In this document: one piece after another, positions 1 to 64,000 of the stretch | Layout: each line of letters opens with the position of its first letter | Position numbering within the stretch: position 1 is the first letter of the stretch | Origin: Bifidobacteriaceae bacterium | GTDB lineage: Bacteria > Actinomycetota > Actinomycetes > Actinomycetales > Bifidobacteriaceae | Length of the DNA: 64,000 nt | Direction of reading: 5' to 3' | Assembly: GCA_022651005.1 (NCBI GenBank) | Contig: JALCQD010000004.1 | Location: 124,001 to 188,000, forward strand | The notes under the pieces: generated by a model | Told to the model about the DNA's origin: nothing | The model's input: only the letters and a program-made list of their open reading frames with translations | Database searches by the model: none | Program-made: the position numbers and the translations under genes

Positions 1-1445
1 AGCGTGAGGTGACTTCACAGATCTCCCATGATCTCGCGAGCGTGCATCCCATGCAACGCCTCATGCAGGGCGAGGTGGGATCCGGCAAGACCATCGTGGC
101 ACTTCTCGCGATGCTGCAGGTCGTCGATGCCGGGTACCAGAGCGTACTGGTGGCGCCTACTCAGGTGTTGGCGGAGCAGCACTATCGCAAGATCACGGAG
201 CAGTGTGAGGCCTTGGGGGCAGTGCTCGACGGGGATGTGCCACCCGTGGTATTGCTCACGGGAGCGCTCAAACTCGCGCAGCGGCGTAGAGTATTGGCGT
301 TGGTGGCGAGCGGGGAGCCATGTATCGTCATCGCCACGCATTCCGCATTTTCCAAGACTTTCCAGGCGCCCAAGCTTGCGCTTGCCATCATTGACGAGCA
401 GCATCGCTTCGGCGTGGAGCAGCGCGATGCTCTCACCTCCAAATCCGAGCGCACGCCGCACTTGCTGGTGATGACGGCGACGCCCATTCCGCGAACCGCC
501 GCCATGACATGGTTCGGGGACCTCGAGATTTCTGAACTCAAAGGACTTCCGGGGGGACGCAAGCCGATTTCGACCTTCGTCATTCCCGAAGCCGACAACA
601 AACTCATGGCCACCATGCTGTGGCATCTGCGTAAGCGCATCGATGCGGGGGAGCGGGCGTACGTGGTGTGCCCCGCCATCGATGAGGCGAGCGCCGCTGG
701 TGAACCAGGGGATGCCGAAGTCTCGGCGAAGAAGTCTGCACATAATGCCGCGGCAGAAATCGGTGCGGACTACGTGGATCTTTTCGATGATGCCGGAATG
801 GATGACACCGAGGCCGCAGAGCCCAAGCCGCCACTGCATTCAGTGGCCGAAATCTCCACTCGTTTTGCCGCCTTGCCACAGTTCTCGGGCATTTCTGTTG
901 CCACACTGACAGGACGCGACGACGAGGAGACCAAGACTCGCGTGATGGCGGACTTTGCCAGCGGTGCCACGCCTTTGCTTGTGTCCACCACTGTGATTGA
1001 GGTGGGAGTGGACGTTTCGGCTGCCAGCTGCATCGTGATTTTCGATGCAGACCGCTTCGGGCTTTCCCAGCTGCATCAGCTGCGTGGCCGCGTGGGGCGT
1101 GGAGGCACACAAGGATGGGCATTCCTGGTGTCGCGAGCAGAGCCTGATTCCGTGGCGGCGCAACGACTCGAGGTAATTCGCACGTCTACGGACGGTGCCA
1201 CCATCGCGCAGGCGGACATTGAACTGCGTGGAGTAGGCGACGTCCTCGGAGACGCACAATCCGGCGGCAAGTCATCGTTGAAGCTGCTACGCGTGGTCAA
1301 GGACGCTCCATTGATTACGCAGGCGCGTGAAGAGGCACAGAAGGTATTGGATGCCTCTGGCGGTGATCTCAGTGCCCAGCCGCAGCTTGCAGGAGCCATT
1401 CTGGACTTCATGCACGGCAAGGAAAAGTATTTAACGAGGACATAA
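1..1445 (+). CDS. recG: ATP-dependent DNA helicase RecG, C-terminal part (5' end outside window)
   Basis: The reading frame is open from the window edge, so the N-terminal wedge domain is missing and about 480 residues of the helicase core are seen. Counting from the GTG at 9, Walker A (GEVGSGKT) lies at residues 21-28, the DEQH box followed by RFG near residue 129, the MTATPIPRT motif III a little later, and the QxxGRxGR motif VI (RGRVGRG) near residue 360. This order is typical of RecG, which remodels stalled replication forks and branched DNA. A low-complexity acidic/alanine-rich stretch of about 60 residues (roughly 215-275) interrupts the second RecA-like lobe and looks like a lineage-specific insert. 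The gene is followed by a duplicated hairpin repeat and then rsmD on the same strand. Confidence 0.93.
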   Translation, partial: REVTSQISHDLASVHPMQRLMQGEVGSGKTIVALLAMLQVVDAGYQSVLVAPTQVLAEQHYRKITEQCEALGAVLDGDVPPVVLLTGALKLAQRRRVLALVASGEPCIVIATHSAFSKTFQAPKLALAIIDEQHRFGVEQRDALTSKSERTPHLLVMTATPIPRTAAMTWFGDLEISELKGLPGGRKPISTFVIPEADNKLMATMLWHLRKRIDAGERAYVVCPAIDEASAAGEPGDAEVSAKKSAHNAAAEIGADYVDLFDDAGMDDTEAAEPKPPLHSVAEISTRFAALPQFSGISVATLTGRDDEETKTRVMADFASGATPLLVSTTVIEVGVDVSAASCIVIFDADRFGLSQLHQLRGRVGRGGTQGWAFLVSRAEPDSVAAQRLEVIRTSTDGATIAQADIELRGVGDVLGDAQSGGKSSLKLLRVVKDAPLITQAREEAQKVLDASGGDLSAQPQLAGAILDFMHGKEKYLTRT

Positions 1446-1452
1446 AAAAGGA

Positions 1453-1553
1453 GCTGCGACCATAAGTCGCAGTTCTCCTGTTCGCCGTGTGGTTTGCTGT
1501 TTGCTGTAAAGATGGCTGCGACCATAAGTCGCAGTTCTCCTGTTCGCCGTGTG
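1453..1553. repeat. Two direct copies of a 39-bp hairpin-bearing repeat after recG
   Basis: Identical 39-bp copies lie at 1453-1491 and 1515-1553, separated by 23 bp. Each holds the inverted repeat CTGCGAC-CATAA-GTCGCAG. In copy 1 the stem is lengthened by flanking AGGAG and CTCCT. They sit just after the recG stop and probably act as transcription stops or mRNA 3' ends, though neither is followed by a clean T tract. Confidence 0.8.
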
Positions 1554-1614
1554 TTTATGCGGTTGGTGCCGCCGTTTTCTCTTCGCTCCTCCCCCTGACA
1601 GCTATCATGTTCAT

Positions 1615-2202
1615 ATGCGCGTAATTTCCGGACGATTCAAAGGTTTCTCCCTCGACACCCCGAAAACCGGAACGCGACCCACGACGGATCGTGTAAAAGA
1701 GGCTCTCTTCTCTCATTTGGACAACAGCGGATTCCTCGAGGATGCCCGTGTGCTTGATCTTTTCGCAGGAACCGGCGCACTCGCTTTCGAGGCCTTGTCG
1801 CGTGGAGCGAGCAGCGCGGTTGTCGTGGACGCGGCGCCCGCAGCCGTTGCGTTGCTGAAGCAGGCAACGGCGCGCGTGAAAAAGTTGGGTGCGTGGACTC
1901 CCGACGTGCAGATTTCAGTTCGGCGGGGCAAGGCGGAAACTGTTGCGGCGCGGCTAGGAGAGGGCGATGACTACTCGCTCGTGTTCCTTGACCCACCCTA
2001 TGAGTATTCCGATGCAGATTTCGATGCGCTTGTGGAACAGTTGACGACGTCTGGCGCATTGGCTGATGGCGAAGAGACAGTGATTGTTACTGAGCGCTCG
2101 TCGCGTTCGGCGGCGCCGTCGGTTCCCGAGGGGTGGGCAGTGGAACAGGCGCGTTCCTATGGGGAGACTGCCGTGACGTATCTGGTGCGTGCAGAGGAGT
2201 AA
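1615..2202 (+). CDS. rsmD: 16S rRNA (guanine(966)-N(2))-methyltransferase RsmD
   Basis: The 195-residue protein starts at the ATG at 1615 (MRVISGRFKG), the canonical RsmD N-terminus; the in-frame upstream ATG at 1549 would add 22 unrelated residues. The SAM-binding motif VLDLFAGTGALAFEA is near residues 43-57 and the catalytic N6/N2-methyltransferase motif DPPY near residues 122-125. RsmD methylates G966 of 16S rRNA in the assembling 30S subunit. In many actinobacteria rsmD stands beside recG or coaD; here it follows recG, while coaD is 20 kb away. Confidence 0.93.
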   Translation: MRVISGRFKGFSLDTPKTGTRPTTDRVKEALFSHLDNSGFLEDARVLDLFAGTGALAFEALSRGASSAVVVDAAPAAVALLKQATARVKKLGAWTPDVQISVRRGKAETVAARLGEGDDYSLVFLDPPYEYSDADFDALVEQLTTSGALADGEETVIVTERSSRSAAPSVPEGWAVEQARSYGETAVTYLVRAEE

Positions 2203-2343
2203 AATCTATTCCCAAGTGTGGGCACGATCACAGGAGATACTCGTACAGCGAAGTCGCTTATGAAGTGGCCGCATTTCCCTTAACCTCTAAAAGGGCCTTA
2301 TGCCCGCTTACCTTTTAAAGAAATTCAGAGAAAGAAGTTTTTC

Positions 2344-2955
2344 ATGGCAGTTCAGGACTTTGAAGCAGCATTGCAGAAGCGTCGCACCATCTACGCGCTC
2401 GGCAACACCTCGCCGATTTCGGATGAGCAGATCGTCTCGCTCGTTCAGGATACGGTGAAGCACGTTCCTTCCGCGTTCAACAATCAGTCTGCTCGCGTCG
2501 TGGTGCTCTTCGGCGAAGAGTCCAAGAAGCTGTGGAACATCGTTTTGGAAACCCTGCGCAAGATTGTTCCCGCCGATAACTTCTCCTCCACCGAAGAGAA
2601 GATTGCGGGCTTCGCTGCGGGTCACGGCACCATCCTGTATTTCGATGACGCTGCTGTTACGGACAGCCTCAAAGAGCAATTCAAGCTCTACGCCGACAAC
2701 TTCGACCCGTGGGCTGAGCAGGCCAACGGCATGGTGCAGCACGCGGTGTGGGTTGCGCTCGCACAGGCTGGCCTGGGAGCCTCTCTGCAGCACTACAATC
2801 CGCTGATCGACGATGAGGTGAAGTCCACCTTCGGTCTGCCGGCTGCATGGCGTCTGCGCGCTCAGATGCCGTTCGGTGCCGTCGCAGCTCCTGCTGGTGA
2901 CAAGGACTTCGCTCCCATCGAGGATCGTGTGAAGGTCTTCGGCCTGAACGACTGA
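2344..2955 (+). CDS. Nitroreductase-like flavin oxidoreductase
   Basis: This 203-residue protein resembles the short nitroreductases of the HBN1/YdgI group. It has an N-terminal KRRTIYAL segment, SAFNNQSAR (FMN phosphate contact region) near residue 38-46, a central GHGTILYF, and a C-terminal RLRAQMPFGA stretch. Members reduce quinones, nitro compounds or fatty-acid-derived substrates with an FMN cofactor. The start at 2344 is preceded by a purine-rich AGAGAAAGAAG ribosome-binding region. It is monocistronic, closed by a U-tailed hairpin at 2980-3008. The physiological substrate cannot be told from sequence. Confidence 0.8.
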   Translation: MAVQDFEAALQKRRTIYALGNTSPISDEQIVSLVQDTVKHVPSAFNNQSARVVVLFGEESKKLWNIVLETLRKIVPADNFSSTEEKIAGFAAGHGTILYFDDAAVTDSLKEQFKLYADNFDPWAEQANGMVQHAVWVALAQAGLGASLQHYNPLIDDEVKSTFGLPAAWRLRAQMPFGAVAAPAGDKDFAPIEDRVKVFGLND

Positions 2956-2979
2956 TTATCCGGGCAATGATTTTTAGAA

Positions 2980-3008
2980 GGGCCATGTCTTCGGACGTGG
3001 TCCTTTTC
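2980..3008 (+). terminator. Rho-independent terminator after the nitroreductase gene
   Basis: A ten-base-pair stem (GGGCCATGTC with GACGTGGTCC, two G-U pairs) with a TTCG loop is followed directly by TTTTCT. It begins 24 bp after the stop codon. Confidence 0.85.
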
Positions 3009-3042
3009 TATTGGTAGACATCGCTCATTACTGTAGGGATTT

Positions 3043-3540
3043 ATGGAAGCACACATGGAAATCCGAAGGGCAACCGAGGGGGATATCTCAGGAATCGATC
3101 GTCTCTTGAGCGAAGTACTCGAAGTGCATCATCAGGGACGTCCCGATCTCTTCAAGACGGGTGCGCGCAAATATACTGACGATCAGCTTCGGGAGATCAT
3201 CAAAGATGATGAGCGCCCGATCTTCGTGGCCGTCGATAGTGATCCTGCGGAGGGCTCAGATGCCATTCTCGGATATGCCTTTTGCGTGTTCCAGCGGCAC
3301 CCGCATGACAACATTCTGACGGACATCACCACCTTGTACATCGATGACCTCTGCGTCGACGCCACCTCTCGTGGCTCTCACGTGGGTTCTTCCCTCTACC
3401 GTTATGTCGTCGATTTTGCGAAGAGTGCTGGGTGCTACAACGTCACTCTGAATGTGTGGAGCTGCAATCCCAGCGCCGTCGCGTTCTATGAACACATGGG
3501 TTTGGTGCCGCAAAAGATCGGCATGGAACACATTCTGTAG
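3043..3540 (+). CDS. GNAT family N-acetyltransferase
   Basis: The 165-residue protein has the single-domain GNAT fold: N-terminal EIRRATEGD, a central LYIDDLCVD strand and a pyrophosphate-binding loop of R-x-x-x-x-G-x-x type (SRGSHVGSSLYRYVV), then NPSAVAFYEHMGL near the C-terminus, which is the usual acceptor-side motif. It transfers an acetyl group from acetyl-CoA to an amine; the acceptor is unknown. The ATG at 3043 follows a TGTAGGG element; a second ATG at 3055 is also possible. It converges with the pentapeptide gene, whose 3' end is only 2 bp away. Confidence 0.85.
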   Translation: MEAHMEIRRATEGDISGIDRLLSEVLEVHHQGRPDLFKTGARKYTDDQLREIIKDDERPIFVAVDSDPAEGSDAILGYAFCVFQRHPHDNILTDITTLYIDDLCVDATSRGSHVGSSLYRYVVDFAKSAGCYNVTLNVWSCNPSAVAFYEHMGLVPQKIGMEHIL

Positions 3541-3541
3541 G

Positions 3542-4237
3542 TTATTCTGCTGCGACGATGATGCCGAGGTGCGTTGCGAAGGCGTCGGCGAGGTCAAGTA
3601 CTTGGCTATGCGTCATGGTCACTCCGGCAAGACCGGTTGCATCTGTTATCCCACGTAGTTGTGCCGTCCGCAAATCAACGTCCTTCAAGCGTGCACCGTG
3701 TGCGGAGAAATCGTTGATGCGCGTTCCGGGGAAGCTGACGCGCGTGAGATCGGCGTCAATCCCGTCAAATTCGCTGATGACGCAGTCGCGAAAACTCACG
3801 TCACGCAGTTTTGCGGACCGCAGATTCAGGTAGTCGATCTTGCATCCCACGAATTCAACGTCGCGGAGCACGGCTTCGCTTGCTTTCATTACTCCGAATC
3901 TGCAGGAGTCAAAAGTGGCTGAGGCAATTCCCGACCGTGTCGTTTCAAGTGTGGCTGCAGTGACACTTCGGAGGGTGCAGTCACCGAGATGAGCGTCGGA
4001 GAGGTCAATAGTTTCCGCTGATACATTGTGAACGAGCACCTCAAGAAAAGTGACCTGTGGCCAGGCAAGGGATCCACTCGAGGCGCCCTCGATGATCACA
4101 GAATCAAGAGTTGCCTCTGGCGTGACGTCGACGGCGTTCATGATGTGCATGTGCGTCGCATCAAACGTATGTCGCTGCGTGAGGTGTGGAGCTATCACCG
4201 TATTTTTCACATTCTGCAATACTCGTGAGGAATTCAA
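3542..4237 (-). CDS. Pentapeptide-repeat-like protein
   Basis: The 231-residue protein is built from irregular five-residue repeats with hydrophobic residues at every fifth position (for example ADLTR, ARLKDVDLR, AKLRDVSF, AVLRDVEF), as expected of a right-handed quadrilateral beta-helix. The most regular part is residues 80-200. Some relatives (MfpA, Qnr) mimic DNA and protect gyrase, but this family is large and most members have no known function, so no role is assigned. It lies alone between a GNAT gene and yhbY. Confidence 0.75.
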   Translation of the reverse strand: MNSSRVLQNVKNTVIAPHLTQRHTFDATHMHIMNAVDVTPEATLDSVIIEGASSGSLAWPQVTFLEVLVHNVSAETIDLSDAHLGDCTLRSVTAATLETTRSGIASATFDSCRFGVMKASEAVLRDVEFVGCKIDYLNLRSAKLRDVSFRDCVISEFDGIDADLTRVSFPGTRINDFSAHGARLKDVDLRTAQLRGITDATGLAGVTMTHSQVLDLADAFATHLGIIVAAE

Positions 4238-4266
4238 TCGAGCGTCGAGCGAACGCAGCGGCTGGC

Positions 4267-4572
4267 TCAGGCGCGAACGAGCTTGATGCTCTCCACGTCG
4301 TCGCGTGACGTCTTGCGGTAGAGCACGAAGCGATTGCCGATCACCTGCACCAGCTCGGCGCTGAGGCGCTCAGCAAGGTCCGTGCCAGCTTCCTTTGCCG
4401 ATAGACTCGACCCGTCCTGCACCGCCACCTTGAGCAATTCGCGCTGATCGAGAGTTTCAGAAGCCTGCTGCGTCAACGTATCGGTAATGTCGTTGCGCCC
4501 GATGGTGACCAATGGATTGATGTGGATAGCCATCGTCTTCAGCTGCTTGATCTGCTTCTTGCTCAGGGCCAT
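4267..4572 (-). CDS. yhbY: YhbY-family (CRM domain) RNA-binding protein
   Basis: The start is placed at the ATG at 4572 (MALSKKQIKQLK), which gives a 101-residue single CRM domain. The GxxxLTxxxxxxLxxxELLKV pattern of the family is seen as GRNDITDTLTQQASETLDQR followed by ELLKV, with the RNA-contacting IGNRFVLYRK near the C-terminus. YhbY proteins bind pre-50S ribosomal subunits. The gene is last in a minus-strand run of translation genes (rpsP, khpA, rimM, trmD, yhbY). Confidence 0.9.
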   Translation of the reverse strand: MALSKKQIKQLKTMAIHINPLVTIGRNDITDTLTQQASETLDQRELLKVAVQDGSSLSAKEAGTDLAERLSAELVQVIGNRFVLYRKTSRDDVESIKLVRA

Positions 4573-4658
4573 GTGATGCTCGCTTTCGAGGTGCAAAGGT
4601 AGGGGTTCATGTTTCACTACTGCCTAAGCTACTAGGAGATGTACGACATCCCGCGTGC

Positions 4659-5498
4659 TCAGGCCTGCTTCTTCTGCACGAGATGGCGAGGATGCACCGA
4701 GCTCACTTCCCAACCAAGCTCAATGAGAGTCTTGCGATCCGCCTTGTCGAGATCGGCGCAATTGAGAAGCTCAATCAAATCGGGTCGCAGGCGTGATGTG
4801 CGCTCCAGTGCTTCGTCCCGCCTAAAACGATCGACCTTGCCGTGGTCTCCGGAGGTGAGCACCTCGGGAACCGCCAGGCCGCGCCACACCGCCGGCTTGG
4901 TGAATTGGCGATGCTCTAGCAGAGGATCGCCCGTGTAGGATTCCTCGACAATGGATTCAGGATTGCCCATGAAGCCGGGAATGAGGCGTGTGATGGCCTC
5001 TATCATGGCGTAGACGGCCACTTCACCGCCGTTGAGCACATAGTCACCAATGGAGTATTCGCGGACGTCCACGCCCTGTTCTGCGTAATACTGGGGTACG
5101 CGTGCGTCGATGCCCTCGTAGCGGCCGCAGCCGAAAACGATGTGTTGTGCGCGGGAGAGCTCAGTTGCCGCTGTCTGTGTAAAGAGCGGCGCAGACGGAT
5201 TTGGAAAAATAAGAACGGCTTTGTCGGGGGAGGATTCAGGAAGAGAGCGTGGGGCAGCGCCGGTATCCGGGAGCTGCAGGAGGTCGTCGAGGCATTCCGC
5301 CCAGACTTCCGGCTTCATGACCATTCCCGCGCCGCCGCCCACAGGGGTGTCGTCGACGGAGTGGTGCACGTCGTGCGTCCAGTCGCGTAGATTGTGTGCG
5401 TGGATATCGAGGAGACCGGATTCCTGGGCTTTGCCGAGAAGGCTGACGTTGAGGCTGTCGAAGAATTCAGGGAACACGGACACGATATCAATCTGCAT
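4659..5498 (-). CDS. trmD: tRNA (guanine(37)-N(1))-methyltransferase TrmD
   Basis: The 279-residue protein starts at [13 protein letters not shown] (5498); an upstream ATG in frame adds only spurious sequence. The trefoil-knot SAM site is visible as [10 protein letters not shown] and [12 protein letters not shown] in the middle of the protein, and the [16 protein letters not shown] segment is the usual tRNA-binding and catalytic region. TrmD makes m1G37 in tRNAs reading CNN/CGG codons and prevents +1 frameshifting. It lies downstream of rimM with an 85-bp gap that contains a strong hairpin. Confidence 0.96.
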
Positions 5499-5516
5499 GA
5501 GGTCAAGATTAACGAA

Positions 5517-5544
5517 GGGTCTGAACTCGCGTGAGTCCAGACCC
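5517..5544 (-). promoter_or_regulatory. Intercistronic hairpin between rimM and trmD
   Basis: A two-part stem, GGGTCTG/CAGACCC and then ACTC/GAGT around a GCGT loop, separates rimM from trmD. There is no U tract on the minus strand, so it looks more like an mRNA processing or translation-modulating structure than a terminator. Its AGACCC arm repeats part of another hairpin inside the start of rimM (6097-6132). Confidence 0.6.
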
Positions 5545-5583
5545 AAGAAATCTCGTTATACATGCGGCTTGTGCATCAGGAGG

Positions 5584-6159
5584 TCAGTGCTCCTGCAGCA
5601 GCCCATCTGGAGGACTCAGCGTCACGGTGCCGGCTTCGAGGTCAACGTCGGGTACGATCTCTTCCACGAAAGGTACGAGACTGACGGATCCCTTGGGCTC
5701 AGTGATTTCCAAAAGAGACTGTCCGGGACGGTCGTACGCCTCGGTGACAGTGCCAGCAACGGTCCCGTCTTCCAAAATGGCTGTTAGCCCCACAAGATCG
5801 GTGAAGTAATAGCCGTCGTCGGCATCGGAATCATTGTCGAGATCGTCGTCCGCAGCCTCATAGTCATCGGGATCGATGTAGAGAACCGTGCCGTTGAGCG
5901 CCTCGGAGGCGTTGCGGTCGTCGACACCTTCGAATTTCACGATCCACCGCGCCTTGAACTGGCGCGAGCGTTCCACCGTGAACACCTGACCATCGCGAGT
6001 CTGAAGTTCTGAGTCGGGAGCAAAGCGATCTTCCGGGTCGTCAGTGAAACTCATGACGTTGACCTCGCCCTTAAGTCCTTGGGCGCGCCCGATACGACAG
6101 ACCCTCAACAACGTTGGTTGCTGAGGGTCTGTTCGAGAGGATGAAGCATCCTGAGTCAT
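5584..6159 (-). CDS. rimM: Ribosome maturation factor RimM
   Basis: The 191-residue protein carries the N-terminal RimM domain (CRIGRAQGLKGEVNV near residues 21-35, with the KGEV signature) and the C-terminal PRC-barrel (YYFTDLVGL...GTVTEAYDRPGQSLLEI...PFVEEIVPDVD). A very acidic linker of Asp/Glu separates the two. RimM assists maturation of the 30S head by binding S19. The start overlaps the khpA stop by 4 bp, indicating translational coupling. The first 60 bp of coding sequence hold an 11-bp perfect inverted repeat. Confidence 0.95.
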   Translation of the reverse strand: MTQDASSSRTDPQQPTLLRVCRIGRAQGLKGEVNVMSFTDDPEDRFAPDSELQTRDGQVFTVERSRQFKARWIVKFEGVDDRNASEALNGTVLYIDPDDYEAADDDLDNDSDADDGYYFTDLVGLTAILEDGTVAGTVTEAYDRPGQSLLEITEPKGSVSLVPFVEEIVPDVDLEAGTVTLSPPDGLLQEH

Positions 6160-6389
6160 CGGCGCACGTCCATGATGTCGACCCGGACGCGATGATCAGA
6201 CAGTGCCTGAGCAACCGTGCGGATGGCGTTGGCAGTGCGACCGGAACGGCCGATAACCCGACCGATATCTTCCGGATTCACGCGCACTCGTAGGAGTTCT
6301 CCGCGATTGTTCTCGTACGATTTGACGGAAACATCCTCGGGGAAGTCGACGATATTGCTAATGAGATGTTCAAGTGCTTCAGCGAGCAT
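6156..6389 (-). CDS. khpA: KH-domain RNA-binding protein (KhpA/YlqC type)
   Basis: This 77-residue protein is a single type-II KH domain with the GxxG loop in VIGRSGRTANAIRTV near residues 45-60. It sits in the standard rpsP-khpA-rimM-trmD order, overlapping rimM by 4 bp and following rpsP by 2 bp. KhpA proteins bind RNA together with KhpB/EloR and affect cell elongation in several Gram-positives; in actinobacteria the role is less clear. Confidence 0.93.
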   Translation of the reverse strand: MLAEALEHLISNIVDFPEDVSVKSYENNRGELLRVRVNPEDIGRVIGRSGRTANAIRTVAQALSDHRVRVDIMDVRR

Positions 6390-6391
6390 AA

Positions 6392-6901
6392 TTACTCTGC
6401 CTTCTCCTCAGCAGCGGGAGCAGCTTCCTCGGCCTGAGCCGGAGCAGCAGCTTCTTCTGCCTTCTTTGCGGCTTCTTCCTCAGCGGCCTTAGCAGCGGCA
6501 GCCTCTTCGGCTTCCTTCTTGGCCTTCTCAGCAGCCTCAGCCTTCTTGGCCTTCAGCTTCTGAGCCTGATTTGCAGCCTCTTCAATGCGCTCTTCTGCAG
6601 TTGCTGCAGCAGCGGGCACCTTGAGAGTTCCTTCAGCGCCGGGCAGGCCCTTGTACTTCTGCCAGTCACCGGTGATCTTGAGCAGTGCGAGAAGCGGTTC
6701 GGACGGCTGTGCGCCGACACCGAGCCAATACTGAGCGCGCTCAGAGTTGATCTTGATGGTTGAAGGCTGGGTGTTCGGATCGTACGTGCCGATCTCCTCG
6801 ATGACCTTGCCGTCGCGCTTCTTGCGCTGATCGACAATGACGACGCGGTAGAACGCATAACGTGTCTTACCCATACGCTTCAAACGAATCCTGGTTGCCA
6901 A
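6392..6901 (-). CDS. rpsP: 30S ribosomal protein S16 with long C-terminal tail
   Basis: The canonical start [10 protein letters not shown] needs a TTG start codon at 6901, which is preceded by AAGGAG at a good distance; an ATG only occurs ten residues later, inside the conserved region. The first 85 residues are a normal S16 ([30 protein letters not shown]). The remaining ~80 residues are an Ala/Glu/Lys-rich, probably helical tail absent from E. coli S16 but common in actinobacterial S16. It is the first gene of the operon. Confidence 0.94.
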
Positions 6902-7069
6902 AATGGCTCTCCTTGTATTGCATAGGTGCTCTCCTCGGCTAGGTGTGGGGCACCGAAGCCTTGGATTGCGTTTGTCCCTGTGTCGAGTCGGCATGAGAGG
7001 GTCCGCCAGCACAGATAACAACTCATAATTTAATCACATGAACGAGACGCCGCGCAAAAGGCGTTCATT

Positions 7070-7119
7070 AGTGATATCGGCTCCCAGAACCGGAAAGGAT
7101 CTTGGGAGCCGATATCACT
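7070..7119. terminator. 17-bp perfect hairpin downstream of ffh
   Basis: Arms 7070-7086 and 7103-7119 are perfect inverted repeats (AGTGATATCGGCTCCCA and its complement) with a 16-nt loop. It lies between the ffh stop and the rpsP start on the minus strand and probably ends the ffh transcript. No U tract directly follows; TTTT occurs about 15 nt later. Confidence 0.7.
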
Positions 7120-7140
7120 GCCAACTGTCATCAGTGAGCG

Positions 7141-7166
7141 AAATTCTCACCTAAAATTCTCACCTA
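7141..7166. repeat. 13-bp tandem duplication across the ffh stop codon
   Basis: AAATTCTCACCTA occurs twice in a row (7141-7153, 7154-7166). The ffh stop codon is in the second copy, so the first is 3'-untranslated. Confidence 0.8.
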
Positions 7167-8818
7167 TTAAACAGAGACGGGGGAAGGCTGGGCATGCCAC
7201 CGGGGAATGCGGATCCGTCGGAACCGGCGCCTGTGCCAAATCCTGGGATCTCCGGTTCCTGCTTGGGCTTTTCGAACGCAGAGCCGGAGTTAGAGCCAGA
7301 CCCCGAACTCTTACCCGCCAAACGATCGCGCAGCGCCTGTTCCTCTTGCGCGCGCTTCATCGGATTGCCGGACTTGCCGCCCTTATTCTTTTTGCCTTTG
7401 CCCTTCTTGCGCTTGCTGTTGCCGCCAGGGCCACCCATTCCGGGCATCCCCATGCCAGGCATCGAGCGCGAGCCATTGGACATGCGCTTCATCATCTTCG
7501 CGGCCTGCTCGAACCGCTGCAGCAGGCTGTTGACTGCGGATACCGTGACGCCGGAGCCGTACGCAATGCGGGCTCGGCGCGAGCCGTCAATCATCTTGGG
7601 ATCTTTGCGTTCCGCAGGTGTCATCGAACGAATGATGGCCTCAGTGCGGTCGATTTCCTTCTCGTCGAACTGTTCGAGTTCGGCGCGGTGCTGCGCCATG
7701 CCGGGAATCATGCCCAGGAGATTCTTCATGGGGCCAAGCTTGCGCACCTGCTGCAGCTGATCCATGAAGTCGTCGAGTCCGAAGCTTCCCTCGGAAATCT
7801 TGGCGGCTGCCTTCTTGGCCTCTTCCTCGTCGAACTGGCGCTGTGCCTGCTCGATGAGCGTGAGAATGTCGCCCATGTCGAGAATGCGGGAGGCCATGCG
7901 GTCGGGGTGGAAGACCTCGAAGTCCTTGAGCCCCTCACCCGTGGAGGCAAAGAGAATCGGCTTGTGCGTGACGGACGCTACGGAGAGCGCCGCACCGCCT
8001 CGTGCGTCTCCATCGAGCTTGGAAAGCACCACGCCGGTGAAGTCCACGCCCTTGTCGAAAGCCTCGGCCGTGCGAACGGCATCCTGACCGATCATGGCGT
8101 CGATGACGAACAGCACCTCTTCGGGATTCACTGCGTCGCGAATGTTGCGAGCCTGCGTCATCAGCTCTTCGTCCACGCCCAAGCGGCCTGCGGTATCGAT
8201 GATGACGGTGTCGTAGAGCTTCTGCTTGGCGACCTCGATGGAGTCCTTCGCCACCTTGACGGGATCGCCCGTGGAGGCTCCCGGGGTCACAACGTCAGTG
8301 ACTTCGGAGGAGACGCCCGGCTCGGGCGCATACACGGGAACGCCTGCACGTTCGCCCACCACCTGTAGCTGGGTGACGGCGTTAGGGCGTTGCAAATCCG
8401 CGGCGACGAGGAGTGGAGTGTGTCCCGAATCCTTGAGCCAGTAGCCGAGTTTTCCGGCGAGGGTTGTTTTACCAGCGCCCTGGAGACCCGCCAGCATGAT
8501 GACCGTGGGAGGGTTCTTTGCGAAGTTGAAGGGTCGGTCGACGCCGGCACCCAAGATTCCTGTTAGTTCCTCGTTGACGATCTGCACGACCTGCTGTGCC
8601 GGGTTAAGCGCCTCGGAAACTTCCGTTCCCAGAGCGCGCTCGCGGATGCGGGCAGTGAAGGAACGCACCACGTCGAGTGCGACGTCGGCGTCGAGGAGGG
8701 CGCGGCGGATTTCGCGGATGGTTCCGTCAATATCGGCCTGTGAAAGCTTGCCCTTTGACTTGAGGTGCTTGAAAGCGTTCGACAGGCGATCGGTAAGTGA
8801 ACTGAAAGCTGTAGGCAT
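7160..8818 (-). CDS. ffh: Signal recognition particle protein Ffh
   Basis: The 552-residue protein has the N domain, the G domain (G1 GLQGAGKTTLAGKLG near residue 107, DTAGRLG, SKLDGDARGG) and the methionine-rich M domain that binds 4.5S RNA and signal peptides (RIAYGSGVTVSAVNSLLQRF, then KMMKRM). After the M domain there is an extra basic/glycine tail of about 90 residues (GMPGMG repeats, then Lys/Gly-rich) typical of actinobacteria. Ffh delivers membrane proteins co-translationally to FtsY/SecYEG. It follows cysS on the same strand. Confidence 0.97.
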   Translation of the reverse strand: MPTAFSSLTDRLSNAFKHLKSKGKLSQADIDGTIREIRRALLDADVALDVVRSFTARIRERALGTEVSEALNPAQQVVQIVNEELTGILGAGVDRPFNFAKNPPTVIMLAGLQGAGKTTLAGKLGYWLKDSGHTPLLVAADLQRPNAVTQLQVVGERAGVPVYAPEPGVSSEVTDVVTPGASTGDPVKVAKDSIEVAKQKLYDTVIIDTAGRLGVDEELMTQARNIRDAVNPEEVLFVIDAMIGQDAVRTAEAFDKGVDFTGVVLSKLDGDARGGAALSVASVTHKPILFASTGEGLKDFEVFHPDRMASRILDMGDILTLIEQAQRQFDEEEAKKAAAKISEGSFGLDDFMDQLQQVRKLGPMKNLLGMIPGMAQHRAELEQFDEKEIDRTEAIIRSMTPAERKDPKMIDGSRRARIAYGSGVTVSAVNSLLQRFEQAAKMMKRMSNGSRSMPGMGMPGMGGPGGNSKRKKGKGKKNKGGKSGNPMKRAQEEQALRDRLAGKSSGSGSNSGSAFEKPKQEPEIPGFGTGAGSDGSAFPGGMPSLPPSLFNR

Positions 8819-8850
8819 AGTGCTCAGTCTAACGCCACGCGCGGATGGTG

Positions 8851-8870
8851 CGGGAGCGTATGTGCTCCCG
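8851..8870. other. Short hairpin between cysS and ffh
   Basis: CGGGAGC and GCTCCCG pair around a 6-nt loop between the cysS stop and the ffh start. No U tract follows on the minus strand. Confidence 0.45.
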
Positions 8871-8884
8871 ATGCCTTGTATGCC

Positions 8885-10474
8885 TTACACGTGCCAGGTG
8901 CTGCCGCTTGCTCCGTCCTCGATCTCAATGCCGGCTTTCGTCAATGCATCTCGTATGGCATCGGCACGAGCGAAGTCCTTATCCTTGCGAGCCTGTGCAC
9001 GCGCAGCAAGCTGTTCGGAGACAAGAGCATCGAGTGCGTGCGCCGTTGCGGAGTCCTCGCCGTCTGCGGCGTTAGTGGCGCTGGCCCACTGCGAATTGAG
9101 TGGATCGAGCCCGAAAACGTCGAGCATGGAACGCACCTGAAGAAGGGCCGAAGCAATCGTATCCGCCGAAGCGCCTTCCGCAATGAGAGAGTTCCCATGG
9201 CGAATCGTAGAGAAGACAGCGGCGAGTGCATTGGACACGTTGATGTCATCGTCCATGGCCGCTACGAAATCGGCGGGAAGTGCGTCTGCCGGAACCCCTT
9301 GCACTTCATCGGCGCCTGGTTGTGTTCCCAGTGCAGTGCCCGCAGCTGCAACAAAGCGCGAGATGCGCTCGAAGGCGGATTCCGCTTCAGAAAGCGTTTG
9401 ATCGCTCCACTCGAGCATGGAGCGGTAGTGTACGGACGCCAGCGCGTAGCGGATCACCCAGGCGCTGTGGTCGGCGAGAACGGCGCCCACGGAAAGGCCG
9501 TTACCCAGTGACTTGCTCATCTTTTCGCCGCTCTGAGTTACCCACGCGGAATGCATCCAGCGATGAGCGAATCCCCAGCCTGCCGCACGTGACTGTGCCA
9601 TCTCGTTCTCGTGGTGGGGAAAGCGCAGGTCTAGGCCGCCGCCGTGAATGTCGAAATCCGCGCCGAGATAACGGTGACTCATGGCCGAGCACTCCAGATG
9701 CCAGCCAGGGCGGCCCTTGCCGAAGGGGGCAGGCCAGGAGGCCGTCGCTGGTTCCGTTGACTTGGCTGCCTTCCAGAGGGCAAAGTCACGGGGATTGTGC
9801 TTATCGGCGGATTCGTCGGCAGCGTCGACGGTGTTGTATTTATCGGAGCCGGCGGCGTCAACAGAGGGGCCCATGCGATCGGCAACCGCGGCATCAGCGT
9901 CGTTGGAGTCGGCAGCCGCGAGCGTTCCGGTTTCCTGATGTGTGAGGGCGCCGTATTCGGGCCATGAAGGAACGTCGAAGTAGACGTTTCCCGAAGGTGT
10001 GCCGTCGGCGTTCGGAATGACGTAGGCGTGACCTCGGTCCAGCAGGCGCTGAACGAGATCGATCATGTCTGTCATGTGGCCTGTGGCACGGGGTTCGTAC
10101 GTGGGGGGCAGCACGCCGAGCAGATCGTAAGCCTGCGTGAACTCGCGTTCGTAACGATAGGCGCGCGCCCACCATTCCTCGCCGGCAGCGGCTGCCTTTG
10201 CGAGGATTTTGTCGTCGATGTCGGTGACATTGCGCACGAACACGACTTTGTAGCCAAGTTTAAGGAACCAACGGCGTACCACATCGAAGGCCACGGCAGC
10301 GCGCAAATGACCCACGTGAGGTGAGCTTTGCACGGTGGCCCCGCACACGTAGATGCGAACTTCTCCCGGAGTCAGGGGAGTGAAAGGCGTGACTGAATGA
10401 GTGGCCGTGTCGTACAGGCGCAAACTCGTGGTCTGGCTTTCGGCGGAAGGAGTGTCAATCGCATCGTTGGACAT
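8885..10474 (-). CDS. cysS: Cysteinyl-tRNA synthetase
   Basis: The 529-residue class I synthetase shows IYVCGATVQ (zinc-ligand Cys) near residue 42, the HIGH-equivalent SPHVGHLR near residues 52-59, zinc ligands in [14 protein letters not shown], and KMSKSLGN. It charges tRNA-Cys. A ~50-residue alanine/aspartate-rich insert lies between the GALTHQETG and [10 protein letters not shown] segments and is not part of the conserved catalytic fold. The ATG at 10474 gives a short 35-residue leader before the conserved domain. Confidence 0.96.
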
Positions 10475-10528
10475 GCCTCGAGCGTATAAAACCGTTGCGA
10501 CAGATGGGGTTTGTGATGACGGTTAGTT

Positions 10529-11140
10529 CTAGTCCAAATGCACGTTGAGCACTTCTTGCAACAGCGGCCGCAAATGGCCTTCCATGCTGATGTTGCCGTT
10601 CGAGAGAAGCCATTGGGTTTGCAGGCCATCCATCATGGCTGTGATGCGGATGGCGATGTCGAATACGTCGACGTCGCTGCGCACGTATCCTGCGCGTTGT
10701 GCGGATTCGAGGTGCGCTCGCATCATGCCCACGGTGCGGCGATAGCGGTTGACGAAGTAGTCATGCGCGGGATGCTCGGGATCCGAAGCTTCTGCGGAGA
10801 GGATGGTGTAGAGGCCAATGAGGCCGGGAACGGTGGCGTTGTGAGCGGTGAGAGTGAGGAGACCATGGAAAAATGCGAGCGGATCATCTTCGCTCGAGTC
10901 CTGGGAAAGAAACAGTTTCTCGTTTTCTGCGTCACGCCAGTCGAGCACAGCGGTGAGAAGAGACTCTTTCGATGGGAAGTAATGGGCGAGTCCGGCCCTG
11001 GTGAGGCCAACTTCTGAGGCGATGTGCATCATGGAGGATTTGTTGTATCCGACTGTCGAAAAAGTCTGCATGGCGGTGTTGATGATTTCCTGTCGCCGTG
11101 CAATACCTTTTGAATATCTGTGAGATGACGCCTGTGTCAT
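10529..11140 (-). CDS. TetR/AcrR-family transcriptional regulator
   Basis: The 203-residue protein has the N-terminal TetR helix-turn-helix (RQEIINTAMQTFSTVGYNKS, then HIASEVGLTRAGLAHYF near residues 40-56) and a variable all-helical ligand domain. It is transcribed away from the GH3 glycosidase, so the likely target is that gene and its own promoter. A dyad (11225-11246) in the shared intergenic region is a candidate operator. The effector is probably a sugar or glycoside-derived molecule, by inference from the neighbour only. Confidence 0.88.
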   Translation of the reverse strand: MTQASSHRYSKGIARRQEIINTAMQTFSTVGYNKSSMMHIASEVGLTRAGLAHYFPSKESLLTAVLDWRDAENEKLFLSQDSSEDDPLAFFHGLLTLTAHNATVPGLIGLYTILSAEASDPEHPAHDYFVNRYRRTVGMMRAHLESAQRAGYVRSDVDVFDIAIRITAMMDGLQTQWLLSNGNISMEGHLRPLLQEVLNVHLD

Positions 11141-11224
11141 TTTTCCTCCGATGTGTGCGCACGGTAGTTCCTGAATCGGGCCCTATGGTGTGCATGTACC
11201 ACCGATTGTACGATATTTTCCAAA

Positions 11225-11246
11225 AAACCTGCGGGTGTGTAGGTTT
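11225..11246. promoter_or_regulatory. Candidate TetR operator
   Basis: AAACCT and AGGTTT form a perfect 6-bp dyad around a 10-bp centre (7 of 8 if extended inward). It lies directly upstream of the extended -10 box at 11248-11256, in the -35/spacer area of the presumed GH3 promoter. Confidence 0.45.
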
Positions 11247-11247
11247 C

Positions 11248-11256
11248 TGTGATAAT
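11248..11256 (+). promoter_or_regulatory. Candidate extended -10 promoter of the GH3 gene
   Basis: TGTGATAAT matches an extended -10 (TGn plus GATAAT) about 40 bp upstream of the GH3 start. No good -35 is visible, which an extended -10 can tolerate. Confidence 0.4.
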
Positions 11257-11294
11257 CTACCAATAACTGAAGGACAAGGATGTTTGAAAGGACA

Positions 11295-13532
11295 ATGATG
11301 ACTGACATTACTGCGAAGGATCTCACGCTCGAAGAACAGGCGTCATTGACGTCTGGCGCCGATCTGTGGCATCTGCAAGGTATCCCGGCAAAAGACATTC
11401 CCGGATACATGATTACTGACGGTCCTCACGGATTGCGCAAGGCCCAGGATTCGGATCAGCTCGGTGCGCTGCAGGAAGCCGTCCCCTCCACCTGCTTCCC
11501 GCCGGCAGCAGGCATGGCGAGTTCGTGGAATCCCGAGCTGACGCGCAAGGTGGGCGTGGCGATGGGTGAGGAGTGCCTGCAGGAGCAGGTGGCCGTCATC
11601 CTGGGACCCGGCGTCAACATGAAGCGGAATCCCCTCGGAGGTCGTTGCTTCGAGTACTGGTCCGAAGACCCGCTCGTGGCGGGCAAGCAGGCCGCAGGCC
11701 TCATTGAGGGTGTGCAGTCTCAGGGAGTGGGCACGAGCCTGAAGCACTTTGCCGCCAACAATCAGGAAACCGATCGTCTGCGCGTGAGCGCCCGTATCAG
11801 CGAGCGTGCGCTGCGTGAAATCTATCTCCGCGCCTTCGAATACATCGTCAAGCACGCCCATCCCTGGACGCTCATGTGCTCCTATAACCGCATCAACGGC
11901 GTGTACTCCTCCGAAAATCACTGGCTTCTCACGGACGTCCTGCGTGGCGAATGGGGTTACGACGGCATGGTCATGTCCGACTGGGGTGCTGTGCACGATC
12001 GCGTGGCGACCCTCAACGGCGGCCTCAACTTGGAAATGCCTCCGTCCCACACCGACGACGAGGTGGTAACGGCCGTTCGCATGGGTTCCATCAGTGCTGA
12101 GCAACTCGAGGCGATGGCGCAGGGAGTCCTCGATCTCATCAACAAGGCACGTCCTGCCATGGAAAAGGCGAAGGCCGAGAACTACCGCTATGACGTGGCA
12201 GCTCACAACGAGGTTGCTCGCCAGGCCGCCGATGAATCCATTGTGTTGCTCAAGAACGACGATGACATCTTGCCGCTCGACGGCACGAAGAGCGTCGCAG
12301 TCATCGGCGAGTTCGCTCGCACCCCGCGTTACCAGGGTGGCGGCTCATCGCACATTGTTCCCAATAAGCTCACCACGGTTCTTGACGGTTTCAAGGAAGC
12401 GGGCGTCGCGGTCGATTTTGCGCCTGGTTTCACGCTCGATGACGCCGATCAAGACGCCGCGCTCACCGCCGAAGCTGAGAAGCTCGCTGGTTCCCATGCT
12501 GTGGTGGTCATGTGCATGGGCTTGCCCGAGCTGGCTGAATCTGAGGGCTTCGATCGTACGAGCCTGGATATCCCTTCCAAGCAGATTGACGTGCTGCGCA
12601 AGGTCGCTGCTGCCAATCCCAACGTGGTCGTGGTGCTGTCCAACGGCGCGGTGGTCTCAGTGGCTGGCTGGCAAGATCAGGCAAAGGGCCTCTTGGAATC
12701 CTGGCTGCTGGGCCAGGCCGGTGGCGCTGCTGTGGTTGATGTGCTGATGGGCACCGTCAATCCAAGCGGCCGCCTCGCCGAAACCATCCCCGTGCGCATC
12801 GAGGACAACCCGAGCTTCGACACCTTCCCCGGTGGCGAGGGCTCGGTGGACTACAACGAGGACGTCTTCGTGGGGTACCGCCACTACGACACCTCCAAGG
12901 TCGCTGTCTCCTATCCCTTCGGCTACGGCCTCAGCTACACGCAGTTCGAGTACTCTAATCTCGCCGTGACCCCGGTCGGTCCGACGTCGGCACATGTGAG
13001 TGTCACCGTCACCAACACGGGTCACGTCGCAGGCTCCGATGTGGTGCAGCTTTACGTGGCGCCGCCGGCAACCCCCGCCACTCCGCTTGCTCGCCCCGTG
13101 CACGAGCTCAAGGAGTTTGCAAAGGTGACGCTGGCCGAGGGCGAGTCCCGCGAGGTGAGTTTCGACTTGGATTCGCGTGCCTTCGCCTACTGGTCCGAGC
13201 GTCTGCATGACTGGCGTGCCGTTGCGGGTGAATACACCATTCAGATTGCTCATTCCAGCCGCGACATCGCGCTGTCCGCACCTCTCACGCTCGAAGGCGA
13301 TGGCAAGCACCTTCCGCTCACCGGCATGTCGACAGTGAATGAGTGGCTGAGCGATCCCAAGGGCGTGGCGATTCTCGAGGGCATCGACGGTAACGCCCTG
13401 CTCAAGGCCGTTCCGGACGAGCCGTTCGCTCGCGCCATGATGATGGAGATGCCGCTGCATTCCGCTGCCGTGTTTGGGTATCTGCCCAAGGAGACGCTCG
13501 ACAAGGCCGTGGAGGCAGTAACGAAGCAATGA
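11295..13532 (+). CDS. Glycoside hydrolase family 3, beta-glucosidase-like
   Basis: The 745-residue enzyme has the N-terminal (alpha/beta)8 domain, the alpha/beta sandwich and a C-terminal fibronectin-III-like domain (YPFGYGLSYTQFEYSNL onward). The GH3 nucleophile Asp is in MVMSDWGAVHD, near residue 229. Substrate-pocket motifs HFAANNQE and YRHYDTSKVA are present. No signal peptide is seen, so it probably acts in the cytoplasm on imported beta-glucosides or similar. Three close ATGs exist (11280, 11295, 11298); GAAAGGA fits the second or third best. It is divergent from a TetR regulator and closed by a terminator at 13578. Confidence 0.9.
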   Translation: MMTDITAKDLTLEEQASLTSGADLWHLQGIPAKDIPGYMITDGPHGLRKAQDSDQLGALQEAVPSTCFPPAAGMASSWNPELTRKVGVAMGEECLQEQVAVILGPGVNMKRNPLGGRCFEYWSEDPLVAGKQAAGLIEGVQSQGVGTSLKHFAANNQETDRLRVSARISERALREIYLRAFEYIVKHAHPWTLMCSYNRINGVYSSENHWLLTDVLRGEWGYDGMVMSDWGAVHDRVATLNGGLNLEMPPSHTDDEVVTAVRMGSISAEQLEAMAQGVLDLINKARPAMEKAKAENYRYDVAAHNEVARQAADESIVLLKNDDDILPLDGTKSVAVIGEFARTPRYQGGGSSHIVPNKLTTVLDGFKEAGVAVDFAPGFTLDDADQDAALTAEAEKLAGSHAVVVMCMGLPELAESEGFDRTSLDIPSKQIDVLRKVAAANPNVVVVLSNGAVVSVAGWQDQAKGLLESWLLGQAGGAAVVDVLMGTVNPSGRLAETIPVRIEDNPSFDTFPGGEGSVDYNEDVFVGYRHYDTSKVAVSYPFGYGLSYTQFEYSNLAVTPVGPTSAHVSVTVTNTGHVAGSDVVQLYVAPPATPATPLARPVHELKEFAKVTLAEGESREVSFDLDSRAFAYWSERLHDWRAVAGEYTIQIAHSSRDIALSAPLTLEGDGKHLPLTGMSTVNEWLSDPKGVAILEGIDGNALLKAVPDEPFARAMMMEMPLHSAAVFGYLPKETLDKAVEAVTKQ

Positions 13533-13577
13533 CGAGGCAATGACGAAATAAGGTTACTGACTGGCTGAAGGCCTCTG

Positions 13578-13612
13578 GGGCGGGTGCACTGTGTGAGTGT
13601 GCCCGCCCTTTT
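13578..13612 (+). terminator. Rho-independent terminator after GH3
   Basis: GGGCGGGTGCACT pairs with AGTGTGCCCGCCC (two wobble pairs) around GTGTG and is followed by TTTT. Confidence 0.85.
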
Positions 13613-13649
13613 CTGTGTGCGCGTCTGCCTGTTTGTGTTCAATGGAAAT

Positions 13650-14387
13650 ATGACTCAACCTCGGGTTCTCATTCTTCAACATGCCGCATGGGAGCGGCCC
13701 GGTCGCATTCTTGACAGTCTCGACGAAGTGGGCCTCGGCGTCGATATCGATTCCATCGTGGACGAGAAGAAACCGAAGCTTCCCAAGTTCGACTCGTTTG
13801 CAGGAGTTGTGCTCATGGGTGGCCCTCAGTGCGCCACCGATTGGGAGAATCATCCCGGTCTCAAGGCGGAGGCCAAGCTGGCGCGTGCGTGCGTCACCGG
13901 CGGCAAGCCCATTTTGGGTGTGTGCCTGGGGCACCAAATCATCGCTACGGCTTTGGGAGCAAAACTTAAGCAGGGCAAGGTTTCCGAGATCGGGTATGCA
14001 CCGATCCAGCGTGTTGACAAGCATGATTATTTCGCCATGTTTTCCTCGCAGCTCACCGTCCTCAATTGGCATACGGACACGGTGGCAGTGCCGGAGGGTG
14101 GGCAGCTTTTGGCGAGTTCGAGCGCCGAAAACGGCAAAGTAGCCACAAAGAATCAGGCGTTCCGATTGGGATCCGCCCTAGGGCTGCAATTTCATATTGA
14201 GGTCAATGGGTCACTGCTGGATCAGTGGCTGAAGGCCCCTGAAATGGTGGGTGGGCTCAAGAAGGCTCAGATCGGCGCAATCCGAAAGGGCTTCGAGGAA
14301 TATGACACCCAGATTAAAGTGTTTGCAGATTCAGTCTTCTCTGGTTTTGCCGCTCGTTGCGTATCTCACGCACACGCACTGGGGTAG
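13650..14387 (+). CDS. Class I glutamine amidotransferase (GMP-synthase-like domain)
   Basis: The start is set at MTQPRVLILQ (13650); upstream residues in frame overlap the GH3 terminator. The 245-residue protein is a free-standing class I amidotransferase with the nucleophile Cys in GVCLGHQIIA and the His/Glu of the triad in QFHIEV. Such proteins include gamma-glutamyl-gamma-aminobutyrate hydrolase-like and GMP-synthase-like enzymes that release ammonia from glutamine or cleave gamma-glutamyl amides. The true substrate is unknown. The ABC-F gene follows by 18 bp, suggesting co-transcription. Confidence 0.85.
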   Translation: MTQPRVLILQHAAWERPGRILDSLDEVGLGVDIDSIVDEKKPKLPKFDSFAGVVLMGGPQCATDWENHPGLKAEAKLARACVTGGKPILGVCLGHQIIATALGAKLKQGKVSEIGYAPIQRVDKHDYFAMFSSQLTVLNWHTDTVAVPEGGQLLASSSAENGKVATKNQAFRLGSALGLQFHIEVNGSLLDQWLKAPEMVGGLKKAQIGAIRKGFEEYDTQIKVFADSVFSGFAARCVSHAHALG

Positions 14388-14405
14388 GTATAAAATCGTG
14401 AAACG

Positions 14406-16379
14406 ATGCCTATTTATGATCTTGGATTAGAACACGTTTCACTCGCCTTCGCCACGAAAACAATTTTTACTGATGTGACGCAGGGCGTTTTTGAGGGCGA
14501 CCGCATTGGGATCGTCGGCCGCAACGGCGACGGAAAGTCAACGCTTCTGCGCCTTCTCTCTGAAGAGATGGCTCCCGACGACGGCCGCGTGACGCGTCGT
14601 GGCGGGTTGAGTCTCGGCATCCTCGACCAGCGTGATTCACTCGACGACACCGCCACCGTACGGCAGGCGGCGCTCGAAAACCGAGAGGATCACGAATGGG
14701 CCTCAGACGCTCGTTCTCGAGACATTGTGCAGACGCTGTTGGGCGGCATTTCGCTCGACGCGCGCATCGGTGACCTCTCCGGTGGCCAGAGACGCCGCGC
14801 CGATCTTGCGCGCTTGCTGCTGAAGGACTGGGACATCATTGCGCTGGATGAGCCCACCAATCACTTGGACATCGTGACCATCCACTGGCTGGCGGAGCAT
14901 CTCAAGAATCGCTGGGCCGCCGGTACTGGTGCGCTCCTCGTAGTGACCCACGACCGTTGGTTCCTCGACGAGGTGTGTCAGCGCATGTGGGAGGTGCACG
15001 ACGGTCTCATCGACCCGTTCGAGGGCGGCTACTCGGCCTACATCCTCCAACGTGTGGAGCGAGATCGCCAGGCGGACGTTGCAGAGGAAAAGCGTCGCAA
15101 CCTTGCACGCAAGGAACTCGCATGGCTCACACGCGGCGCCCGTGCCCGTGCCACCAAGCAGAAGTTCCACGTCAAGGAGGCCGAGACCCTCATCGCCGAC
15201 GTACCGCCAGTGCGCAACTCGCTGGAGCTCAAGCAGATGGCGACGTCGCGCCTGGGCAAGCAGGTGGTGGACCTCAAGGACGTGACGAAGACGTACCCGC
15301 TGCATGAAGGCGAGAGCGGAAGTTCTGCGAAATCGGACAATCCTGAAGAGCCTACAGACGCAGCAACGCTTCCCGACACCGCGGCGTACAAGCCAGTTGC
15401 CACGGGTCCTGTGCGCACAGTACTTGACGACGTAACCTGGCTCATCGGCCCCGGCGACCGCTTCGGCATCGTGGGTGCCAACGGTGCCGGCAAATCGACG
15501 CTGCTGGGCATCATGGATGGCAGCATCGAGCCCACGAAAGGGCATGTGCGCATCGGCAAGACCGTGAAATTCGCGATTCTCTCCCAGAGACTCGACGAGA
15601 TTGAGGCTCTGGGCAGCGCCCGCGTCAAGGAGGTGCTGAGCCGGTACAAGGCCAGCTACATCGTTGATGGCAAGGAAGTTTCGCCAGCGCAACTGCTTGA
15701 GCGGCTCGGATTTGAATCCGCACAGCTCATGACGCCGGTCAACGACCTCTCGGGCGGTCAGAAGCGGCGTCTGCAGCTGCTGCTGATCCTGTTGGACGAA
15801 CCCAACGTCATGATCATGGATGAGCCCGGCAACGATCTCGACACCGACATGCTCGGCGTCATGGAAGACCTTCTGGACACCTGGCCGGGAACGCTCATCG
15901 TGGTGTCCCACGATCGTTTCCTGCTTGAGCGCGTCACCGACGCCCAGTTCGCGCTTCTTGGTGGCAAGGTGCAGCACCTTCCCGGGGGCGTGGACGACTA
16001 CCTCGCGATGGTGGACGACACTGGCGCGCTGACGGCAAAGGGGCGTGCCGCGCTCGCGACTGCTGGCGGACAGACTGAAACATCAGTTGCCGGTACCGCC
16101 GCCGAGGTCATGGGCGCCGACGAGCGTTCGGAATCTGAAGCGGACGACAAGGAGCTGCGGCAGAAGAAGTACGACGCCACCAAGCGTATTTCTGCCATTG
16201 AGCGCAAGCTGGCGAAAATTGAGCAGCAGAAGGGCCGCATAGAGGAGAAAATGGCCGCTGCGGCCGGGAGCGACTTCGCGGCTCTGGAGGCGTTGAACAA
16301 GGATTTGCAGGCAGCCGATTCAGAGCGCGGCGATCTTGAAGCCGAATGGATGGAACTGTCAGAGTTCGTGGAGGGCTGA
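14406..16379 (+). CDS. ABC-F family ATPase (Uup-like)
   Basis: The 657-residue soluble protein has two ATP-binding domains and no membrane segments. The first has GRNGDGKST, LSGGQRRRADLARLL and LDEPTNHLD; the second has GANGAGKST, LSGGQKRRLQLLLILL and MDEPGNDLD. The interdomain linker is long and charged, and the C-terminus is a coiled coil (about residues 575-650), as in Uup-type ABC-F proteins. ABC-F proteins act at the ribosome or on branched DNA rather than in transport. The linker carries an extra Ser/Glu-rich stretch. It follows the amidotransferase gene and ends at a large perfect hairpin. Confidence 0.9.
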   Translation: MPIYDLGLEHVSLAFATKTIFTDVTQGVFEGDRIGIVGRNGDGKSTLLRLLSEEMAPDDGRVTRRGGLSLGILDQRDSLDDTATVRQAALENREDHEWASDARSRDIVQTLLGGISLDARIGDLSGGQRRRADLARLLLKDWDIIALDEPTNHLDIVTIHWLAEHLKNRWAAGTGALLVVTHDRWFLDEVCQRMWEVHDGLIDPFEGGYSAYILQRVERDRQADVAEEKRRNLARKELAWLTRGARARATKQKFHVKEAETLIADVPPVRNSLELKQMATSRLGKQVVDLKDVTKTYPLHEGESGSSAKSDNPEEPTDAATLPDTAAYKPVATGPVRTVLDDVTWLIGPGDRFGIVGANGAGKSTLLGIMDGSIEPTKGHVRIGKTVKFAILSQRLDEIEALGSARVKEVLSRYKASYIVDGKEVSPAQLLERLGFESAQLMTPVNDLSGGQKRRLQLLLILLDEPNVMIMDEPGNDLDTDMLGVMEDLLDTWPGTLIVVSHDRFLLERVTDAQFALLGGKVQHLPGGVDDYLAMVDDTGALTAKGRAALATAGGQTETSVAGTAAEVMGADERSESEADDKELRQKKYDATKRISAIERKLAKIEQQKGRIEEKMAAAAGSDFAALEALNKDLQAADSERGDLEAEWMELSEFVEG

Positions 16380-16425
16380 TGCCGGGACGGAACAAGGCTG
16401 GCTGAAGCTAGCCAAAAAACTATGA

Positions 16426-16489
16426 GGGCGTATTAAATCGGCCGTTAAGCGTTGAACCATCAACGCTTAACGGCCGATTTAATACGCCC
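16426..16489. terminator. Perfect 30-bp hairpin between convergent genes
   Basis: Arms 16426-16455 and 16460-16489 are perfect complements of 30 bp around an ACCA loop. It lies between the convergent ABC-F and ilvN genes and would terminate or protect transcripts from both sides. It has no flanking U tract, and its length is well beyond a normal intrinsic terminator. Confidence 0.7.
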
Positions 16490-16503
16490 TAGATTTCGGA
16501 AAG

Positions 16504-17061
16504 TTAGCGGCCTGTGACCTCGGAGCCGGTGACCTTCTCAGCCAATGCCTTGGGGCCGCGCATCACGGCGACTGCACCGGAGCGCACGAGCTCGATGATG
16601 CCGTAGTGCTCCAAGAGTCCGAGGAGGGCGTCGAGCTTGTCTTCGGAGCCGGTTGCCTCGATGGTGAGGGACTCGGGATGAACGTCCACGACGCGCACGC
16701 GGAAGAGCTTCACAATCTCGAGAATGTCGGAGCGGTTGTGCTCGTTCGCCGCCACCTTGATGAGTACCAGCTCGCGCTGAACGGAGGTCGAGGAATCGAG
16801 TTCCACGATCTTGAGAACATGCAGCAACTTGTTGAGCTGCTTGATGATCTGCTCGAGCGGAATCTGCTCCACCTCTGCCGTCACGGTGACGCGCGAGATG
16901 TCGGGGCGCTCAGTGGGGGAGACGGACAACGAGTTGATATTGAACGCACGACGGGCGAAGAGGCCCGAGATACGTGCCAGAACGCCGGGGCGATTCTCCA
17001 CCAACACACTGAGCGTGTGCTTTTCTGAACCGGGACGCGATGCGGGGTAATTCGTTGCCAT
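16504..17061 (-). CDS. ilvN: Acetolactate synthase small (regulatory) subunit
   Basis: The 185-residue protein begins with an ACT domain (HTLSVLVENRPGVLARISGLF near residues 14-34) that binds valine, followed by the C-terminal ALS_ss_C domain. It confers valine feedback on IlvB. The ATG at 17061 overlaps the ilvB stop codon (TAATG) and is preceded by GGAGGAAAAG, so translation is coupled to ilvB. It closes the branched-chain amino acid operon. Confidence 0.96.
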   Translation of the reverse strand: MATNYPASRPGSEKHTLSVLVENRPGVLARISGLFARRAFNINSLSVSPTERPDISRVTVTAEVEQIPLEQIIKQLNKLLHVLKIVELDSSTSVQRELVLIKVAANEHNRSDILEIVKLFRVRVVDVHPESLTIEATGSEDKLDALLGLLEHYGIIELVRSGAVAVMRGPKALAEKVTGSEVTGR

Positions 17062-19100
17062 TACTTTTCCTCCCAAGTGCTTGCAGTACCGGATTCAGAG
17101 GCGCCAGACGTGGCGTCCGGACTCGTCTCGGACGTTGCGGAAGATGCAGATGCGCTGCCGATTGCAGCAGGTACTGCACCTGGAGTGATGCCCACTCCGA
17201 CGCCGCTCGGTTCGCCGGCGTTGAGCGGTTCCACGCCAGGCTTGTAGATAATGGAGTCGTTGGAGGAACCTGCAGGGACCATAGGGAACACCATGGCGTC
17301 CTTCCACACGCGGAAGTCGATGAGCACCGGGCGGTCCTTCACGGAATTCGCGATGTCAATGGCCTTGAGCGCCTCTTCCTTAGTGGTAGCGCGCAGGCCG
17401 ATGCAACCGTATGCCTGTGCGAGCATCACGAAGTCGGGAACGTCGACGCTGTGCTTGTCTTCGATGGGCGTGGTGGTGCCGTCAGTCGGCAGCGACACCT
17501 TTGTAGGATCGCCGTCGTGCAGGCTCGTCTGAGAGTAGTGGTTGCCGTAGAACAGCGTTTGCCACTGGCGCACCATGCCGTACACGGAGTTATTGATGAT
17601 GGCGATCTTGAGGGGCATGGACTCTTGGAAGGCCGTGGCGAGCTCCTGGGACGTCATCTGGAAGCTGCCGTCGCCGTCGATGAGCCAAACGGGTTTCTTA
17701 CCGCCGAATGCCCGATCCGAGCCGACCTGCGCACCAATGGCAGCGGGCAGACCAAAGCCCATGGTTCCTGCGCCTCCGGAGGAAATCCAGGAGTGGGGGT
17801 GTTCGAAGTCGATGTATTGGCTCGACCACATCTGGTGCTGACCCACGCCGGCGGCCCAGATCGTCATCGGATCGGCATGCGCCGAAAGCTGTTGAATGAC
17901 CCACTGAGGCGCCAGAGAACCGTCTGTGGGCTCGTCGTACGTCAGTGGATAGTCCTTGACCCAGCCGTTGATTTGATCCCACCACGCGGTGAGATCCGGA
18001 GTGCCGTCAGCAGCATGAGCCGCCTCGATCTTCGGAATGAGATCGTCGAGTACCGTGGCAATGTCGCCCACGATCGGCACATCCGCAGTGCGGTTCTTGC
18101 CGATCTCGGCGGGATCGATGTCAATGTGAATCACCTTGGCCGTGGGGGCGAAATGATCCAAACGGCCCGTAACGCGGTCTGAGAAGCGTGTGCCAATGGC
18201 AACCAGCAGATCCGACTGCTGAATAGCACCCACTGCAGGAACGGTTCCATGCATGCCGGGCATGCCGAGCACCTGCGGATCCGACTCAGGCACAATGCCA
18301 CGCGCCGGAAGCGTGGTGACGATGGGCGCACCCGTCAGATGCGCGAGCTGGGCGACTTGGCTTCCAGCATCCGAACGCACGGCACCGCCACCCACGTAGA
18401 GAACGGGGCGGTGCGACGTCTGGAAGAGCGTTGTGGCCTCGGTGAGAACGCGGCCGTGAGCCTTTTCCACGGGATTATATCCGGGAAGAATTTTCTCAGG
18501 CGGCCAGGAGTAGGCCATCTCGGCGTTCTGGGCGGACTTGGTGAAGTCCACCACGACGGGGCCAGGGCGACCGGATCCGGCGATGTAGTACGCCTCCGCC
18601 ATGACGCGAGGTACGTCCTGCGCGTTGGTGATGAGGAAGGAGTGCTTGGCCACTGGGTAGGTGATCCCCAGGGTATCCGCTTCCTGGAAGGCGTCGGTGC
18701 CGATGGCTCCCGCGCCCACCTGGCCGGTAACAACAACCATGGGGATGGAGTCCATCTGTGCGTCGGCAATGGCGGTCACGATGTTGGTGGCACCGGGGCC
18801 AGACGTCACGATGGCGACGCCCACCTTGCCTGTGGACACGGCGTATCCCTCGGCGGCGTGGCCTGCCGCTTGCTCGTGGCGGGTGAGGACGAAGCGGAAT
18901 TTAGTATCGTCCTTGATGGCATCGTAGACGGGCAGAATGGCACCGCCTGGGATGCCGAAGACGTCGGTGACGCCGAGGTCTTCCAAGGAGCGAACCAACG
19001 CCTGGGCTCCGGTCATCTTTTCTCCGGAAACAGTGTGCTTGTCATGCGGTCCCTCTTTGGGGAGAGCGCTGAAAGCCTGCAGTGGCGTTGGTAATGCCAT
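17061..19100 (-). CDS. ilvB: Acetolactate synthase large (catalytic) subunit
   Basis: The 679-residue thiamine-diphosphate enzyme condenses pyruvate with pyruvate or 2-oxobutyrate in valine/leucine/isoleucine synthesis. It has the activating Glu in RHEQAAGHAAEGYA, FAD-site residues, and the TPP motif GDGSFQMTSQEL...NN. The start is placed at 19100 (MALPTPLQAF) because GAGAGG lies at a proper distance; an ATG seven codons earlier lacks one. After the conserved end (about residue 610) there is a ~65-residue Ser/Ala/Gly/Thr-rich tail not found in enterobacterial IlvB. ilvN is downstream and overlapping. Confidence 0.96.
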   Translation of the reverse strand: MALPTPLQAFSALPKEGPHDKHTVSGEKMTGAQALVRSLEDLGVTDVFGIPGGAILPVYDAIKDDTKFRFVLTRHEQAAGHAAEGYAVSTGKVGVAIVTSGPGATNIVTAIADAQMDSIPMVVVTGQVGAGAIGTDAFQEADTLGITYPVAKHSFLITNAQDVPRVMAEAYYIAGSGRPGPVVVDFTKSAQNAEMAYSWPPEKILPGYNPVEKAHGRVLTEATTLFQTSHRPVLYVGGGAVRSDAGSQVAQLAHLTGAPIVTTLPARGIVPESDPQVLGMPGMHGTVPAVGAIQQSDLLVAIGTRFSDRVTGRLDHFAPTAKVIHIDIDPAEIGKNRTADVPIVGDIATVLDDLIPKIEAAHAADGTPDLTAWWDQINGWVKDYPLTYDEPTDGSLAPQWVIQQLSAHADPMTIWAAGVGQHQMWSSQYIDFEHPHSWISSGGAGTMGFGLPAAIGAQVGSDRAFGGKKPVWLIDGDGSFQMTSQELATAFQESMPLKIAIINNSVYGMVRQWQTLFYGNHYSQTSLHDGDPTKVSLPTDGTTTPIEDKHSVDVPDFVMLAQAYGCIGLRATTKEEALKAIDIANSVKDRPVLIDFRVWKDAMVFPMVPAGSSNDSIIYKPGVEPLNAGEPSGVGVGITPGAVPAAIGSASASSATSETSPDATSGASESGTASTWEEK

Positions 19101-19348
19101 AATTGCGTGCCTCTCATTCATATGCTTCGTGGGTCTTTGTTCCCATGAAATGAAACGTCAAATATTTGATAGGTTCTCGAAAGACTATTACCCCAAGGAG
19201 GGGGTTTCACGCGATCATCCACATTATGGTCTGGACGATGCCGAGAAGGCGAGGGGCAACAGCTTTTGGCCGGCCCACTACAAGCCCTGTACAGCGTGAC
19301 CTTTCGTACTTCCGCGAGTCTAGTCCGAGGGGGCTACTCGTTGGGAGT
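19101..19348 (-). other. Long ilvB leader region
   Basis: This 248-bp gap between rnc and ilvB is unusually long for this strand. On the minus strand it contains a small hairpin ACCCC-CTCCTT-GGGGT. I searched for a leader peptide rich in branched-chain codons and a T-box and saw neither. It may hold the ilvBN promoter, but no confident box is identified. Confidence 0.35.
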
Positions 19349-20083
19349 TTATCGCTGCGCGGACAATCGATTGTAGGCCACTTCGGCGGCAGCTAGCTGC
19401 GCCTTACGCTTGGAGGGGCCCTCCGCCTGTGCCACATCTGTGCCATCCTCGAGAATCACATGTGCCACGAAGACAGGCTGAGACTCCACTCCTCCGACTT
19501 CCATGCGATAGGTGGGCTCGGCAATGTTGAGCTTGTGGCTCAGAACAGTGAGGGAGGTCTTCCAATCCAGGGCTGGTCCCTCGGTGGCTACTTCCGCCAA
19601 CGTGTCGTCCACGAGACGATGCACCACGCGGCGTGCTTCGTCGATGCCATGCGCCACAAAGGTAGCACCGAGCAGGGCTTCCACCGTGTCGCACAGGATG
19701 GAGTTCTTGTTGGCTCCGCCCTGGTCGGACTCGCCGTTGCCCAGCAGGATGAAGGGTCCGAGATTGAGCTTCGTGCGTGCGATGGCTGAGAGGGAATCCT
19801 CAGAGACTGCTTTGGCGCGCATCTTGGCAAGGTGGCCCTCGGGGAAGTCGGGATGTTCGGTATAAATGGTTTCCGTCACCACGAGTTCCAGAACGGCATC
19901 GCCGAGGAATTCGAGGCGCTCGTTGTTGGGGAGTCCCGGATTCTCGTGGGCAAAGGAGCGGTGCGTGAGCGCATGCACAAGCAAATCAGGCTCCAGAGTG
20001 GTTCCAAGCGCCTTCAGCAGCTCGTCGCCGTTATCGGTAATCAAATGGAAGGATGTCCCTGCGTGGGTCGCTGTCTTTGCCAT
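19349..20083 (-). CDS. rnc: Ribonuclease III
   Basis: The 244-residue protein has the catalytic signature NERLEFLGDAVLELVV near residues 53-68 and a C-terminal double-stranded RNA-binding domain (DWKTSLTVLSHK...FVAHVILEDG...SKRKAQLAAAEVA). It cleaves dsRNA in rRNA and mRNA processing. GGAG precedes the ATG at 20083. It lies in the actinobacterial order coaD, SepIVA, DUF177, rpmF, rnc. Confidence 0.96.
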   Translation of the reverse strand: MAKTATHAGTSFHLITDNGDELLKALGTTLEPDLLVHALTHRSFAHENPGLPNNERLEFLGDAVLELVVTETIYTEHPDFPEGHLAKMRAKAVSEDSLSAIARTKLNLGPFILLGNGESDQGGANKNSILCDTVEALLGATFVAHGIDEARRVVHRLVDDTLAEVATEGPALDWKTSLTVLSHKLNIAEPTYRMEVGGVESQPVFVAHVILEDGTDVAQAEGPSKRKAQLAAAEVAYNRLSAQR

Positions 20084-20154
20084 ATCGCTCCATCCTTTCG
20101 CCGGAAACTCAATGCCGAACTCTCAATACTCCCAAAAACAACTTCAGATAACAG

Positions 20155-20186
20155 AAAACCCCACCACCCGTCGATGGCAGGGTTTC
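20155..20186 (-). terminator. Candidate terminator after rpmF
   Basis: On the minus strand AAACCCTGCC pairs imperfectly with GGTGGTGGGGTTTT around ATCGAC. It is placed 17 bp after the rpmF stop and could separate rpmF from rnc. Confidence 0.45.
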
Positions 20187-20202
20187 GCTGGAAGCGTGCT
20201 TC

Positions 20203-20388
20203 TCAGTTGCTCTTCAGTGCTGCACGGTACGTGCGGCCACGGAAGGAACCGCAGCTCGGGCAGGCCATGTGCGGCAGGGTTGCTGCTCCACAGTTGGGGC
20301 ATGCCACCGTTGCGGCAGCGGCAGTCTTCCAGTTTGCACGCCTTGAATGTGTGTTGGCGCGCGACGTCTTGTACTTTGGCAGTGCCAT
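20203..20388 (-). CDS. rpmF: 50S ribosomal protein L32
   Basis: The 61-residue protein starts [10 protein letters not shown] and has the zinc ribbon as two CxxC pairs (CPNC and CPSC) 12 residues apart. L32 is a non-essential late 50S protein. It lies 71 bp after the DUF177 gene, its usual partner. Confidence 0.95.
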
Positions 20389-20459
20389 GATGTCCTCTAT
20401 TTCGATCGATACTTTGCTTAAGCCTTAGGTATACTAACGCATCCGCTCGATTTTGTCAT

Positions 20460-21122
20460 TTATTTGCTGTGCGAGTCATTGGCGTCGCGTGCGGCTTCGA
20501 GCTTTTCTTTGAGCCCTTCCAGGGCAGACAGACGGATATCTGTGGTCTCGTGCACATGGTCGGGGTGATCATTGAGATTGAGACCACATTGGGGGCACAG
20601 TCCCAAGCAATCAGGACGGCACAGCGGTGTCACGGGGATGGCCTGGGTGAAGCCGTCTCGCAGGAGGGTTTCGATATTGGCGAAGTCGCCTCCGGGGCTG
20701 AGGGGATTGATATCCTCAGTTTCCTCTTCGCCCGCGATGATGGTTTCCTCGCGCTCGGCCTTGCCGCCTCTGCCTGTGGAGGAGCTGGCTCCGTTGGCCA
20801 TGGCGGCGGTCGACTCGTACGGCATGAAGCTGTTGAGTTGGATTTCCTCGTCGCGGTCGATGGGGGTGAGGCATCGCCCGCACTCGCCGGTGACACGTGC
20901 CGTGGCAGTAGCAGTGAAGATCAGACCGTCCACGATGGAGTCGAATCGTGCCTCGACGCGCACGTCCGAGCCTTCGGCCACGCCATAGAATTCGTCGCCG
21001 ATTCCGGATGGGGCGGGGAAGTCGCGGTCGATTTCGAGGCTCTGACCGGCGCGAGAGCCCACCTGTGCCACAGGAATCGCCCATGGCGACTGATTTGGAT
21101 ACTGCGGTGTGGCGTGTGCCAT
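20460..21122 (-). CDS. DUF177 (YceD-family) protein
   Basis: The 220-residue protein has the DUF177 core with a CGRCLTPI Cys pair near residue 80 and a second cluster CRPDCLGLCPQCGLNLN near residues 170-190. It is almost always beside rpmF. Family members affect 23S rRNA accumulation in plants and bacteria; the exact action is not known. A Ser/Gly/Glu-rich insert separates the two parts. Confidence 0.88.
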   Translation of the reverse strand: MAHATPQYPNQSPWAIPVAQVGSRAGQSLEIDRDFPAPSGIGDEFYGVAEGSDVRVEARFDSIVDGLIFTATATARVTGECGRCLTPIDRDEEIQLNSFMPYESTAAMANGASSSTGRGGKAEREETIIAGEEETEDINPLSPGGDFANIETLLRDGFTQAIPVTPLCRPDCLGLCPQCGLNLNDHPDHVHETTDIRLSALEGLKEKLEAARDANDSHSK

Positions 21123-21179
21123 TACTCGTTCCTCTCGCTCATATTCGCGCTCGTTCGTATCGGCCCGTGATTGTCTCGA

Positions 21180-22085
21180 TCACTCGCCGGTGTGTCCGTT
21201 GGCTGGGTCCGTGTCAATGCGGCCGAGCTTGGAGGCGGCCTCCTGCTGACGCGTGCGCAGAATCGAAATGCCGCCCTTCACGTCGCGGGAGAGCTTCTCC
21301 AGCTCGGTGTCAAGATTGGACAGCATCGTGGCGGAATACTCGTTGGCGCCTTCCGTCACATGATCGGCCTTTGACTGTGCAGACGAAATAATATCGCGTG
21401 CCTTTTCTTCCGCCAGCGCAACCACGTTCTGGTGCCCGGCGAGGAAGGTGGCTTGCTCGTTTGCCTTGGCGATGATGTCTTCGGCATTGCGTTGTGCCGC
21501 GTGCACCACGGATTCGGATTGCTCCTGAGCTGCTTCGAGACGGCGCTCGGACTCGCGCATGAGCGCGGAGGCGCGTTCAAGCTGAACCGGCAGCACCTTC
21601 TTGAGCTCGTCGAGGAAGCCGCTGAACTCGGCCTTGTCGATTTTGAAAAACTGTGGGGAAAAAAGCACGGACTTTGCGTCGTCGAGACTCTTTTGCATCT
21701 CATCGATGATGTCGAAGGCCGTCGTAAACTCCGCGCGAGAACCACCATTCCCGAAATCCTCATGGCTGTTCGAGGCCTCCGCGTCATCGTAGGCGGAGCG
21801 GGGCTGTGTCGTGTGATCGCGAACCGTGGACGATTCCCTCACATAGGGTGTGGAATTGGCGGCGGCATAGTCTCCGGCCTGCGTCTGTGTGGGCGAATCC
21901 GTCTCGTAGGAGTAGTCGTCCTCGGCGTAGTCGTCGGCGCCGTCTTCGGCGAAGTTGGAGATGCGTGACCCACCCGCGGTGGAATCCGAAGAATCGGTAT
22001 CGTCGATGAAGTGCGAAGAGGAGATGTGAGCCTCGCCTGTGTCGTCCTGCGCGAGGTCGTCCGGGTCTTCCGTGTAATTGCTCAT
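21180..22085 (-). CDS. SepIVA-like / DivIVA-domain coiled-coil protein
   Basis: The 301-residue protein has a ~120-residue acidic disordered N-terminus, a DivIVA-like segment ([17 protein letters not shown]) and a long heptad-rich coiled coil to near the C-terminus. Its place between coaD and DUF177-rpmF-rnc matches SepIVA of mycobacteria, a septal protein needed for division. Its start overlaps the coaD stop by 4 bp (ATGA), so the two are translationally coupled. The function is inferred from synteny and coiled-coil form. Confidence 0.75.
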
Positions 22086-22582
22086 GCTTCCTCTTCTTCC
22101 TGAGACCTCAAAGCCTCAATCAGGCGCGGAACAACTGAATCTGGCGCCATTCCCCGCACGTCGCCACCGTGGCGGGCCACATCCTTGACGATGGAACTGG
22201 AGATGTGCTCCTTTAGGGGATCCGCGGGAATGAACATCGTTTCGATGCCGCCGATTTGCCTGTTCACCAAGGCCATGCCGAGTTCCGCTTCGTAGTCGCC
22301 GTTCTGTCTCAGACCTTTCACGATGACGGAGGCACCCACACTGGCGCAAAAGTCGGTGATGAGTCCGTCTGTTGCGGCGACGGCGATATTGGTGCAGCCG
22401 TCAGCGGCCAGAGCGGCTCGAATCATAGAGACGCGTTCGCGTTCGTCGAAAAGGGGTCGTTTGGCCGCGTTGATGGCGACGACCACGTACACCTTGTCAA
22501 AGAGTCTGGCACAGCGCTCGATGACGTCTAGATGACCGGAAGTGACGGGGTCAAATGACCCGGGGCAGACGGCAATTGTCAT
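22082..22582 (-). CDS. coaD: Phosphopantetheine adenylyltransferase
   Basis: The 166-residue nucleotidyltransferase has the TxGH signature in [14 protein letters not shown] near residues 8-21 and the [10 protein letters not shown] motif near residue 127. It makes dephospho-CoA from 4'-phosphopantetheine and ATP, the penultimate step of CoA synthesis. It is the first gene of this minus-strand run. Confidence 0.96.
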
Positions 22583-22734
22583 AATCTCAGGCTACCTCGA
22601 ATACTGGAAGTAAGAAGGGACGTAGATTTAGAGTGCAATGGGGATTTTGTTCACTCGCGGCGTGGAGCGCTTCGTAGAATAGTGAAAGAAAAGACGCTGA
22701 GAGCGCCGGGAACTTTATTGGATGGGACATTATT

Positions 22735-23010
22735 GTGGCAGTTGCTGAAGAACCTTTGTCGAGTCCGGATCAGTCAACCGGTACGGCGGTGCTGGAGCGC
22801 CCGGAGGTCTCTGAGAATTCTAAGCTGGACGATGGCGGCGACCAAGATCGCTACGCACACTACGTCTCCAAGGAACGTATTGCCGAGTCTCGGTTGACGG
22901 GTCGGCCCGTCGTGGCTCTGTGCGGCAAGGTATGGGTTCCGAAGAAGGATCCCTCGAATTACCCCATTTGCCCCGATTGCAAGCGCATCTTCGAGGAAAT
23001 GGGTCGCTGA
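22735..23010 (+). CDS. DUF3039 domain protein
   Basis: The 91-residue protein begins at a GTG and ends with the DUF3039 core: RYAHYVSKERIAESRLTGRP, CGKVWVPKKDP and CPDCKRIFEEM. The Cys residue and CPDC suggest one metal site. The family is restricted to actinobacteria and has no known function. It converges with pncB, whose 3' end is 8 bp away. Confidence 0.88.
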   Translation: MAVAEEPLSSPDQSTGTAVLERPEVSENSKLDDGGDQDRYAHYVSKERIAESRLTGRPVVALCGKVWVPKKDPSNYPICPDCKRIFEEMGR

Positions 23011-23017
23011 GTTCCCA

Positions 23018-24388
23018 CTAGATATTGATTACCTGCGTGGGGATTGCCGGATCGCCCGCCGCCAGGGACAGTGCGGTAATCGGCAGCTCTGCCAGCGCCT
23101 TCTTGTGATAGCTGCGCGCGGCGAGGAGGGCATCCTTGGACGCCAGCGACTCGTCAATGTCACCGTGATCGATGGCGGTGATTTGTAGGTCGCGCGTCTG
23201 CGACACACCCTCCGGAGCGCTCCACGAGGATAGTTCCTCGGTGCTTCCCGCCACGACGAGTTCTGCCTGCGCCAGGTCGTATTCGTAGGCGCGCACTGCC
23301 TTCTTGCGCCATCCGTCCGTGACCTTACCGAAGGACTTCTTGGCCACTGGGTGCATTTGACCGTCGTTGCCCTCACGCTCCACGAGCTTGTACACCATGG
23401 CGCAGGTGGGTGCGCCGGAGCCAATGACCAGCTGCGTTCCCACGCCGTAAGAATCCACGGGTGCGGTGGCGAGGGCCGCCAACGCGTATTCGTCGAGATC
23501 GTTGGTCACGGTGATCTTCGTGTTGATGGCTCCAAGGGAATCCAACTGCTTGCGCGCCTTTTGCGCCAGCGAGGCGAGATCTCCCGAGTCGATGCGGATG
23601 GCGCCCAACTCTGGGCCGGCGGCGGCAACGGCCGTGGCGATGGCATCCTCGATGTTGTACGTGTCAGTGAGAACGGTGGTGGACTTTCCCAACGCCGCAA
23701 TCTGGGATTCGAAGGCGTCTTTTTCGGAGTCGTGCAACAGGGTGAAGGCGTGTGCTGCCGTTCCGATGGCAGGCAGGTCGTATTTCTTTGCGGCGGCGAG
23801 ATTCGCCGTTCCCACAAAGCCGCCCACGATGGAGGCGCGTGCCGCGGCGATGGCGGCGTGCTCATTGGTGCGGCGTCCTCCCATGTCGAGGCAGGGACGA
23901 TCTCCGGCGGCGGCACTCATGCGTGACGCGGCGGAGGCCACAGCGGAATCGTAATTGAGGACCGACAGCATCAGCGTCTCAAGCAGCGTGCACTCGCCGA
24001 AGCTCCCCTCCACCTGGAGAATTGGTGAGTTGGGGAAGTACACCTCACCCTCGCGATATGCCCGAATGGTGCCAGTGAAAGTAAAATCTTCCAACCACTT
24101 TGCGGTGTCCTTGGAGATGACTCCGCGTCCCAGCATGAAATCGATGTCGGAAGCAGAGGGCCGGAAGTTCTTGACAAGTTCGATGATGCGGCCGAGCCCT
24201 GCCACAACGCCATAACGGCGTCCCACAGGCAGATGACGCGCGAAGACCTCGAAGACGCAGTGACGGGCGGCTGTTCCGTCACGCAGCGCGGCGTCGAGCA
24301 TGGTGTACTCGTACATGTCCGTCATGAGAGCTGTGGTGGGCTCAGTGCTCGCTGTCATTGCCGAGGAAGTCGATGTGCTAGAAGTCAT
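23018..24388 (-). CDS. pncB: Nicotinate phosphoribosyltransferase
   Basis: The 456-residue enzyme of the NAPRTase family salvages nicotinate to NaMN for NAD. It has TDMYEYTM near residue 22, the RRTNEHAAI region and the phosphate/PRPP site IRIDSGDLASLAQ. AAGGAGACGCA in front of the ATG at 24388 supports the start. Confidence 0.94.
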   Translation of the reverse strand: MTSSTSTSSAMTASTEPTTALMTDMYEYTMLDAALRDGTAARHCVFEVFARHLPVGRRYGVVAGLGRIIELVKNFRPSASDIDFMLGRGVISKDTAKWLEDFTFTGTIRAYREGEVYFPNSPILQVEGSFGECTLLETLMLSVLNYDSAVASAASRMSAAAGDRPCLDMGGRRTNEHAAIAAARASIVGGFVGTANLAAAKKYDLPAIGTAAHAFTLLHDSEKDAFESQIAALGKSTTVLTDTYNIEDAIATAVAAAGPELGAIRIDSGDLASLAQKARKQLDSLGAINTKITVTNDLDEYALAALATAPVDSYGVGTQLVIGSGAPTCAMVYKLVEREGNDGQMHPVAKKSFGKVTDGWRKKAVRAYEYDLAQAELVVAGSTEELSSWSAPEGVSQTRDLQITAIDHGDIDESLASKDALLAARSYHKKALAELPITALSLAAGDPAIPTQVINI

Positions 24389-24458
24389 TGCGTCTCCTTG
24401 AAAGTGGTGTGCCGTTCATCTGGAATGAAGGTGGAAGCTAGGTGTTCTGGCCTGCGCC

Positions 24459-25124
24459 TCATCTGCCGGTGCGTGCGGTACTGACGAGCGCCTTTGCTGG
24501 CAGCGCCCTATCAAGTCCTACGATAATCAGACCCAGCACCAAAAAGGCGGCAAGATAGATCACGATGTTGATTCCGAGCTGCGCCCAACCGATCTGTTGC
24601 ACGTCTATGAAGTTATAGGGGTAGGGGCTCTTCGGGAGATTATCGTGGCCCGGACCGGAATTCGGGTAAAAGTTCGCGCGCAGAAGTACGAAGCCCAAGT
24701 ACAACGGGAAATAGATGAGCCAGGAGAACGCATAGTGCCACTTGAAGCGGCGGTGGGAGTCAAAGAGCAGGAAGTCGATGGCCGCGCCGATAGGCACGAT
24801 GGCATGCACCATGAGCGTGGTGGAGATCCCTAAAACATAAGGGGCACCCGCCTGAATGTGCAGGATGAAGTTCGCCACGAGACCGGTGATGAGGATGTAC
24901 AGAGTCAGGCAGCCCTTGAGCCACGCCGGTGGTTGAACTCCACGTAGAAGTGTTGCCAGACCCGCCCATGCGAAGACAATCCCTACGGCGATGTTGGACT
25001 GAATGGTGAAGAACACCCATTTGCTGGGGATCGCTCCCGTCCAGGCTTCGTAGGTGCCCGCGATGGCGAAGAAGGCGACTGCGAGGCGGAACACCGCCAC
25101 AAAGAATTGTTTAAAGATGCGCAT
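24459..25124 (-). CDS. Pr6Pr family integral membrane protein
   Basis: The 221-residue protein has six hydrophobic segments and the family features F..QSN (FTIQSNIAVG) in helix 2, GA..NF (HIQAGAPYVLG region) and the YFPLYLGFVLLR segment. Pr6Pr proteins are common in bifidobacteria and lactobacilli and are of unknown function. It is divergent from rph. Confidence 0.75.
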   Translation of the reverse strand: MRIFKQFFVAVFRLAVAFFAIAGTYEAWTGAIPSKWVFFTIQSNIAVGIVFAWAGLATLLRGVQPPAWLKGCLTLYILITGLVANFILHIQAGAPYVLGISTTLMVHAIVPIGAAIDFLLFDSHRRFKWHYAFSWLIYFPLYLGFVLLRANFYPNSGPGHDNLPKSPYPYNFIDVQQIGWAQLGINIVIYLAAFLVLGLIIVGLDRALPAKALVSTARTGR

Positions 25125-25264
25125 AGGTACCAGCTTTTTACACAGTGTGGACGATTCGGGTGGTTGTCGTCTCGCACCGATAGCGTCAGATGAAGAGCTA
25201 TGAAGGAATGTGCAAAGAAGTTTGCGTGAAATCCGTGGGATTTTCGGTGAATGGAGGCTGTTGA

Positions 25265-26035
25265 ATGGTTCAGATCAAGGATGTGCTCGCTGCTGATGGT
25301 AAGGCGATTCGCTCGGATGGGCGTGAGGTCGATCAACTTCGGCCCGTCACCATTCTGCGCAACTGGACCGAGGCACCCGAGGGATCCGTTCTCATTCAGT
25401 GTGGAAACACGCGCGTCATGTGCACGGCGACGTTCACACAGGGTGTTCCCCGCTGGCGCCGAGACTCAGGATTGGGCTGGGTTACCGCCGAGTACGCGAT
25501 GGTTCCCCGCGCTACCAATCAACGCACCGACCGCGAGGCAGTCAAGGGCAAAATCGGGGGGCGCACGCATGAAATCAGCCGCCTGATTGGCCGTTCCCTG
25601 CGCGGCATCGTCGATATGAAGCAGCTGGGTGAGAATCAAATCCTCATTGACTGCGACGTTCTTCAGGCTGATGGCGGCACACGTACTGCCTCCATCACAG
25701 GCGCCTACGTTGCGCTTGCCGATGCCATTGCATGGGCAAAGAAAAAGCACTATATCAAGGAATCCAAGAAGATTCTCTCCGATCAGGTGTCGGCAGTGTC
25801 TGTGGGCATCATCAACGGAACGCCTATGCTTGACCTTCCCTACACGGAGGATTCTTCCGCAGGAACCGATATGAACGTGGTGATGACTGGCGAAGGCAAG
25901 TTCATCGAAATTCAGGGAACCGCTGAGCACGGCCCCTTCGACCGCGACGAACTCAACACCCTGCTGGATCTAGCCGCCAAGGGTAACAAGGAACTGCAAA
26001 AGTATCAGCGGGAGGCGCTCGCGTCAGGCGAGTGA
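25265..26035 (+). CDS. rph: Ribonuclease PH
   Basis: The 256-residue phosphorolytic exonuclease starts near [11 protein letters not shown] and has the RNase PH signature [16 protein letters not shown] near residues 98-113 and [13 protein letters not shown] near the C-terminus. It trims tRNA 3' ends. rdgB follows 80 bp downstream, a common pair. Confidence 0.95.
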
Positions 26036-26115
26036 ATAGTGGGCCGGGTTACTCATCCAGAGTGATCGTACGGCTCGCTTATTCAGTCCGTTGATGCCGG
26101 AAGAGAGAAGACATC

Positions 26116-26814
26116 ATGCGCATCATTTTGGCAACGCACAATAACGGCAAGCTTTCTGAGCTCAGGGAAATTCTTGAGGAGAGGCTTGGCGCGGCTGCGA
26201 GCAAGAAACTCGATCTCGTGACTGCGGGAGACCTCAAGCTGGAGGATCCCGTGGAAACGGGTACGAGTTTCGAAGAGAATGCGCTGCTCAAGGCGCGCTT
26301 CGTGGCAGCTGCCACTGGATGCGTTGCTGTAGCGGATGACTCAGGGTTGATTGTCGACATTTTGGGCCGCGCTCCCGGCATCCTCTCCGCACGATGGTCG
26401 GGCGTTCATGGTGACGACAAGGCAAACAATGAGTTGCTCCTCCACCAGCTTGCCGATATACCGGATAACAAGCGTGCCGCTCGTTTCGAGTGCTGCGCTG
26501 CGCTCGTGGTGCCGGGTAGTGTTGCACAGAAAGCTACGGGCGCTGTTGCTTCTTCATCGCATCCCGTCACCGCCGATGGTGGCTGGGAAATCACGCGCAC
26601 TGGCGAGATGACGGGAACGCTGTTGCGCTCGCCGAAGGGCATCAACGGCTTCGGCTACGATCCGCTTTTCGTCCCGGACGATCAGCCGCTGGGCCGTGCA
26701 GGATCTGATCTGCTCACGTCTGCGCAGTTGAGCGCCCAACAGAAAAACGCCATCTCTCACCGAGGCAAGGCGTTCCGCGCACTGGCGGAGGATATTCAGG
26801 GGCTGCTGGGCTGA
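26116..26814 (+). CDS. rdgB: XTP/dITP diphosphatase (RdgB/HAM1)
   Basis: The 232-residue pyrophosphatase has ILATHNNGKLSEL at the N-terminus, the catalytic ADDSGLIVDILGRAPG near residues 74-89, GFGYDPLF and SHRGKAFRAL. It removes non-canonical purine nucleotides. An ~20-residue Ala/Ser/His insert lies between GSVAQKATG and GGWEITRTGE. Confidence 0.95.
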   Translation: MRIILATHNNGKLSELREILEERLGAAASKKLDLVTAGDLKLEDPVETGTSFEENALLKARFVAAATGCVAVADDSGLIVDILGRAPGILSARWSGVHGDDKANNELLLHQLADIPDNKRAARFECCAALVVPGSVAQKATGAVASSSHPVTADGGWEITRTGEMTGTLLRSPKGINGFGYDPLFVPDDQPLGRAGSDLLTSAQLSAQQKNAISHRGKAFRALAEDIQGLLG

Positions 26815-26887
26815 AGCCTTGAAACCTATCTGCGGTCTTACGGCGATACGTGGCTACGACGGCACGATACTCATGACGATGCGTGGC

Positions 26888-27898
26888 TTACGACGGCACA
26901 ATGATGTTGAAAATTGTCATGAGCGCGAGTGATACCACAGCGGTGGCCGCGAGGCAGAAACCTGCGAGGCGGGCGTTCCCCAGCACGCGGTCCGTGAACA
27001 GAGTGGCGAAGACGGGGGTTGGCGCCAATCCAACAATCACCAGAACCTTGCGCGTCTCGAGGTCGAAGGGCAGCAAGAACCACGCCACGAGGCAGAAAAG
27101 CACGGAGAACGCCAGGCGCCAGACGAACACCGCACCCACTTGTTTCGTGTCTTTGTGACTGGCCGGCACGTCCATGAGCATGCCCACCATCAGCATGGAG
27201 CAAAACGAGTTCGCCACAGCCACAGGCTGCACAAAATTACCGACTGCTGTGGGGATGGCGATGCCAACGCACATCAGCACGATCATGACGACGTAGACGT
27301 CGAACGAGACCGATGACAGATACGATTTTGCAATCGCCTTCACCTTGGAGTGACGGGCGAGACGGCGCGCGTCTTTGTCCGTGGGCTTGATTACCAGGAG
27401 CTTCTCGTTGCCGAATTCGTCCTGACCTACTACCTGATCAAGAGGTTTGTCCGGTGGAATTCCCAGCATCGTTGAGGTGAGCGCATTTGTGGTGGCGGAC
27501 AGCATGAAGGAGTTTCCGATGTCGAACATGACCGCGGGAAGAACGGCGCCTGCGCCCATGAGTGCCTGAAGCACAGGGAAACAGAAGTTGCCCACGTTGA
27601 ATCCCGAGGCGTTGAGCATGAGGAAAAAACGGTCGCGAATCTTTTGATTCTTGCTTGCCAGGAACAGAATTGGCAGCGGCAGCAGCGCGCAGCAGAGCCC
27701 GAACAGTGAGATCCACAGCAGGGAGACTTCGGGCTTGTGCTGGGAGAACGAGTAAATAATGGCGCCCGGCAACGTGAAGGTGAACACGATCTTCTGCAAA
27801 ACGCGATAATCGGTGGGCTTTACCATTCCCGAGCGCTTGAGGCCGTAGCCGGCAACGATGATGGCGAGCAGAGCAAGCGGCTGCACAATGGCGCCCAT
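26888..27898 (-). CDS. AEC-family transporter
   Basis: The 336-residue protein has about ten hydrophobic segments with a central hydrophilic loop of ~60 residues, as in auxin-efflux-carrier proteins. GFNVGNFCFPVLQALMG holds the conserved N-(x)n-P of helix 4. Bacterial members (MleP, MdcF) move malate, malonate or other organic acids; the substrate here is unknown. Confidence 0.82.
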   Translation of the reverse strand: MGAIVQPLALLAIIVAGYGLKRSGMVKPTDYRVLQKIVFTFTLPGAIIYSFSQHKPEVSLLWISLFGLCCALLPLPILFLASKNQKIRDRFFLMLNASGFNVGNFCFPVLQALMGAGAVLPAVMFDIGNSFMLSATTNALTSTMLGIPPDKPLDQVVGQDEFGNEKLLVIKPTDKDARRLARHSKVKAIAKSYLSSVSFDVYVVMIVLMCVGIAIPTAVGNFVQPVAVANSFCSMLMVGMLMDVPASHKDTKQVGAVFVWRLAFSVLFCLVAWFLLPFDLETRKVLVIVGLAPTPVFATLFTDRVLGNARLAGFCLAATAVVSLALMTIFNIIVPS

Positions 27899-27963
27899 GA
27901 GGTCCTCCCGGAGTGTGTGATGATGCGCCTCAAGAATATCCCGAGGCCTACTCCGTTGGGGCT

Positions 27964-28620
27964 TTACTGCACGGAATCTGCTGAATCCTCAGAGCCCTTC
28001 TTACGCCACAGGCCTGATAGTGACGACACGATGGCACCGATGACAAGGCTCAATCCAATGGCGGCGAAGGCGATGCTGAAGATGATGGCCCAGATGTTCG
28101 CATTGAGGAAGATGTTCGGCAGAAGAAACCACAGCAGTGCTACTACGCCCACCAGCAGCATGATGCAGCCCCAGACGATGGCGCCCACGTTTGGGCCGCG
28201 CTTATACACCGGGCGGGGATAGGCGTTGGGATCCGCGGGGTTCCATGAAGCGGCGCCGTAGTTTCCAGGCGTGCCGGTTCCTGGGGCACCGTTGGCGGGT
28301 GACCCGTTTGCATAGCCGTTGCCTGGATACCCATTGCGCCATGCCTCGTGCGCGTACATTTTGGAAGCTCGTTGCTGTTGCTTCCACGCGGCGCGGCGTC
28401 GTTTGTACTCCATCTTCTCTTCTGCCCGCGTGCGTGTGGCGCTGTCATAGTAGGCGTAGTCGTTCGCGGTCGGCACCGAAGAAACGGCTGGCATGGGTTG
28501 CGTCGCGTCGCTACCCGCATCGATCGGTATGGTCTCCATAGGAGACGTGGCGGGTTCGGAATTGTCACCGTGATCATTCCGATTGGTTTCTGAAGTAGTC
28601 ATATCGTGTGTATCGTTCAT
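27964..28620 (-). CDS. Two-helix membrane protein with disordered N-terminus
   Basis: Unrecognised. The first ~130 residues are hydrophilic with a basic helix (EEKMEYKRRRAAWKQQQRAS) and Asn/Gly/Pro-rich repeats (NGYPGNGYANGSPANG). Two transmembrane helices follow near residues 145-200, and the tail is charged. It ends the minus-strand pair with the PspC gene (15 bp apart), so it probably belongs to the same envelope-stress module. Confidence 0.6.
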   Translation of the reverse strand: MNDTHDMTTSETNRNDHGDNSEPATSPMETIPIDAGSDATQPMPAVSSVPTANDYAYYDSATRTRAEEKMEYKRRRAAWKQQQRASKMYAHEAWRNGYPGNGYANGSPANGAPGTGTPGNYGAASWNPADPNAYPRPVYKRGPNVGAIVWGCIMLLVGVVALLWFLLPNIFLNANIWAIIFSIAFAAIGLSLVIGAIVSSLSGLWRKKGSEDSADSVQ

Positions 28621-28635
28621 AATCGCTCTTACTCC

Positions 28636-30087
28636 TCAGTTATTGATTTCAATGCTGGAAAACGCCGCGCGTCCCTTGATGATGAGTGTGTCGCTTGGGG
28701 AGTCGGCGGTTGTGACTCCGCCCGTGTTGTCCTCTATGGTGGCGGCGATGGTCGTCATATCAGTCGTCGACCACGCACAGCCTTTTGGCACCTCGATGGT
28801 GACACTTGACATGGTGGGGAAGAGGGTGAGGTCTCCAGTAGGACAGTTTTTTGTAGTCCCCGTGGAAGCGGCGGCGGAACTGGTGCTCCAGTCGCTCAGA
28901 TTGATGTCCATGTTTGACATCACGACGGATGTGCCACTCGAGATGCTGTCGAAGTCGTCTGACGTATAGGACTGGTCTGCCATGACGGTTGCGGTGACAA
29001 TGGTGCTGGTGTGGCCTGCGTTGATGCTCGCGTTCACCGGTGGAACCGCAAAGATCGAGAGCACTAAGAGCGGTGCCACCATCCAGCCCACTGAGCTCGT
29101 GCGTCTGCCGGCAATTCCCAGAATGATCATGGACAAACCCACGATGACGTCTGCTGCCAGAACCCAAAACGCGAACCACTGTGCTCCCGTGTATCCGGTG
29201 CTTGCGGGCACAAGGAAAGCGAGGAATGCAGCCGCGGCCGCGAGGAGGAAGAGCACTCCATAGATGACGCTAATGATGGCGGGGGCTGTGGGCTTGCGCG
29301 TCTCATAATATTTTGGTGCCGGGGGAGCTACCGGAGGCTGAGGAGTGTGCGTATCCCACGGCTGAGTGAGGGGTTGTGCGGGAGCTTGCGGTTGCTGCGC
29401 AAAGGGATTAGCATTAAATGAACCAGATGAACCAGATGAACCAGATGAACTTGGAGTGCCTGCCGTCTCTGGTCCTGCTGCTTCAGTTTGTTGTTCTTCG
29501 GTATGCATCGGCTGTGCATTCCTGTTCGCGTTGTGATACTGGGAGTCGCGCGCATATTGGTGTGTGGCTTCGTCGTAGCGCCAGCCGTTTTCCCATGTTT
29601 GCCCCCAGCGCGCCTGGGATGACAGGAGTGCCACTGCCGCAATAATCAGCACGATGGTAACGATGAGACCTACCCCGAATATGGGGATCGTGGCGGTGCT
29701 GCCGGTGACTCCACTGAGAACCATCAGAACGCTGAGAACAAAGCCGGGGGTGACGTGACCGAGAGTGATCTCCTCCACCAGAATGGAGCCGTCGCGCGCG
29801 TCAGGTAACAGCAGCCATGCGATGCCGTAGAGCGCCACTCCTGCACCGCCTACGAAACACAGGGCAAACCAAATGATGCGCACAAGGAGTGGATCCCATC
29901 CGAGGCGTTGCGCGATGCCGGAGCATACGCCGCCTACCCAGCGGCTTGTTCCGCGGCGCAGACCGAGCTGGCGCAGCCACTGGAAGAATTCGTGGCCTGC
30001 TCGACGGTCATGGGGAGCCTGCTGTGGGCCCTGCTGTGACCCCTGAGGTCCCTGCTGCGGGGCAGGTCCAGAAGTGGGAGATGTCAT
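28636..30087 (-). CDS. PspC-domain membrane protein with LiaF-like C-terminus
   Basis: The 483-residue protein has a Gln/Pro-rich N-terminus, a PspC domain near residues 45-105 (GGVCSGIAQRLGWDP, then two hydrophobic stretches ending ALYGIAWLLLP), further transmembrane helices, a low-complexity cytoplasmic loop, and a soluble C-terminal beta-rich domain ending IIKGRAAFSSIEINN that resembles the LiaF/toastrack fold. PspC proteins sense membrane damage and LiaF-like domains hold back a cognate kinase. It is divergent from the histidine kinase, consistent with a LiaFSR-like circuit. Confidence 0.75.
   Translation of the reverse strand: MTSPTSGPAPQQGPQGSQQGPQQAPHDRRAGHEFFQWLRQLGLRRGTSRWVGGVCSGIAQRLGWDPLLVRIIWFALCFVGGAGVALYGIAWLLLPDARDGSILVEEITLGHVTPGFVLSVLMVLSGVTGSTATIPIFGVGLIVTIVLIIAAVALLSSQARWGQTWENGWRYDEATHQYARDSQYHNANRNAQPMHTEEQQTEAAGPETAGTPSSSGSSGSSGSFNANPFAQQPQAPAQPLTQPWDTHTPQPPVAPPAPKYYETRKPTAPAIISVIYGVLFLLAAAAAFLAFLVPASTGYTGAQWFAFWVLAADVIVGLSMIILGIAGRRTSSVGWMVAPLLVLSIFAVPPVNASINAGHTSTIVTATVMADQSYTSDDFDSISSGTSVVMSNMDINLSDWSTSSAAASTGTTKNCPTGDLTLFPTMSSVTIEVPKGCAWSTTDMTTIAATIEDNTGGVTTADSPSDTLIIKGRAAFSSIEINN
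29420..29450. repeat. 9-bp tandem repeat inside the PspC gene
   Basis: GAACCAGAT is repeated 3.4 times. It encodes the Ser/Gly tripeptide repeats in the low-complexity loop. Unit changes would keep frame. Confidence 0.85.
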
Positions 30088-30264
30088 GATGTGTCCTTTC
30101 GATGATTCCAGTACACTCCATGGCGCGCGCCGAATCTATGGGGGAACACCCTGATTGCACCCTGATTTTGGAGCAAAGGGCTCCCGAACGGGCTCAGGGA
30201 CTTATACAGTGGGCATCAGGGTTAGTCATACGAAAATACTGAATTGTGCGGAAGGAAGTGAGCG

Positions 30265-31524
30265 ATGCGACATCGGAAGAAATCTCCGCGCCCGAATCCA
30301 GATCCAGAAGCTGCAGAAAATCGTGTTCCTCCCCAGTCTTCTCGCACCACGCGTCTGGGTCAGCTCGTCGATGCGGCCGCACGTGCTTCCGAACAGACCA
30401 CCGGCCGGTTCCATCCCGCCACGGTTCGTAACGTCACTCTTCTCGCCTTTCTTCTCGCCATGATTGGAGTTGTGTGGGGGCTCGCTCGCAACGTTCCCGT
30501 TCACATTGTGTTTGGCTTTGCCGCGCTGTTCCTCGGGGTGGTGTGCGGGTGGGCGCAGTTGAGCTTCATCATGAATCATTCCTCCCGCGCCGACGCGGGA
30601 ACGCAACCTCTCCCTCGGCAAAATCGCGCGGTCAGCGTGGTCATGACCGTTTTGAGTGTCATCGTCACCATTTCGGGTGTTGTCATGTTGTTCGTGGACG
30701 TGCTCACCCCCTCCGCGATTCTCTACGGTGCACTGGCAGGATTTGTGATGATTGCCGCGATATCGCTCATCGTGGCACCGTGGTGGATCACGCTCGTGGC
30801 AAATTTGGGGAGTCAGGAAGCGGCTACGGCGCGAGAGCAGGTACGGCTTGATTTCACAGCGCGGCTGCACGATTCAGTGCTTCAGACGCTCGCTCTCATT
30901 CAAATCAACGCGGGAGATTCCAAAAAGGTGGCTGCGCTCGCCCACGCCCAGGAGCGAGATTTGCGTGAATGGCTGTATGGAGATGCGGAAACGCACCAAA
31001 GAAGTGGACGTAACACAGGTGAGCGCGCGGCAGAGGGCTCAGTCCCGACGTCAGCGGCACGGACGGAGGATCCCGACGAGCTTTTGTCACACCGTCTCAA
31101 GAGGGTGATGGCGGATATAGAAGACACCACGGAACAGCAAATGGAACTCGTGACGGTGGGGGATTGCAGGGCTGCGCATGCCGATGTCATCGTATCTGCG
31201 GCACGTGAGGCCATGCTGAATGCTGCACATCACGGCGCGCCCCCGTATTCGGTGTACATGGAAGTGAATGGCGATCTTGTCCACATTTTTGTGCGTGATC
31301 ATGGCGACGGATTCGATCCCCGGCACCTGCCATCCGGCCATCTTGGCGTGTCCGAGTCGATCTTCGGACGCATGAAGCGTGGCGGTGGCACAGCAGATAT
31401 TGATTCGCGGCGAGGATGGGGAACGGAAGTGAAGCTCACGATGCGCGTTGATGGTGTCGATGAGAGCAGCCCGGCCGCTGACGGTGATTCATGGAGAGAG
31501 GAAAGTGCCGATGGCCATGAGTGA
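30265..31524 (+). CDS. Sensor histidine kinase (HisKA_3 type)
   Basis: The 419-residue protein has four transmembrane helices (about residues 56-76, 79-102, 122-145, 151-180), the HisKA_3 dimerisation domain with the phospho-accepting His202 in ARLHDSVLQTLALIQ, and a HATPase_c domain with N box AAREAMLNAAHHGAP and G1 box DHGDGFDP. An acidic/Ser-rich insert of ~50 residues lies between the two domains. It works with the downstream LuxR-type regulator, which it overlaps, and probably with the divergent PspC protein. Confidence 0.88.
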   Translation: MRHRKKSPRPNPDPEAAENRVPPQSSRTTRLGQLVDAAARASEQTTGRFHPATVRNVTLLAFLLAMIGVVWGLARNVPVHIVFGFAALFLGVVCGWAQLSFIMNHSSRADAGTQPLPRQNRAVSVVMTVLSVIVTISGVVMLFVDVLTPSAILYGALAGFVMIAAISLIVAPWWITLVANLGSQEAATAREQVRLDFTARLHDSVLQTLALIQINAGDSKKVAALAHAQERDLREWLYGDAETHQRSGRNTGERAAEGSVPTSAARTEDPDELLSHRLKRVMADIEDTTEQQMELVTVGDCRAAHADVIVSAAREAMLNAAHHGAPPYSVYMEVNGDLVHIFVRDHGDGFDPRHLPSGHLGVSESIFGRMKRGGGTADIDSRRGWGTEVKLTMRVDGVDESSPAADGDSWREESADGHE

Positions 31525-32230
31525 GGGTGAGACAATCCGCGTCGGAGTGGTGGATGATCACGAGATGTTTCGCGCAGGCGTCATCTCGACGATCGGCAAG
31601 GATTTCGAGATTGTGGGGCAAGCGGGTGACGTCGACTCCGCCATCGAAATGATCGGGCGTACTCAACCCGATGTGGTGCTGCTCGATGTCCACGTTCCTG
31701 GCGGGCAGGGCGGTGGCGGTTCCGAGATTTTGCTGAGGAGCGTCCCACTGTCTCCGGAAACGCTGTATTTGGCGCTGTCGGTATCCGACGCCCCTGCCGA
31801 CGTGGGTGCGGTTATCCGCGCGGGCGCCCGCGGGTATGTGACCAAGACGATCACGGCAGAGGATCTCATCGCTTCGATACGGCAAGTGGCGGACGGCTAC
31901 GCGGTATTCAGTCCGAAACTCGCTGGGTTTGTGCTCACGGCCTTCACCCGAGACGCAGTGGGCGGTGGAAAGAGCGGTTCAGGGACGGAAGTGGTGGGCT
32001 CGGAAACTCTCGAGCCGGAGTATTCCGCCGAGGATATTGACGTCCTCAGCCCTCGCGAACAAGAAGTGATGCGCCTCATCGCTCGCGGATATTCCTATAA
32101 AGAGGTTGCTTCAGAGTTGTTCATCTCCGTGAAGACCGTTGAAACGCACGTGTCGGCGGTCTTGAGGAAGTTGCAGCTATCGAATCGTGGAGAGTTGGCG
32201 CGCTGGGCGGCGCATCGACGCATTGTGTGA
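31511..32230 (+). CDS. LuxR-family response regulator
   Basis: The 239-residue protein has a receiver domain with DD at residues 15-16, phosphorylated Asp59 (LLDVHVP) and a C-terminal LuxR helix-turn-helix (LSPREQEVMRLIARGYSYKEV then SVKTVETHVSAVLRKL). The ATG at 31511 lies inside the kinase 3' end (14-bp overlap) behind GGAAAG. By context it controls the envelope-stress genes at 28-30 kb. Confidence 0.92.
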   Translation: MAMSEGETIRVGVVDDHEMFRAGVISTIGKDFEIVGQAGDVDSAIEMIGRTQPDVVLLDVHVPGGQGGGGSEILLRSVPLSPETLYLALSVSDAPADVGAVIRAGARGYVTKTITAEDLIASIRQVADGYAVFSPKLAGFVLTAFTRDAVGGGKSGSGTEVVGSETLEPEYSAEDIDVLSPREQEVMRLIARGYSYKEVASELFISVKTVETHVSAVLRKLQLSNRGELARWAAHRRIV

Positions 32231-32330
32231 GGTTTCAGTGACGCAAATGTCTGTCGAGTGTGTCCAAAATGCACCCAGATAGCGTTGATTGAGAAAGGGT
32301 TTGAGCTGTCATTCCAACGATAACTTGAAG

Positions 32331-32411
32331 TGCGCAGGACGGGACTTGAACCCGCACGTCAAAGACACAGGAACCTAAATCCTGCGCGTCTACCAATTCC
32401 GCCACCCGCGC
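32331..32411 (-). tRNA. tRNA-Leu (anticodon UAG)
   Basis: The 81-nt cloverleaf has a 7-bp acceptor stem with one G-U, D arm, anticodon stem CAGGA/TCCTG with loop TTTAGGT (anticodon TAG), the 12-nt variable arm typical of leucine, and TTCAAGT loop. CCA is not encoded. Confidence 0.95.
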
Positions 32412-32487
32412 GTAAATACTAGAAAACCCCAGACATTCCGCCGCACGACGTGATGCCATGCACCGCAAATACCCAGGGCCTTGGGGG

Positions 32488-32560
32488 AGCCGCTTGACAG
32501 AATCGAACTGTCGACCTTCTCATTACGAGTGAGACGCTCTACCGACTGAGCTAAAGCGGC
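32488..32560 (-). tRNA. tRNA-Thr (anticodon CGU)
   Basis: The 73-nt cloverleaf has acceptor GCCGCTT/AAGCGGC, D arm GCTC..GAGC, anticodon stem TCTCA/TGAGA with loop CTCGTAA (anticodon CGT) and T arm GACAG-TTCGATT-CTGTC. CCA is not encoded. Confidence 0.95.
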
Positions 32561-32766
32561 ACGCTGCCAAAAGACAACGGCAACAGTCTACCGCATTATG
32601 AGGTGATGTCCAGTTTTTGACACGCGCAGGCACTACGCAACTTTCATGGATTTTTCTTCCATTTCATGAACAAGTGAGGGTTTTATGTTGCTGGCATGTG
32701 TGTGCCATGCGAGAAAATTACCCAGCTGCACGAGTTTTGTCCATTAAGCACGTAATCTTAGGCGCG

Positions 32767-34020
32767 ATGGGACTGGAATCTTCTATGGGGCAGACCACCT
32801 CCTATCTTGTCGGTGCCATGGCCAGCAAGGTAGGGGTGGAGATTAAGCGACCGCGCAACCCGCGCGTCGAAGCGCTGCGCCTTGTTGCCATCATTGGCAT
32901 TGCGATTTTCCATACTTTCCTTCCCTGGTTCAACTCCATCGCGTATGGCACGAATACCGGCGTTGACACCACTGCCTTGTCCCAGTCCGGCATGGCGTTG
33001 TTCTTCCTCGGTGTATTCAGCCTTTTGGGTGCTGCAGGTAACCATGTGTTTTACATGATCTCTGGGTATTTCCTCATTCCGAGGATGGCCAATGACTCTG
33101 TTGTCCCCGGATTCTGGAAGCGCCAATACAAGAGCGTCGCTCGCCGCGCGCTCATCATTCTGGTGTCGGTGGCGCTTTACGCCGTCATCGTCCTCGTCGT
33201 GGACCATTGGTGGGACGTCCCCAACGTCTCGTTGCACAGCACGGGATGGTTGACGGGCGGTCTTGAATTCATCTGGATCTATCTTGCGCTCATCGTTGTT
33301 GCTCCAGTTTTTGCGTGGATTCAGCACAAGTGGGTCGGCTGGCCCGTTGCGCTTGCTCTGTTGTTCCTTGTGGTCACCTCGACGAACGTCGCCATCGCCT
33401 TCTTTTCGCAGGGTGACACGGAGAGAGGCTTCCTTGATTGGCGCAAGTTGATGAGTGCCGCCACGTATTTTGTGGGATTCCTTCTGGCTGGTTTCATTGG
33501 CTCGCGTTGGGAATACTTTGAGCGTCTGGGGCGCTCGCTGCTTTTCGGCAGCATCTTTATGGCAGTGGTAGTGGAGGCCATGCTCGCCTTGGCTCACGAC
33601 TCCGAGCTCATCGGCGCGGTGTCGTTCAAGTCCACGTCGATCGTGTCGCTGCTGTTGGCAGGTGGCGCGTTGATTGCCGCCATGAGCAACAACACGGAAA
33701 AGGTATTGCAGGGCGTAGAGCCAAAGACGACTCGCATGGTGCGCTGGCTTGCATCGGGAACGCTGGGATTCTACGTGGTGCAGTCGATGCTGTATGAAGC
33801 GTGGGGTTCCGTAGTGACACCTCTGCTGGATGAGTTGGCACGTCTTGGTGTCACTGACGGCGCGCAGTCAGACAGCATTTATGGCGCGGGTGTTCCCTTC
33901 TTCTCGATCGTGGCCTTTATTTTGGCAGGCTTGATTTTCAGTGTGGTGTTCGTGCTGGTGATTTTGGTGATTGATCGTCTGGTGCGTCGTCCGTTGTTGC
34001 ATGCGCTCAAGCTGAGTTGA
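32767..34020 (+). CDS. Acyltransferase 3 family membrane protein
   Basis: The protein has about ten hydrophobic segments and the acyltransferase-3 N-terminus: RNPRVEALRLVAIIGIAIFH with the conserved Arg/Glu and the catalytic-type His in helix 1. Relatives acylate cell-surface polysaccharides, and the presence upstream of pgi suggests a cell-surface sugar substrate only loosely. Several in-frame starts are possible (32767, 32785, 32818); none has a strong ribosome-binding site. An upstream extension to 32617 is unlikely. Confidence 0.78.
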   Translation: MGLESSMGQTTSYLVGAMASKVGVEIKRPRNPRVEALRLVAIIGIAIFHTFLPWFNSIAYGTNTGVDTTALSQSGMALFFLGVFSLLGAAGNHVFYMISGYFLIPRMANDSVVPGFWKRQYKSVARRALIILVSVALYAVIVLVVDHWWDVPNVSLHSTGWLTGGLEFIWIYLALIVVAPVFAWIQHKWVGWPVALALLFLVVTSTNVAIAFFSQGDTERGFLDWRKLMSAATYFVGFLLAGFIGSRWEYFERLGRSLLFGSIFMAVVVEAMLALAHDSELIGAVSFKSTSIVSLLLAGGALIAAMSNNTEKVLQGVEPKTTRMVRWLASGTLGFYVVQSMLYEAWGSVVTPLLDELARLGVTDGAQSDSIYGAGVPFFSIVAFILAGLIFSVVFVLVILVIDRLVRRPLLHALKLS

Positions 34021-34184
34021 TTCGCTGCTTTCGGCACTAGCTCAACGCTCAGCGCGAATCCTTGATTTATCGAGGATGCGCACGTTCCAATCTGTCCTTT
34101 ATTGGAAGTACCGTTGATAGTGATATGGCTGAAAACAGTTGAAATTGTTGCACGGGGAATGCGTCCGTGCGAGAAAGGACCACA

Positions 34185-35879
34185 ATGGCCATCAACCCAC
34201 CAATTGACGCCACCAAGACCAACGCTTGGGCAGCTCTCGATAAGCACTTCAACGAGCTGAAGGCGGAAGGCATCAACCTGCGCGAGTGGTTCGCAAACGA
34301 CCCTGAGCGCACTGCTAAGCTCACTTTCGAAGCTGGAGATTTCCACTTCGATCTTTCCAAGAACCTCATCAAGCCCGAGACCTTGCCGTTGCTGGCGCAA
34401 CTTGCCAAGGACGTGCATCTCGACGAGCGCATCAAGGCGATGTACTCCGGCGTTCACATCAACAACACCGAGGATCGCGCCGTTCTGCACACCGCGTTGC
34501 GTCGTCCTGTGTCTGACGAGGGCAAGTACGTCGTCGACGGTCAGGATACCGTCAAGGACGTCCACGAGACGCTTGACCGCATCTACGCTTTTGCCAACAA
34601 GGTCCGCTCAGGTGAGTGGACGGGTGTGTCCGGCAAGAAGATCACCACTGTCGTCAACATCGGCATCGGCGGATCTGATCTGGGTCCCGTCATGGTCTAC
34701 GAAGCACTGAAGGCTTACGCAGACGCCGGCATCACCGCCCGTTTCGTCTCCAACATCGACCCCAATGACATGGCCGAGAAGACCAAGGATCTGGATCCCG
34801 AGACCACGATGTTCATCATCGTCTCCAAGACCTTCACCACGCTCGAGACCCTCACCAACGCGCGCGAGGCACGCGCCTGGTCGCTCAACGGACTCAAGGC
34901 AGCAGGTGCCATTGATGACTCCGAGGCAGCCAGCAAGGAAGCCGTCGAGAAGCACTTCGTCGCCGTTTCCACTGCTCTCGACAAGGTCGCTGCCTTCGGC
35001 ATCGATCCTGCCAACGCCTTCGGCTTCTGGAACTGGGTCGGTGGCCGCTACTCCGTGGATTCCGCGGTGGGCACCATCCTCGCCGTCGTCTTCGGACCTG
35101 AGCGCTTTGAGGAGTTCCTCAAGGGCTTCCACACCATCGACGAATACTTCGCCACCACTCCGTTTGAAGAGAACGTCGTGGCACTGCTCGGTCTGCTCAA
35201 CGTGTGGTACGTCAACTTCTTCGGTGCTCACACGCACGCCGTTCTGCCTTACAACCAGTACCTCAATCGCTTCCCTGCATACTTGCAGCAGCTCACCATG
35301 GAGTCCAACGGCAAGTCTGTGCGCTGGGACGGCACCCCCGTCACCACGCAGACCGGTGAGGTCTTCTGGGGAGAGCCTGGCACCAACGGTCAGCACGCCT
35401 TCTACCAGCTGATTCATCAGGGCACTCGTCTCATCCCTGCCGACTTCATCGCCTTCGCTAATACCGCGAACCCGACCAAGGACGGGGACCAGGATGTTCA
35501 CGAGCTCTTCCTCGCTAACTTCCTCGCTCAGACCAAGGCACTTGCTTTCGGCAAGACCGCTGATGAGGTTCGCGCAGAGGGCACCGCAGAAGCGATCGTT
35601 CCGGCACGCGTGTTCTCCGGCAACCGCCCGACCACCTCGATCTTCGGCGAGGCTCTGACGCCTGCCGCCGTGGGCGAGCTCATCGCGCTTTACGAGCACA
35701 TCACGCTCGTCGAGGGCACCGTGTGGGGCTTGGATTCCTACGATCAGTGGGGCGTCGAGCTCGGCAAGAAGCTCGCACTCGAGATTGCTCCGGCAATTTC
35801 CAAGGATGACACTGCTCTGGCCGATCAGGATCAGTCCACGCAGGCACTCATCAACTTCTACCGCGCTCACCGCAAGTAA
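34185..35879 (+). CDS. pgi: Glucose-6-phosphate isomerase
   Basis: The 564-residue enzyme has both family signatures: [14 protein letters not shown] near residues 150-165 and [20 protein letters not shown] near residue 510, plus [12 protein letters not shown] and the catalytic [14 protein letters not shown] region. It interconverts glucose-6-P and fructose-6-P. GAAAGGA before the ATG at 34185 supports the start. It is closed by a strong terminator. Confidence 0.97.
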
Positions 35880-35912
35880 GCGGTAACAAGTAAGCGGTAA
35901 AAGGAGTAAAAA

Positions 35913-35944
35913 GGGGATCCGGGTTTGAGCCCGGACCCCCTTTT
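35913..35944 (+). terminator. Rho-independent terminator after pgi
   Basis: GGGGATCCGGG pairs with CCCGGACCCC around TTTGAG (one bulged A), followed by CTTTT. Confidence 0.9.
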
Positions 35945-36056
35945 GTATGCTGTATTCGGGTGGAGAGCTTGGTAGGAGCGGGGTTGTCCAGAGAATAATG
36001 CAGAGGTGCATTCAGAGGAGATTGCCTCTGATGACGCAATCCTTCTTTAGTGTTAA

Positions 36057-36085
36057 TTGAAATGTCGTGACCGGCGTCGTATAGT
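36057..36085 (+). promoter_or_regulatory. Sigma-A-like promoter of rho
   Basis: TTGAAA (36057-36062) and TATAGT (36080-36085) are separated by exactly 17 bp. The predicted transcript would begin near 36092 and have a ~125-nt leader before rho. The rest of the 338-bp gap after the pgi terminator holds a small CAGAGG/CCTCTG hairpin and no gene that I can support. Confidence 0.65.
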
Positions 36086-36217
36086 GGCACCGTCTGGATG
36101 TGAGAGGATCTCAGGTTCTCGTAAGTCCGTCCAAACCTTCACCGATGAGGATTTTCTTCTCGATTATTACAAGTCTGAATACGGGTTTCCGTATGGAAGG
36201 CGACGAAAGGTATTCAC

Positions 36218-38251
36218 GTGGCAACTGGCCAGAATCTTGCCGATATGAAGTTGGCGCAACTCAAGGACCTTGCAAAGCAAATGGGTCTTCGAGGAACCTC
36301 GACGATGCGCAAGCCTGATCTCATAGAGACCATTAACGCCGCGCGCACGGGTGGGCAAGCACCCGAAGGCGTTACCGTGGGTGTGATCCGTAGGGGTCGT
36401 CCTCCTAAGGTCACAAAAGCAGAAAAGGCAGCGGCGTCAAAGGCATCTTCCGCTAAGAAGGCGTCAGAGGAGGCTCCTGCTGCAAGTGAAGAACCGAAGG
36501 CAGCCGCCCCATCCGCCGAGAAATCGACGCAGCCGCAGTCTTCACGGTCGAAGACCGTTGCTGGTGCGAGTGCAGCCCCTCTGATGACGGAGCCAGTTCT
36601 CACTCCCGCTCCCAAGGCCACGAGGACACGTTCAGCATCGACGTCTCATCGTAAGAACGAGGGCATCGAAAAGCTTGATCTGGGAATCGACATTCCCAGC
36701 CGTTCCGCTTCGACGCGTGCATCGAGCGCTCGCTCTGACGAGCAGGCGCACGAGAACTCCGCTGGCGCCGCAGGTCTCGATGATATCTTGGCGGTCTTGC
36801 CGGATCGTTCGGGCCAGGGGCACGCCTCCAAGCGGTCCGAGTCCGCGAATCGCGACTCAGAATCAAACGAGGGTGAGCGTGACTTTACGCGCCGCTCGCG
36901 CAATAATCGTCACGATCGTGAGGATCGTAACGAACGCGGTGGCCGTAACGACCGCCGTAACAAGAACTCGCGTAACGACCGCAACGACCGACGCAACAAC
37001 CGCAACGACCGTCACGATCGTGAGGATCGTAACGAACGCGATTACGAGGATCGCAACGATCGCGACAACGAGTCGAATCAGAACTCGAATTACCGTGACG
37101 AAGGCCAAGCCCAGCAGGTCGTGCCCGTTGCCGGCATCGTCGATATTCTCGACTCCTATGCCTTCATCCGCACCAGCGGCTATCTCCCCGGCCCCAACGA
37201 CGTCTACGTGTCCATGGGACTGGTGAAAAAGTACGGGCTGCGCAAGGGCGACGCAGTGCAAGGCACCATCCGTCCTCCGCGCGAAAACGATCGTCGCTCC
37301 CAGCGCCAGAAGTTTGTGCCGCTACAGAGCATCGAATCCGTCAATGGAATGAGCATTGACGACGCGCGCCAACGCCCCGAGTTCAATAAGCTCACTCCTC
37401 TCTACCCGCAGGAGCGCCTGCGCATGGAGACCGAGCCCAACAAGATTACGGGCCGTCTCATCGACATCGTGTCGCCCATCGGCAAGGGGCAGCGCGGCCT
37501 CATCGTGTCGCCGCCAAAGGCCGGCAAGACGATCACGCTGCAGCAGATCGCCAACTCCATCTCCACCAACAACCCTGAGGTTCACCTCATGGTGGTGCTG
37601 GTGGACGAGCGCCCCGAGGAAGTCACCGACATGGAGCGCACGGTTCAGGGTGAGGTCATTTCCTCCACCTTCGACCGTCCGGCCACTGACCACACGATTG
37701 TGGCAGAACTCGCCATCGAGCGTGCCAAACGCCTCGTGGAGCTCGGCCAGGATGTGGTGGTGCTGCTCGATTCCATGACCCGTCTGGCGCGTGCGTACAA
37801 CATCGCCGCACCGGCATCAGGCAGAATCCTCTCCGGTGGTGTGGATGCCCAGGCCCTCTACCCGCCCAAGAAGTTCTTTGGTGCTGCGCGCAACATCGAG
37901 AACGGTGGCTCGCTGACCATCATCTCGTCTGCGCTGGTGGAGACCGGTTCCAAGATGGATGAGGTCATCTTCGAGGAATTCAAGGGAACCGGCAACATGG
38001 AGCTGCGTCTGTCTCGCGAACTTGCCGACAAGCGCCTCTTCCCGGCCATCGATATCAATGCGTCCGGAACCAGACGCGAGGAGCTCATCACTCCTCCCAC
38101 GGAGCTGGCAGTTGTGTACCGCTTGCGTCGTGCATTCGGCGGACTCGAGCCCGAGCAGGCTTACCAGACGCTCGTGCCGCGCCTCAAGAAGACGCGTACC
38201 AACCGCGAGTTCCTGGCAGCCATTAACTCCACCATGCCACAAGGCAACTGA
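36218..38251 (+). CDS. rho: Transcription termination factor Rho
   Basis: The 677-residue protein starts at a GTG preceded by GAAAGG at 7 nt. It has the N-terminal helix bundle (LADMKLAQLKDLAKQMG), a ~250-residue insertion, the cold-shock-like RNA-binding domain (VAGIVDILDSYAFIR) and the RecA-type motor: Walker A IVSPPKAGKT near residue 430, VVLVDERPEE, Walker B VVVLLDSMTRLARAYN. The insertion ends in a run of Arg/Asn/Asp/Glu repeats (about residues 225-290), the long polar insertion seen in actinobacterial Rho that widens RNA binding. Two in-frame 31-bp identical DNA repeats encode part of it. A terminator follows. Confidence 0.97.
   Translation: MATGQNLADMKLAQLKDLAKQMGLRGTSTMRKPDLIETINAARTGGQAPEGVTVGVIRRGRPPKVTKAEKAAASKASSAKKASEEAPAASEEPKAAAPSAEKSTQPQSSRSKTVAGASAAPLMTEPVLTPAPKATRTRSASTSHRKNEGIEKLDLGIDIPSRSASTRASSARSDEQAHENSAGAAGLDDILAVLPDRSGQGHASKRSESANRDSESNEGERDFTRRSRNNRHDREDRNERGGRNDRRNKNSRNDRNDRRNNRNDRHDREDRNERDYEDRNDRDNESNQNSNYRDEGQAQQVVPVAGIVDILDSYAFIRTSGYLPGPNDVYVSMGLVKKYGLRKGDAVQGTIRPPRENDRRSQRQKFVPLQSIESVNGMSIDDARQRPEFNKLTPLYPQERLRMETEPNKITGRLIDIVSPIGKGQRGLIVSPPKAGKTITLQQIANSISTNNPEVHLMVVLVDERPEEVTDMERTVQGEVISSTFDRPATDHTIVAELAIERAKRLVELGQDVVVLLDSMTRLARAYNIAAPASGRILSGGVDAQALYPPKKFFGAARNIENGGSLTIISSALVETGSKMDEVIFEEFKGTGNMELRLSRELADKRLFPAIDINASGTRREELITPPTELAVVYRLRRAFGGLEPEQAYQTLVPRLKKTRTNREFLAAINSTMPQGN
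36908..37040. repeat. 31-bp exact direct repeat inside rho
   Basis: Copies at 36908-36938 and 37010-37040 are identical and 102 bp apart (34 codons). They encode HDREDRNER-type peptides in the charged insertion. Confidence 0.9.
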
Positions 38252-38279
38252 ACTAGAAGCATGGTTGTAGGCATGTAGT

Positions 38280-38328
38280 AAGCCACCGCAGGTATCGTGG
38301 GAATATCTCGATACGGCGGTGGCTTTTA
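38280..38328 (+). terminator. Terminator after rho
   Basis: AAGCCACCGC/GCGGTGGCTT with an inner GTATCG/CGATAC stem is followed by TTTATATTT. Confidence 0.8.
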
Positions 38329-38363
38329 TATTTAGCAGTGACGATGCAGAGGAAGGCTTTCAC

Positions 38364-38741
38364 ATGACGACGGAAATTTCCACAGTGATCGACGCCAATG
38401 ACGATTCTCTCGATCCGGAAACCGCCGCCGCAGCCAAGAAGATAGCGCAGTTGCGTCAGTCGATTGACAATATTGACAACTCCATCGTGTCGTTGCTTGC
38501 CGAACGCTTTAAGGCGACGGCCCAAGTGGGCGTTCTCAAGGCTGAGGCCGGCTTTGCTGCCGCCGATTTTAAGCGTGAAAATGCTCAGATGACGCGGTTG
38601 CGCCGCGTCGCCACAGAGGCGGGATTGGATACTGAGATCGCGGAGAAGTACCGAGAGTTCGTGGTCGAGGAGGCAAAGAAGCGTCATCGCCGCATCGCAG
38701 CGGAAGGGCAGAATCCTGGGGTCCTCGATCTCTTTGCATAG
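38364..38741 (+). CDS. Chorismate mutase (AroQ type)
   Basis: The 125-residue protein is an all-helical AroQ domain: LRQSIDNIDNSIVSLLAERF supplies the first Arg and helix 1, KAEAGF the Lys, and a C-terminal helix follows. It converts chorismate to prephenate for Phe/Tyr synthesis. GAGGAAGG precedes the ATG at 38364. Confidence 0.9.
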   Translation: MTTEISTVIDANDDSLDPETAAAAKKIAQLRQSIDNIDNSIVSLLAERFKATAQVGVLKAEAGFAAADFKRENAQMTRLRRVATEAGLDTEIAEKYREFVVEEAKKRHRRIAAEGQNPGVLDLFA

Positions 38742-38787
38742 GTAGCGGACGGGCTGCCCACCGCGGTTCTATAGCTCTTGCAGTGTC

Positions 38788-39468
38788 TTATAGCGTCGGA
38801 ATGTCGTCGGCCAGCATGCGGTCACGCCAGTAATACACGTCGTCGTGTGCACCGATTTTGCGGACTACCTTACAGGGGGTTCCGAAGGCGACCGAATTCG
38901 GAGGTACGTCTTTCGTAACGACGGAGCCTGCACCAATGACGGAATTTTCTCCGACGGTGACTCCCGGCAGTACGGTGACGCCGGCACCCAACCACACGTT
39001 GTCTTCCAGCACGACGGGTAGGGAGTATTGCGCTGCCTTGCGACGCAGCTCGGGTTTCACGGGGTGCCCCGTGGTCGTGAGTGTGACGTTGGGTGCGATC
39101 ATGACGTGGCTGCCGATGGTGACGGGTCCGTCGTCGACGAGGGTGAGATTGAAATTGGCGTAGGAATAATCGCCCCACGAGGTGAACATACCCCAATTGG
39201 CGTGGAAGGGAGGCTCGATGTAAAGGCCCTTGCCGGTATGGGCGAAGAGCTTGTGCATGATGGCGTTGCGTTTCGCCTGTTCCTTTGGCCGCGTCTGGTT
39301 GTAGTCGTACACGAGTTCTAGGGCCTCGAGCTGTGTGGTGATGAGCGAGTCCGAGAAGTAATACACATTGCCGGAATGCATCGTCTTCAATGTCTCTTCG
39401 GGAATTGCCGGAAGATCGGGAATCTGAAAGTCGTCACTTTCCTGAGGGGATTCGTGAAAGGTCGGCAT
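38788..39468 (-). CDS. Sugar O-acetyltransferase (Maa/LacA type)
   Basis: The 226-residue protein has the N-terminal Mac domain (MHSGNVYYFSDSLITTQLEA) and a left-handed beta-helix of hexapeptide repeats with the catalytic His in TTTGHPVKPELR and VWLGAGVTVLPGVTVGENSVIGAGSVV. Relatives acetylate maltose, galactosides or free sugars from acetyl-CoA. It stands alone on the minus strand. Confidence 0.9.
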   Translation of the reverse strand: MPTFHESPQESDDFQIPDLPAIPEETLKTMHSGNVYYFSDSLITTQLEALELVYDYNQTRPKEQAKRNAIMHKLFAHTGKGLYIEPPFHANWGMFTSWGDYSYANFNLTLVDDGPVTIGSHVMIAPNVTLTTTGHPVKPELRRKAAQYSLPVVLEDNVWLGAGVTVLPGVTVGENSVIGAGSVVTKDVPPNSVAFGTPCKVVRKIGAHDDVYYWRDRMLADDIPTL

Positions 39469-39636
39469 GTGTACTCCTTTGTAAGAGAATGATCCATCAG
39501 TAGTTCAGCAGAAGACGGACGGGCATGCAAGCGTATGAAATGACGTGTGTCGCACGATCGTGCGTGGGGCTCTACTTTTCTCCGTTAGATTCCTGTAGCA
39601 TAAACTCACTCGACGAATCACATGGAGGTGATTTCG

Positions 39637-40749
39637 ATGGATGACGATGATGAACAGCTCGTTCTCGATATGGTGGAGGAATTTGCGCAGACGGAGGTTG
39701 CTCCACTCGACATGCAGATTGATGCAGAGCGCAAGATTCCGGATGAGCTCTTTCGCAAGATGGTAGAGCTGGATCTTCTGGCGATGAATGCGCCTGAGGA
39801 GTGGGGCGGAGTGGATCTTAGCCTCTCTACGGTGTCGCGGGCACTAGAGATTGTGGCGCGCGCGAATGCCTCTGTTGCGGTGATGCTGCAGGGGCAGTTC
39901 AAGACCATCTTCCAGCTTCGACGGTTTGGCAATGAGCAGTTGTGGGATGAGTACAAGGATAAGGTCCACGACACGATCTTCGCCTTCCCCATGACGGAAT
40001 CCACTGGCGGGTCAAATCCCGACTTTATTCAGTCACGATCGAAGAAGGTCGACGGTGGCTATATCCTCAACGGCTCTAAGGTCATGATCACCAATGGGGG
40101 ATTCGCTCAGGTCTACATTCCAATGGTGAAAAACGAAGAGGGCGGGTTCGACTTCTTCGTGGTGGATTCAAGCATGGAGGGATTCAGCTTTACCGGACAA
40201 GAGAATTTCATTGGTCTTACGGGGACGCCCATCGGAGGCATCTCTATGAAGGATCTCTTTGTTCCCGATTCTCATCGCATGGATCCCTCACTGTACAAGG
40301 AGCTCAGCATTGCAGATTCGGCTCATGCAGACGCTCGCGTGTTGATGGGAGCAGTTCTCGCAGGCATACAAAAGCACGCGCTGAACGAAGTGCTCGCCTT
40401 TTCTCAGCAGCGCAAAGCGGGGAATCAGTATTTGTGGGAGCTGCAGGCCATTCAGCGCAAGATCGCTGACATCTCTATGGGGTATCAGAACACGAGGTTG
40501 CTGTATCAAGAGGCTGCTGCGCGCAGAGATGCAGGCGACTCCTCCTACTTCCTTTTCGCCACAATGGCGAAGGCGTATGGATCACGGCAGGCGGTTAGCG
40601 GTGGCGACGACGCCATGCAGGCCATCGGGGCGGTGGCGTACAGCGCAGACTTTCCGATAGCTCATCTGATTCGCGATGCCCGGGCGATGGAATTCGCAGA
40701 GGGTTCAGTGGAAAAGATGCGTACTGAGATAACGAAATGGGAAATTTAA
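39637..40749 (+). CDS. Acyl-CoA dehydrogenase (second of two in this region)
   Basis: The 370-residue flavoprotein has the ACAD fold: N-terminal helices, FAFPMTESTGGSNPD (FAD/substrate loop), ILNGSKVMITNGGFAQ, GVRG-equivalent region, and a C-terminal RDARAMEFAEGSVEKMR. GGAGGTGATTTCG in front of the ATG at 39637 is a near-perfect ribosome-binding site. It is less like CaiA than the gene at 44135. In a cai-type setting it could be a crotonobetainyl-CoA reductase or gamma-butyrobetainyl-CoA dehydrogenase. No electron-transfer flavoprotein is present in the window. Confidence 0.88.
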   Translation: MDDDDEQLVLDMVEEFAQTEVAPLDMQIDAERKIPDELFRKMVELDLLAMNAPEEWGGVDLSLSTVSRALEIVARANASVAVMLQGQFKTIFQLRRFGNEQLWDEYKDKVHDTIFAFPMTESTGGSNPDFIQSRSKKVDGGYILNGSKVMITNGGFAQVYIPMVKNEEGGFDFFVVDSSMEGFSFTGQENFIGLTGTPIGGISMKDLFVPDSHRMDPSLYKELSIADSAHADARVLMGAVLAGIQKHALNEVLAFSQQRKAGNQYLWELQAIQRKIADISMGYQNTRLLYQEAAARRDAGDSSYFLFATMAKAYGSRQAVSGGDDAMQAIGAVAYSADFPIAHLIRDARAMEFAEGSVEKMRTEITKWEI

Positions 40750-41064
40750 TAAAAGCGTTGGAAAGGACAAAATTTAGGTGGGCCCGTTCGCCGTTGAGCA
40801 GACCCACGAATTGTTGACCTCTCTTCAATGAAGCCTCTGCCAGTATAGGAGCTTTGTGAGCTAGATTACATTCTTCGGAATGTCCCGCGCGGTTGCAGTG
40901 TTGTGACCGGTCTCAAAATCGAAAGGTATCGACAACAGGTAATCGCTGAAATGTCGGGGAGGAGCGGCTGTAACGGGCAGATACGCGGTGGAGATAGTCA
41001 GAGTGGCTGTGCCGAGATTCCGGCACAGCCACTCTGCTGTTCATAATGCTGGTTCAGATGACGC
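40750..41064. other. Gene-free 315-bp stretch between ACAD and lactate permease
   Basis: No open frame of note lies here. The only clear element is the 16-bp perfect hairpin at 40999-41036. Confidence 0.6.
40999..41036. terminator. 16-bp perfect hairpin after the lactate permease
   Basis: CAGAGTGGCTGTGCCG and its exact complement flank an AGATTC loop, 28 bp beyond the permease stop on the minus strand. It lies between convergent genes and lacks a U tract. Confidence 0.75.
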
Positions 41065-42723
41065 CTATGAGACGATGATCCATCCGAACACACCTGTGGA
41101 GGCAAGGACGGTGATGATCGAGAGAACGACGAGCATGATCAATGAATACTTGGCGCCTCCGATCAGCAGCTTTGATTCCGAGCCGGGTTCCTTGATAGCT
41201 CCGGCGGCGATGGTGAGATTCTGCGGAGACACGATCTTGCCGAGGCCACCGCCAATCTCATTGACGCCGAGAAGCAAGTGGGGGTGGATTCCCGCCGTCT
41301 GTGCTGCCGTTGCCTGCAGATTGCCGAAGAGGGCCGCTGAAGAGGTGGCAGAGCCGGTGACGGCTGTGCCGATCCAGCCGAGGACGGGGGAGAGGAAGGC
41401 GAAAGCACCGCCTGTTGCCGCCAAGGCGGTTCCGATGGCGTTTGTCTGCCCGGAGAAATTCATGACGTACGCCAGCGCCATGATGACGGCGATGGTCAGA
41501 ATGGTGATGCGGAGGTTGTAGATGGTCTTTCCCAGCGTTGCGATGCCTTTGCCGAAGCTGTAGGAGTACTTTTCCGAGTGCCCCGTAGCGCCGTAGACGA
41601 TGGCCACGATGATTCCGGTGAGAAGGAGCATTGTGCCAGGTGACGACGCCCAGTTGAGGCTGAACTGGGTTGACGTTGAGACTTTTCCTGCCCCATCGAG
41701 AAGACGACCGTCGAGACCCGGCCATCCGAAGGTGATGTCGAACGACGCCAGCCATGCTGCAAGAGGCTTCACCAACTTGGTGACGGCGAGGATGACGACG
41801 ACGAGAAGGTAGGGGAACAGTCCCAGGAAGCCGCGTGACGCACTGATCTTTTCGGTGTTCGGCGCAGAGGCCTGATCTTCAGGGGTTTCCTTCGGCTGCC
41901 AGAAGCGCATGAGAATCACCACGAACAACAGCGACATCAGAGAGGCCAGAACTGCTGCGAGCTCGTACGAGATGTAATTTGCGCCCAAGAAGTACCCCAG
42001 TGCCATACCGGTGCCTGCGGCGAGAGCGGCGGGCCACACCTGACGCACTCCGCGCTTTCCGTCAACGATGACGAGAATCAACGCGGGCACCCACAGCGCA
42101 ATGAAAGGAGAAATGCGACCCATAGTGGCGCCGACGGCAGTTGCCGAAGCGTTTCCGCCGAGACGAGCGACCGTGGTGACCGGGATTGCCATGGCGCCAA
42201 AGCCGACGGTGATGCCGTTGCCAACCATCGCAGCAAGACCGGCCTTGAGCGGCGTGACTCCGATGGCGAGAAGCATGGCGCAGGAAATGGCGACGGGCGC
42301 GCCGAATCCGGCGAGCCCCTCCATGAGTCCGCAGAAGCAGAAGCCGATGAGAATGGCCTGAACGCGCTTGTCTCCGCGGCCCACAGCGGAGAAAATGGCC
42401 TGCACGTCGTGGGACCTGCCGGAAGTCTCGGTGAGGTTATAGAGCCACACCGCCATGATCACGATGTAGAGGATGGGGAAGACTCCGAAGACGGCACCTT
42501 GAAGACTCGTATTGAGTGACATGTCCCATGGCATGTGGAATCCAAAGACGGCTATGGCGATGGCCGCCACGAGGGAGATGACGGCGCACCAATGCGTAGG
42601 TGTCTTGAACGCGCCAAGAAGCACGAAGAACAGTACGAGAGGAATGAGGGCGATAAGTGCCGATATCAGCACGCTTCCACCGACTGCAGTGGCGGTGGGA
42701 ATGAAACCTTGTGATAAAAACAT
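41065..42723 (-). CDS. lldP: L-lactate permease family transporter
   Basis: The 552-residue protein has about 12-14 hydrophobic segments and the LctP motifs VWLYNLTETSGR near residue 82, GLAGFGAPVAISCAMLLAIG near residues 125-145 and a C-terminal ITVLASTGVFGWI. LctP proteins import L-lactate or glycolate with H+. Length equals the family norm. No convincing ribosome-binding site precedes the ATG at 42723, and only 63 bp separate it from the divergent truncated MFS gene. Confidence 0.9.
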   Translation of the reverse strand: MFLSQGFIPTATAVGGSVLISALIALIPLVLFFVLLGAFKTPTHWCAVISLVAAIAIAVFGFHMPWDMSLNTSLQGAVFGVFPILYIVIMAVWLYNLTETSGRSHDVQAIFSAVGRGDKRVQAILIGFCFCGLMEGLAGFGAPVAISCAMLLAIGVTPLKAGLAAMVGNGITVGFGAMAIPVTTVARLGGNASATAVGATMGRISPFIALWVPALILVIVDGKRGVRQVWPAALAAGTGMALGYFLGANYISYELAAVLASLMSLLFVVILMRFWQPKETPEDQASAPNTEKISASRGFLGLFPYLLVVVILAVTKLVKPLAAWLASFDITFGWPGLDGRLLDGAGKVSTSTQFSLNWASSPGTMLLLTGIIVAIVYGATGHSEKYSYSFGKGIATLGKTIYNLRITILTIAVIMALAYVMNFSGQTNAIGTALAATGGAFAFLSPVLGWIGTAVTGSATSSAALFGNLQATAAQTAGIHPHLLLGVNEIGGGLGKIVSPQNLTIAAGAIKEPGSESKLLIGGAKYSLIMLVVLSIITVLASTGVFGWIIVS

Positions 42724-42786
42724 GGGGTTAACTATGACATACGTTCCATTATTTGAAAATTTGCACGTTCACATCCCCGATTTAAC

Positions 42787-43983
42787 ATGGCGAGTCTAAA
42801 CTACGAATTTCGTCCGATAAGCCACGCCGATGATGTGAGAAATATCTCACTTGACTTTGGCGCGCGCAAGTGGCGTATTCCTTGGAATAGTGAGGCTTTA
42901 GCATCATATTTCCACCCGGTGGGCTTCGTCACCACGGCACTGCTGACGTTCTGGTATGCGTTTCTGCCGTCCATCACCACGCTGTACATCATCTTCGTCG
43001 GGATGGGCATCACCTCGATTCTCATCTGGTGGGGCATTCGCTTTAAGCTCATCCGTCTGATCTCCGAGGAATCCGAATACTCTCGCAACATCGGTGTGTC
43101 CTATGGTGTCTACGGTGCGGCAGGTCTCATTCTCAACTTCATCAACATCGGCATTCTGTCGTATTTCAACGCCGGTGAAAAGATCGGTGTTCAGATCCTG
43201 CTGTTCTTCCTTGGCGCCATCATTCTGGTTCTCGGCATTCTGTCGTTCCTCTTCATTCCGCGTTTTGAGGGCGAGATCACGTCGCAGTCCAGCTTCGACT
43301 TCTCCATGGTGGGCAAGGCTCTCAAGAGCCCCGTCATTTGGCTCGCTGCCGGCGCCATGTTCTTCGTGTACTTCTTCTACACCGGCGTGAACTACACCAC
43401 CCCATATCTCACCGATGCGCTGGGCGCCTCTGTCGGCATCGTCTCCGTGGTGGGCGTCATTCGCTCGTACGGTGTTACTTTGATTTCAGGCCCCATCTTC
43501 GGCTTCTTCTCGAAGGCAGCGAAGTCCCCGTCCAAGGTCATTATCGGTGGCTCTCTCGTTGTGGTTGTTGGCCTTCTTGTGCTCATCGTCTTGCCCGCCA
43601 ACAGTTCCATTGTGGTGTTGGCCGCCATCATCGCGATTCTGCTCGGCTTCATCTCCAATGGTGTGTTCGGCATCATGTCGGGTCAGCTGACGGAAGGCAA
43701 GGTTCCTCTGACCATCTTCGGCACTGCAACTGGTTTGCTGTCGGTGGTGGGCTTCCTCCCCGACACCTTCTCTTCCACGTGGTTCGGTTCACTGATGGAC
43801 TCGAATGGCAAGGGCGCCTACACCCAGATCTTCTGGATCCTCGCTGGTGCCGCTGTACTGGCCGCGGGCTTCGCTGCCGCGCTGCTCGTCTACGTCAAGA
43901 AGAACAAGGAACGTCTTGTGGCCGAGTCTGAAGCCGCTGCCGCAGAGGCGGAGTCTCACGAGGTAGCGGCCGACATCGCCTCT
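42787..43983 (+). CDS. MFS transporter lacking its N-terminal helices (probably a broken gene)
   Basis: From about residue 48 the protein matches the third MFS helix onward (TALLTFWYAFLPSITTLYIIF) and continues to a normal end with about ten helices, in the UhpC/NarK-like group found in lactobacilli and bifidobacteria. The first 47 residues (FRPISHADDVRN...) are hydrophilic and unrelated, so helices 1-2 and the conserved motif A loop are absent. There is no ribosome-binding site in front of the ATG. The gene is most likely a remnant fused to foreign sequence. A terminator follows at 43994. Confidence 0.65.
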
Positions 43984-43993
43984 TGAAAAATGT

Positions 43994-44027
43994 GGGAGAC
44001 CGTCCCTGGTTGCCTTGATGGTCTCCC
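43994..44027 (+). terminator. Hairpin after the truncated MFS gene
   Basis: GGGAGACC and GGTCTCCC pair across an 18-nt loop immediately after the stop. A U tract is absent. Confidence 0.55.
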
Positions 44028-44061
44028 GTCAATCGCTGTGTGGCGACTTTCTCACAGGCAT

Positions 44062-44085
44062 CCGGCACTCATCGCAGAATGCCGG
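44062..44085. promoter_or_regulatory. Candidate operator dyad upstream of the caiA-like gene
   Basis: CCGGCACTC and GAATGCCGG form a 9-bp dyad with one mismatch around ATCGCA, 50 bp upstream of the caiA-like start. It may be a regulator site or a leader hairpin. Confidence 0.35.
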
Positions 44086-44134
44086 CTCATAAATGAAGAC
44101 AAAATAAACAGACCTTTATATATAAGGAGTAAAA

Positions 44135-45271
44135 ATGGATTTCTCGCTTACTGAAGACCAGCAGCTCATTGCAGACGGTTTCGCGGAGTTGATGAATGAC
44201 GATTCATGGGAACCGTACTTCCGCGAGTGCGACGACAAGCATGAGTACCCCCAGCGCTGGGTCAAGTCCATCTGCGATCTCGGATTCGATCGTATTCTTC
44301 TTCCCGAAGAATACGACGGTCTCGGTCTCGACTGGTCCACTCTCGCGGCGGCATACGAAGCTCTCGGCCGTGCGGGCGCTCCTACCTACATTCTCTATCA
44401 GCTCTCTGGCTGGGACACTTTCATCCGCGAGGGTTCCGACGAGCAGCGCGACGCAATCCTCAGCTCCGTGGGCACCGGTAACCAGATCGTGAACTTCGCT
44501 ATGACTGAGCCCTCCGCCGGTTCGTCATGGAACGATATGCGCACCACCTACACGCGCAAGGACGGCAAAATCTATCTGCAGGGCCAGAAGACGTTCCAGA
44601 CCTCCGGCATGCACGTCCCGTACATGGTGGTCATGGCTCGTAACTCCGAGGACATGTCTGTCTACACCGAGTTCTTCGTCGACATGAGCTCCAAGGGAAT
44701 CAAGCGCGAGCCGCTCAACAAACTGGGCCTGCGCATGGACTCCTGCGCCGTCATCTACTTCGACAACGTCGAACTCGAAGAGAAGGACATCTTCGGGACG
44801 GAAGGCAACGCCTTCATGCGTGGCGTTCAGGACTTCGACCAGGAGCGCTTCCTCGTGGCGCTGAGCAACTACGGCACCGCCTATTGCGCCTACGAGGATA
44901 CCGCGAAGCACGCCAACGAGCGCGTGCAGGGCACCAAGCCGATCGCCGCTTACCAGCTGATCCAAGAGAAGTTCTGCAACATGAAGATTGCGCTGACCAA
45001 CATGCGCAACATGCTCTTCGAGATCGCTTACAAGCACGATCACGGCACGATGGGTCGTGGCGATTGCTCCATGGCGAAGTACTACTGCTCGCAGGCGTCG
45101 TCCATGATCGTCGACAACGCGGTCCAGATCTTCTCCGGCGTGGCAGTGACCGGTGAGCATCGTCTGCAGCGCTTCTACCGCGACATTCGTGTGGACCACA
45201 TCTCTGGCGGCACCGACGAGATGATGATTCTCACCGCCGGCAAGCAGGCCCTGCGCGAATACCGTAAGTAG
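44135..45271 (+). CDS. caiA: CaiA-like crotonobetainyl-CoA reductase (acyl-CoA dehydrogenase fold)
   Basis: The 378-residue flavoprotein resembles E. coli CaiA over its whole length (380 residues from memory). Shared stretches include MDFSLTEDQQLIADGF, LGRAGAPTYILYQL, TTYTRKDGKIYLQGQKTF, YTEFFVDMS, LGLRMDSCAVIYFDNVELEEKD, RFLVALSNYGTAYCAYED and RDIRVDHISGGTDEMMILT. CaiA reduces crotonobetainyl-CoA to gamma-butyrobetainyl-CoA, the last step of anaerobic carnitine reduction, and needs an ETF partner (FixAB in E. coli), which is not in the window. AAGGAG precedes the ATG. It opens a run of five plus-strand genes. Confidence 0.88.
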   Translation: MDFSLTEDQQLIADGFAELMNDDSWEPYFRECDDKHEYPQRWVKSICDLGFDRILLPEEYDGLGLDWSTLAAAYEALGRAGAPTYILYQLSGWDTFIREGSDEQRDAILSSVGTGNQIVNFAMTEPSAGSSWNDMRTTYTRKDGKIYLQGQKTFQTSGMHVPYMVVMARNSEDMSVYTEFFVDMSSKGIKREPLNKLGLRMDSCAVIYFDNVELEEKDIFGTEGNAFMRGVQDFDQERFLVALSNYGTAYCAYEDTAKHANERVQGTKPIAAYQLIQEKFCNMKIALTNMRNMLFEIAYKHDHGTMGRGDCSMAKYYCSQASSMIVDNAVQIFSGVAVTGEHRLQRFYRDIRVDHISGGTDEMMILTAGKQALREYRK

Positions 45272-45317
45272 TCGTCAAAAGGTACCAACAACAGTCCACA
45301 TTGTTCAAGGAGGAATG

Positions 45318-46541
45318 ATGCTCGAAACGAATAAGCCGTCGTTTGGTGTTCTCGATGACGTGAAGGTGGTGTTCTCCGCCATGGAGATCGCAGCCCCTTC
45401 GGCCGCTGAGATCATGTCGGAGTGGGGCGCGGACGTGACATGGATGGAGAATCCATGGAGCGGTGATTCCATGCGTGACACGAAGTGGGTCAAGGAGATG
45501 GAGCGCCGCAACATGCGCTCGATCTCAATGAACCAGTTCTCCGACGAGGGCAAGGAAATTCTGAAGGCGCTCGTGAAGGATGCCGACATCTTCATCGAGT
45601 CCAACAAGGGACCGGTGTTCGAGCGCAAGGGCATCACGGATGAATACCTGTGGGAGGTCAATCCCAAGCTCGTCATTGTGCACGTTTCCGGATTTGGTCA
45701 CACGGGCGTCCCCGAGCGTACCAACACCGCCGCGTACGATCTCACGGTCGCCGCTTATGCCGGTGTTGTTGCTCAGAACGGAACTCCGGAGCAGCCAATG
45801 GGCACTCACCCCTACGCGGGTGACTACTTCAACTCCCTCATGATCGTGTCGTCCGCGCTCGCGGCGCTGCACAGGGCCGAGAAGACCGGCAAGGGAGAGT
45901 CCATCGACATGGCAATGCACGAGACTCTGCTGCGCGTGGGCACGTATTACATGATGGATTATCTCAACGATGGCATCAAGTACCCGCGCCCCGGCGGCCG
46001 TCATCAGAACCTCTGCGCCATTGGAGAGTACAAGTGCAAGGACGGGTTCATTGCACTGTGCGTCTATGGCGTCAAGCAGAACAAGTATCTGCTGGAGAGC
46101 ATCGGCCTCGGAGACCTGTGGGGAACCGAGGATATTCCTGAGGATTCCTCGGCGTTGTGGCTGTCTAATCCGCAGGCGAAGCTCATCGAGTCGAAACTCG
46201 ATGAGTACCTCGCCACACAGTCCAAGTACGACGTGGAGAAGGATTTCAGCGCTCACGCCATGGCCGCCCAGGTCATCAACGAGTTCGAAGACGTTCTCTC
46301 GGACGAGCACATCCAGGCACGCGAGGACTTCATCGAATGGAAGAACCGCGACGGCAAGACGGTCAAGGGACTCAACACCGTTCCGAAGTTCAAGAACAAT
46401 CCCGGTGGCTTCTGGCGCCCGACCCCGGCTCTGGGAGAGGACTCTCTTGATCTTCTGCGCCGCGCAGGATTCTCCGACGATCGCATCGAAGAGTTCAAGA
46501 AGAATGGCGTGGTGAAGTTCGCGGAAGATCAAGAAAACTGA
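45318..46541 (+). CDS. caiB: CaiB-like carnitine/crotonobetaine CoA-transferase
   Basis: The 407-residue class III CoA-transferase matches E. coli CaiB along its length (405 residues): VVFSAMEIAAPSAAEI, IFIESNKGPVFERKGITDEY, NPKLVIVHVSGFGHTG, GKGESIDMAMHETLLRVG and VPKFKNNPGGFWR. The catalytic Asp sits in HPYAGDYFNSL at residue 169 of the start used here, the position reported for E. coli CaiB. It swaps CoA between gamma-butyrobetainyl-CoA or crotonobetainyl-CoA and carnitine. AAGGAGG fits the ATG at 45318 better than the one at 45315. It lies 46 bp after caiA. Confidence 0.9.
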   Translation: MLETNKPSFGVLDDVKVVFSAMEIAAPSAAEIMSEWGADVTWMENPWSGDSMRDTKWVKEMERRNMRSISMNQFSDEGKEILKALVKDADIFIESNKGPVFERKGITDEYLWEVNPKLVIVHVSGFGHTGVPERTNTAAYDLTVAAYAGVVAQNGTPEQPMGTHPYAGDYFNSLMIVSSALAALHRAEKTGKGESIDMAMHETLLRVGTYYMMDYLNDGIKYPRPGGRHQNLCAIGEYKCKDGFIALCVYGVKQNKYLLESIGLGDLWGTEDIPEDSSALWLSNPQAKLIESKLDEYLATQSKYDVEKDFSAHAMAAQVINEFEDVLSDEHIQAREDFIEWKNRDGKTVKGLNTVPKFKNNPGGFWRPTPALGEDSLDLLRRAGFSDDRIEEFKKNGVVKFAEDQEN

Positions 46542-46598
46542 GAACACATCAGTGACCGTGGCAGGGACAGCAACGACAAAGCACAGGATTTGGAGAAG

Positions 46599-48158
46599 AT
46601 GAATAGCAGCGAAAAGGGAACCACTCTCCGCACCATGTGGGATTACCAGGTGAGTGCTCACCCGCAGGCTACCTTCTTGTGCTTCGTCGTCGCTGACTCT
46701 GCCGAGACGAGCGAATACAGTTACGCGGAATTTGACCGCCGCGTCAATCGCTCTGCCAATCTCTTGATGAGCATGGGCGTATCTCACGGCGATCGTGTGG
46801 CGCTTCAGCTTCACAACTCCGTGGAGTTTGTGGAATGCCTCCTCGCCCTAGCGAAAATCGGGGGAGTCTGCGTGCCGCTCAACGCCGCAAACACAGCGAG
46901 CGAATGCGGCTACATTCTCGACACATGTGGCGTGAGTTTGCTTATCTCAGATCCCGCGCTGTACAAGGAACCCGGAATGAGTGGGCTGATTGACCATGTG
47001 CTGCTCACGGATCCGAATGCGACGACGGGATACCAACGGCTGCGCGACGCGCAGCGCGACGTGCTCGGTCCCGTGGAGGATCTTCGGGGCTCCGACCTCG
47101 TGGAGATCATGTTCACCTCAGGGACAACGGCCAATCCCAAGGGTGTGATGTTGACCAACGCCAACTTCCTGTTCTCGGGATGGTACGTCAATTGGCAGCT
47201 CGCCATGAATCCCCAGGATCGGTATTTCACCACGATGGCGGTGACACACGCCAACTTCCAGCTGTCGGCATTGACGCCAGTCATCACATCGGGGTCCACA
47301 CTGATACTGGTGAACCGCTTTTCGGCGACGCGCTTCTGGCGAGAGGTGCGCTACACCGAGGCTACGCTCGTGCAGTCGATGGCCATGATTGCGCACACCA
47401 CCATGGTGCAGCCCGTGAATCCGCACGAGAAAGACCATCACGTGCGCTACGTCCATTATTTCCTTCCCCTGAAAGACGAGGAGAAGGAAGCGTACGAGCG
47501 TCGTTTCAACGTCACGATTGTCAACAACTACGGTTCGTCCGAGTCACTTGTGGGGGTCATCACCGATGTCCCCTTCGGCCCTACCAATTGGCCTTCCATC
47601 GGCCGAGTGGGATTGGGCTATGGGGTGCGCATTGTGGATGGCGAAGGTCACGACGTGGCTGCAAACGAGTGTGGGGAGATTCTCATCAAGGGTATTCCCG
47701 GGGTGAGTCTGATGCTGGGCTACTGGCACGATGACGAGGCCACTGCACAGGCGCTCGACGCCGACGGTTGGTACCACTCGGGTGATTTTGGCTGGTGCGA
47801 CGACCGCGGTTGGTATTTCTTCGCCGGCAGGGGAGCGGACCTCATCAAACGCGCCGGTGAGAACGTTTCCGCACTGTGCGTGGAGCAGGTGTTGATCCAC
47901 GCGCCGGGCGTGGAAGACGCTGCTGTGTTCGGAATCCCTGATGCAGTGCGCGATGAAGCGGTAGTTGCGGTTGTGGTACCAAGTGCCGGCGCACACCCGA
48001 CAGAACAGAGTATCGAGGAATACGCATCACAGCATCTGGCGTATTTCAAAGTGCCATCAATTATTGAATTTCGTGAGAGTCTTCCCCGTGGCCACTACGG
48101 GAAGGTCCTCAAAAATGAGCTACGCGAAGAAGCGAAGCTCACCTATGGAAAGGAATAG
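46599..48158 (+). CDS. caiC: CaiC-like carnitine/crotonobetaine CoA ligase
   Basis: The 519-residue adenylate-forming ligase corresponds to E. coli CaiC (517 residues): LRTMWDYQV, VALQLHNSVEFVECLLALAKIG, the AMP motif FTSGTTANPKGVMLT, NNYGSSESLVGVITD, WPSIGRVGLGYGVRI, GWYHSGDFGW and KRAGENVSALCVEQVL. It charges carnitine, crotonobetaine or gamma-butyrobetaine with CoA using ATP, priming the cycle that CaiB then sustains. The ATG at 46599 follows GGAGAAG; an in-frame TTG three codons earlier is an alternative. Confidence 0.88.
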   Translation: MNSSEKGTTLRTMWDYQVSAHPQATFLCFVVADSAETSEYSYAEFDRRVNRSANLLMSMGVSHGDRVALQLHNSVEFVECLLALAKIGGVCVPLNAANTASECGYILDTCGVSLLISDPALYKEPGMSGLIDHVLLTDPNATTGYQRLRDAQRDVLGPVEDLRGSDLVEIMFTSGTTANPKGVMLTNANFLFSGWYVNWQLAMNPQDRYFTTMAVTHANFQLSALTPVITSGSTLILVNRFSATRFWREVRYTEATLVQSMAMIAHTTMVQPVNPHEKDHHVRYVHYFLPLKDEEKEAYERRFNVTIVNNYGSSESLVGVITDVPFGPTNWPSIGRVGLGYGVRIVDGEGHDVAANECGEILIKGIPGVSLMLGYWHDDEATAQALDADGWYHSGDFGWCDDRGWYFFAGRGADLIKRAGENVSALCVEQVLIHAPGVEDAAVFGIPDAVRDEAVVAVVVPSAGAHPTEQSIEEYASQHLAYFKVPSIIEFRESLPRGHYGKVLKNELREEAKLTYGKE

Positions 48159-48160
48159 CA

Positions 48161-49042
48161 ATGGGAAGAATCAAGACTGAAATGGTGGGACAGACCTTCG
48201 GTCCCTTCGTGAAGGACTACACCTTCAAGGATCTCGAGCTCTTCGCACTTGGCTGTGGAGCGGGCATCGATGGCAAGGACGGTCTGGAGTACATCAACGA
48301 AAAGGATGCCACCAACCCCCAGCTCAAGGTGCTTCCGATGTTTGGCGCCATGCTGATCGTGGATCAGAAGGTCACCAAGACCATTGACTATGGCTATAAC
48401 TACGCGGGGTCCCTCCATTGGGGCTTCGACATCAAGTTCAACCAACCCATCACGAAGATGAGCGATCACCTCGAGACGAAGGTCAAGCTCGCGGGTCTCT
48501 ACGACCGCGGCGAAGGCAAGGGCCTTCTGGCTCAGCACGTCGGCGAGACTTTTGACTCCGACGGCAACCTGCTGTTCACCAACGAATCGTGGGATTGCCT
48601 GATTTATGACGGTGGCTGGGGTGGCCCCAAGCCCCCGAAGGACATCGTTGAGATGCCGGATCGCGCAGCCGACAAGGTGTGCGTGGAGCGCATCCCCGAG
48701 AACCAGGCGCTCATTTATCGTCTTTCCGGAGATTGGCACCCGCAGCACATCGACTGGGATTATGCGGCAGAGAACGGCGAGCCTCGCCCGATTCTTCACG
48801 CCATCTCCTACGCCGGTGTTGTGATGCGTCACGCCATCAACGAGTTCATGCCGGGCGAGCCCGAGCGCATCACTCGCTTCAAGACGCGCATCACCTCTCC
48901 TGTGCTTCCGGGCTCAACCCTCAAGGTTGAACTATGGAAGGTGGCCCCTGGTGAGCTGCGCTTCCGCCTCGTTGATGCTGATGCCGAAGAGACAGGTGCA
49001 AAGCCGCACCTCAACTGGGGCATCATCGAATACAAGGAGTAA
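48161..49042 (+). CDS. MaoC-type (enoyl-CoA hydratase 2-like) double-hotdog protein
   Basis: The 293-residue protein has two hotdog halves. The N-terminal half matches the fatty-acid-synthase/MFE-2 N domain (FKDLELFALGCGAG, LPMFGAMLI) and the C-terminal half the MaoC core with the hydratase-2 motif LSGDWHPQHID (Asp191 and His196 in the catalytic spacing; the usual Asn after Trp is His193) and ILHAISYAGV, where the usual Gly is Ala. Such enzymes add water to trans-2-enoyl-CoA to give D-3-hydroxyacyl-CoA. Starting 2 bp after caiC, it stands in the place of CaiD, a crotonase in E. coli. The substrate is inferred from the neighbours. Confidence 0.82.
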   Translation: MGRIKTEMVGQTFGPFVKDYTFKDLELFALGCGAGIDGKDGLEYINEKDATNPQLKVLPMFGAMLIVDQKVTKTIDYGYNYAGSLHWGFDIKFNQPITKMSDHLETKVKLAGLYDRGEGKGLLAQHVGETFDSDGNLLFTNESWDCLIYDGGWGGPKPPKDIVEMPDRAADKVCVERIPENQALIYRLSGDWHPQHIDWDYAAENGEPRPILHAISYAGVVMRHAINEFMPGEPERITRFKTRITSPVLPGSTLKVELWKVAPGELRFRLVDADAEETGAKPHLNWGIIEYKE

Positions 49043-49050
49043 TTGATCGT

Positions 49051-49123
49051 CACTGCGAAGCGGGGCATCCGGAAACTCCACCAGGATTCGTCAGGGGTTT
49101 CTCGGAGGTCCCGCTTCGCAGTG
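49051..49123 (+). promoter_or_regulatory. Structured intergenic element between maoC-like and yaaU-like genes
   Basis: CACTGCGAAGCGGG (49051-49064) and its exact complement CCCGCTTCGCAGTG (49110-49123) enclose 45 nt that contain a second stem, CCGGAAAC with GTTTCTCGG. No U tract follows. It could be an attenuator, processing or stabilising structure within the operon. Confidence 0.55.
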
Positions 49124-49176
49124 TGCGGGTGTGTGATATTTCGCGAAAAGACGTGTGGAAAATGGAGGGTGTCTAA

Positions 49177-50508
49177 ATGACTGGAAGCACAGAGAGAATT
49201 CACCTCGATGATGTCGCCATGACACCTTTCCTCAGGCGCGTCACAGTGTTTTCCTCGGGTGGTCCTTTCTTGGAGGGCTACGTTCTCTCCATCATCGGAG
49301 TGGCGCTCACGCAGATGTCGGGCGTTCTCCACATCGACAATCATTGGAGTGGCCTCATCGGCGTGGCCGCGCTTGTCGGCGTCTTCTTGGGAGCCTCTGT
49401 GGGAGGTTGGCTCACCGATATGGTGGGGCGCAAGAAGATGTTCATCATCGATGTTGCGAGCATCATCGTCTTTTCACTCTTGTCCGCTTTCGTGCAGAAT
49501 GCTCTCGAGATTGTCATTCTGCGATTCCTCGTGGGGGTTGTTGTAGGAGCGGATTACCCCATCGCCACCTCGATGATCACCGAGTTCACACCGCGCAAAT
49601 ACCGCGCATATTCGATGGGCTTCCTGGCGGCAGTCTGGTACCTTGGCGCCAACATCGCGTACGTGGTGGGCTATTTTATCGAGGGCATCCCCAACGGGTG
49701 GCGCTGGATGCTGGCGTCTACCATCGTGCCCTGCGTCATAATTCTTCTCGGACGCTGGTCCATTCCAGAATCTCCGCGATGGCTCATGTCGAAGGGACGC
49801 ATGGACGAGGCGAATGAGGTCATCAAGCATCTGTTTGGCGCAGACGTTGTGCTTGACGACGAACCCGCAGTGAAAACGGATATCCGCAAGGTCTTCCATG
49901 GGCAGTATCTCAAGCGAGTTCTTTTCGTGGCCGTCATCTGGCTATGCCAGGCCATTCCGATGTTCGCTATCTACACCTACGGTCCCACCATCATGAATGC
50001 TATGGGGGTGGGCGAGGGCAGAAGCCAGCTGCTGGGCGAAATCATCGTCGGCACCTTCTTCCTCATCGGCACTATTCCCGCTATGTTCCTCGCCGAGAGC
50101 TGGGGTCGGCGGCCTCTCGTCATCTGGAGCTTTGCCGCCATGGCCGTGGCTCTCTTCATCCTGGGACTTTTGCCGCATGCCTCCATCGTTGTTGTGGTTG
50201 TCCTCTTCGGCATTTATGCGCTGTGCGCGGGAGGCCCTGGGAACCTTCAGTGGTTGTATCCCACGGAGCTTTTTCCCACTGAAATCAGGGCGTCCGCGAT
50301 GGGCATTGCCACTGCAATGAGCCGCATTGGAACCGTCGTGACCACCTATATTTTGCCGGCATTCTTGAGCAAACACGGCAGCACGTCCATCATGATCATC
50401 GGTGCAGTCATCTCCCTGGCGGGATTCCTCATTTCCGTGGTGTGGGCACCGGAAACAAAGGGGCGGTCGCTGACGGAAACGAGTTCAACGCACTTTGCGG
50501 GTAAATGA
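49177..50508 (+). CDS. yaaU: YaaU-like MFS transporter, likely carnitine/crotonobetaine carrier
   Basis: The 443-residue sugar-porter-fold MFS protein has 12 helices and resembles E. coli YaaU (next to cai-fix genes there) closely: SSGGPFLEGYVLSIIGVAL, IGADYPIATSMITEF-type loop (VGADYPIATSMITEF), PESPRWLMSKGR, IPMFAIYTYGPTI, GGPGNLQWLYPTELFPTEIRASA and APETKGRSLTETS. The DMVGRKKMF motif A after helix 2 is intact. YaaU has no proven substrate, but its fixed linkage to carnitine genes makes betaine transport plausible. GGAGGG precedes the ATG. Confidence 0.85.
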   Translation: MTGSTERIHLDDVAMTPFLRRVTVFSSGGPFLEGYVLSIIGVALTQMSGVLHIDNHWSGLIGVAALVGVFLGASVGGWLTDMVGRKKMFIIDVASIIVFSLLSAFVQNALEIVILRFLVGVVVGADYPIATSMITEFTPRKYRAYSMGFLAAVWYLGANIAYVVGYFIEGIPNGWRWMLASTIVPCVIILLGRWSIPESPRWLMSKGRMDEANEVIKHLFGADVVLDDEPAVKTDIRKVFHGQYLKRVLFVAVIWLCQAIPMFAIYTYGPTIMNAMGVGEGRSQLLGEIIVGTFFLIGTIPAMFLAESWGRRPLVIWSFAAMAVALFILGLLPHASIVVVVVLFGIYALCAGGPGNLQWLYPTELFPTEIRASAMGIATAMSRIGTVVTTYILPAFLSKHGSTSIMIIGAVISLAGFLISVVWAPETKGRSLTETSSTHFAGK

Positions 50509-50562
50509 CGAGTAAGGTGCTGCGTCTGTGCAAAAAATAACTTCACAAAGGAGTGAGGTCCC

Positions 50563-51234
50563 ATGTATTCACAAGAAGTAATGGTCCTTGGCTCGCGATG
50601 GCAGACCAATTGTTATCTGTTGACGAGTGCCACTGCCGATGGGCGCGAGGAGACGCTGATCATCGACCCGGGCGATGAGCCTGAGCGTCTCATCAGCTAT
50701 GTGAAACGGCGCAATATCACCGTTGTCGGAGCCGTTGCGACGCACGCCCATAACGATCATATTGGTGCCATGCTCGAGCTGCGGTCTCAGCTGGGCATTC
50801 CCATCATGATTCACGCCGACGATCTTGAAATGGCGAGTGATCCCGAGCTTTCCGGTTTTTTTGAGGAACCGGGGAATGAGAATTACGTGGTGGATCTCTG
50901 GGATCGCGTCCTCAACGAGGGCGACGTCATCTCGTGGGGCAGCGATGTGATGAGAGTTCTGCATACGCCGGGGCATACGCGCGGTGCCATTTGTCTCTGT
51001 GATTGCATCAATCGACGCCTCTTTACAGGAGACACGTTATTTGCCGGGGCCATTGGCCGTACTGATTTTGCGCAAGGTGACGACGACGCCATGTGCAGGA
51101 CCTGCCGCAGGTTGGTGTCGCTCAACGCCGTGCATCCAGGGCTGGAAGTCTATCCGGGGCATGGGCATCCCACCTTTTTGGCGGTAGAGGTAGAACGCAA
51201 CGCTATGTTCAGGAAAATGGCGGGGTTGAACTGA
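50563..51234 (+). CDS. Metallo-beta-lactamase-fold hydrolase (glyoxalase II-like)
   Basis: The 223-residue protein has the zinc-binding signature THAHNDHIGAM near residues 64-74 (HxHxDH), a His in LHTPGHTRGA, the bridging Asp in FTGDTLFAGAIGRTDF and a final His in GHGHPTF. Glyoxalase II-like enzymes cleave thioesters such as S-lactoylglutathione; with a CoA-dependent operon upstream, a thioesterase role is possible but unproven. AAAGGAGTGAGG precedes the start. It lies 54 bp after yaaU and is closed by a terminator. Confidence 0.85.
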   Translation: MYSQEVMVLGSRWQTNCYLLTSATADGREETLIIDPGDEPERLISYVKRRNITVVGAVATHAHNDHIGAMLELRSQLGIPIMIHADDLEMASDPELSGFFEEPGNENYVVDLWDRVLNEGDVISWGSDVMRVLHTPGHTRGAICLCDCINRRLFTGDTLFAGAIGRTDFAQGDDDAMCRTCRRLVSLNAVHPGLEVYPGHGHPTFLAVEVERNAMFRKMAGLN

Positions 51235-51260
51235 AATAGGTGACACTAGGTGACACGACG

Positions 51261-51309
51261 AAAGTGGGGTTGTGCCGTTTCTTTCAGAACGGCGCAACCC
51301 CACTTTTTG
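51261..51309 (+). terminator. Rho-independent terminator of the cai-type operon
   Basis: AAAGTGGGGTTGTGCCGTT pairs with AACGGCGCAACCCCACTTT (one G-U) around TCTTTCAG and ends in TTTTT. It would also serve valS on the minus strand. Confidence 0.9.
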
Positions 51310-51334
51310 CTGTTTTATTGATGCGAATTACTCA

Positions 51335-54100
51335 TTACTTCTTCGGCTTCTTGACCGGGGGCTCACCCAGCTGTGAATCGGAGATGAGGACTTCCGTGTC
51401 GTCGATAGGCGCCACATCCGCAGCGTCATGTGCCTCACTGGCGGAACCGGCGTCAGCAGCTTCGCCCGCGCTGATCTGTGCGAGTTCAAGCTTTCCGGTT
51501 ACACGTCCTGCCTGCGCGATGTCGTCAAGCGCAGCCTTGATGTGTTCGATCCCGGCGGGAACGGCCTTGAGGGTTGCTGCCAGAATCGGAGTCTTCATGG
51601 AGACCTTGGCTTCGGACTTGATCTTCCTCAGGGCCGCAAGCGCGTGACCTGCGTGATCCAGCAGCTCCGGGGGAACCTTCAGCGCGATGGTGGCATAGTA
51701 GCCAGCCTCGGGCCACGGCGCCACGTGCACAGAACCTGCGTCCTCGTGCATCCAGTGCCAGATTTCCTCGGTGGAGAACGGAAGATAGGGAGCAAACAGT
51801 CGAGCAAAGGCGTCAAGACCGATGCCCAGCGTGGTGCGGGCAGACATGATGGCAGCGCCCGAGGGCTCCTTGCCATTCTCGTCCGGGGTGCCATAGGCGC
51901 GGTTCTTCACCAACTCGATGTAGTCGTCGCAGAACTCCCAGAAGAAGGTCTCGATGGTTTCGAGTGCCTTGGCATGGTCGAAGTCTTCCAGGGCCTTGGT
52001 GGCAGTGCGCACCACGCGCGCAAGCTTTGCCATCGTGGCGCGGTCGAGCGGCTCGGTGATCTTGGTGGGATCCCATGCGGCCTGAGCGGACTCACCCACG
52101 TGGTGGTTCTCATCCTCGCGGCCAATGCTGAGCGCGAACTTCGTGGCATTGAGCAGCTTGATGGCGAGGCGACGGCCGATCTTCATCTGGCCGATGTCAT
52201 AGGCGGCATCCGTTCCCAGACGCGCCGAAGCGGCCCAGTAGCGCACGGCGTCAGCGCCGAACTTCTCGATCGGCTCGCTTGGCACCACAACGTTGCCCTT
52301 GGACTTGCTCATCTTCTTGTGGTCGGGATCCAGAATCCACCCAGAGAGCGCGGTGTGCTTCCAGGGGAGAACATGATTCTCGAGGTGAGCGCGTGCCACG
52401 GAGCTGAACAGCCAGGTGCGGATGATGTCCTGACCTTGGGGACGCAGATCCATCGGGAAGGTCTTCTCGAACAGACCATTGCTGTCCTTTTCTTCCCAAT
52501 GCGTCACAATCTGGGGAGTGAGGGAGCTGGTGGCCCAGGTGTCCATGATGTCCTTCTCGGCGGTGAATCCACCAGGAACGTCACGTTGAGATTCCTCGAA
52601 TCCTGCTGGCACATCCGTGGTGGGATCGATCGGCAGAATATCCTCGGAAGGCACGATGGGGTGTGCGTAGTCGGTTTCACCAGAATCTGTCACCGGATAC
52701 CACAGGGGGAACGGTACGCCGAAGAAGCGCTGACGCGACACGAGCCAGTCTCCGTTGAGGCCGTTGACCCAGTTGTCGTAGCGCACGCGCATGAAGCCGG
52801 GATGGAACTGGAGTTCCTTGCCACGCTCGAGCAGTTCGGCGTTGAGCTTCTTGTCGGTTCCGCCATTGCTGAGGTACCACTGGCGCGAGGTGACGATTTC
52901 GAGCGGCTTATCGCCCTTCTCGTAGAAGTTCGTCATGCGCTTGGTGGGTATGGGCTCGCCGTCCATGTCGCCGGAGGCCTGAAGAGCCTCGACAATGACC
53001 TTGCGGGCGGAGAACGTGGTCTTCGTGGCGGTCTCTGCGTAGAGCGCGCGGCCGGCCTCGGAGGTGATCCACTCCGGCGTCTCGGCAGAGATGCGGCCGT
53101 TGCGGGTGATGATTGAGCGTGTGGGCAGCTTGAGATCGCGCCACCACTCCACATCCACCATGTCGCCGAAAGTACAGCACATGGCGATTCCGACGCCCTT
53201 GTCCATCTCGGCCTTGGGGTGGGCGAGCACTGGAACCTTCACGCCGAAAATAGGTGAAGTGACAGTCTTGCCGAACAAGTGCTGGTACCGCGTGTCATCG
53301 GGATGAGCAATGAGTGCCACGCAGGCTCCCAGCAACTCAGGACGCGTGGTCTCGATATAAATCGGGGTGCCGTCCTCGGCATGGAAGGCGATCTTGTGGT
53401 AGAAACCAGGATATTCACGCGACTCGAGCTCAGCCTGGGCTACGGCAGTCTGGAACGTGATGTCCCACAGACCTGGGGCCTCTTGCTGATAGGCCTCGCC
53501 ACGAGCGAGGTTGCGGAGGAATGCTTTTTGCGCCACGCGACGGGGATGTTCGCCAATGGTGTGATACGTCTGGGTCCAATCGATGCTCAGGCCCAGCGTT
53601 TTCCATAGAGCCTCGAATTGCTTCTCATCCTGTGCTGTGAGCTTTTCACACAGCTCGATGAAGTTCTGGCGGCTCACCGGCACCTGGTCGCGTGCCTCAA
53701 TCTTCTTGCCTTCGGTGCCCTCGAACGGAGGCTTAAAGGCGGGATCGTACTTGAGAGAGGTGTCGACGCGCACACCGTAGTAATTCTGCACACGGCGCTC
53801 GGTGGGAAGACCGTTGTCGTCCCAGCCCATCGGGTAGAACACGTCGTAGCCGCGCATGCGCTTGTAGCGGGCCATCACATCCGTGTGCGTGTAGGAGAAC
53901 ACGTGGCCAACGTGAAGGTGACCAGAGACGGTTGGCGGCGGGGTGTCGATTGAGTACACTCCCGTGCGATCCGTATTTCCCTTGAACTTGAAGACTTGGG
54001 ATTCATCCCAGTTCTTCGTCCACTTTTCCTCGAGTCCCTCTACGCCGACGCGGTCGGGCAGGGGAGTCAAATGTGCATGAATAATTCCGTCTGTAGCCAT
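51335..54100 (-). CDS. valS: Valyl-tRNA synthetase
   Basis: The 921-residue class I synthetase starts at the ATG at 54100 (MATDGIIHAHLTPLPDRV); the frame runs open further upstream into the next gene. It has PPPTVSGHLHVGHVFSYTHTD (HIGH equivalent), the editing domain between about residues 200 and 400, and KKMSKSKGN near residue 615. It charges tRNA-Val. The C-terminus lacks a full coiled-coil arm and ends with an Asp/Ala tail. Confidence 0.95.
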   Translation of the reverse strand: MATDGIIHAHLTPLPDRVGVEGLEEKWTKNWDESQVFKFKGNTDRTGVYSIDTPPPTVSGHLHVGHVFSYTHTDVMARYKRMRGYDVFYPMGWDDNGLPTERRVQNYYGVRVDTSLKYDPAFKPPFEGTEGKKIEARDQVPVSRQNFIELCEKLTAQDEKQFEALWKTLGLSIDWTQTYHTIGEHPRRVAQKAFLRNLARGEAYQQEAPGLWDITFQTAVAQAELESREYPGFYHKIAFHAEDGTPIYIETTRPELLGACVALIAHPDDTRYQHLFGKTVTSPIFGVKVPVLAHPKAEMDKGVGIAMCCTFGDMVDVEWWRDLKLPTRSIITRNGRISAETPEWITSEAGRALYAETATKTTFSARKVIVEALQASGDMDGEPIPTKRMTNFYEKGDKPLEIVTSRQWYLSNGGTDKKLNAELLERGKELQFHPGFMRVRYDNWVNGLNGDWLVSRQRFFGVPFPLWYPVTDSGETDYAHPIVPSEDILPIDPTTDVPAGFEESQRDVPGGFTAEKDIMDTWATSSLTPQIVTHWEEKDSNGLFEKTFPMDLRPQGQDIIRTWLFSSVARAHLENHVLPWKHTALSGWILDPDHKKMSKSKGNVVVPSEPIEKFGADAVRYWAASARLGTDAAYDIGQMKIGRRLAIKLLNATKFALSIGREDENHHVGESAQAAWDPTKITEPLDRATMAKLARVVRTATKALEDFDHAKALETIETFFWEFCDDYIELVKNRAYGTPDENGKEPSGAAIMSARTTLGIGLDAFARLFAPYLPFSTEEIWHWMHEDAGSVHVAPWPEAGYYATIALKVPPELLDHAGHALAALRKIKSEAKVSMKTPILAATLKAVPAGIEHIKAALDDIAQAGRVTGKLELAQISAGEAADAGSASEAHDAADVAPIDDTEVLISDSQLGEPPVKKPKK

Positions 54101-54156
54101 AACCGCCAGTTTAGGAAAAGTTAGCGACTTGCGACTGTATTGGTGCCTTATCTGCT

Positions 54157-55758
54157 CTACTTCTTCTCCAGGCTCCACAGCGGTAGATAGCAGTTCAGCA
54201 TGTTCGTGGGTGTTCCGCTCAGTGTGGTGCTCCATGCGGAAGCCACCTTTTCTGTGTACAGCCAGTCCGCGGGGGCGTCGGTGACCAGCGTTGCCGCCGC
54301 TTGTTTCAGCTTCGATGTGTAACCGGCTTCCGTGGTTGCCGCAAGTGCCTTTTTATAGGTGACATCCGCTTCGGGAGAGTCATAGGTCCACCAGTTGGTG
54401 CCCGAGAACCAAAGTCCGGCATCGTGACTGGCGTCTTGAGTGAACAGTGCCATGTCGTACTGCATGCTGCCCGTGACGTCCTTCTTCCACTGCGCCGCTG
54501 ATAGCTGATGCGCGAAGACGGAAATTCCCAGCGCCTTGTACTGTGCCACGATGTTTTCGGCCACTGGTTTCAAAGATGCGTCAGAGTACGCAAGCTTGAA
54601 GTTGGTGAAGAGGCCTCCGAAGTAGGCGCGTTCGGCATTACCCTTGGCAATATCTGTTCCGAAGACGCCCGTGAGATCCGAATATCCGGGATCGAGCGCC
54701 GGCACAGGGCCTCCTAGAGTGGTGCCGAGGCCTCCGAGTGCGCTTGAAATAAGGGTTTTCTTGTTCAGCAACATGCGTGCCGCTTGCCGCACGCGCTTGT
54801 CGGAGAGAAGTGAATTGTCGTTCGCGTTATAGACGAGCACAGTTTTCGCCGTGGTCTCTCCCGTTTTTGCAACCAGGTGTGAAGACTTCTTTGCGCTCGC
54901 ATATTCTGCGGAACTCAAGCCCACGGCCCCTTGCACGGTGCCGTTTTTGAGTGCGGTCGTGACCTTCGCGCTTCCACCGAGACCGGCAAATGAGCGCAGG
55001 GTGATGGCCGCCATTTTCGGAGCCGTGCCCCAATACTGAGCATTCCGAGTGAGAGACACAGACTTGTTGGCGGCAAACGCGCTGACAGTGAAAGGTCCGG
55101 TTCCCAAGGGAATGGCGGCACTACCGCCCGGCTGAGCGGTGACACGGCTGTACACCAACCCGCCACGTCCGCCGAGAGCCCACAGCAAATTGGGGCTGGG
55201 GGCCGACAGCGTGATGACAACTGTGGCGTCGTCGCGTGCGGTGACACCGCTCAGATTTGCAAGTTCAGAGCTGCCAGGATATTTCTTGGTGACGATTTGC
55301 TGCAGAGACCACACGACGTCGGAGGCGGTGAGCTCGGAGCCATCCGAAAAGGTGAGGTGATCGCGCAGATGAAAGGTGTAGGTGCGCGCGTCGGACGATA
55401 CCGTCCACGAGGAGGCAAGCCCGGGAACGGCCGCGTTCTTTTCGTCGCGTGCTGTCAGGCCTTCGTACACATTGCCGAGCAGCGCCTGCTCCGTGGACCG
55501 ATCGTTTGTTGATCGGATATCGAGTGTTGCGGGAGTCTTCGGCACGGCAATCGTGGCAGTGTCGTGAGAGAGGCCGCTGGAACCGGGAAGTGCGGGAGTG
55601 GGAAGCACATGGAGGACAAAGGAGGCCACGAGATAGGCCACGACGCACAACACGGCGATAAGGAGCGCAAAGAGTCCGCCGCGTGCCAGCCCGCCGCGCT
55701 TGTGGCCGCGCTCGCGGTGAGTGCCTCGGTAAGCGTTCTGCTGTGATTCTTCGCTCAT
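54157..55758 (-). CDS. ABC-type peptide-binding protein (SBP family 5), membrane-anchored
   Basis: The protein of ~533 residues starts at MSEESQQNAYRG (55758). An arginine-rich N-terminus is followed by one transmembrane helix (about residues 30-50) with no lipobox, so it is probably a membrane-anchored extracellular protein. The SBP_bac_5 domain starts TPATLDIRSTNDRSTEQALLGN and includes TFHLRDHLTFSDGSELTASDVVWSL. These bind oligopeptides, or nickel, for an ABC importer; no permease genes are nearby. Confidence 0.85.
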   Translation of the reverse strand: MSEESQQNAYRGTHRERGHKRGGLARGGLFALLIAVLCVVAYLVASFVLHVLPTPALPGSSGLSHDTATIAVPKTPATLDIRSTNDRSTEQALLGNVYEGLTARDEKNAAVPGLASSWTVSSDARTYTFHLRDHLTFSDGSELTASDVVWSLQQIVTKKYPGSSELANLSGVTARDDATVVITLSAPSPNLLWALGGRGGLVYSRVTAQPGGSAAIPLGTGPFTVSAFAANKSVSLTRNAQYWGTAPKMAAITLRSFAGLGGSAKVTTALKNGTVQGAVGLSSAEYASAKKSSHLVAKTGETTAKTVLVYNANDNSLLSDKRVRQAARMLLNKKTLISSALGGLGTTLGGPVPALDPGYSDLTGVFGTDIAKGNAERAYFGGLFTNFKLAYSDASLKPVAENIVAQYKALGISVFAHQLSAAQWKKDVTGSMQYDMALFTQDASHDAGLWFSGTNWWTYDSPEADVTYKKALAATTEAGYTSKLKQAAATLVTDAPADWLYTEKVASAWSTTLSGTPTNMLNCYLPLWSLEKK

Positions 55759-55819
55759 GTTTTCCCAGCTTATCGTGCTCCCTCTCGCCAGGTGACGCAC
55801 GTCGTATTAATCTGGAATT

Positions 55820-56533
55820 GTGCCACGAGAGTTGAAGAAGGATCGCATCGCGAGGATGCACCAAGAATACGCAGAGCTCATCAAACTTTTCCCCCATCCC
55901 AAGCCCGCGCTGGATTACACCACGCCGTTGGAGCTGTTGGTGGCAACGGTTCTCAGCGCGCAGACCACGGATATCCGCGTCAACAGCATCACGTCTGAGC
56001 TCTTTTCTCGCTTTCCGGCCGCTAAGGATTATGCACAGGCCTCGCTTGGAGACATCGAGCAGATCATTCATCCTCTGGGCTTCTACCGTTCCAAGGCGAA
56101 GCACCTCATCGGGTTGGGAGCCGCACTCGACGAACGGTTCGGAGGCAGCGTTCCCTCCACGATGGAGGAATTGGTGAGTCTGCCGGGAGTCGGCCGAAAA
56201 ACTGCGAACGTGGTGCTCGGCAACGCCTTCAACGTGCCCGGATTTCCCGTGGATACGCATGTCATCCGCGTCACGGGCCGGCTGCGGTGGCAGAACGAAT
56301 GGCGCAAACCCACTCCGGATCCCAAGATCATCGAAAAACAGGTAACGGAATGCTTTCCGCCTGAGGAATGGACAGACCTATCGCATCGGCTGATTTTCTT
56401 GGGACGGCAGATCTGCCATGCTCGTTCTCCGCAATGCTCGGTGTGCCCTTTGGCGCCCACGTGCCCCAGTGCGCCGAAGTTTCTGAGAGAAGCGGGAGAG
56501 AAGGCGTCGGAGAAAGAGGCAGCACAGAGGTAG
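55820..56533 (+). CDS. nth: Endonuclease III
   Basis: The 237-residue base-excision glycosylase starts at a GTG. It has the catalytic Lys on the helix-hairpin-helix LPGVGRKTANVVLGNAF near residues 119-135, the Asp in FPVDTHVIRVTGRL and the 4Fe-4S cluster C-x6-C-x2-C-x5-C in CHARSPQCSVCPLAPTC. It excises oxidised pyrimidines. Confidence 0.95.
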   Translation: MPRELKKDRIARMHQEYAELIKLFPHPKPALDYTTPLELLVATVLSAQTTDIRVNSITSELFSRFPAAKDYAQASLGDIEQIIHPLGFYRSKAKHLIGLGAALDERFGGSVPSTMEELVSLPGVGRKTANVVLGNAFNVPGFPVDTHVIRVTGRLRWQNEWRKPTPDPKIIEKQVTECFPPEEWTDLSHRLIFLGRQICHARSPQCSVCPLAPTCPSAPKFLREAGEKASEKEAAQR

Positions 56534-56565
56534 AGCGGCTGAGCTCTAGCAACCTCTTTATCGGC

Positions 56566-57300
56566 TTACTTATCGTCGCTCGTTGCGCCGTCTTCCGGCG
56601 GATCGAAGCGGTAGCCCACGTTTCGTACGGTTCCAATGAGATGCTCGTATTCGCTGCCGAGCTTGGCGCGCAGGCGACGAATATGAACGTCCACCGTGCG
56701 GGTGCCGCCGTAATAGTCATACCCCCACACCTCTTGCAGAAGCTGGGCGCGGGTGAAGACACGGCCGGGGTGCTGCACCAAGTACTTGAGTAGTTCGAAC
56801 TCCTTGTAGGCCAGATCAATGGGCTTGCCGCCCAGACTCGCCGTGTACCCGTTGGTGTCGATGATGAGCTCGCCAGACATAATGTGACCGTCCTCGGCCT
56901 CGACCTCGGTTGTGGAAGCTGAGGTGGCAGCGCTCGGCGCCACAATGCCGTGAACACCTCGTTCGGAGACGAGCCGCAGACGGGCCTCCACCTCAGCGGG
57001 AGAGGCGGAGGAAAGGATGAGATCGGAGATACCCCATTCGGAATTGATGACGGTGAAACCGCCTTCGGTGAGCACCAGGATGATGGGGACGGAAAGCCCG
57101 GAAGCGTGAATAACGCGGCACAGAGTCTTGGCCGTTGCCAAATCGTCGCGGGCGTCAAGGAACAGAATGGTGTATTCCGGCATTTTGACAAGGGAGCCCG
57201 CATCCATCGGTAGGACGCGCACCCTGTGCGACAGCAGCGCAAGGGAAGGCAACACAGATGCAGGATCTTCTGCTGATGTCAGCAGGGTCAAATCTGTCAC
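56566..57300 (-). CDS. glnR: GlnR-like OmpR-family orphan regulator
   Basis: The 244-residue protein has an atypical receiver: a lone Asp49 in FLDARDD, without the early acidic pair or the late Lys of a normal phosphorylation pocket. The C-terminal winged helix has YKEFELLKYLVQHPGRVFTR and TVDVHIRRLRAKLG. This matches GlnR, the actinobacterial nitrogen regulator that works without a partner kinase. The other family option is an ordinary OmpR regulator; no kinase gene is adjacent. Confidence 0.78.
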   Translation of the reverse strand: MTDLTLLTSAEDPASVLPSLALLSHRVRVLPMDAGSLVKMPEYTILFLDARDDLATAKTLCRVIHASGLSVPIILVLTEGGFTVINSEWGISDLILSSASPAEVEARLRLVSERGVHGIVAPSAATSASTTEVEAEDGHIMSGELIIDTNGYTASLGGKPIDLAYKEFELLKYLVQHPGRVFTRAQLLQEVWGYDYYGGTRTVDVHIRRLRAKLGSEYEHLIGTVRNVGYRFDPPEDGATSDDK

Positions 57301-57482
57301 GTTTCATCCTTCCACGTGGGATTGTGCTTTTCATTGTAACCGTGGGCGTTCACACACCCGAAGTAATTGTTGCGCATTAAATCGGCGCGACTGGGTATTG
57401 TGAGAGGCAATGTTGTGCGACACGCTGGACTACCACTCGTTATCCTAGCAATTGCAGTGAACGTGAGCGAAAGAGATGTCGA

Positions 57483-58199
57483 ATGTCAAAACGCAGTGAC
57501 TCCTCTCAGGCCGATTCGGTTGCCCTTCGGCACCGGTTGTGGGCAACGTGGGGAATCGTCTTTGCTGTTACTCTTGTGCCCGTTTTCCTGCTATCGCTTT
57601 TCCCCGCTCTGCCGCGCATCGCCTCGACGAGCGTGTCGGCGGTTCTCGGACTCGCTGCAGTTGTCCTTCTGGTGATCTGCGTTCCCACTACCCGCATGGT
57701 CACGCCGGGTGCCTCTCGCTGTGTGGCGGCGGTCTTTGGAACTGTGTCGGTGCTTCTCGCCTGGGTGGTGAGTAGGGGAGACTCCACTGATTCAGAGATG
57801 TGGAACTCTGTTCGCCTCTGGCTTGTGGCATCGGTGGTAGAGCTTGTGGTGGCGCTCATCGGAGGCTTTGCGTTCGAAATGGCGCGAAGGAATCGCGCTC
57901 GCCTCATTGAGTCGTTAAGCACTTTCGTCGCGGCAGGAATGGTGGCGTGGTCTGCGGGCGGCTGGGTTTTTGCTGCCGACGCATTCTCAGCACCTGCAGG
58001 GCGCTGGGTGTCGGCCGCCATCGTTGTGGTAATTTCCGTACTTCTGATGATCGCTCTGTCTGGAGGCATCAACGCCGATAGTTCTGATGGCGGAAATTCT
58101 GCAGGTCGGGCACGCTTGAATGCACTCGGCATCATTCCGGTGGCGTTGTCGGGACTTGCAGTGCCGCTGACGGTGTTGCTGGTCGTCGTCATCTTCTAA
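57483..58199 (+). CDS. Membrane protein of unknown function
   Basis: Unrecognised. The 238-residue protein has seven hydrophobic segments and short charged loops, with no signal peptide distinct from helix 1. It is divergent from glnR, and a terminator follows. Confidence 0.65.
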   Translation: MSKRSDSSQADSVALRHRLWATWGIVFAVTLVPVFLLSLFPALPRIASTSVSAVLGLAAVVLLVICVPTTRMVTPGASRCVAAVFGTVSVLLAWVVSRGDSTDSEMWNSVRLWLVASVVELVVALIGGFAFEMARRNRARLIESLSTFVAAGMVAWSAGGWVFAADAFSAPAGRWVSAAIVVVISVLLMIALSGGINADSSDGGNSAGRARLNALGIIPVALSGLAVPLTVLLVVVIF

Positions 58200-58257
58200 C
58201 CGAGTGTCCCAGAGGTGCGGGTCTTATAAATTAACTGCATCGTAATCGACTGAAACG

Positions 58258-58293
58258 AAGGGGACCAGCTACCTTATGGCAGCTGGTCCCCTT
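58258..58293. terminator. 13-bp perfect hairpin between convergent genes
   Basis: AAGGGGACCAGCT and its exact complement enclose ACCTTATGGC, between the membrane protein and ppa. No U tract follows. Confidence 0.65.
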
Positions 58294-58364
58294 ACGCGTT
58301 GTGTGCTATCTGTGCCTCATACGCTACTCACTGAGGTGAGCAGATAGCCGAAGTTCAGTGACGA

Positions 58365-58859
58365 TTACTCGCCCTGCTCCGCGAGGCGCTTACGGGAAGC
58401 GACAATCTGCTTCTCCGCCTCAGCGGCGTCAGTCCAATAATCTCCGGGCTTGACTTCCTTGCCGGGCTCCAAGGCCTTGTACTGCTCGAAGAAGTGCTTG
58501 ATTTCTGCCTTGTGGTACTCGGACACGTCGGACACGTCCTGGATGTTGTCATAGCGCACGTCGGCGGGAACGCAGAGAACCTTGTCGTCGCCACCGGCCT
58601 CGTCCACCATGTGGTACAGGCCAACGGCGCGGCATTCAACAACGCAGCCGGGGAACACGGAATTCGGCAGCATTACGAGTGCGTCGAGGGGATCGCCGTC
58701 CTCGCCCAAGGTGTCCTCGATGTAGCCGTAGTCGTCCGGGTATCCCATGGACGTGAAAAGCGTGCGGTCGAGCGTGATGCGGCCGGTCTCATGGTCCACT
58801 TCGTACTTGTTGCGCGATCCGCGCGGAATCTCAACGAGAACGTTGAAAGTTTCAGCCAT
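58365..58859 (-). CDS. ppa: Inorganic pyrophosphatase (family I)
   Basis: The 164-residue protein has [20 protein letters not shown] at the N-terminus and the signature DGDPLDALV near residues 55-63, with the Asp cluster that binds Mg2+. It hydrolyses pyrophosphate. Confidence 0.96.
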
Positions 58860-58982
58860 TGGTTGCTCCTTGAAGCTATGGAATTTCTGACATGCCTCAG
58901 TTTAGGTGGCGTGCTTGATTTTCCTCAAATCGTTTCGGACAGTGGCGTTGGTAGCTTTGCCTGTGGCGTTGCCACTATGAGG

Positions 58983-61181
58983 TCATTGCGCTCCGTAGTG
59001 CACGCTCAGTACATGTGCCACGTCTGCCCACGGCGCCAAAGATACGGTGGGATTCGCATTCCACGAGAATTCCCGACCCGTCAGCTCGTCGTGGACGGTG
59101 AACTGTGCGGCGGTGTCGGCGAATCCCAGCGCGGCAAGGTCGAGATGAAGGTGTGATGACTGCGAATTATGTGCGTCAAGGTTGACGACCACGATGAGTC
59201 CATCTGGCGTCTCTGTGCCCGTGAGTTCTGCCGGGGTGAAGCGCGAGAAGGCAAGAATCTGACCATTGTCGGAGCCGTGCACAACGAGATTGTGATAGCT
59301 GCGCGTGCTGGGGTGGGTGGCTCGAATCCTATTGAGTGCCGTGAGCAAGGTCGAGATGCCGTAGCTGGGAGCTTTGTTCCAATCACGCACTTTGATCTCG
59401 TACTTTTCGTTGTCAAGCTGTTCTTCGGAGCCTGTGCGCTGCACATTCTCGATGAGTTCGTAGCCGTTGTAAATTCCCCAGGAGGGACTTCCCATGGCTG
59501 CCAGCACGGCGCGGATGGCGTGGCCTGCGATGCCGTTGTCGCGCAAATAGGCGGTGAGGATATCGGGGGTGGTGGGCCAGAAGGTGTTGTGCTGGAAGAA
59601 TCCCTCATCGGAGTCGGGGCCGCACGTCTCACTCAGGTACGCCGCCAATTCGTCCTTGGTATTGCGCCACGGGAAGTAGCAGTGAGACTGCGTGAACCCC
59701 GCATAGCTGAGCGCTCGCATCATCGCAGGCCGGGTGAACGCCTCTGCGAGGAAAAGGATCTCGGGATGGCGGTGCGTGACGGTGGTGATGACGTGTTGCC
59801 AAAATGCCAAGGGTTTCGTGTGCGGATTGTCAACGCGGAAAATCGTAACACCCGCTGCAATCCAGACCTCAAGAACTCGGACTACTTCCTTTTCCAGTCC
59901 CGGCATGTCCCGATCGAAGTCGATGGGGTAGATGTCTTGATATTTTTTCGGCGGATTTTCTGCAAAAGCGATGCTGCCGTCCGCCTTGTGACGGAACCAT
60001 TCGGGATGACTCTTTACCCATGGGTGGTCAGGGGAGCACTGCAGCGCGAAATCGAGGGCTACCTCGAGTCCGAGAGCGTGGGCATGAGCGGTGAGCGCTG
60101 TGAAATCCTTCATCGTGCCCAACGCGGGGTCAACGGTATCGTGGCCGCCGGCGGAGGAACCGATGGCCCAAGGGGAGCCCGGGTCGTTGGGCGCGGCGTC
60201 GAGTGCGTTGTTGCGGCCCTTACGATGCGTGGTTCCCACGGGGAATATCGGCGGGATGTACGCGATGGTGAAGCCCTGTTGTGCCGCCCTGTCCAGTCCG
60301 GAAACGGCCGTTTTGAGCGTTCCGGGGATAAGCTTGTGCGTTTTGTTGTCGTAGTGCGCTCCCTCCGAGCGAGGGAAGAACTGGTACCACGCAGCGGTGC
60401 TCGAGTGCGGTCGCTCGACGGTGAGTGGGAGTGGGTGAGATTGTGTGACGCCCACGCGCAGCGGTGCGACGCTGGCAAGACGGTGAATTTGTGGTGCGTC
60501 GGCTGCGCTCAGGCGCGTGCCCGCATCGAGCGTTGCGTCTGCGAGACGAGCAACCGCGGAGAGCAACGTCGCGCGGTCGGTTGGGGTGAGAGGAAGGGGA
60601 GTGTCGTCTCTGAAGGTTTTTTCTTCTCTTCCTTTTCCTTTTTCTTTTCCTCTTCCTGCGGGTGTGGCGCGCGCCCATCGCTCGAGAAGTCGCGCTCCCT
60701 CGGCAAGGATATTTTCAACGTCATCGTTCATGCTCACCTTGATGCGCGCATCGTGGAGCCAGAAGTCATAGACGTCTTCCCAGCCTTCGAAAATCAGCGT
60801 CCACGAGCCGAGGTCTGCCTTGAGTTTCGGAAAATCCTCTTCCCATGGCAGAACGGTGCTGGGTTGGCCGGCGTGCACGTTCGCCTCGAAATAATCGAGG
60901 CCAGGATTGGTGCATCGCATGGGGGTGCGAGAGGCAAGAGTGCCGTTCGGACGGTACGCCGCCACTGTGGCGCCCACCTGTGCTCTGCCTTCCATGAAAA
61001 TTTGAGCACTTGTGGTGAAATGTTCTCCGATCTCGACGCGTGCCGGGAAGCGGCCAGCCTCGGCACAGGGGAACGCATTTATGATTCCGATGCGCCCGAA
61101 GTGAGCATTCTGGGAATGTGCGGTGTCTGCGGTGTCAGCGGTTGTTCCGAAACGAGCGTCGTCGATCTTTTCGGCTGCCAT
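58983..61181 (-). CDS. glgE: Alpha-1,4-glucan:maltose-1-phosphate maltosyltransferase GlgE
   Basis: The 732-residue GH13 enzyme has an N-terminal beta domain (VEIGEHFTTSAQIFMEGR), the family motifs GRNNALDAAPNDPGSPWAIGS, VALDFALQCSPDHPWVKSHP, FRVDNPHTKPLAFW (nucleophile Asp), ILFLAEAF (acid/base Glu) and FWPTTPDILTAYL. It extends glucan with maltose from maltose-1-phosphate. It is divergent from hsp20; AAGGAGG precedes the ATG. Its usual partners (treS, mak/pep2, glgB, glgM) are not in the window. Confidence 0.93.
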   Translation of the reverse strand: MAAEKIDDARFGTTADTADTAHSQNAHFGRIGIINAFPCAEAGRFPARVEIGEHFTTSAQIFMEGRAQVGATVAAYRPNGTLASRTPMRCTNPGLDYFEANVHAGQPSTVLPWEEDFPKLKADLGSWTLIFEGWEDVYDFWLHDARIKVSMNDDVENILAEGARLLERWARATPAGRGKEKGKGREEKTFRDDTPLPLTPTDRATLLSAVARLADATLDAGTRLSAADAPQIHRLASVAPLRVGVTQSHPLPLTVERPHSSTAAWYQFFPRSEGAHYDNKTHKLIPGTLKTAVSGLDRAAQQGFTIAYIPPIFPVGTTHRKGRNNALDAAPNDPGSPWAIGSSAGGHDTVDPALGTMKDFTALTAHAHALGLEVALDFALQCSPDHPWVKSHPEWFRHKADGSIAFAENPPKKYQDIYPIDFDRDMPGLEKEVVRVLEVWIAAGVTIFRVDNPHTKPLAFWQHVITTVTHRHPEILFLAEAFTRPAMMRALSYAGFTQSHCYFPWRNTKDELAAYLSETCGPDSDEGFFQHNTFWPTTPDILTAYLRDNGIAGHAIRAVLAAMGSPSWGIYNGYELIENVQRTGSEEQLDNEKYEIKVRDWNKAPSYGISTLLTALNRIRATHPSTRSYHNLVVHGSDNGQILAFSRFTPAELTGTETPDGLIVVVNLDAHNSQSSHLHLDLAALGFADTAAQFTVHDELTGREFSWNANPTVSLAPWADVAHVLSVHYGAQ

Positions 61182-61270
61182 GGACCCTCCTTGGGACTTC
61201 CTGTGGATACGGATCTGTGTGGCTTCATTCTACTTCCTTTAGGGATGGTTGTGCGACCACCCATTCAGAA

Positions 61271-61291
61271 GTTGAGTCACCTAGACTCAGG
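61271..61291 (+). promoter_or_regulatory. HAIR element (HspR operator) upstream of hsp20
   Basis: GTTGAGT-CACCTAG-ACTCAGG matches the HspR inverted-repeat consensus CTTGAGT-N7-ACTCAAG with one change in each half. It overlaps a possible -35 (TTGAGT) with TATGCC 17 bp further on. Binding would repress hsp20 transcription. Confidence 0.75.
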
Positions 61292-61420
61292 TTTTATGCC
61301 CAGGGTAAAAAGCGGGAACGTGCGGGGCTCGTACCGGTTGATCTCAGTGAAGCAAGTAAGCAACAGGAGTTGGCGGTTGAGTTGTATGGACGCGCAATTC
61401 CACGGCGAAAGGGGTAGGCA

Positions 61421-61864
61421 ATGTCAATGCTTCCAGCAATCTTCAATAATTCGGTTTTCGATGATGTTTTCTCTGATCCGTTCTTCAGCACGGAGCCGGC
61501 GAGTGTTCGCTCGGCCTTCGCCAAGAATTCGATGAGCACAGACGTCAAGGAGAAGGACGGCAATTATGAAGTGGCCGTTGAGCTCCCGGGCTTTACGAAG
61601 GATGACGTGAGCGTCGAGGTCAAGGATGGTTATCTCACCATCAGTGCCAAGAAGGAAGAGAACAAGGACGAGAAGGATGCCAATGGCAAGTTCTTGCGTC
61701 GCGAGCGCTATCAGGGTGCGCGCTCTCGCAGCTTCTACATCGGCAAGGATCTCAAGAGCACGGACATCAAGGCAAAGTTCGCTGACGGTGTGCTGTCTCT
61801 GACGTTCCCGAAGGAAGTCGCTCCCGTTGAACAGGAGAAGCAGCTCGTCTCGATTGAGGGCTGA
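61421..61864 (+). CDS. Hsp20/alpha-crystallin small heat-shock protein
   Basis: The 147-residue protein has the N-terminal flexible arm, the alpha-crystallin domain from about residue 40 (YEVAVELPGFTKDDVSVEVKDG), GxLxL-type LSLTFPKEV and a C-terminal IEG tail. It holds unfolding proteins in a form that can be refolded. A HAIR element lies 130 bp upstream and a terminator directly after. Confidence 0.95.
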   Translation: MSMLPAIFNNSVFDDVFSDPFFSTEPASVRSAFAKNSMSTDVKEKDGNYEVAVELPGFTKDDVSVEVKDGYLTISAKKEENKDEKDANGKFLRRERYQGARSRSFYIGKDLKSTDIKAKFADGVLSLTFPKEVAPVEQEKQLVSIEG

Positions 61865-61877
61865 TGTGATGTGGTGA

Positions 61878-61909
61878 GGTCGTCGGGTTATGCCCGGCGG
61901 CCCTTTTTT
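61878..61909 (+). terminator. Rho-independent terminator after hsp20
   Basis: GGTCGTCGGG pairs with CCCGGCGGCC (two G-U) around TTATG, followed by TTTTTT. Confidence 0.9.
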
Positions 61910-61926
61910 GTGTGTAGATAGGCGTC

Positions 61927-61963
61927 GTGCGCACTCGATGCTTATTGATTGTCGAGTGCGCAC
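61927..61963. repeat. Palindromic element R1
   Basis: 12-bp perfect arms (GTGCGCACTCGA and TCGAGTGCGCAC) around TGCTTATTGATTG. It is one of a small family around the 62114-62983 gene. Confidence 0.85.
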
Positions 61964-62011
61964 CCTGATTTGTTAAGAAACCAATAATTGCAGGATTCCG
62001 TCGAGATCATA

Positions 62012-62050
62012 TTTTCGCACTTGATGATTATTGATTGTCGAGTGTGAAAA
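62012..62050. repeat. Palindromic element R2
   Basis: 13-bp arms TTTTCGCACTTGA and TCGAGTGTGAAAA pair with two G-U wobbles and share the TTATTGATTG core of R1. The wobbles suggest selection on the RNA structure or recent drift. Confidence 0.8.
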
Positions 62051-62113
62051 CACATTCGTCCACAACCTATATTCTTCCCTGCCGACGGGTGCTTGCCCGC
62101 TTAAATTTACTAC

Positions 62114-62983
62114 ATGGACTATTCTTTGATTCCCTACCGTGAGGGCGAAATCATGGCCCGTGACCTTGCAAAGAAGCAGGAGTCAATGGCAAAACATTGC
62201 ACCCGAGTGTTTTCGCCAATTCCGGGAGAGCATAAATTAATATGCAGTCATATCACTGCTCTGCAGCTGATAGGTGTTGAGCTTCCCCGGCTTGAGGAGG
62301 GAGAGCTCGTTCTTAACGCAGATACGGTGCATATATGTTCCGGTAAGAAGGCTGCGCGTCCTCGATTAGATGGAGTTAAATCTCACTATTGGTATCCGAC
62401 GACGACATCAGTGACTGCATTAAAAGATTTTTGCTGTGTTTCGCCCATTGTCGCATGGGAGCAAATGGCGGCGTGGGTATCACTCGTAGAATTAGTGGTC
62501 TTGGGCGATTCCATGATGAGAAGAGCCTGGAACTTGAAGAAAGCTACATTTTCACAATTCAATGAGGCATTGTCCAGAGACAGAAATTTTCGAGGACGTC
62601 GAAAATGCTTAAGGGCACTGCCTTTGATGAGGGAGAACACTGATTCGTCACAAGAAACTAGGCTACGTTTAAGAATGGAAGCTATTGGATTCTCTGGTGC
62701 CGTTGTAAATATGAAAATGGCTGATTCGCTCGTTGGCAAGACGTATTACTTTGATATCGCGTATCCTCAGCTTCGCATAGTTCTTGAATATAACGGTCAA
62801 CAGCACGGAAAGCGTGCTCAATGGAAGGTTGATATCGATAAACGCCGTTTCCTCCATCTCGTCGGATGGGAATTGTTTGAAGTTTTCGCAGAAGATCTGA
62901 TGGATGATACGAGATGGAATATTTTGATTGCGTCTATTGTGGCAGTGGCCGGTACCCAGGAAGTATTCGCACTCGGTGAATAA
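62114..62983 (+). CDS. AT-rich DUF559-like endonuclease-fold protein (AbiEi-antitoxin-like N-terminus possible)
   Basis: The 289-residue protein matches a class common in actinobacteria. Residues ~40-160 look like a wHTH/AbiEi-type region (HLICSHITALQLIG-like, VVLGDSMMRRA). The C-terminal part has a DUF559/Vsr-like nuclease core: YYFDIAYPQLRIVLEYNGQQH, then VDIDKRRFLHLVGWELFEVFAEDL, with the Glu and Lys/Arg positions of a PD-(D/E)xK nuclease. Codon use is more AT-rich than neighbours, suggesting acquisition. ATG at 62114 lacks a clear ribosome-binding site; 62153 is an alternative start. It is framed by palindromes R1, R2 and R4. Confidence 0.65.
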   Translation: MDYSLIPYREGEIMARDLAKKQESMAKHCTRVFSPIPGEHKLICSHITALQLIGVELPRLEEGELVLNADTVHICSGKKAARPRLDGVKSHYWYPTTTSVTALKDFCCVSPIVAWEQMAAWVSLVELVVLGDSMMRRAWNLKKATFSQFNEALSRDRNFRGRRKCLRALPLMRENTDSSQETRLRLRMEAIGFSGAVVNMKMADSLVGKTYYFDIAYPQLRIVLEYNGQQHGKRAQWKVDIDKRRFLHLVGWELFEVFAEDLMDDTRWNILIASIVAVAGTQEVFALGE

Positions 62984-63053
62984 AAGTCATTAAGCGCAAA
63001 ATGTTCAAATCGTGAAATCGTTGGAATTGCGGTTGAATAAAACAGAACTCTTA

Positions 63054-63086
63054 TCGCACTCGGTGACTAATAGGCGTCGAGTGCGA
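63054..63086. repeat. Palindromic element R4
   Basis: Arms TCGCACTCG and CGAGTGCGA around GTGACTAATAGGCGT, just after the crp stop on the minus strand. A related half (TTCGCACTCGGTGAATAA) ends the upstream gene at 62966-62983. Confidence 0.8.
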
Positions 63087-63101
63087 AAGAAAGACCCCTC
63101 C

Positions 63102-63809
63102 TCACACATCCTCGAGCTCATCTTGATTGAGAACGCGAATGGTGCGCCGTGACCGCGCAATGAGCCCGCTCTCCTCAAAAGACTTCAACTTACGGGACAG
63201 CGTCTCCGGAGTGGTCCCCAGCAGGTGCGCCAACTCTTTCATGCGCACGGGCAGAGTGAAGGTGGCACTCCCCGTGGCCTTTGACAGATCCAAAAGATAC
63301 GTGGCGAGGCGCTCTTCTACGCGATCCATTCCCAGGAATCCGTTGATCTGTTCCAGCGTCACCAGTTTGGCGGCGTTGAGTTCCAAGAGTCGCACGCTCA
63401 GCAACGGCTGTTGAAGCAGCAGTTCGTGGAACGTTGTGTGCGGCAGGAGGCACACTTCCGAGGTCTCGAGCGCCTGCCCGTAGAGTGAGTCGTTGGGCTG
63501 ACCCAACAGCCAAGCCTCTCCCTCATAGCCGCCGGGCTCCTGGACGCGCAGCAGCTGTTCTCGCCCGTTGCGACTCATGCGGTACACCTTGATGGAGCCG
63601 CGTGCCACAATGATGAGCTTGAGCTCGTCTCCGGGCATGAACACCTGATCTCCCTTATGGAACACCCGATGCTGCAGATGCGCGTCGATAAAGTCCTGGT
63701 CGGCTCGGGGAAGCTCTGCGAACAACGGAACGAGTTCCGCACAGCGATCATCGTCGTCGTGTGCGGAACTCGCCAGGTTGTTGCTCGTATTGAGCGTATT
63801 ACTCGTCAT
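63102..63809 (-). CDS. Crp/Fnr-family transcriptional regulator
   Basis: The 235-residue protein has a cyclic-nucleotide-binding-type beta barrel (FHKGDQVFMPGDELKLIIVARGSI) and a C-terminal winged helix (MKELAHLLGTTPETLSRKLKSF). There is no N-terminal Cys cluster, so it is not an oxygen-sensing FNR. The start at 63809 overlaps the upstream stop (ATGACGAGTAA, 11 bp), with GAGG nearby, so translation is coupled. Targets and ligand are unknown. Confidence 0.9.
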   Translation of the reverse strand: MTSNTLNTSNNLASSAHDDDDRCAELVPLFAELPRADQDFIDAHLQHRVFHKGDQVFMPGDELKLIIVARGSIKVYRMSRNGREQLLRVQEPGGYEGEAWLLGQPNDSLYGQALETSEVCLLPHTTFHELLLQQPLLSVRLLELNAAKLVTLEQINGFLGMDRVEERLATYLLDLSKATGSATFTLPVRMKELAHLLGTTPETLSRKLKSFEESGLIARSRRTIRVLNQDELEDV

Positions 63810-64000
63810 CGTCCTCGTCGTCATCGTCATCAACTTCCTTGTACAGCCCATCGGTCGGATCATTGCCGAGGAAGAGCTGTGCTTCCAGAATCTGGCGCTT
63901 TGCCCAGGCGCGGAAGTCGCTGAGTGCGGAACTCAGGGCGGTTTTGCCCTCGGCGTCGGCCAGTCCGATTGCCTTGCCCACGAAGATCAGCTGCCAGTCG
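63799..64000 (-). CDS. Acidic-tailed protein, 3' end only
   Basis: Unrecognised. The 5' end is outside the window. About 65 residues are visible, with DWQLIFVGKAIGLAD at the start and an Asp/Glu tail (DDDDDEDDDE) at the end. It overlaps the Crp/Fnr start by 11 bp and is in the same operon. Confidence 0.65.
   Translation of the reverse strand, partial: DWQLIFVGKAIGLADAEGKTALSSALSDFRAWAKRQILEAQLFLGNDPTDGLYKEVDDDDDEDDDE

Follow-up and report, generated by a model that had tools for sequence, protein, structure and literature searches.

The 64,000-nucleotide stretch analyzed here (from here on, the window) contains six full-length open reading frames (ORFs) that lie head to tail on the plus strand at 44135-51234, and the gene calls of the first-pass annotation, which described this region as a compact carnitine/crotonobetaine-type operon, proved correct. 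The ORFs encode a CaiA-like crotonobetainyl-CoA reductase/dehydrogenase (44135..45271); CaiB, an L-carnitine/gamma-butyrobetainyl CoA-transferase (45315..46541); a CaiC-like AMP-forming betaine-CoA ligase (46599..48158); a MaoC/2-enoyl-CoA hydratase 2 with the variant motif GDWHPQHIDW (48161..49042); a YaaU-like MFS carrier (49177..50508); and a glyoxalase-II-like MBL-fold hydrolase (50563..51234). The CaiC-like ORF extends over 46590-48158; because GGAG directly precedes 46599, the ATG at this position is the likely start codon and the TTG at 46590 less so. The operon had been taken to begin at 44135. Based on conserved synteny with related genomes, we also counted in an MFS gene directly upstream on the same strand (42787..43986), the product of which is N-terminally truncated. 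This ORF is homologous from approximately 42919 on (89%) to its counterpart in the Bifidobacteriaceae MAG UW_DM_BIF4_1 (L027), which is the closest match outside the window genome (CaiB, 84%) and belongs to the same genus. Farther upstream lie lctP for a lactate permease (41065..42723, minus strand) and a gene for a second acyl-CoA dehydrogenase (39622..40749, plus strand), which is located beside lctP in the genus-mate as well.

The operon is closed by an intrinsic terminator, a 20-pair hairpin at 51260..51307 on the plus strand that is convergent with valS. In addition to this terminator, the gap between the genes for MaoC and the MFS carrier contains a strong hairpin (49053..49130, plus strand) that was not part of the earlier description; it has no T-run, is absent from the genus-mate, and is present in a single copy in the genome. 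The possibility that this hairpin is a repeated element was rejected, as the second match was its own reverse complement. A search of the operon for Rfam riboswitches gave no match.

The first-pass annotation assigned all three Cai proteins by motif agreement. CaiA and CaiB scored above the relevant equivalog cut-offs (675 bits against 540 for NF002885 and 675 bits against 413 for NF002914, respectively), while the CaiC-like protein scored 553 bits against a cut-off of 651 for NF005947 (crotonobetaine/carnitine-CoA ligase), which was nevertheless the best of 105 families. Thus, the assignments of CaiA and CaiB stand, and the third protein is referred to as CaiC-like only. Identities to the Escherichia coli K-12 proteins are 56%, 43%, and 37% for CaiA, CaiB, and CaiC, respectively. 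Moreover, the alignment of CaiB with the E. coli enzyme of known structure spans the whole protein, and the Asp of the HPYAGDYF motif is retained. Of the remaining three proteins, the MaoC protein is a two-domain hydratase 2 of the MaoC/MFE-2 type, the carrier is a Sugar_tr-type MFS protein with PDB matches that include SLC22 organic-cation/carnitine transporters, and the MBL-fold protein matches Lactamase_B.

The gene set had been described as one found chiefly in enterobacteria and in some Firmicutes. This description is outdated, since the set is widespread in Actinomycetota and has been published for Propionibacterium. Dozens of Actinomycetaceae loci have the same gene order as the window. 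Arcanobacterium, Trueperella, Schaalia, Winkia, Actinobaculum, and others carry, in this order, MFS, alpha/beta hydrolase, CaiA, CaiB, CaiC, MaoC, MFS, MBL, FixA, FixB, FixC, and FixX, with some loci lacking one accessory gene; the MBL gene is usually the last gene before fixABCX. Many loci in Propionibacteriaceae, together with loci in Bacillota, contain much the same genes in a different order. In Propionibacterium freudenreichii, the cluster has been described as MFS, alpha/beta hydrolase, caiABC, enoyl-CoA hydratase/MFS, and fixABCX (PMC11007987, PMC7650540), and caiABC together with fixABCX has been reported for both P. freudenreichii and P. acnes (PMC11007987, PMC7650540), with carnitine proposed as an electron acceptor (PMC7650540). 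The window shares with the Actinomycetaceae loci the order MFS-(hydrolase)-CaiA-CaiB-CaiC-MaoC-MFS-MBL as well as CaiA and CaiB proteins with 66-76% and 65-75% identity, respectively. It differs from the Actinomycetaceae and Propionibacteriaceae loci in that the hydrolase, fixABCX, and a genomic electron transfer flavoprotein (ETF) are missing, the upstream MFS gene is truncated, and the host belongs to the Bifidobacteriaceae. Compared to E. coli caiTABCDE and fixABCX, an MFS gene is a common element (yaaU adjoins fixX in E. coli), whereas the window lacks CaiT and FixABCX, has MaoC instead of CaiD, and showed neither CaiE nor CaiF. We conclude that the gene content is ordinary for Actinomycetota, while the host is unusual and the electron supply is missing.

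Within the Bifidobacteriaceae, CaiA was present in 2 of 189 genomes and ETF in 2 of 121, and the third genome of the genus, which is 88% complete, lacks both. The CaiB sequences of the window and the genus-mate pair in a CaiB tree, within a clade of 24 rows (SH-aLRT 97) whose other members are Actinomycetaceae, and the window CaiB groups with CaiB proteins of complete cai/fix operons; this tree also rules out an enterobacterial import of the operon. Because CaiB is nested in the Actinomycetaceae clade and CaiA is so rare in the host family, the operon was most likely acquired horizontally from Actinomycetaceae.

DNA alignment showed that the genus-mate contig (L027/L112) is collinear with the window. 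Window positions 37550-40934, 41066-42774, 42918-43952, and 44043-50993 correspond to positions 1-3447, 4171-5878, 10432-11466, and 12573-19535, respectively, of the reverse complement of L112. The L112 segment between 5878 and 10432 contains etfB, etfA, a gene for a flavoprotein resembling GlcD, and the 5' portion of the upstream MFS gene, and that between 11466 and 12573 contains a gene for an alpha/beta hydrolase of the acetyl-esterase family NF007547. Since fixAB, the hydrolase gene, and an MFS gene that includes the N-terminal part all occur in outgroups, these gaps represent losses in the window lineage: one deletion of ~4.5 kb (about 4.4-4.6 kb), which removed etfB, etfA, glcD, and the MFS N-terminus (junction region at 42775..42917), and one of ~1.1 kb, which removed the esterase gene (junction region at 43953..44042). 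As a result of the first, the upstream MFS protein has lost roughly 90 native N-terminal residues, and the 5' part of its ORF now consists of the former lctP upstream sequence; beyond the absent N-terminus, the gene shows no decay. The lctP upstream region is retained together with its palindrome TGTGAGAAATATCTCAC (42834..42851), a possible operator; in the genus-mate, etfB is preceded by its conserved form TGTGAGATATGTCTCA. The caiA leader is conserved as well. Based on the conservation of these two elements, the junction flanks look like genuine sequence. Remnants of fixA, fixB, fixC, fixX, or the hydrolase gene were searched for in the window, and none was found above chance.

The absence of caiT, caiD, and fixABCX from the window, as initially reported, was confirmed, including that of FixX. 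We extended the search for etfAB, caiD, and BCCT genes to the rest of the genome (2.16 Mb in 6 contigs, 95.6% complete). In genome-wide searches in which positive controls worked, no protein scored above the cut-off for ETF (PF01012), and neither BCCT proteins (CaiT type) nor ECH_1 crotonases (CaiD type) were found. A FixC search, run without a positive control, gave no match in the genome. One weak ETF match (G000:C1:494883, E 0.0017) is in reality an ABC ATPase of the methionine-importer type. The sole GlcD relative in the genome, a paralogue (38%), is encoded on a different contig, and sequence searches identified no ETF-independent electron donor to CaiA. Accordingly, CaiA and the acyl-CoA dehydrogenase encoded at 39622 are two acyl-CoA dehydrogenases left without an ETF. 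Because the genome is 95.6% complete, an ETF in an unassembled stretch is conceivable. In 79 public CaiB loci, the gene for ETF beta was missing from the fetched flank in only 4, and 2 of these 4 stretches are shorter than 14 kb. The characterized E. coli system depends on fixA and fixB, according to the title under which PMC11007987 lists Walt and Kahn 2002. The first-pass annotation suggested that the operon would allow its host to use carnitine derivatives as electron sinks. As this role requires an electron donor to CaiA, and the genome lacks ETF while etfBA has been deleted from the very locus that carries it in the genus-mate, the suggestion is unsupported for the window organism; unlike its close relatives, it is probably unable to use carnitine as an electron sink.

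The genus-mate EtfBA is related to FixAB of the Actinomycetaceae cai clusters (EtfB, 49-62%), and its genes adjoin lctP as well as genes for the GlcD/LctD-like protein and an acyl-CoA dehydrogenase; LctD of Acetobacterium woodii (7qh2_C) is the second best PDB match of this GlcD. The lct clusters of A. woodii and Anaerobutyricum soehngenii comprise a permease, D-iLDH, EtfBA, and an acyl-CoA dehydrogenase (PMC8914356). Next to its cai operon, the genus-mate has a similar set (lctP, etfBA, an acyl-CoA dehydrogenase, and a flavoprotein like LctD/GlcD), but differs in that its EtfBA is FixAB related and no lactate racemase was seen, while the window has lost etfBA and glcD. The arrangement suggests lactate-driven reduction of crotonobetaine in the genus-mate.

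The consensus of hydratase 2 enzymes is GDxNPLHxD. In the cai-linked MaoC proteins, the motif is GD[YFW]HPQH[IV]DW in nearly all cases, i.e., the Asp and His are kept and the Asn is replaced by His. The AlphaFold model of the window MaoC (mean pLDDT 72.9) is a double hot-dog with the hydratase 2 fold and a TM-score of about 0.8 to both the MFE-2 domain (1s9c) and the Mycobacterium tuberculosis MaoC protein (3khp), with which it also shares the Asp and His of GDx(N/H)PxHxD; confidence in this model is low in the active-site stretch. What sets the cai-linked proteins apart from these hydratases is the variant motif and the location of their genes in cai operons. MaoC occurs without CaiD in 42 of the 79 public loci and CaiD without MaoC in 30, while 3 loci have both and 4 have neither (3 of these 4 in stretches of less than 9 kb); because related loci are not independent, we regard these counts as a pattern and not as a test. 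MaoC is also found together with caiT, in operons from Bacillota, Enterobacillus, and Campylobacterota, and CaiT is present in seven of the MaoC-only loci. Based on position and presence, we propose that MaoC stands in for CaiD as a functional replacement. L-carnitine is (R)-carnitine, and the neighboring nitrogen swaps the CIP priorities, so that the (3R)-hydroxyacyl product of a hydratase 2 corresponds spatially to D-carnitine, while a crotonase-type CaiD fits L-carnitine. In yogurt, P. freudenreichii strains with an intact syntenic cluster shift the levels of acylcarnitine, carnitine, and putative gamma-butyrobetaine (PMC11007987), the last of which hints that L-carnitine may be usable. Our literature search found nothing direct on MaoC in cai operons or on cai genes in bifidobacteria.

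Comparison of the window with the genus-mate gave dN/dS values of 0.026 for CaiA, 0.030 for MaoC, and 0.040 for MFS, indicating purifying selection, and no gene was consistently accelerated on the window branch. Thus, there was no relaxation of selection that would point to decay, which speaks against a simply dead operon. Strong purifying selection together with the lack of acceleration indicates either that the loss of the electron arm is very recent or that some function remains that does not involve reduction.

Altogether, we consider it likely that the locus is a carnitine/crotonobetaine operon of the Actinomycetaceae type that was acquired horizontally by Bifidobacteriaceae and recently lost its electron-delivery arm. 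Judged from their families, CaiC and CaiB would form the CoA esters of carnitine, crotonobetaine, or gamma-butyrobetaine, the MaoC hydratase 2 would interconvert carnitinyl-CoA and crotonobetainyl-CoA, and CaiA would reduce the latter to gamma-butyrobetainyl-CoA. In the genus-mate, electrons from lactate imported by LctP may pass via the LctD/GlcD-type dehydrogenase and EtfBA to CaiA, with this route taking the place of FixCX. Because etfBA and glcD have been deleted, we predict that the window genome no longer encodes a working electron sink, with the reduction step either blocked or dependent on another donor; what remains would at most activate carnitine and crotonobetaine and hydrate or dehydrate them.

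The surviving genes can be read differently. Without relaxed selection on CaiA, CaiB, CaiC, and MaoC along the window branch, and with the operon, its start signals, and its terminator intact, the locus could be a working carnitine-respiration operon in which CaiA is fed by another flavoprotein or by a direct NADH/flavodoxin route; we find this improbable, given the FixAB dependence in E. coli indicated by the title cited above, the near-constant presence of ETF beta at public CaiB loci, and the absence of ETF, FixC, and a close GlcD from the genome. Taken more broadly, function without ETF, be it through a new CaiA partner or because CaiB, CaiC, and MaoC turn carnitine (perhaps, in view of the hydratase 2 fold, its D isomer) into crotonobetaine and back for a non-respiratory purpose, is still unlikely, if a little less so.

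We think it quite improbable that etfBA-glcD and the esterase gene exist in the organism and were dropped from the assembly: there are two separate gaps, the flanking intergenic sequence with the operator-like palindrome and the CaiA leader is intact and continuous, the junctions lie inside a 236-kb contig, and the missing genes are on no other contig. These observations outweigh, in our opinion, the incompleteness of the six-contig genome, the presence of the missing genes at the same place in the genus-mate, and a truncated MFS gene that is undecayed except for its lost N-terminus. Least probable of all is that the substrates of the operon are other short-chain betaines or enoyl-CoAs and not carnitine derivatives. 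While the CaiC score below the curated cut-off, a predicted MaoC stereochemistry that would suit D-carnitine geometry, and carriers of the MFS rather than the CaiT/BCCT type would fit such substrates, CaiA and CaiB lie far above their equivalog cut-offs, MaoC also occurs in operons that contain caiT, and the levels of acylcarnitine, carnitine, and putative gamma-butyrobetaine change in yogurt with P. freudenreichii strains that carry the intact cluster (PMC11007987).

Loss of the electron-delivery arm from an acquired operon is therefore the reading that we favor. For genome mining, the use of MaoC for CaiD means that searches requiring caiD and caiT, such as those with the caiTABCDE database (PMC11857547), would miss the actinobacterial operons and several operons in Bacillota, and it raises the stereochemical question of whether L- or D-carnitine is involved. 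The combination of EtfBA, a lactate-dehydrogenase-type flavoprotein, and a lactate permease in the genus-mate suggests lactate-driven carnitine reduction, which is testable. For the Bifidobacteriaceae, a family almost without ETF and CaiA, our analysis suggests that a carnitine-converting pathway entered the family and then lost its electron supply within one genus.

The gap between maoC and the MFS gene (49043-49135) folds at -60.6 kcal/mol (z -4.9) and contains a strong hairpin that lacks a T-run. This hairpin, through which the two halves of the operon may be expressed separately, occurs once in the whole genome and is not present in the genus-mate, MAG UW_DM_BIF4_1. Upstream of lctP, the lactate permease gene, the palindrome TGTGAGAAATATCTCAC (42834-42851) is a candidate operator and is kept in the genus-mate locus (L027) at about 2101-2116, ahead of etfB. 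Also kept there is the second acyl-CoA dehydrogenase (39622-40749), which adjoins lctP in the window. With a top score of 161 bits versus a cut-off of 640, this protein is close to none of the characterised families; it is a candidate LctG-like partner.

Among the public loci with CaiB, the operon of Pengzhenrongella frigida (L061) is caiABC-MaoC-MFS, and no ETF gene was found within 10 kb of it. The cai operons of L067, L068, and L072 (Enterobacillus, Campylobacterales, and Halarcobacter) are of the proteobacterial type, with caiT present and MaoC replacing CaiD. CaiD and MaoC both lie close to caiB in L073, L093, and L105 (Ferrimonas and Shewanella), and it is possible that these loci handle both carnitine isomers.
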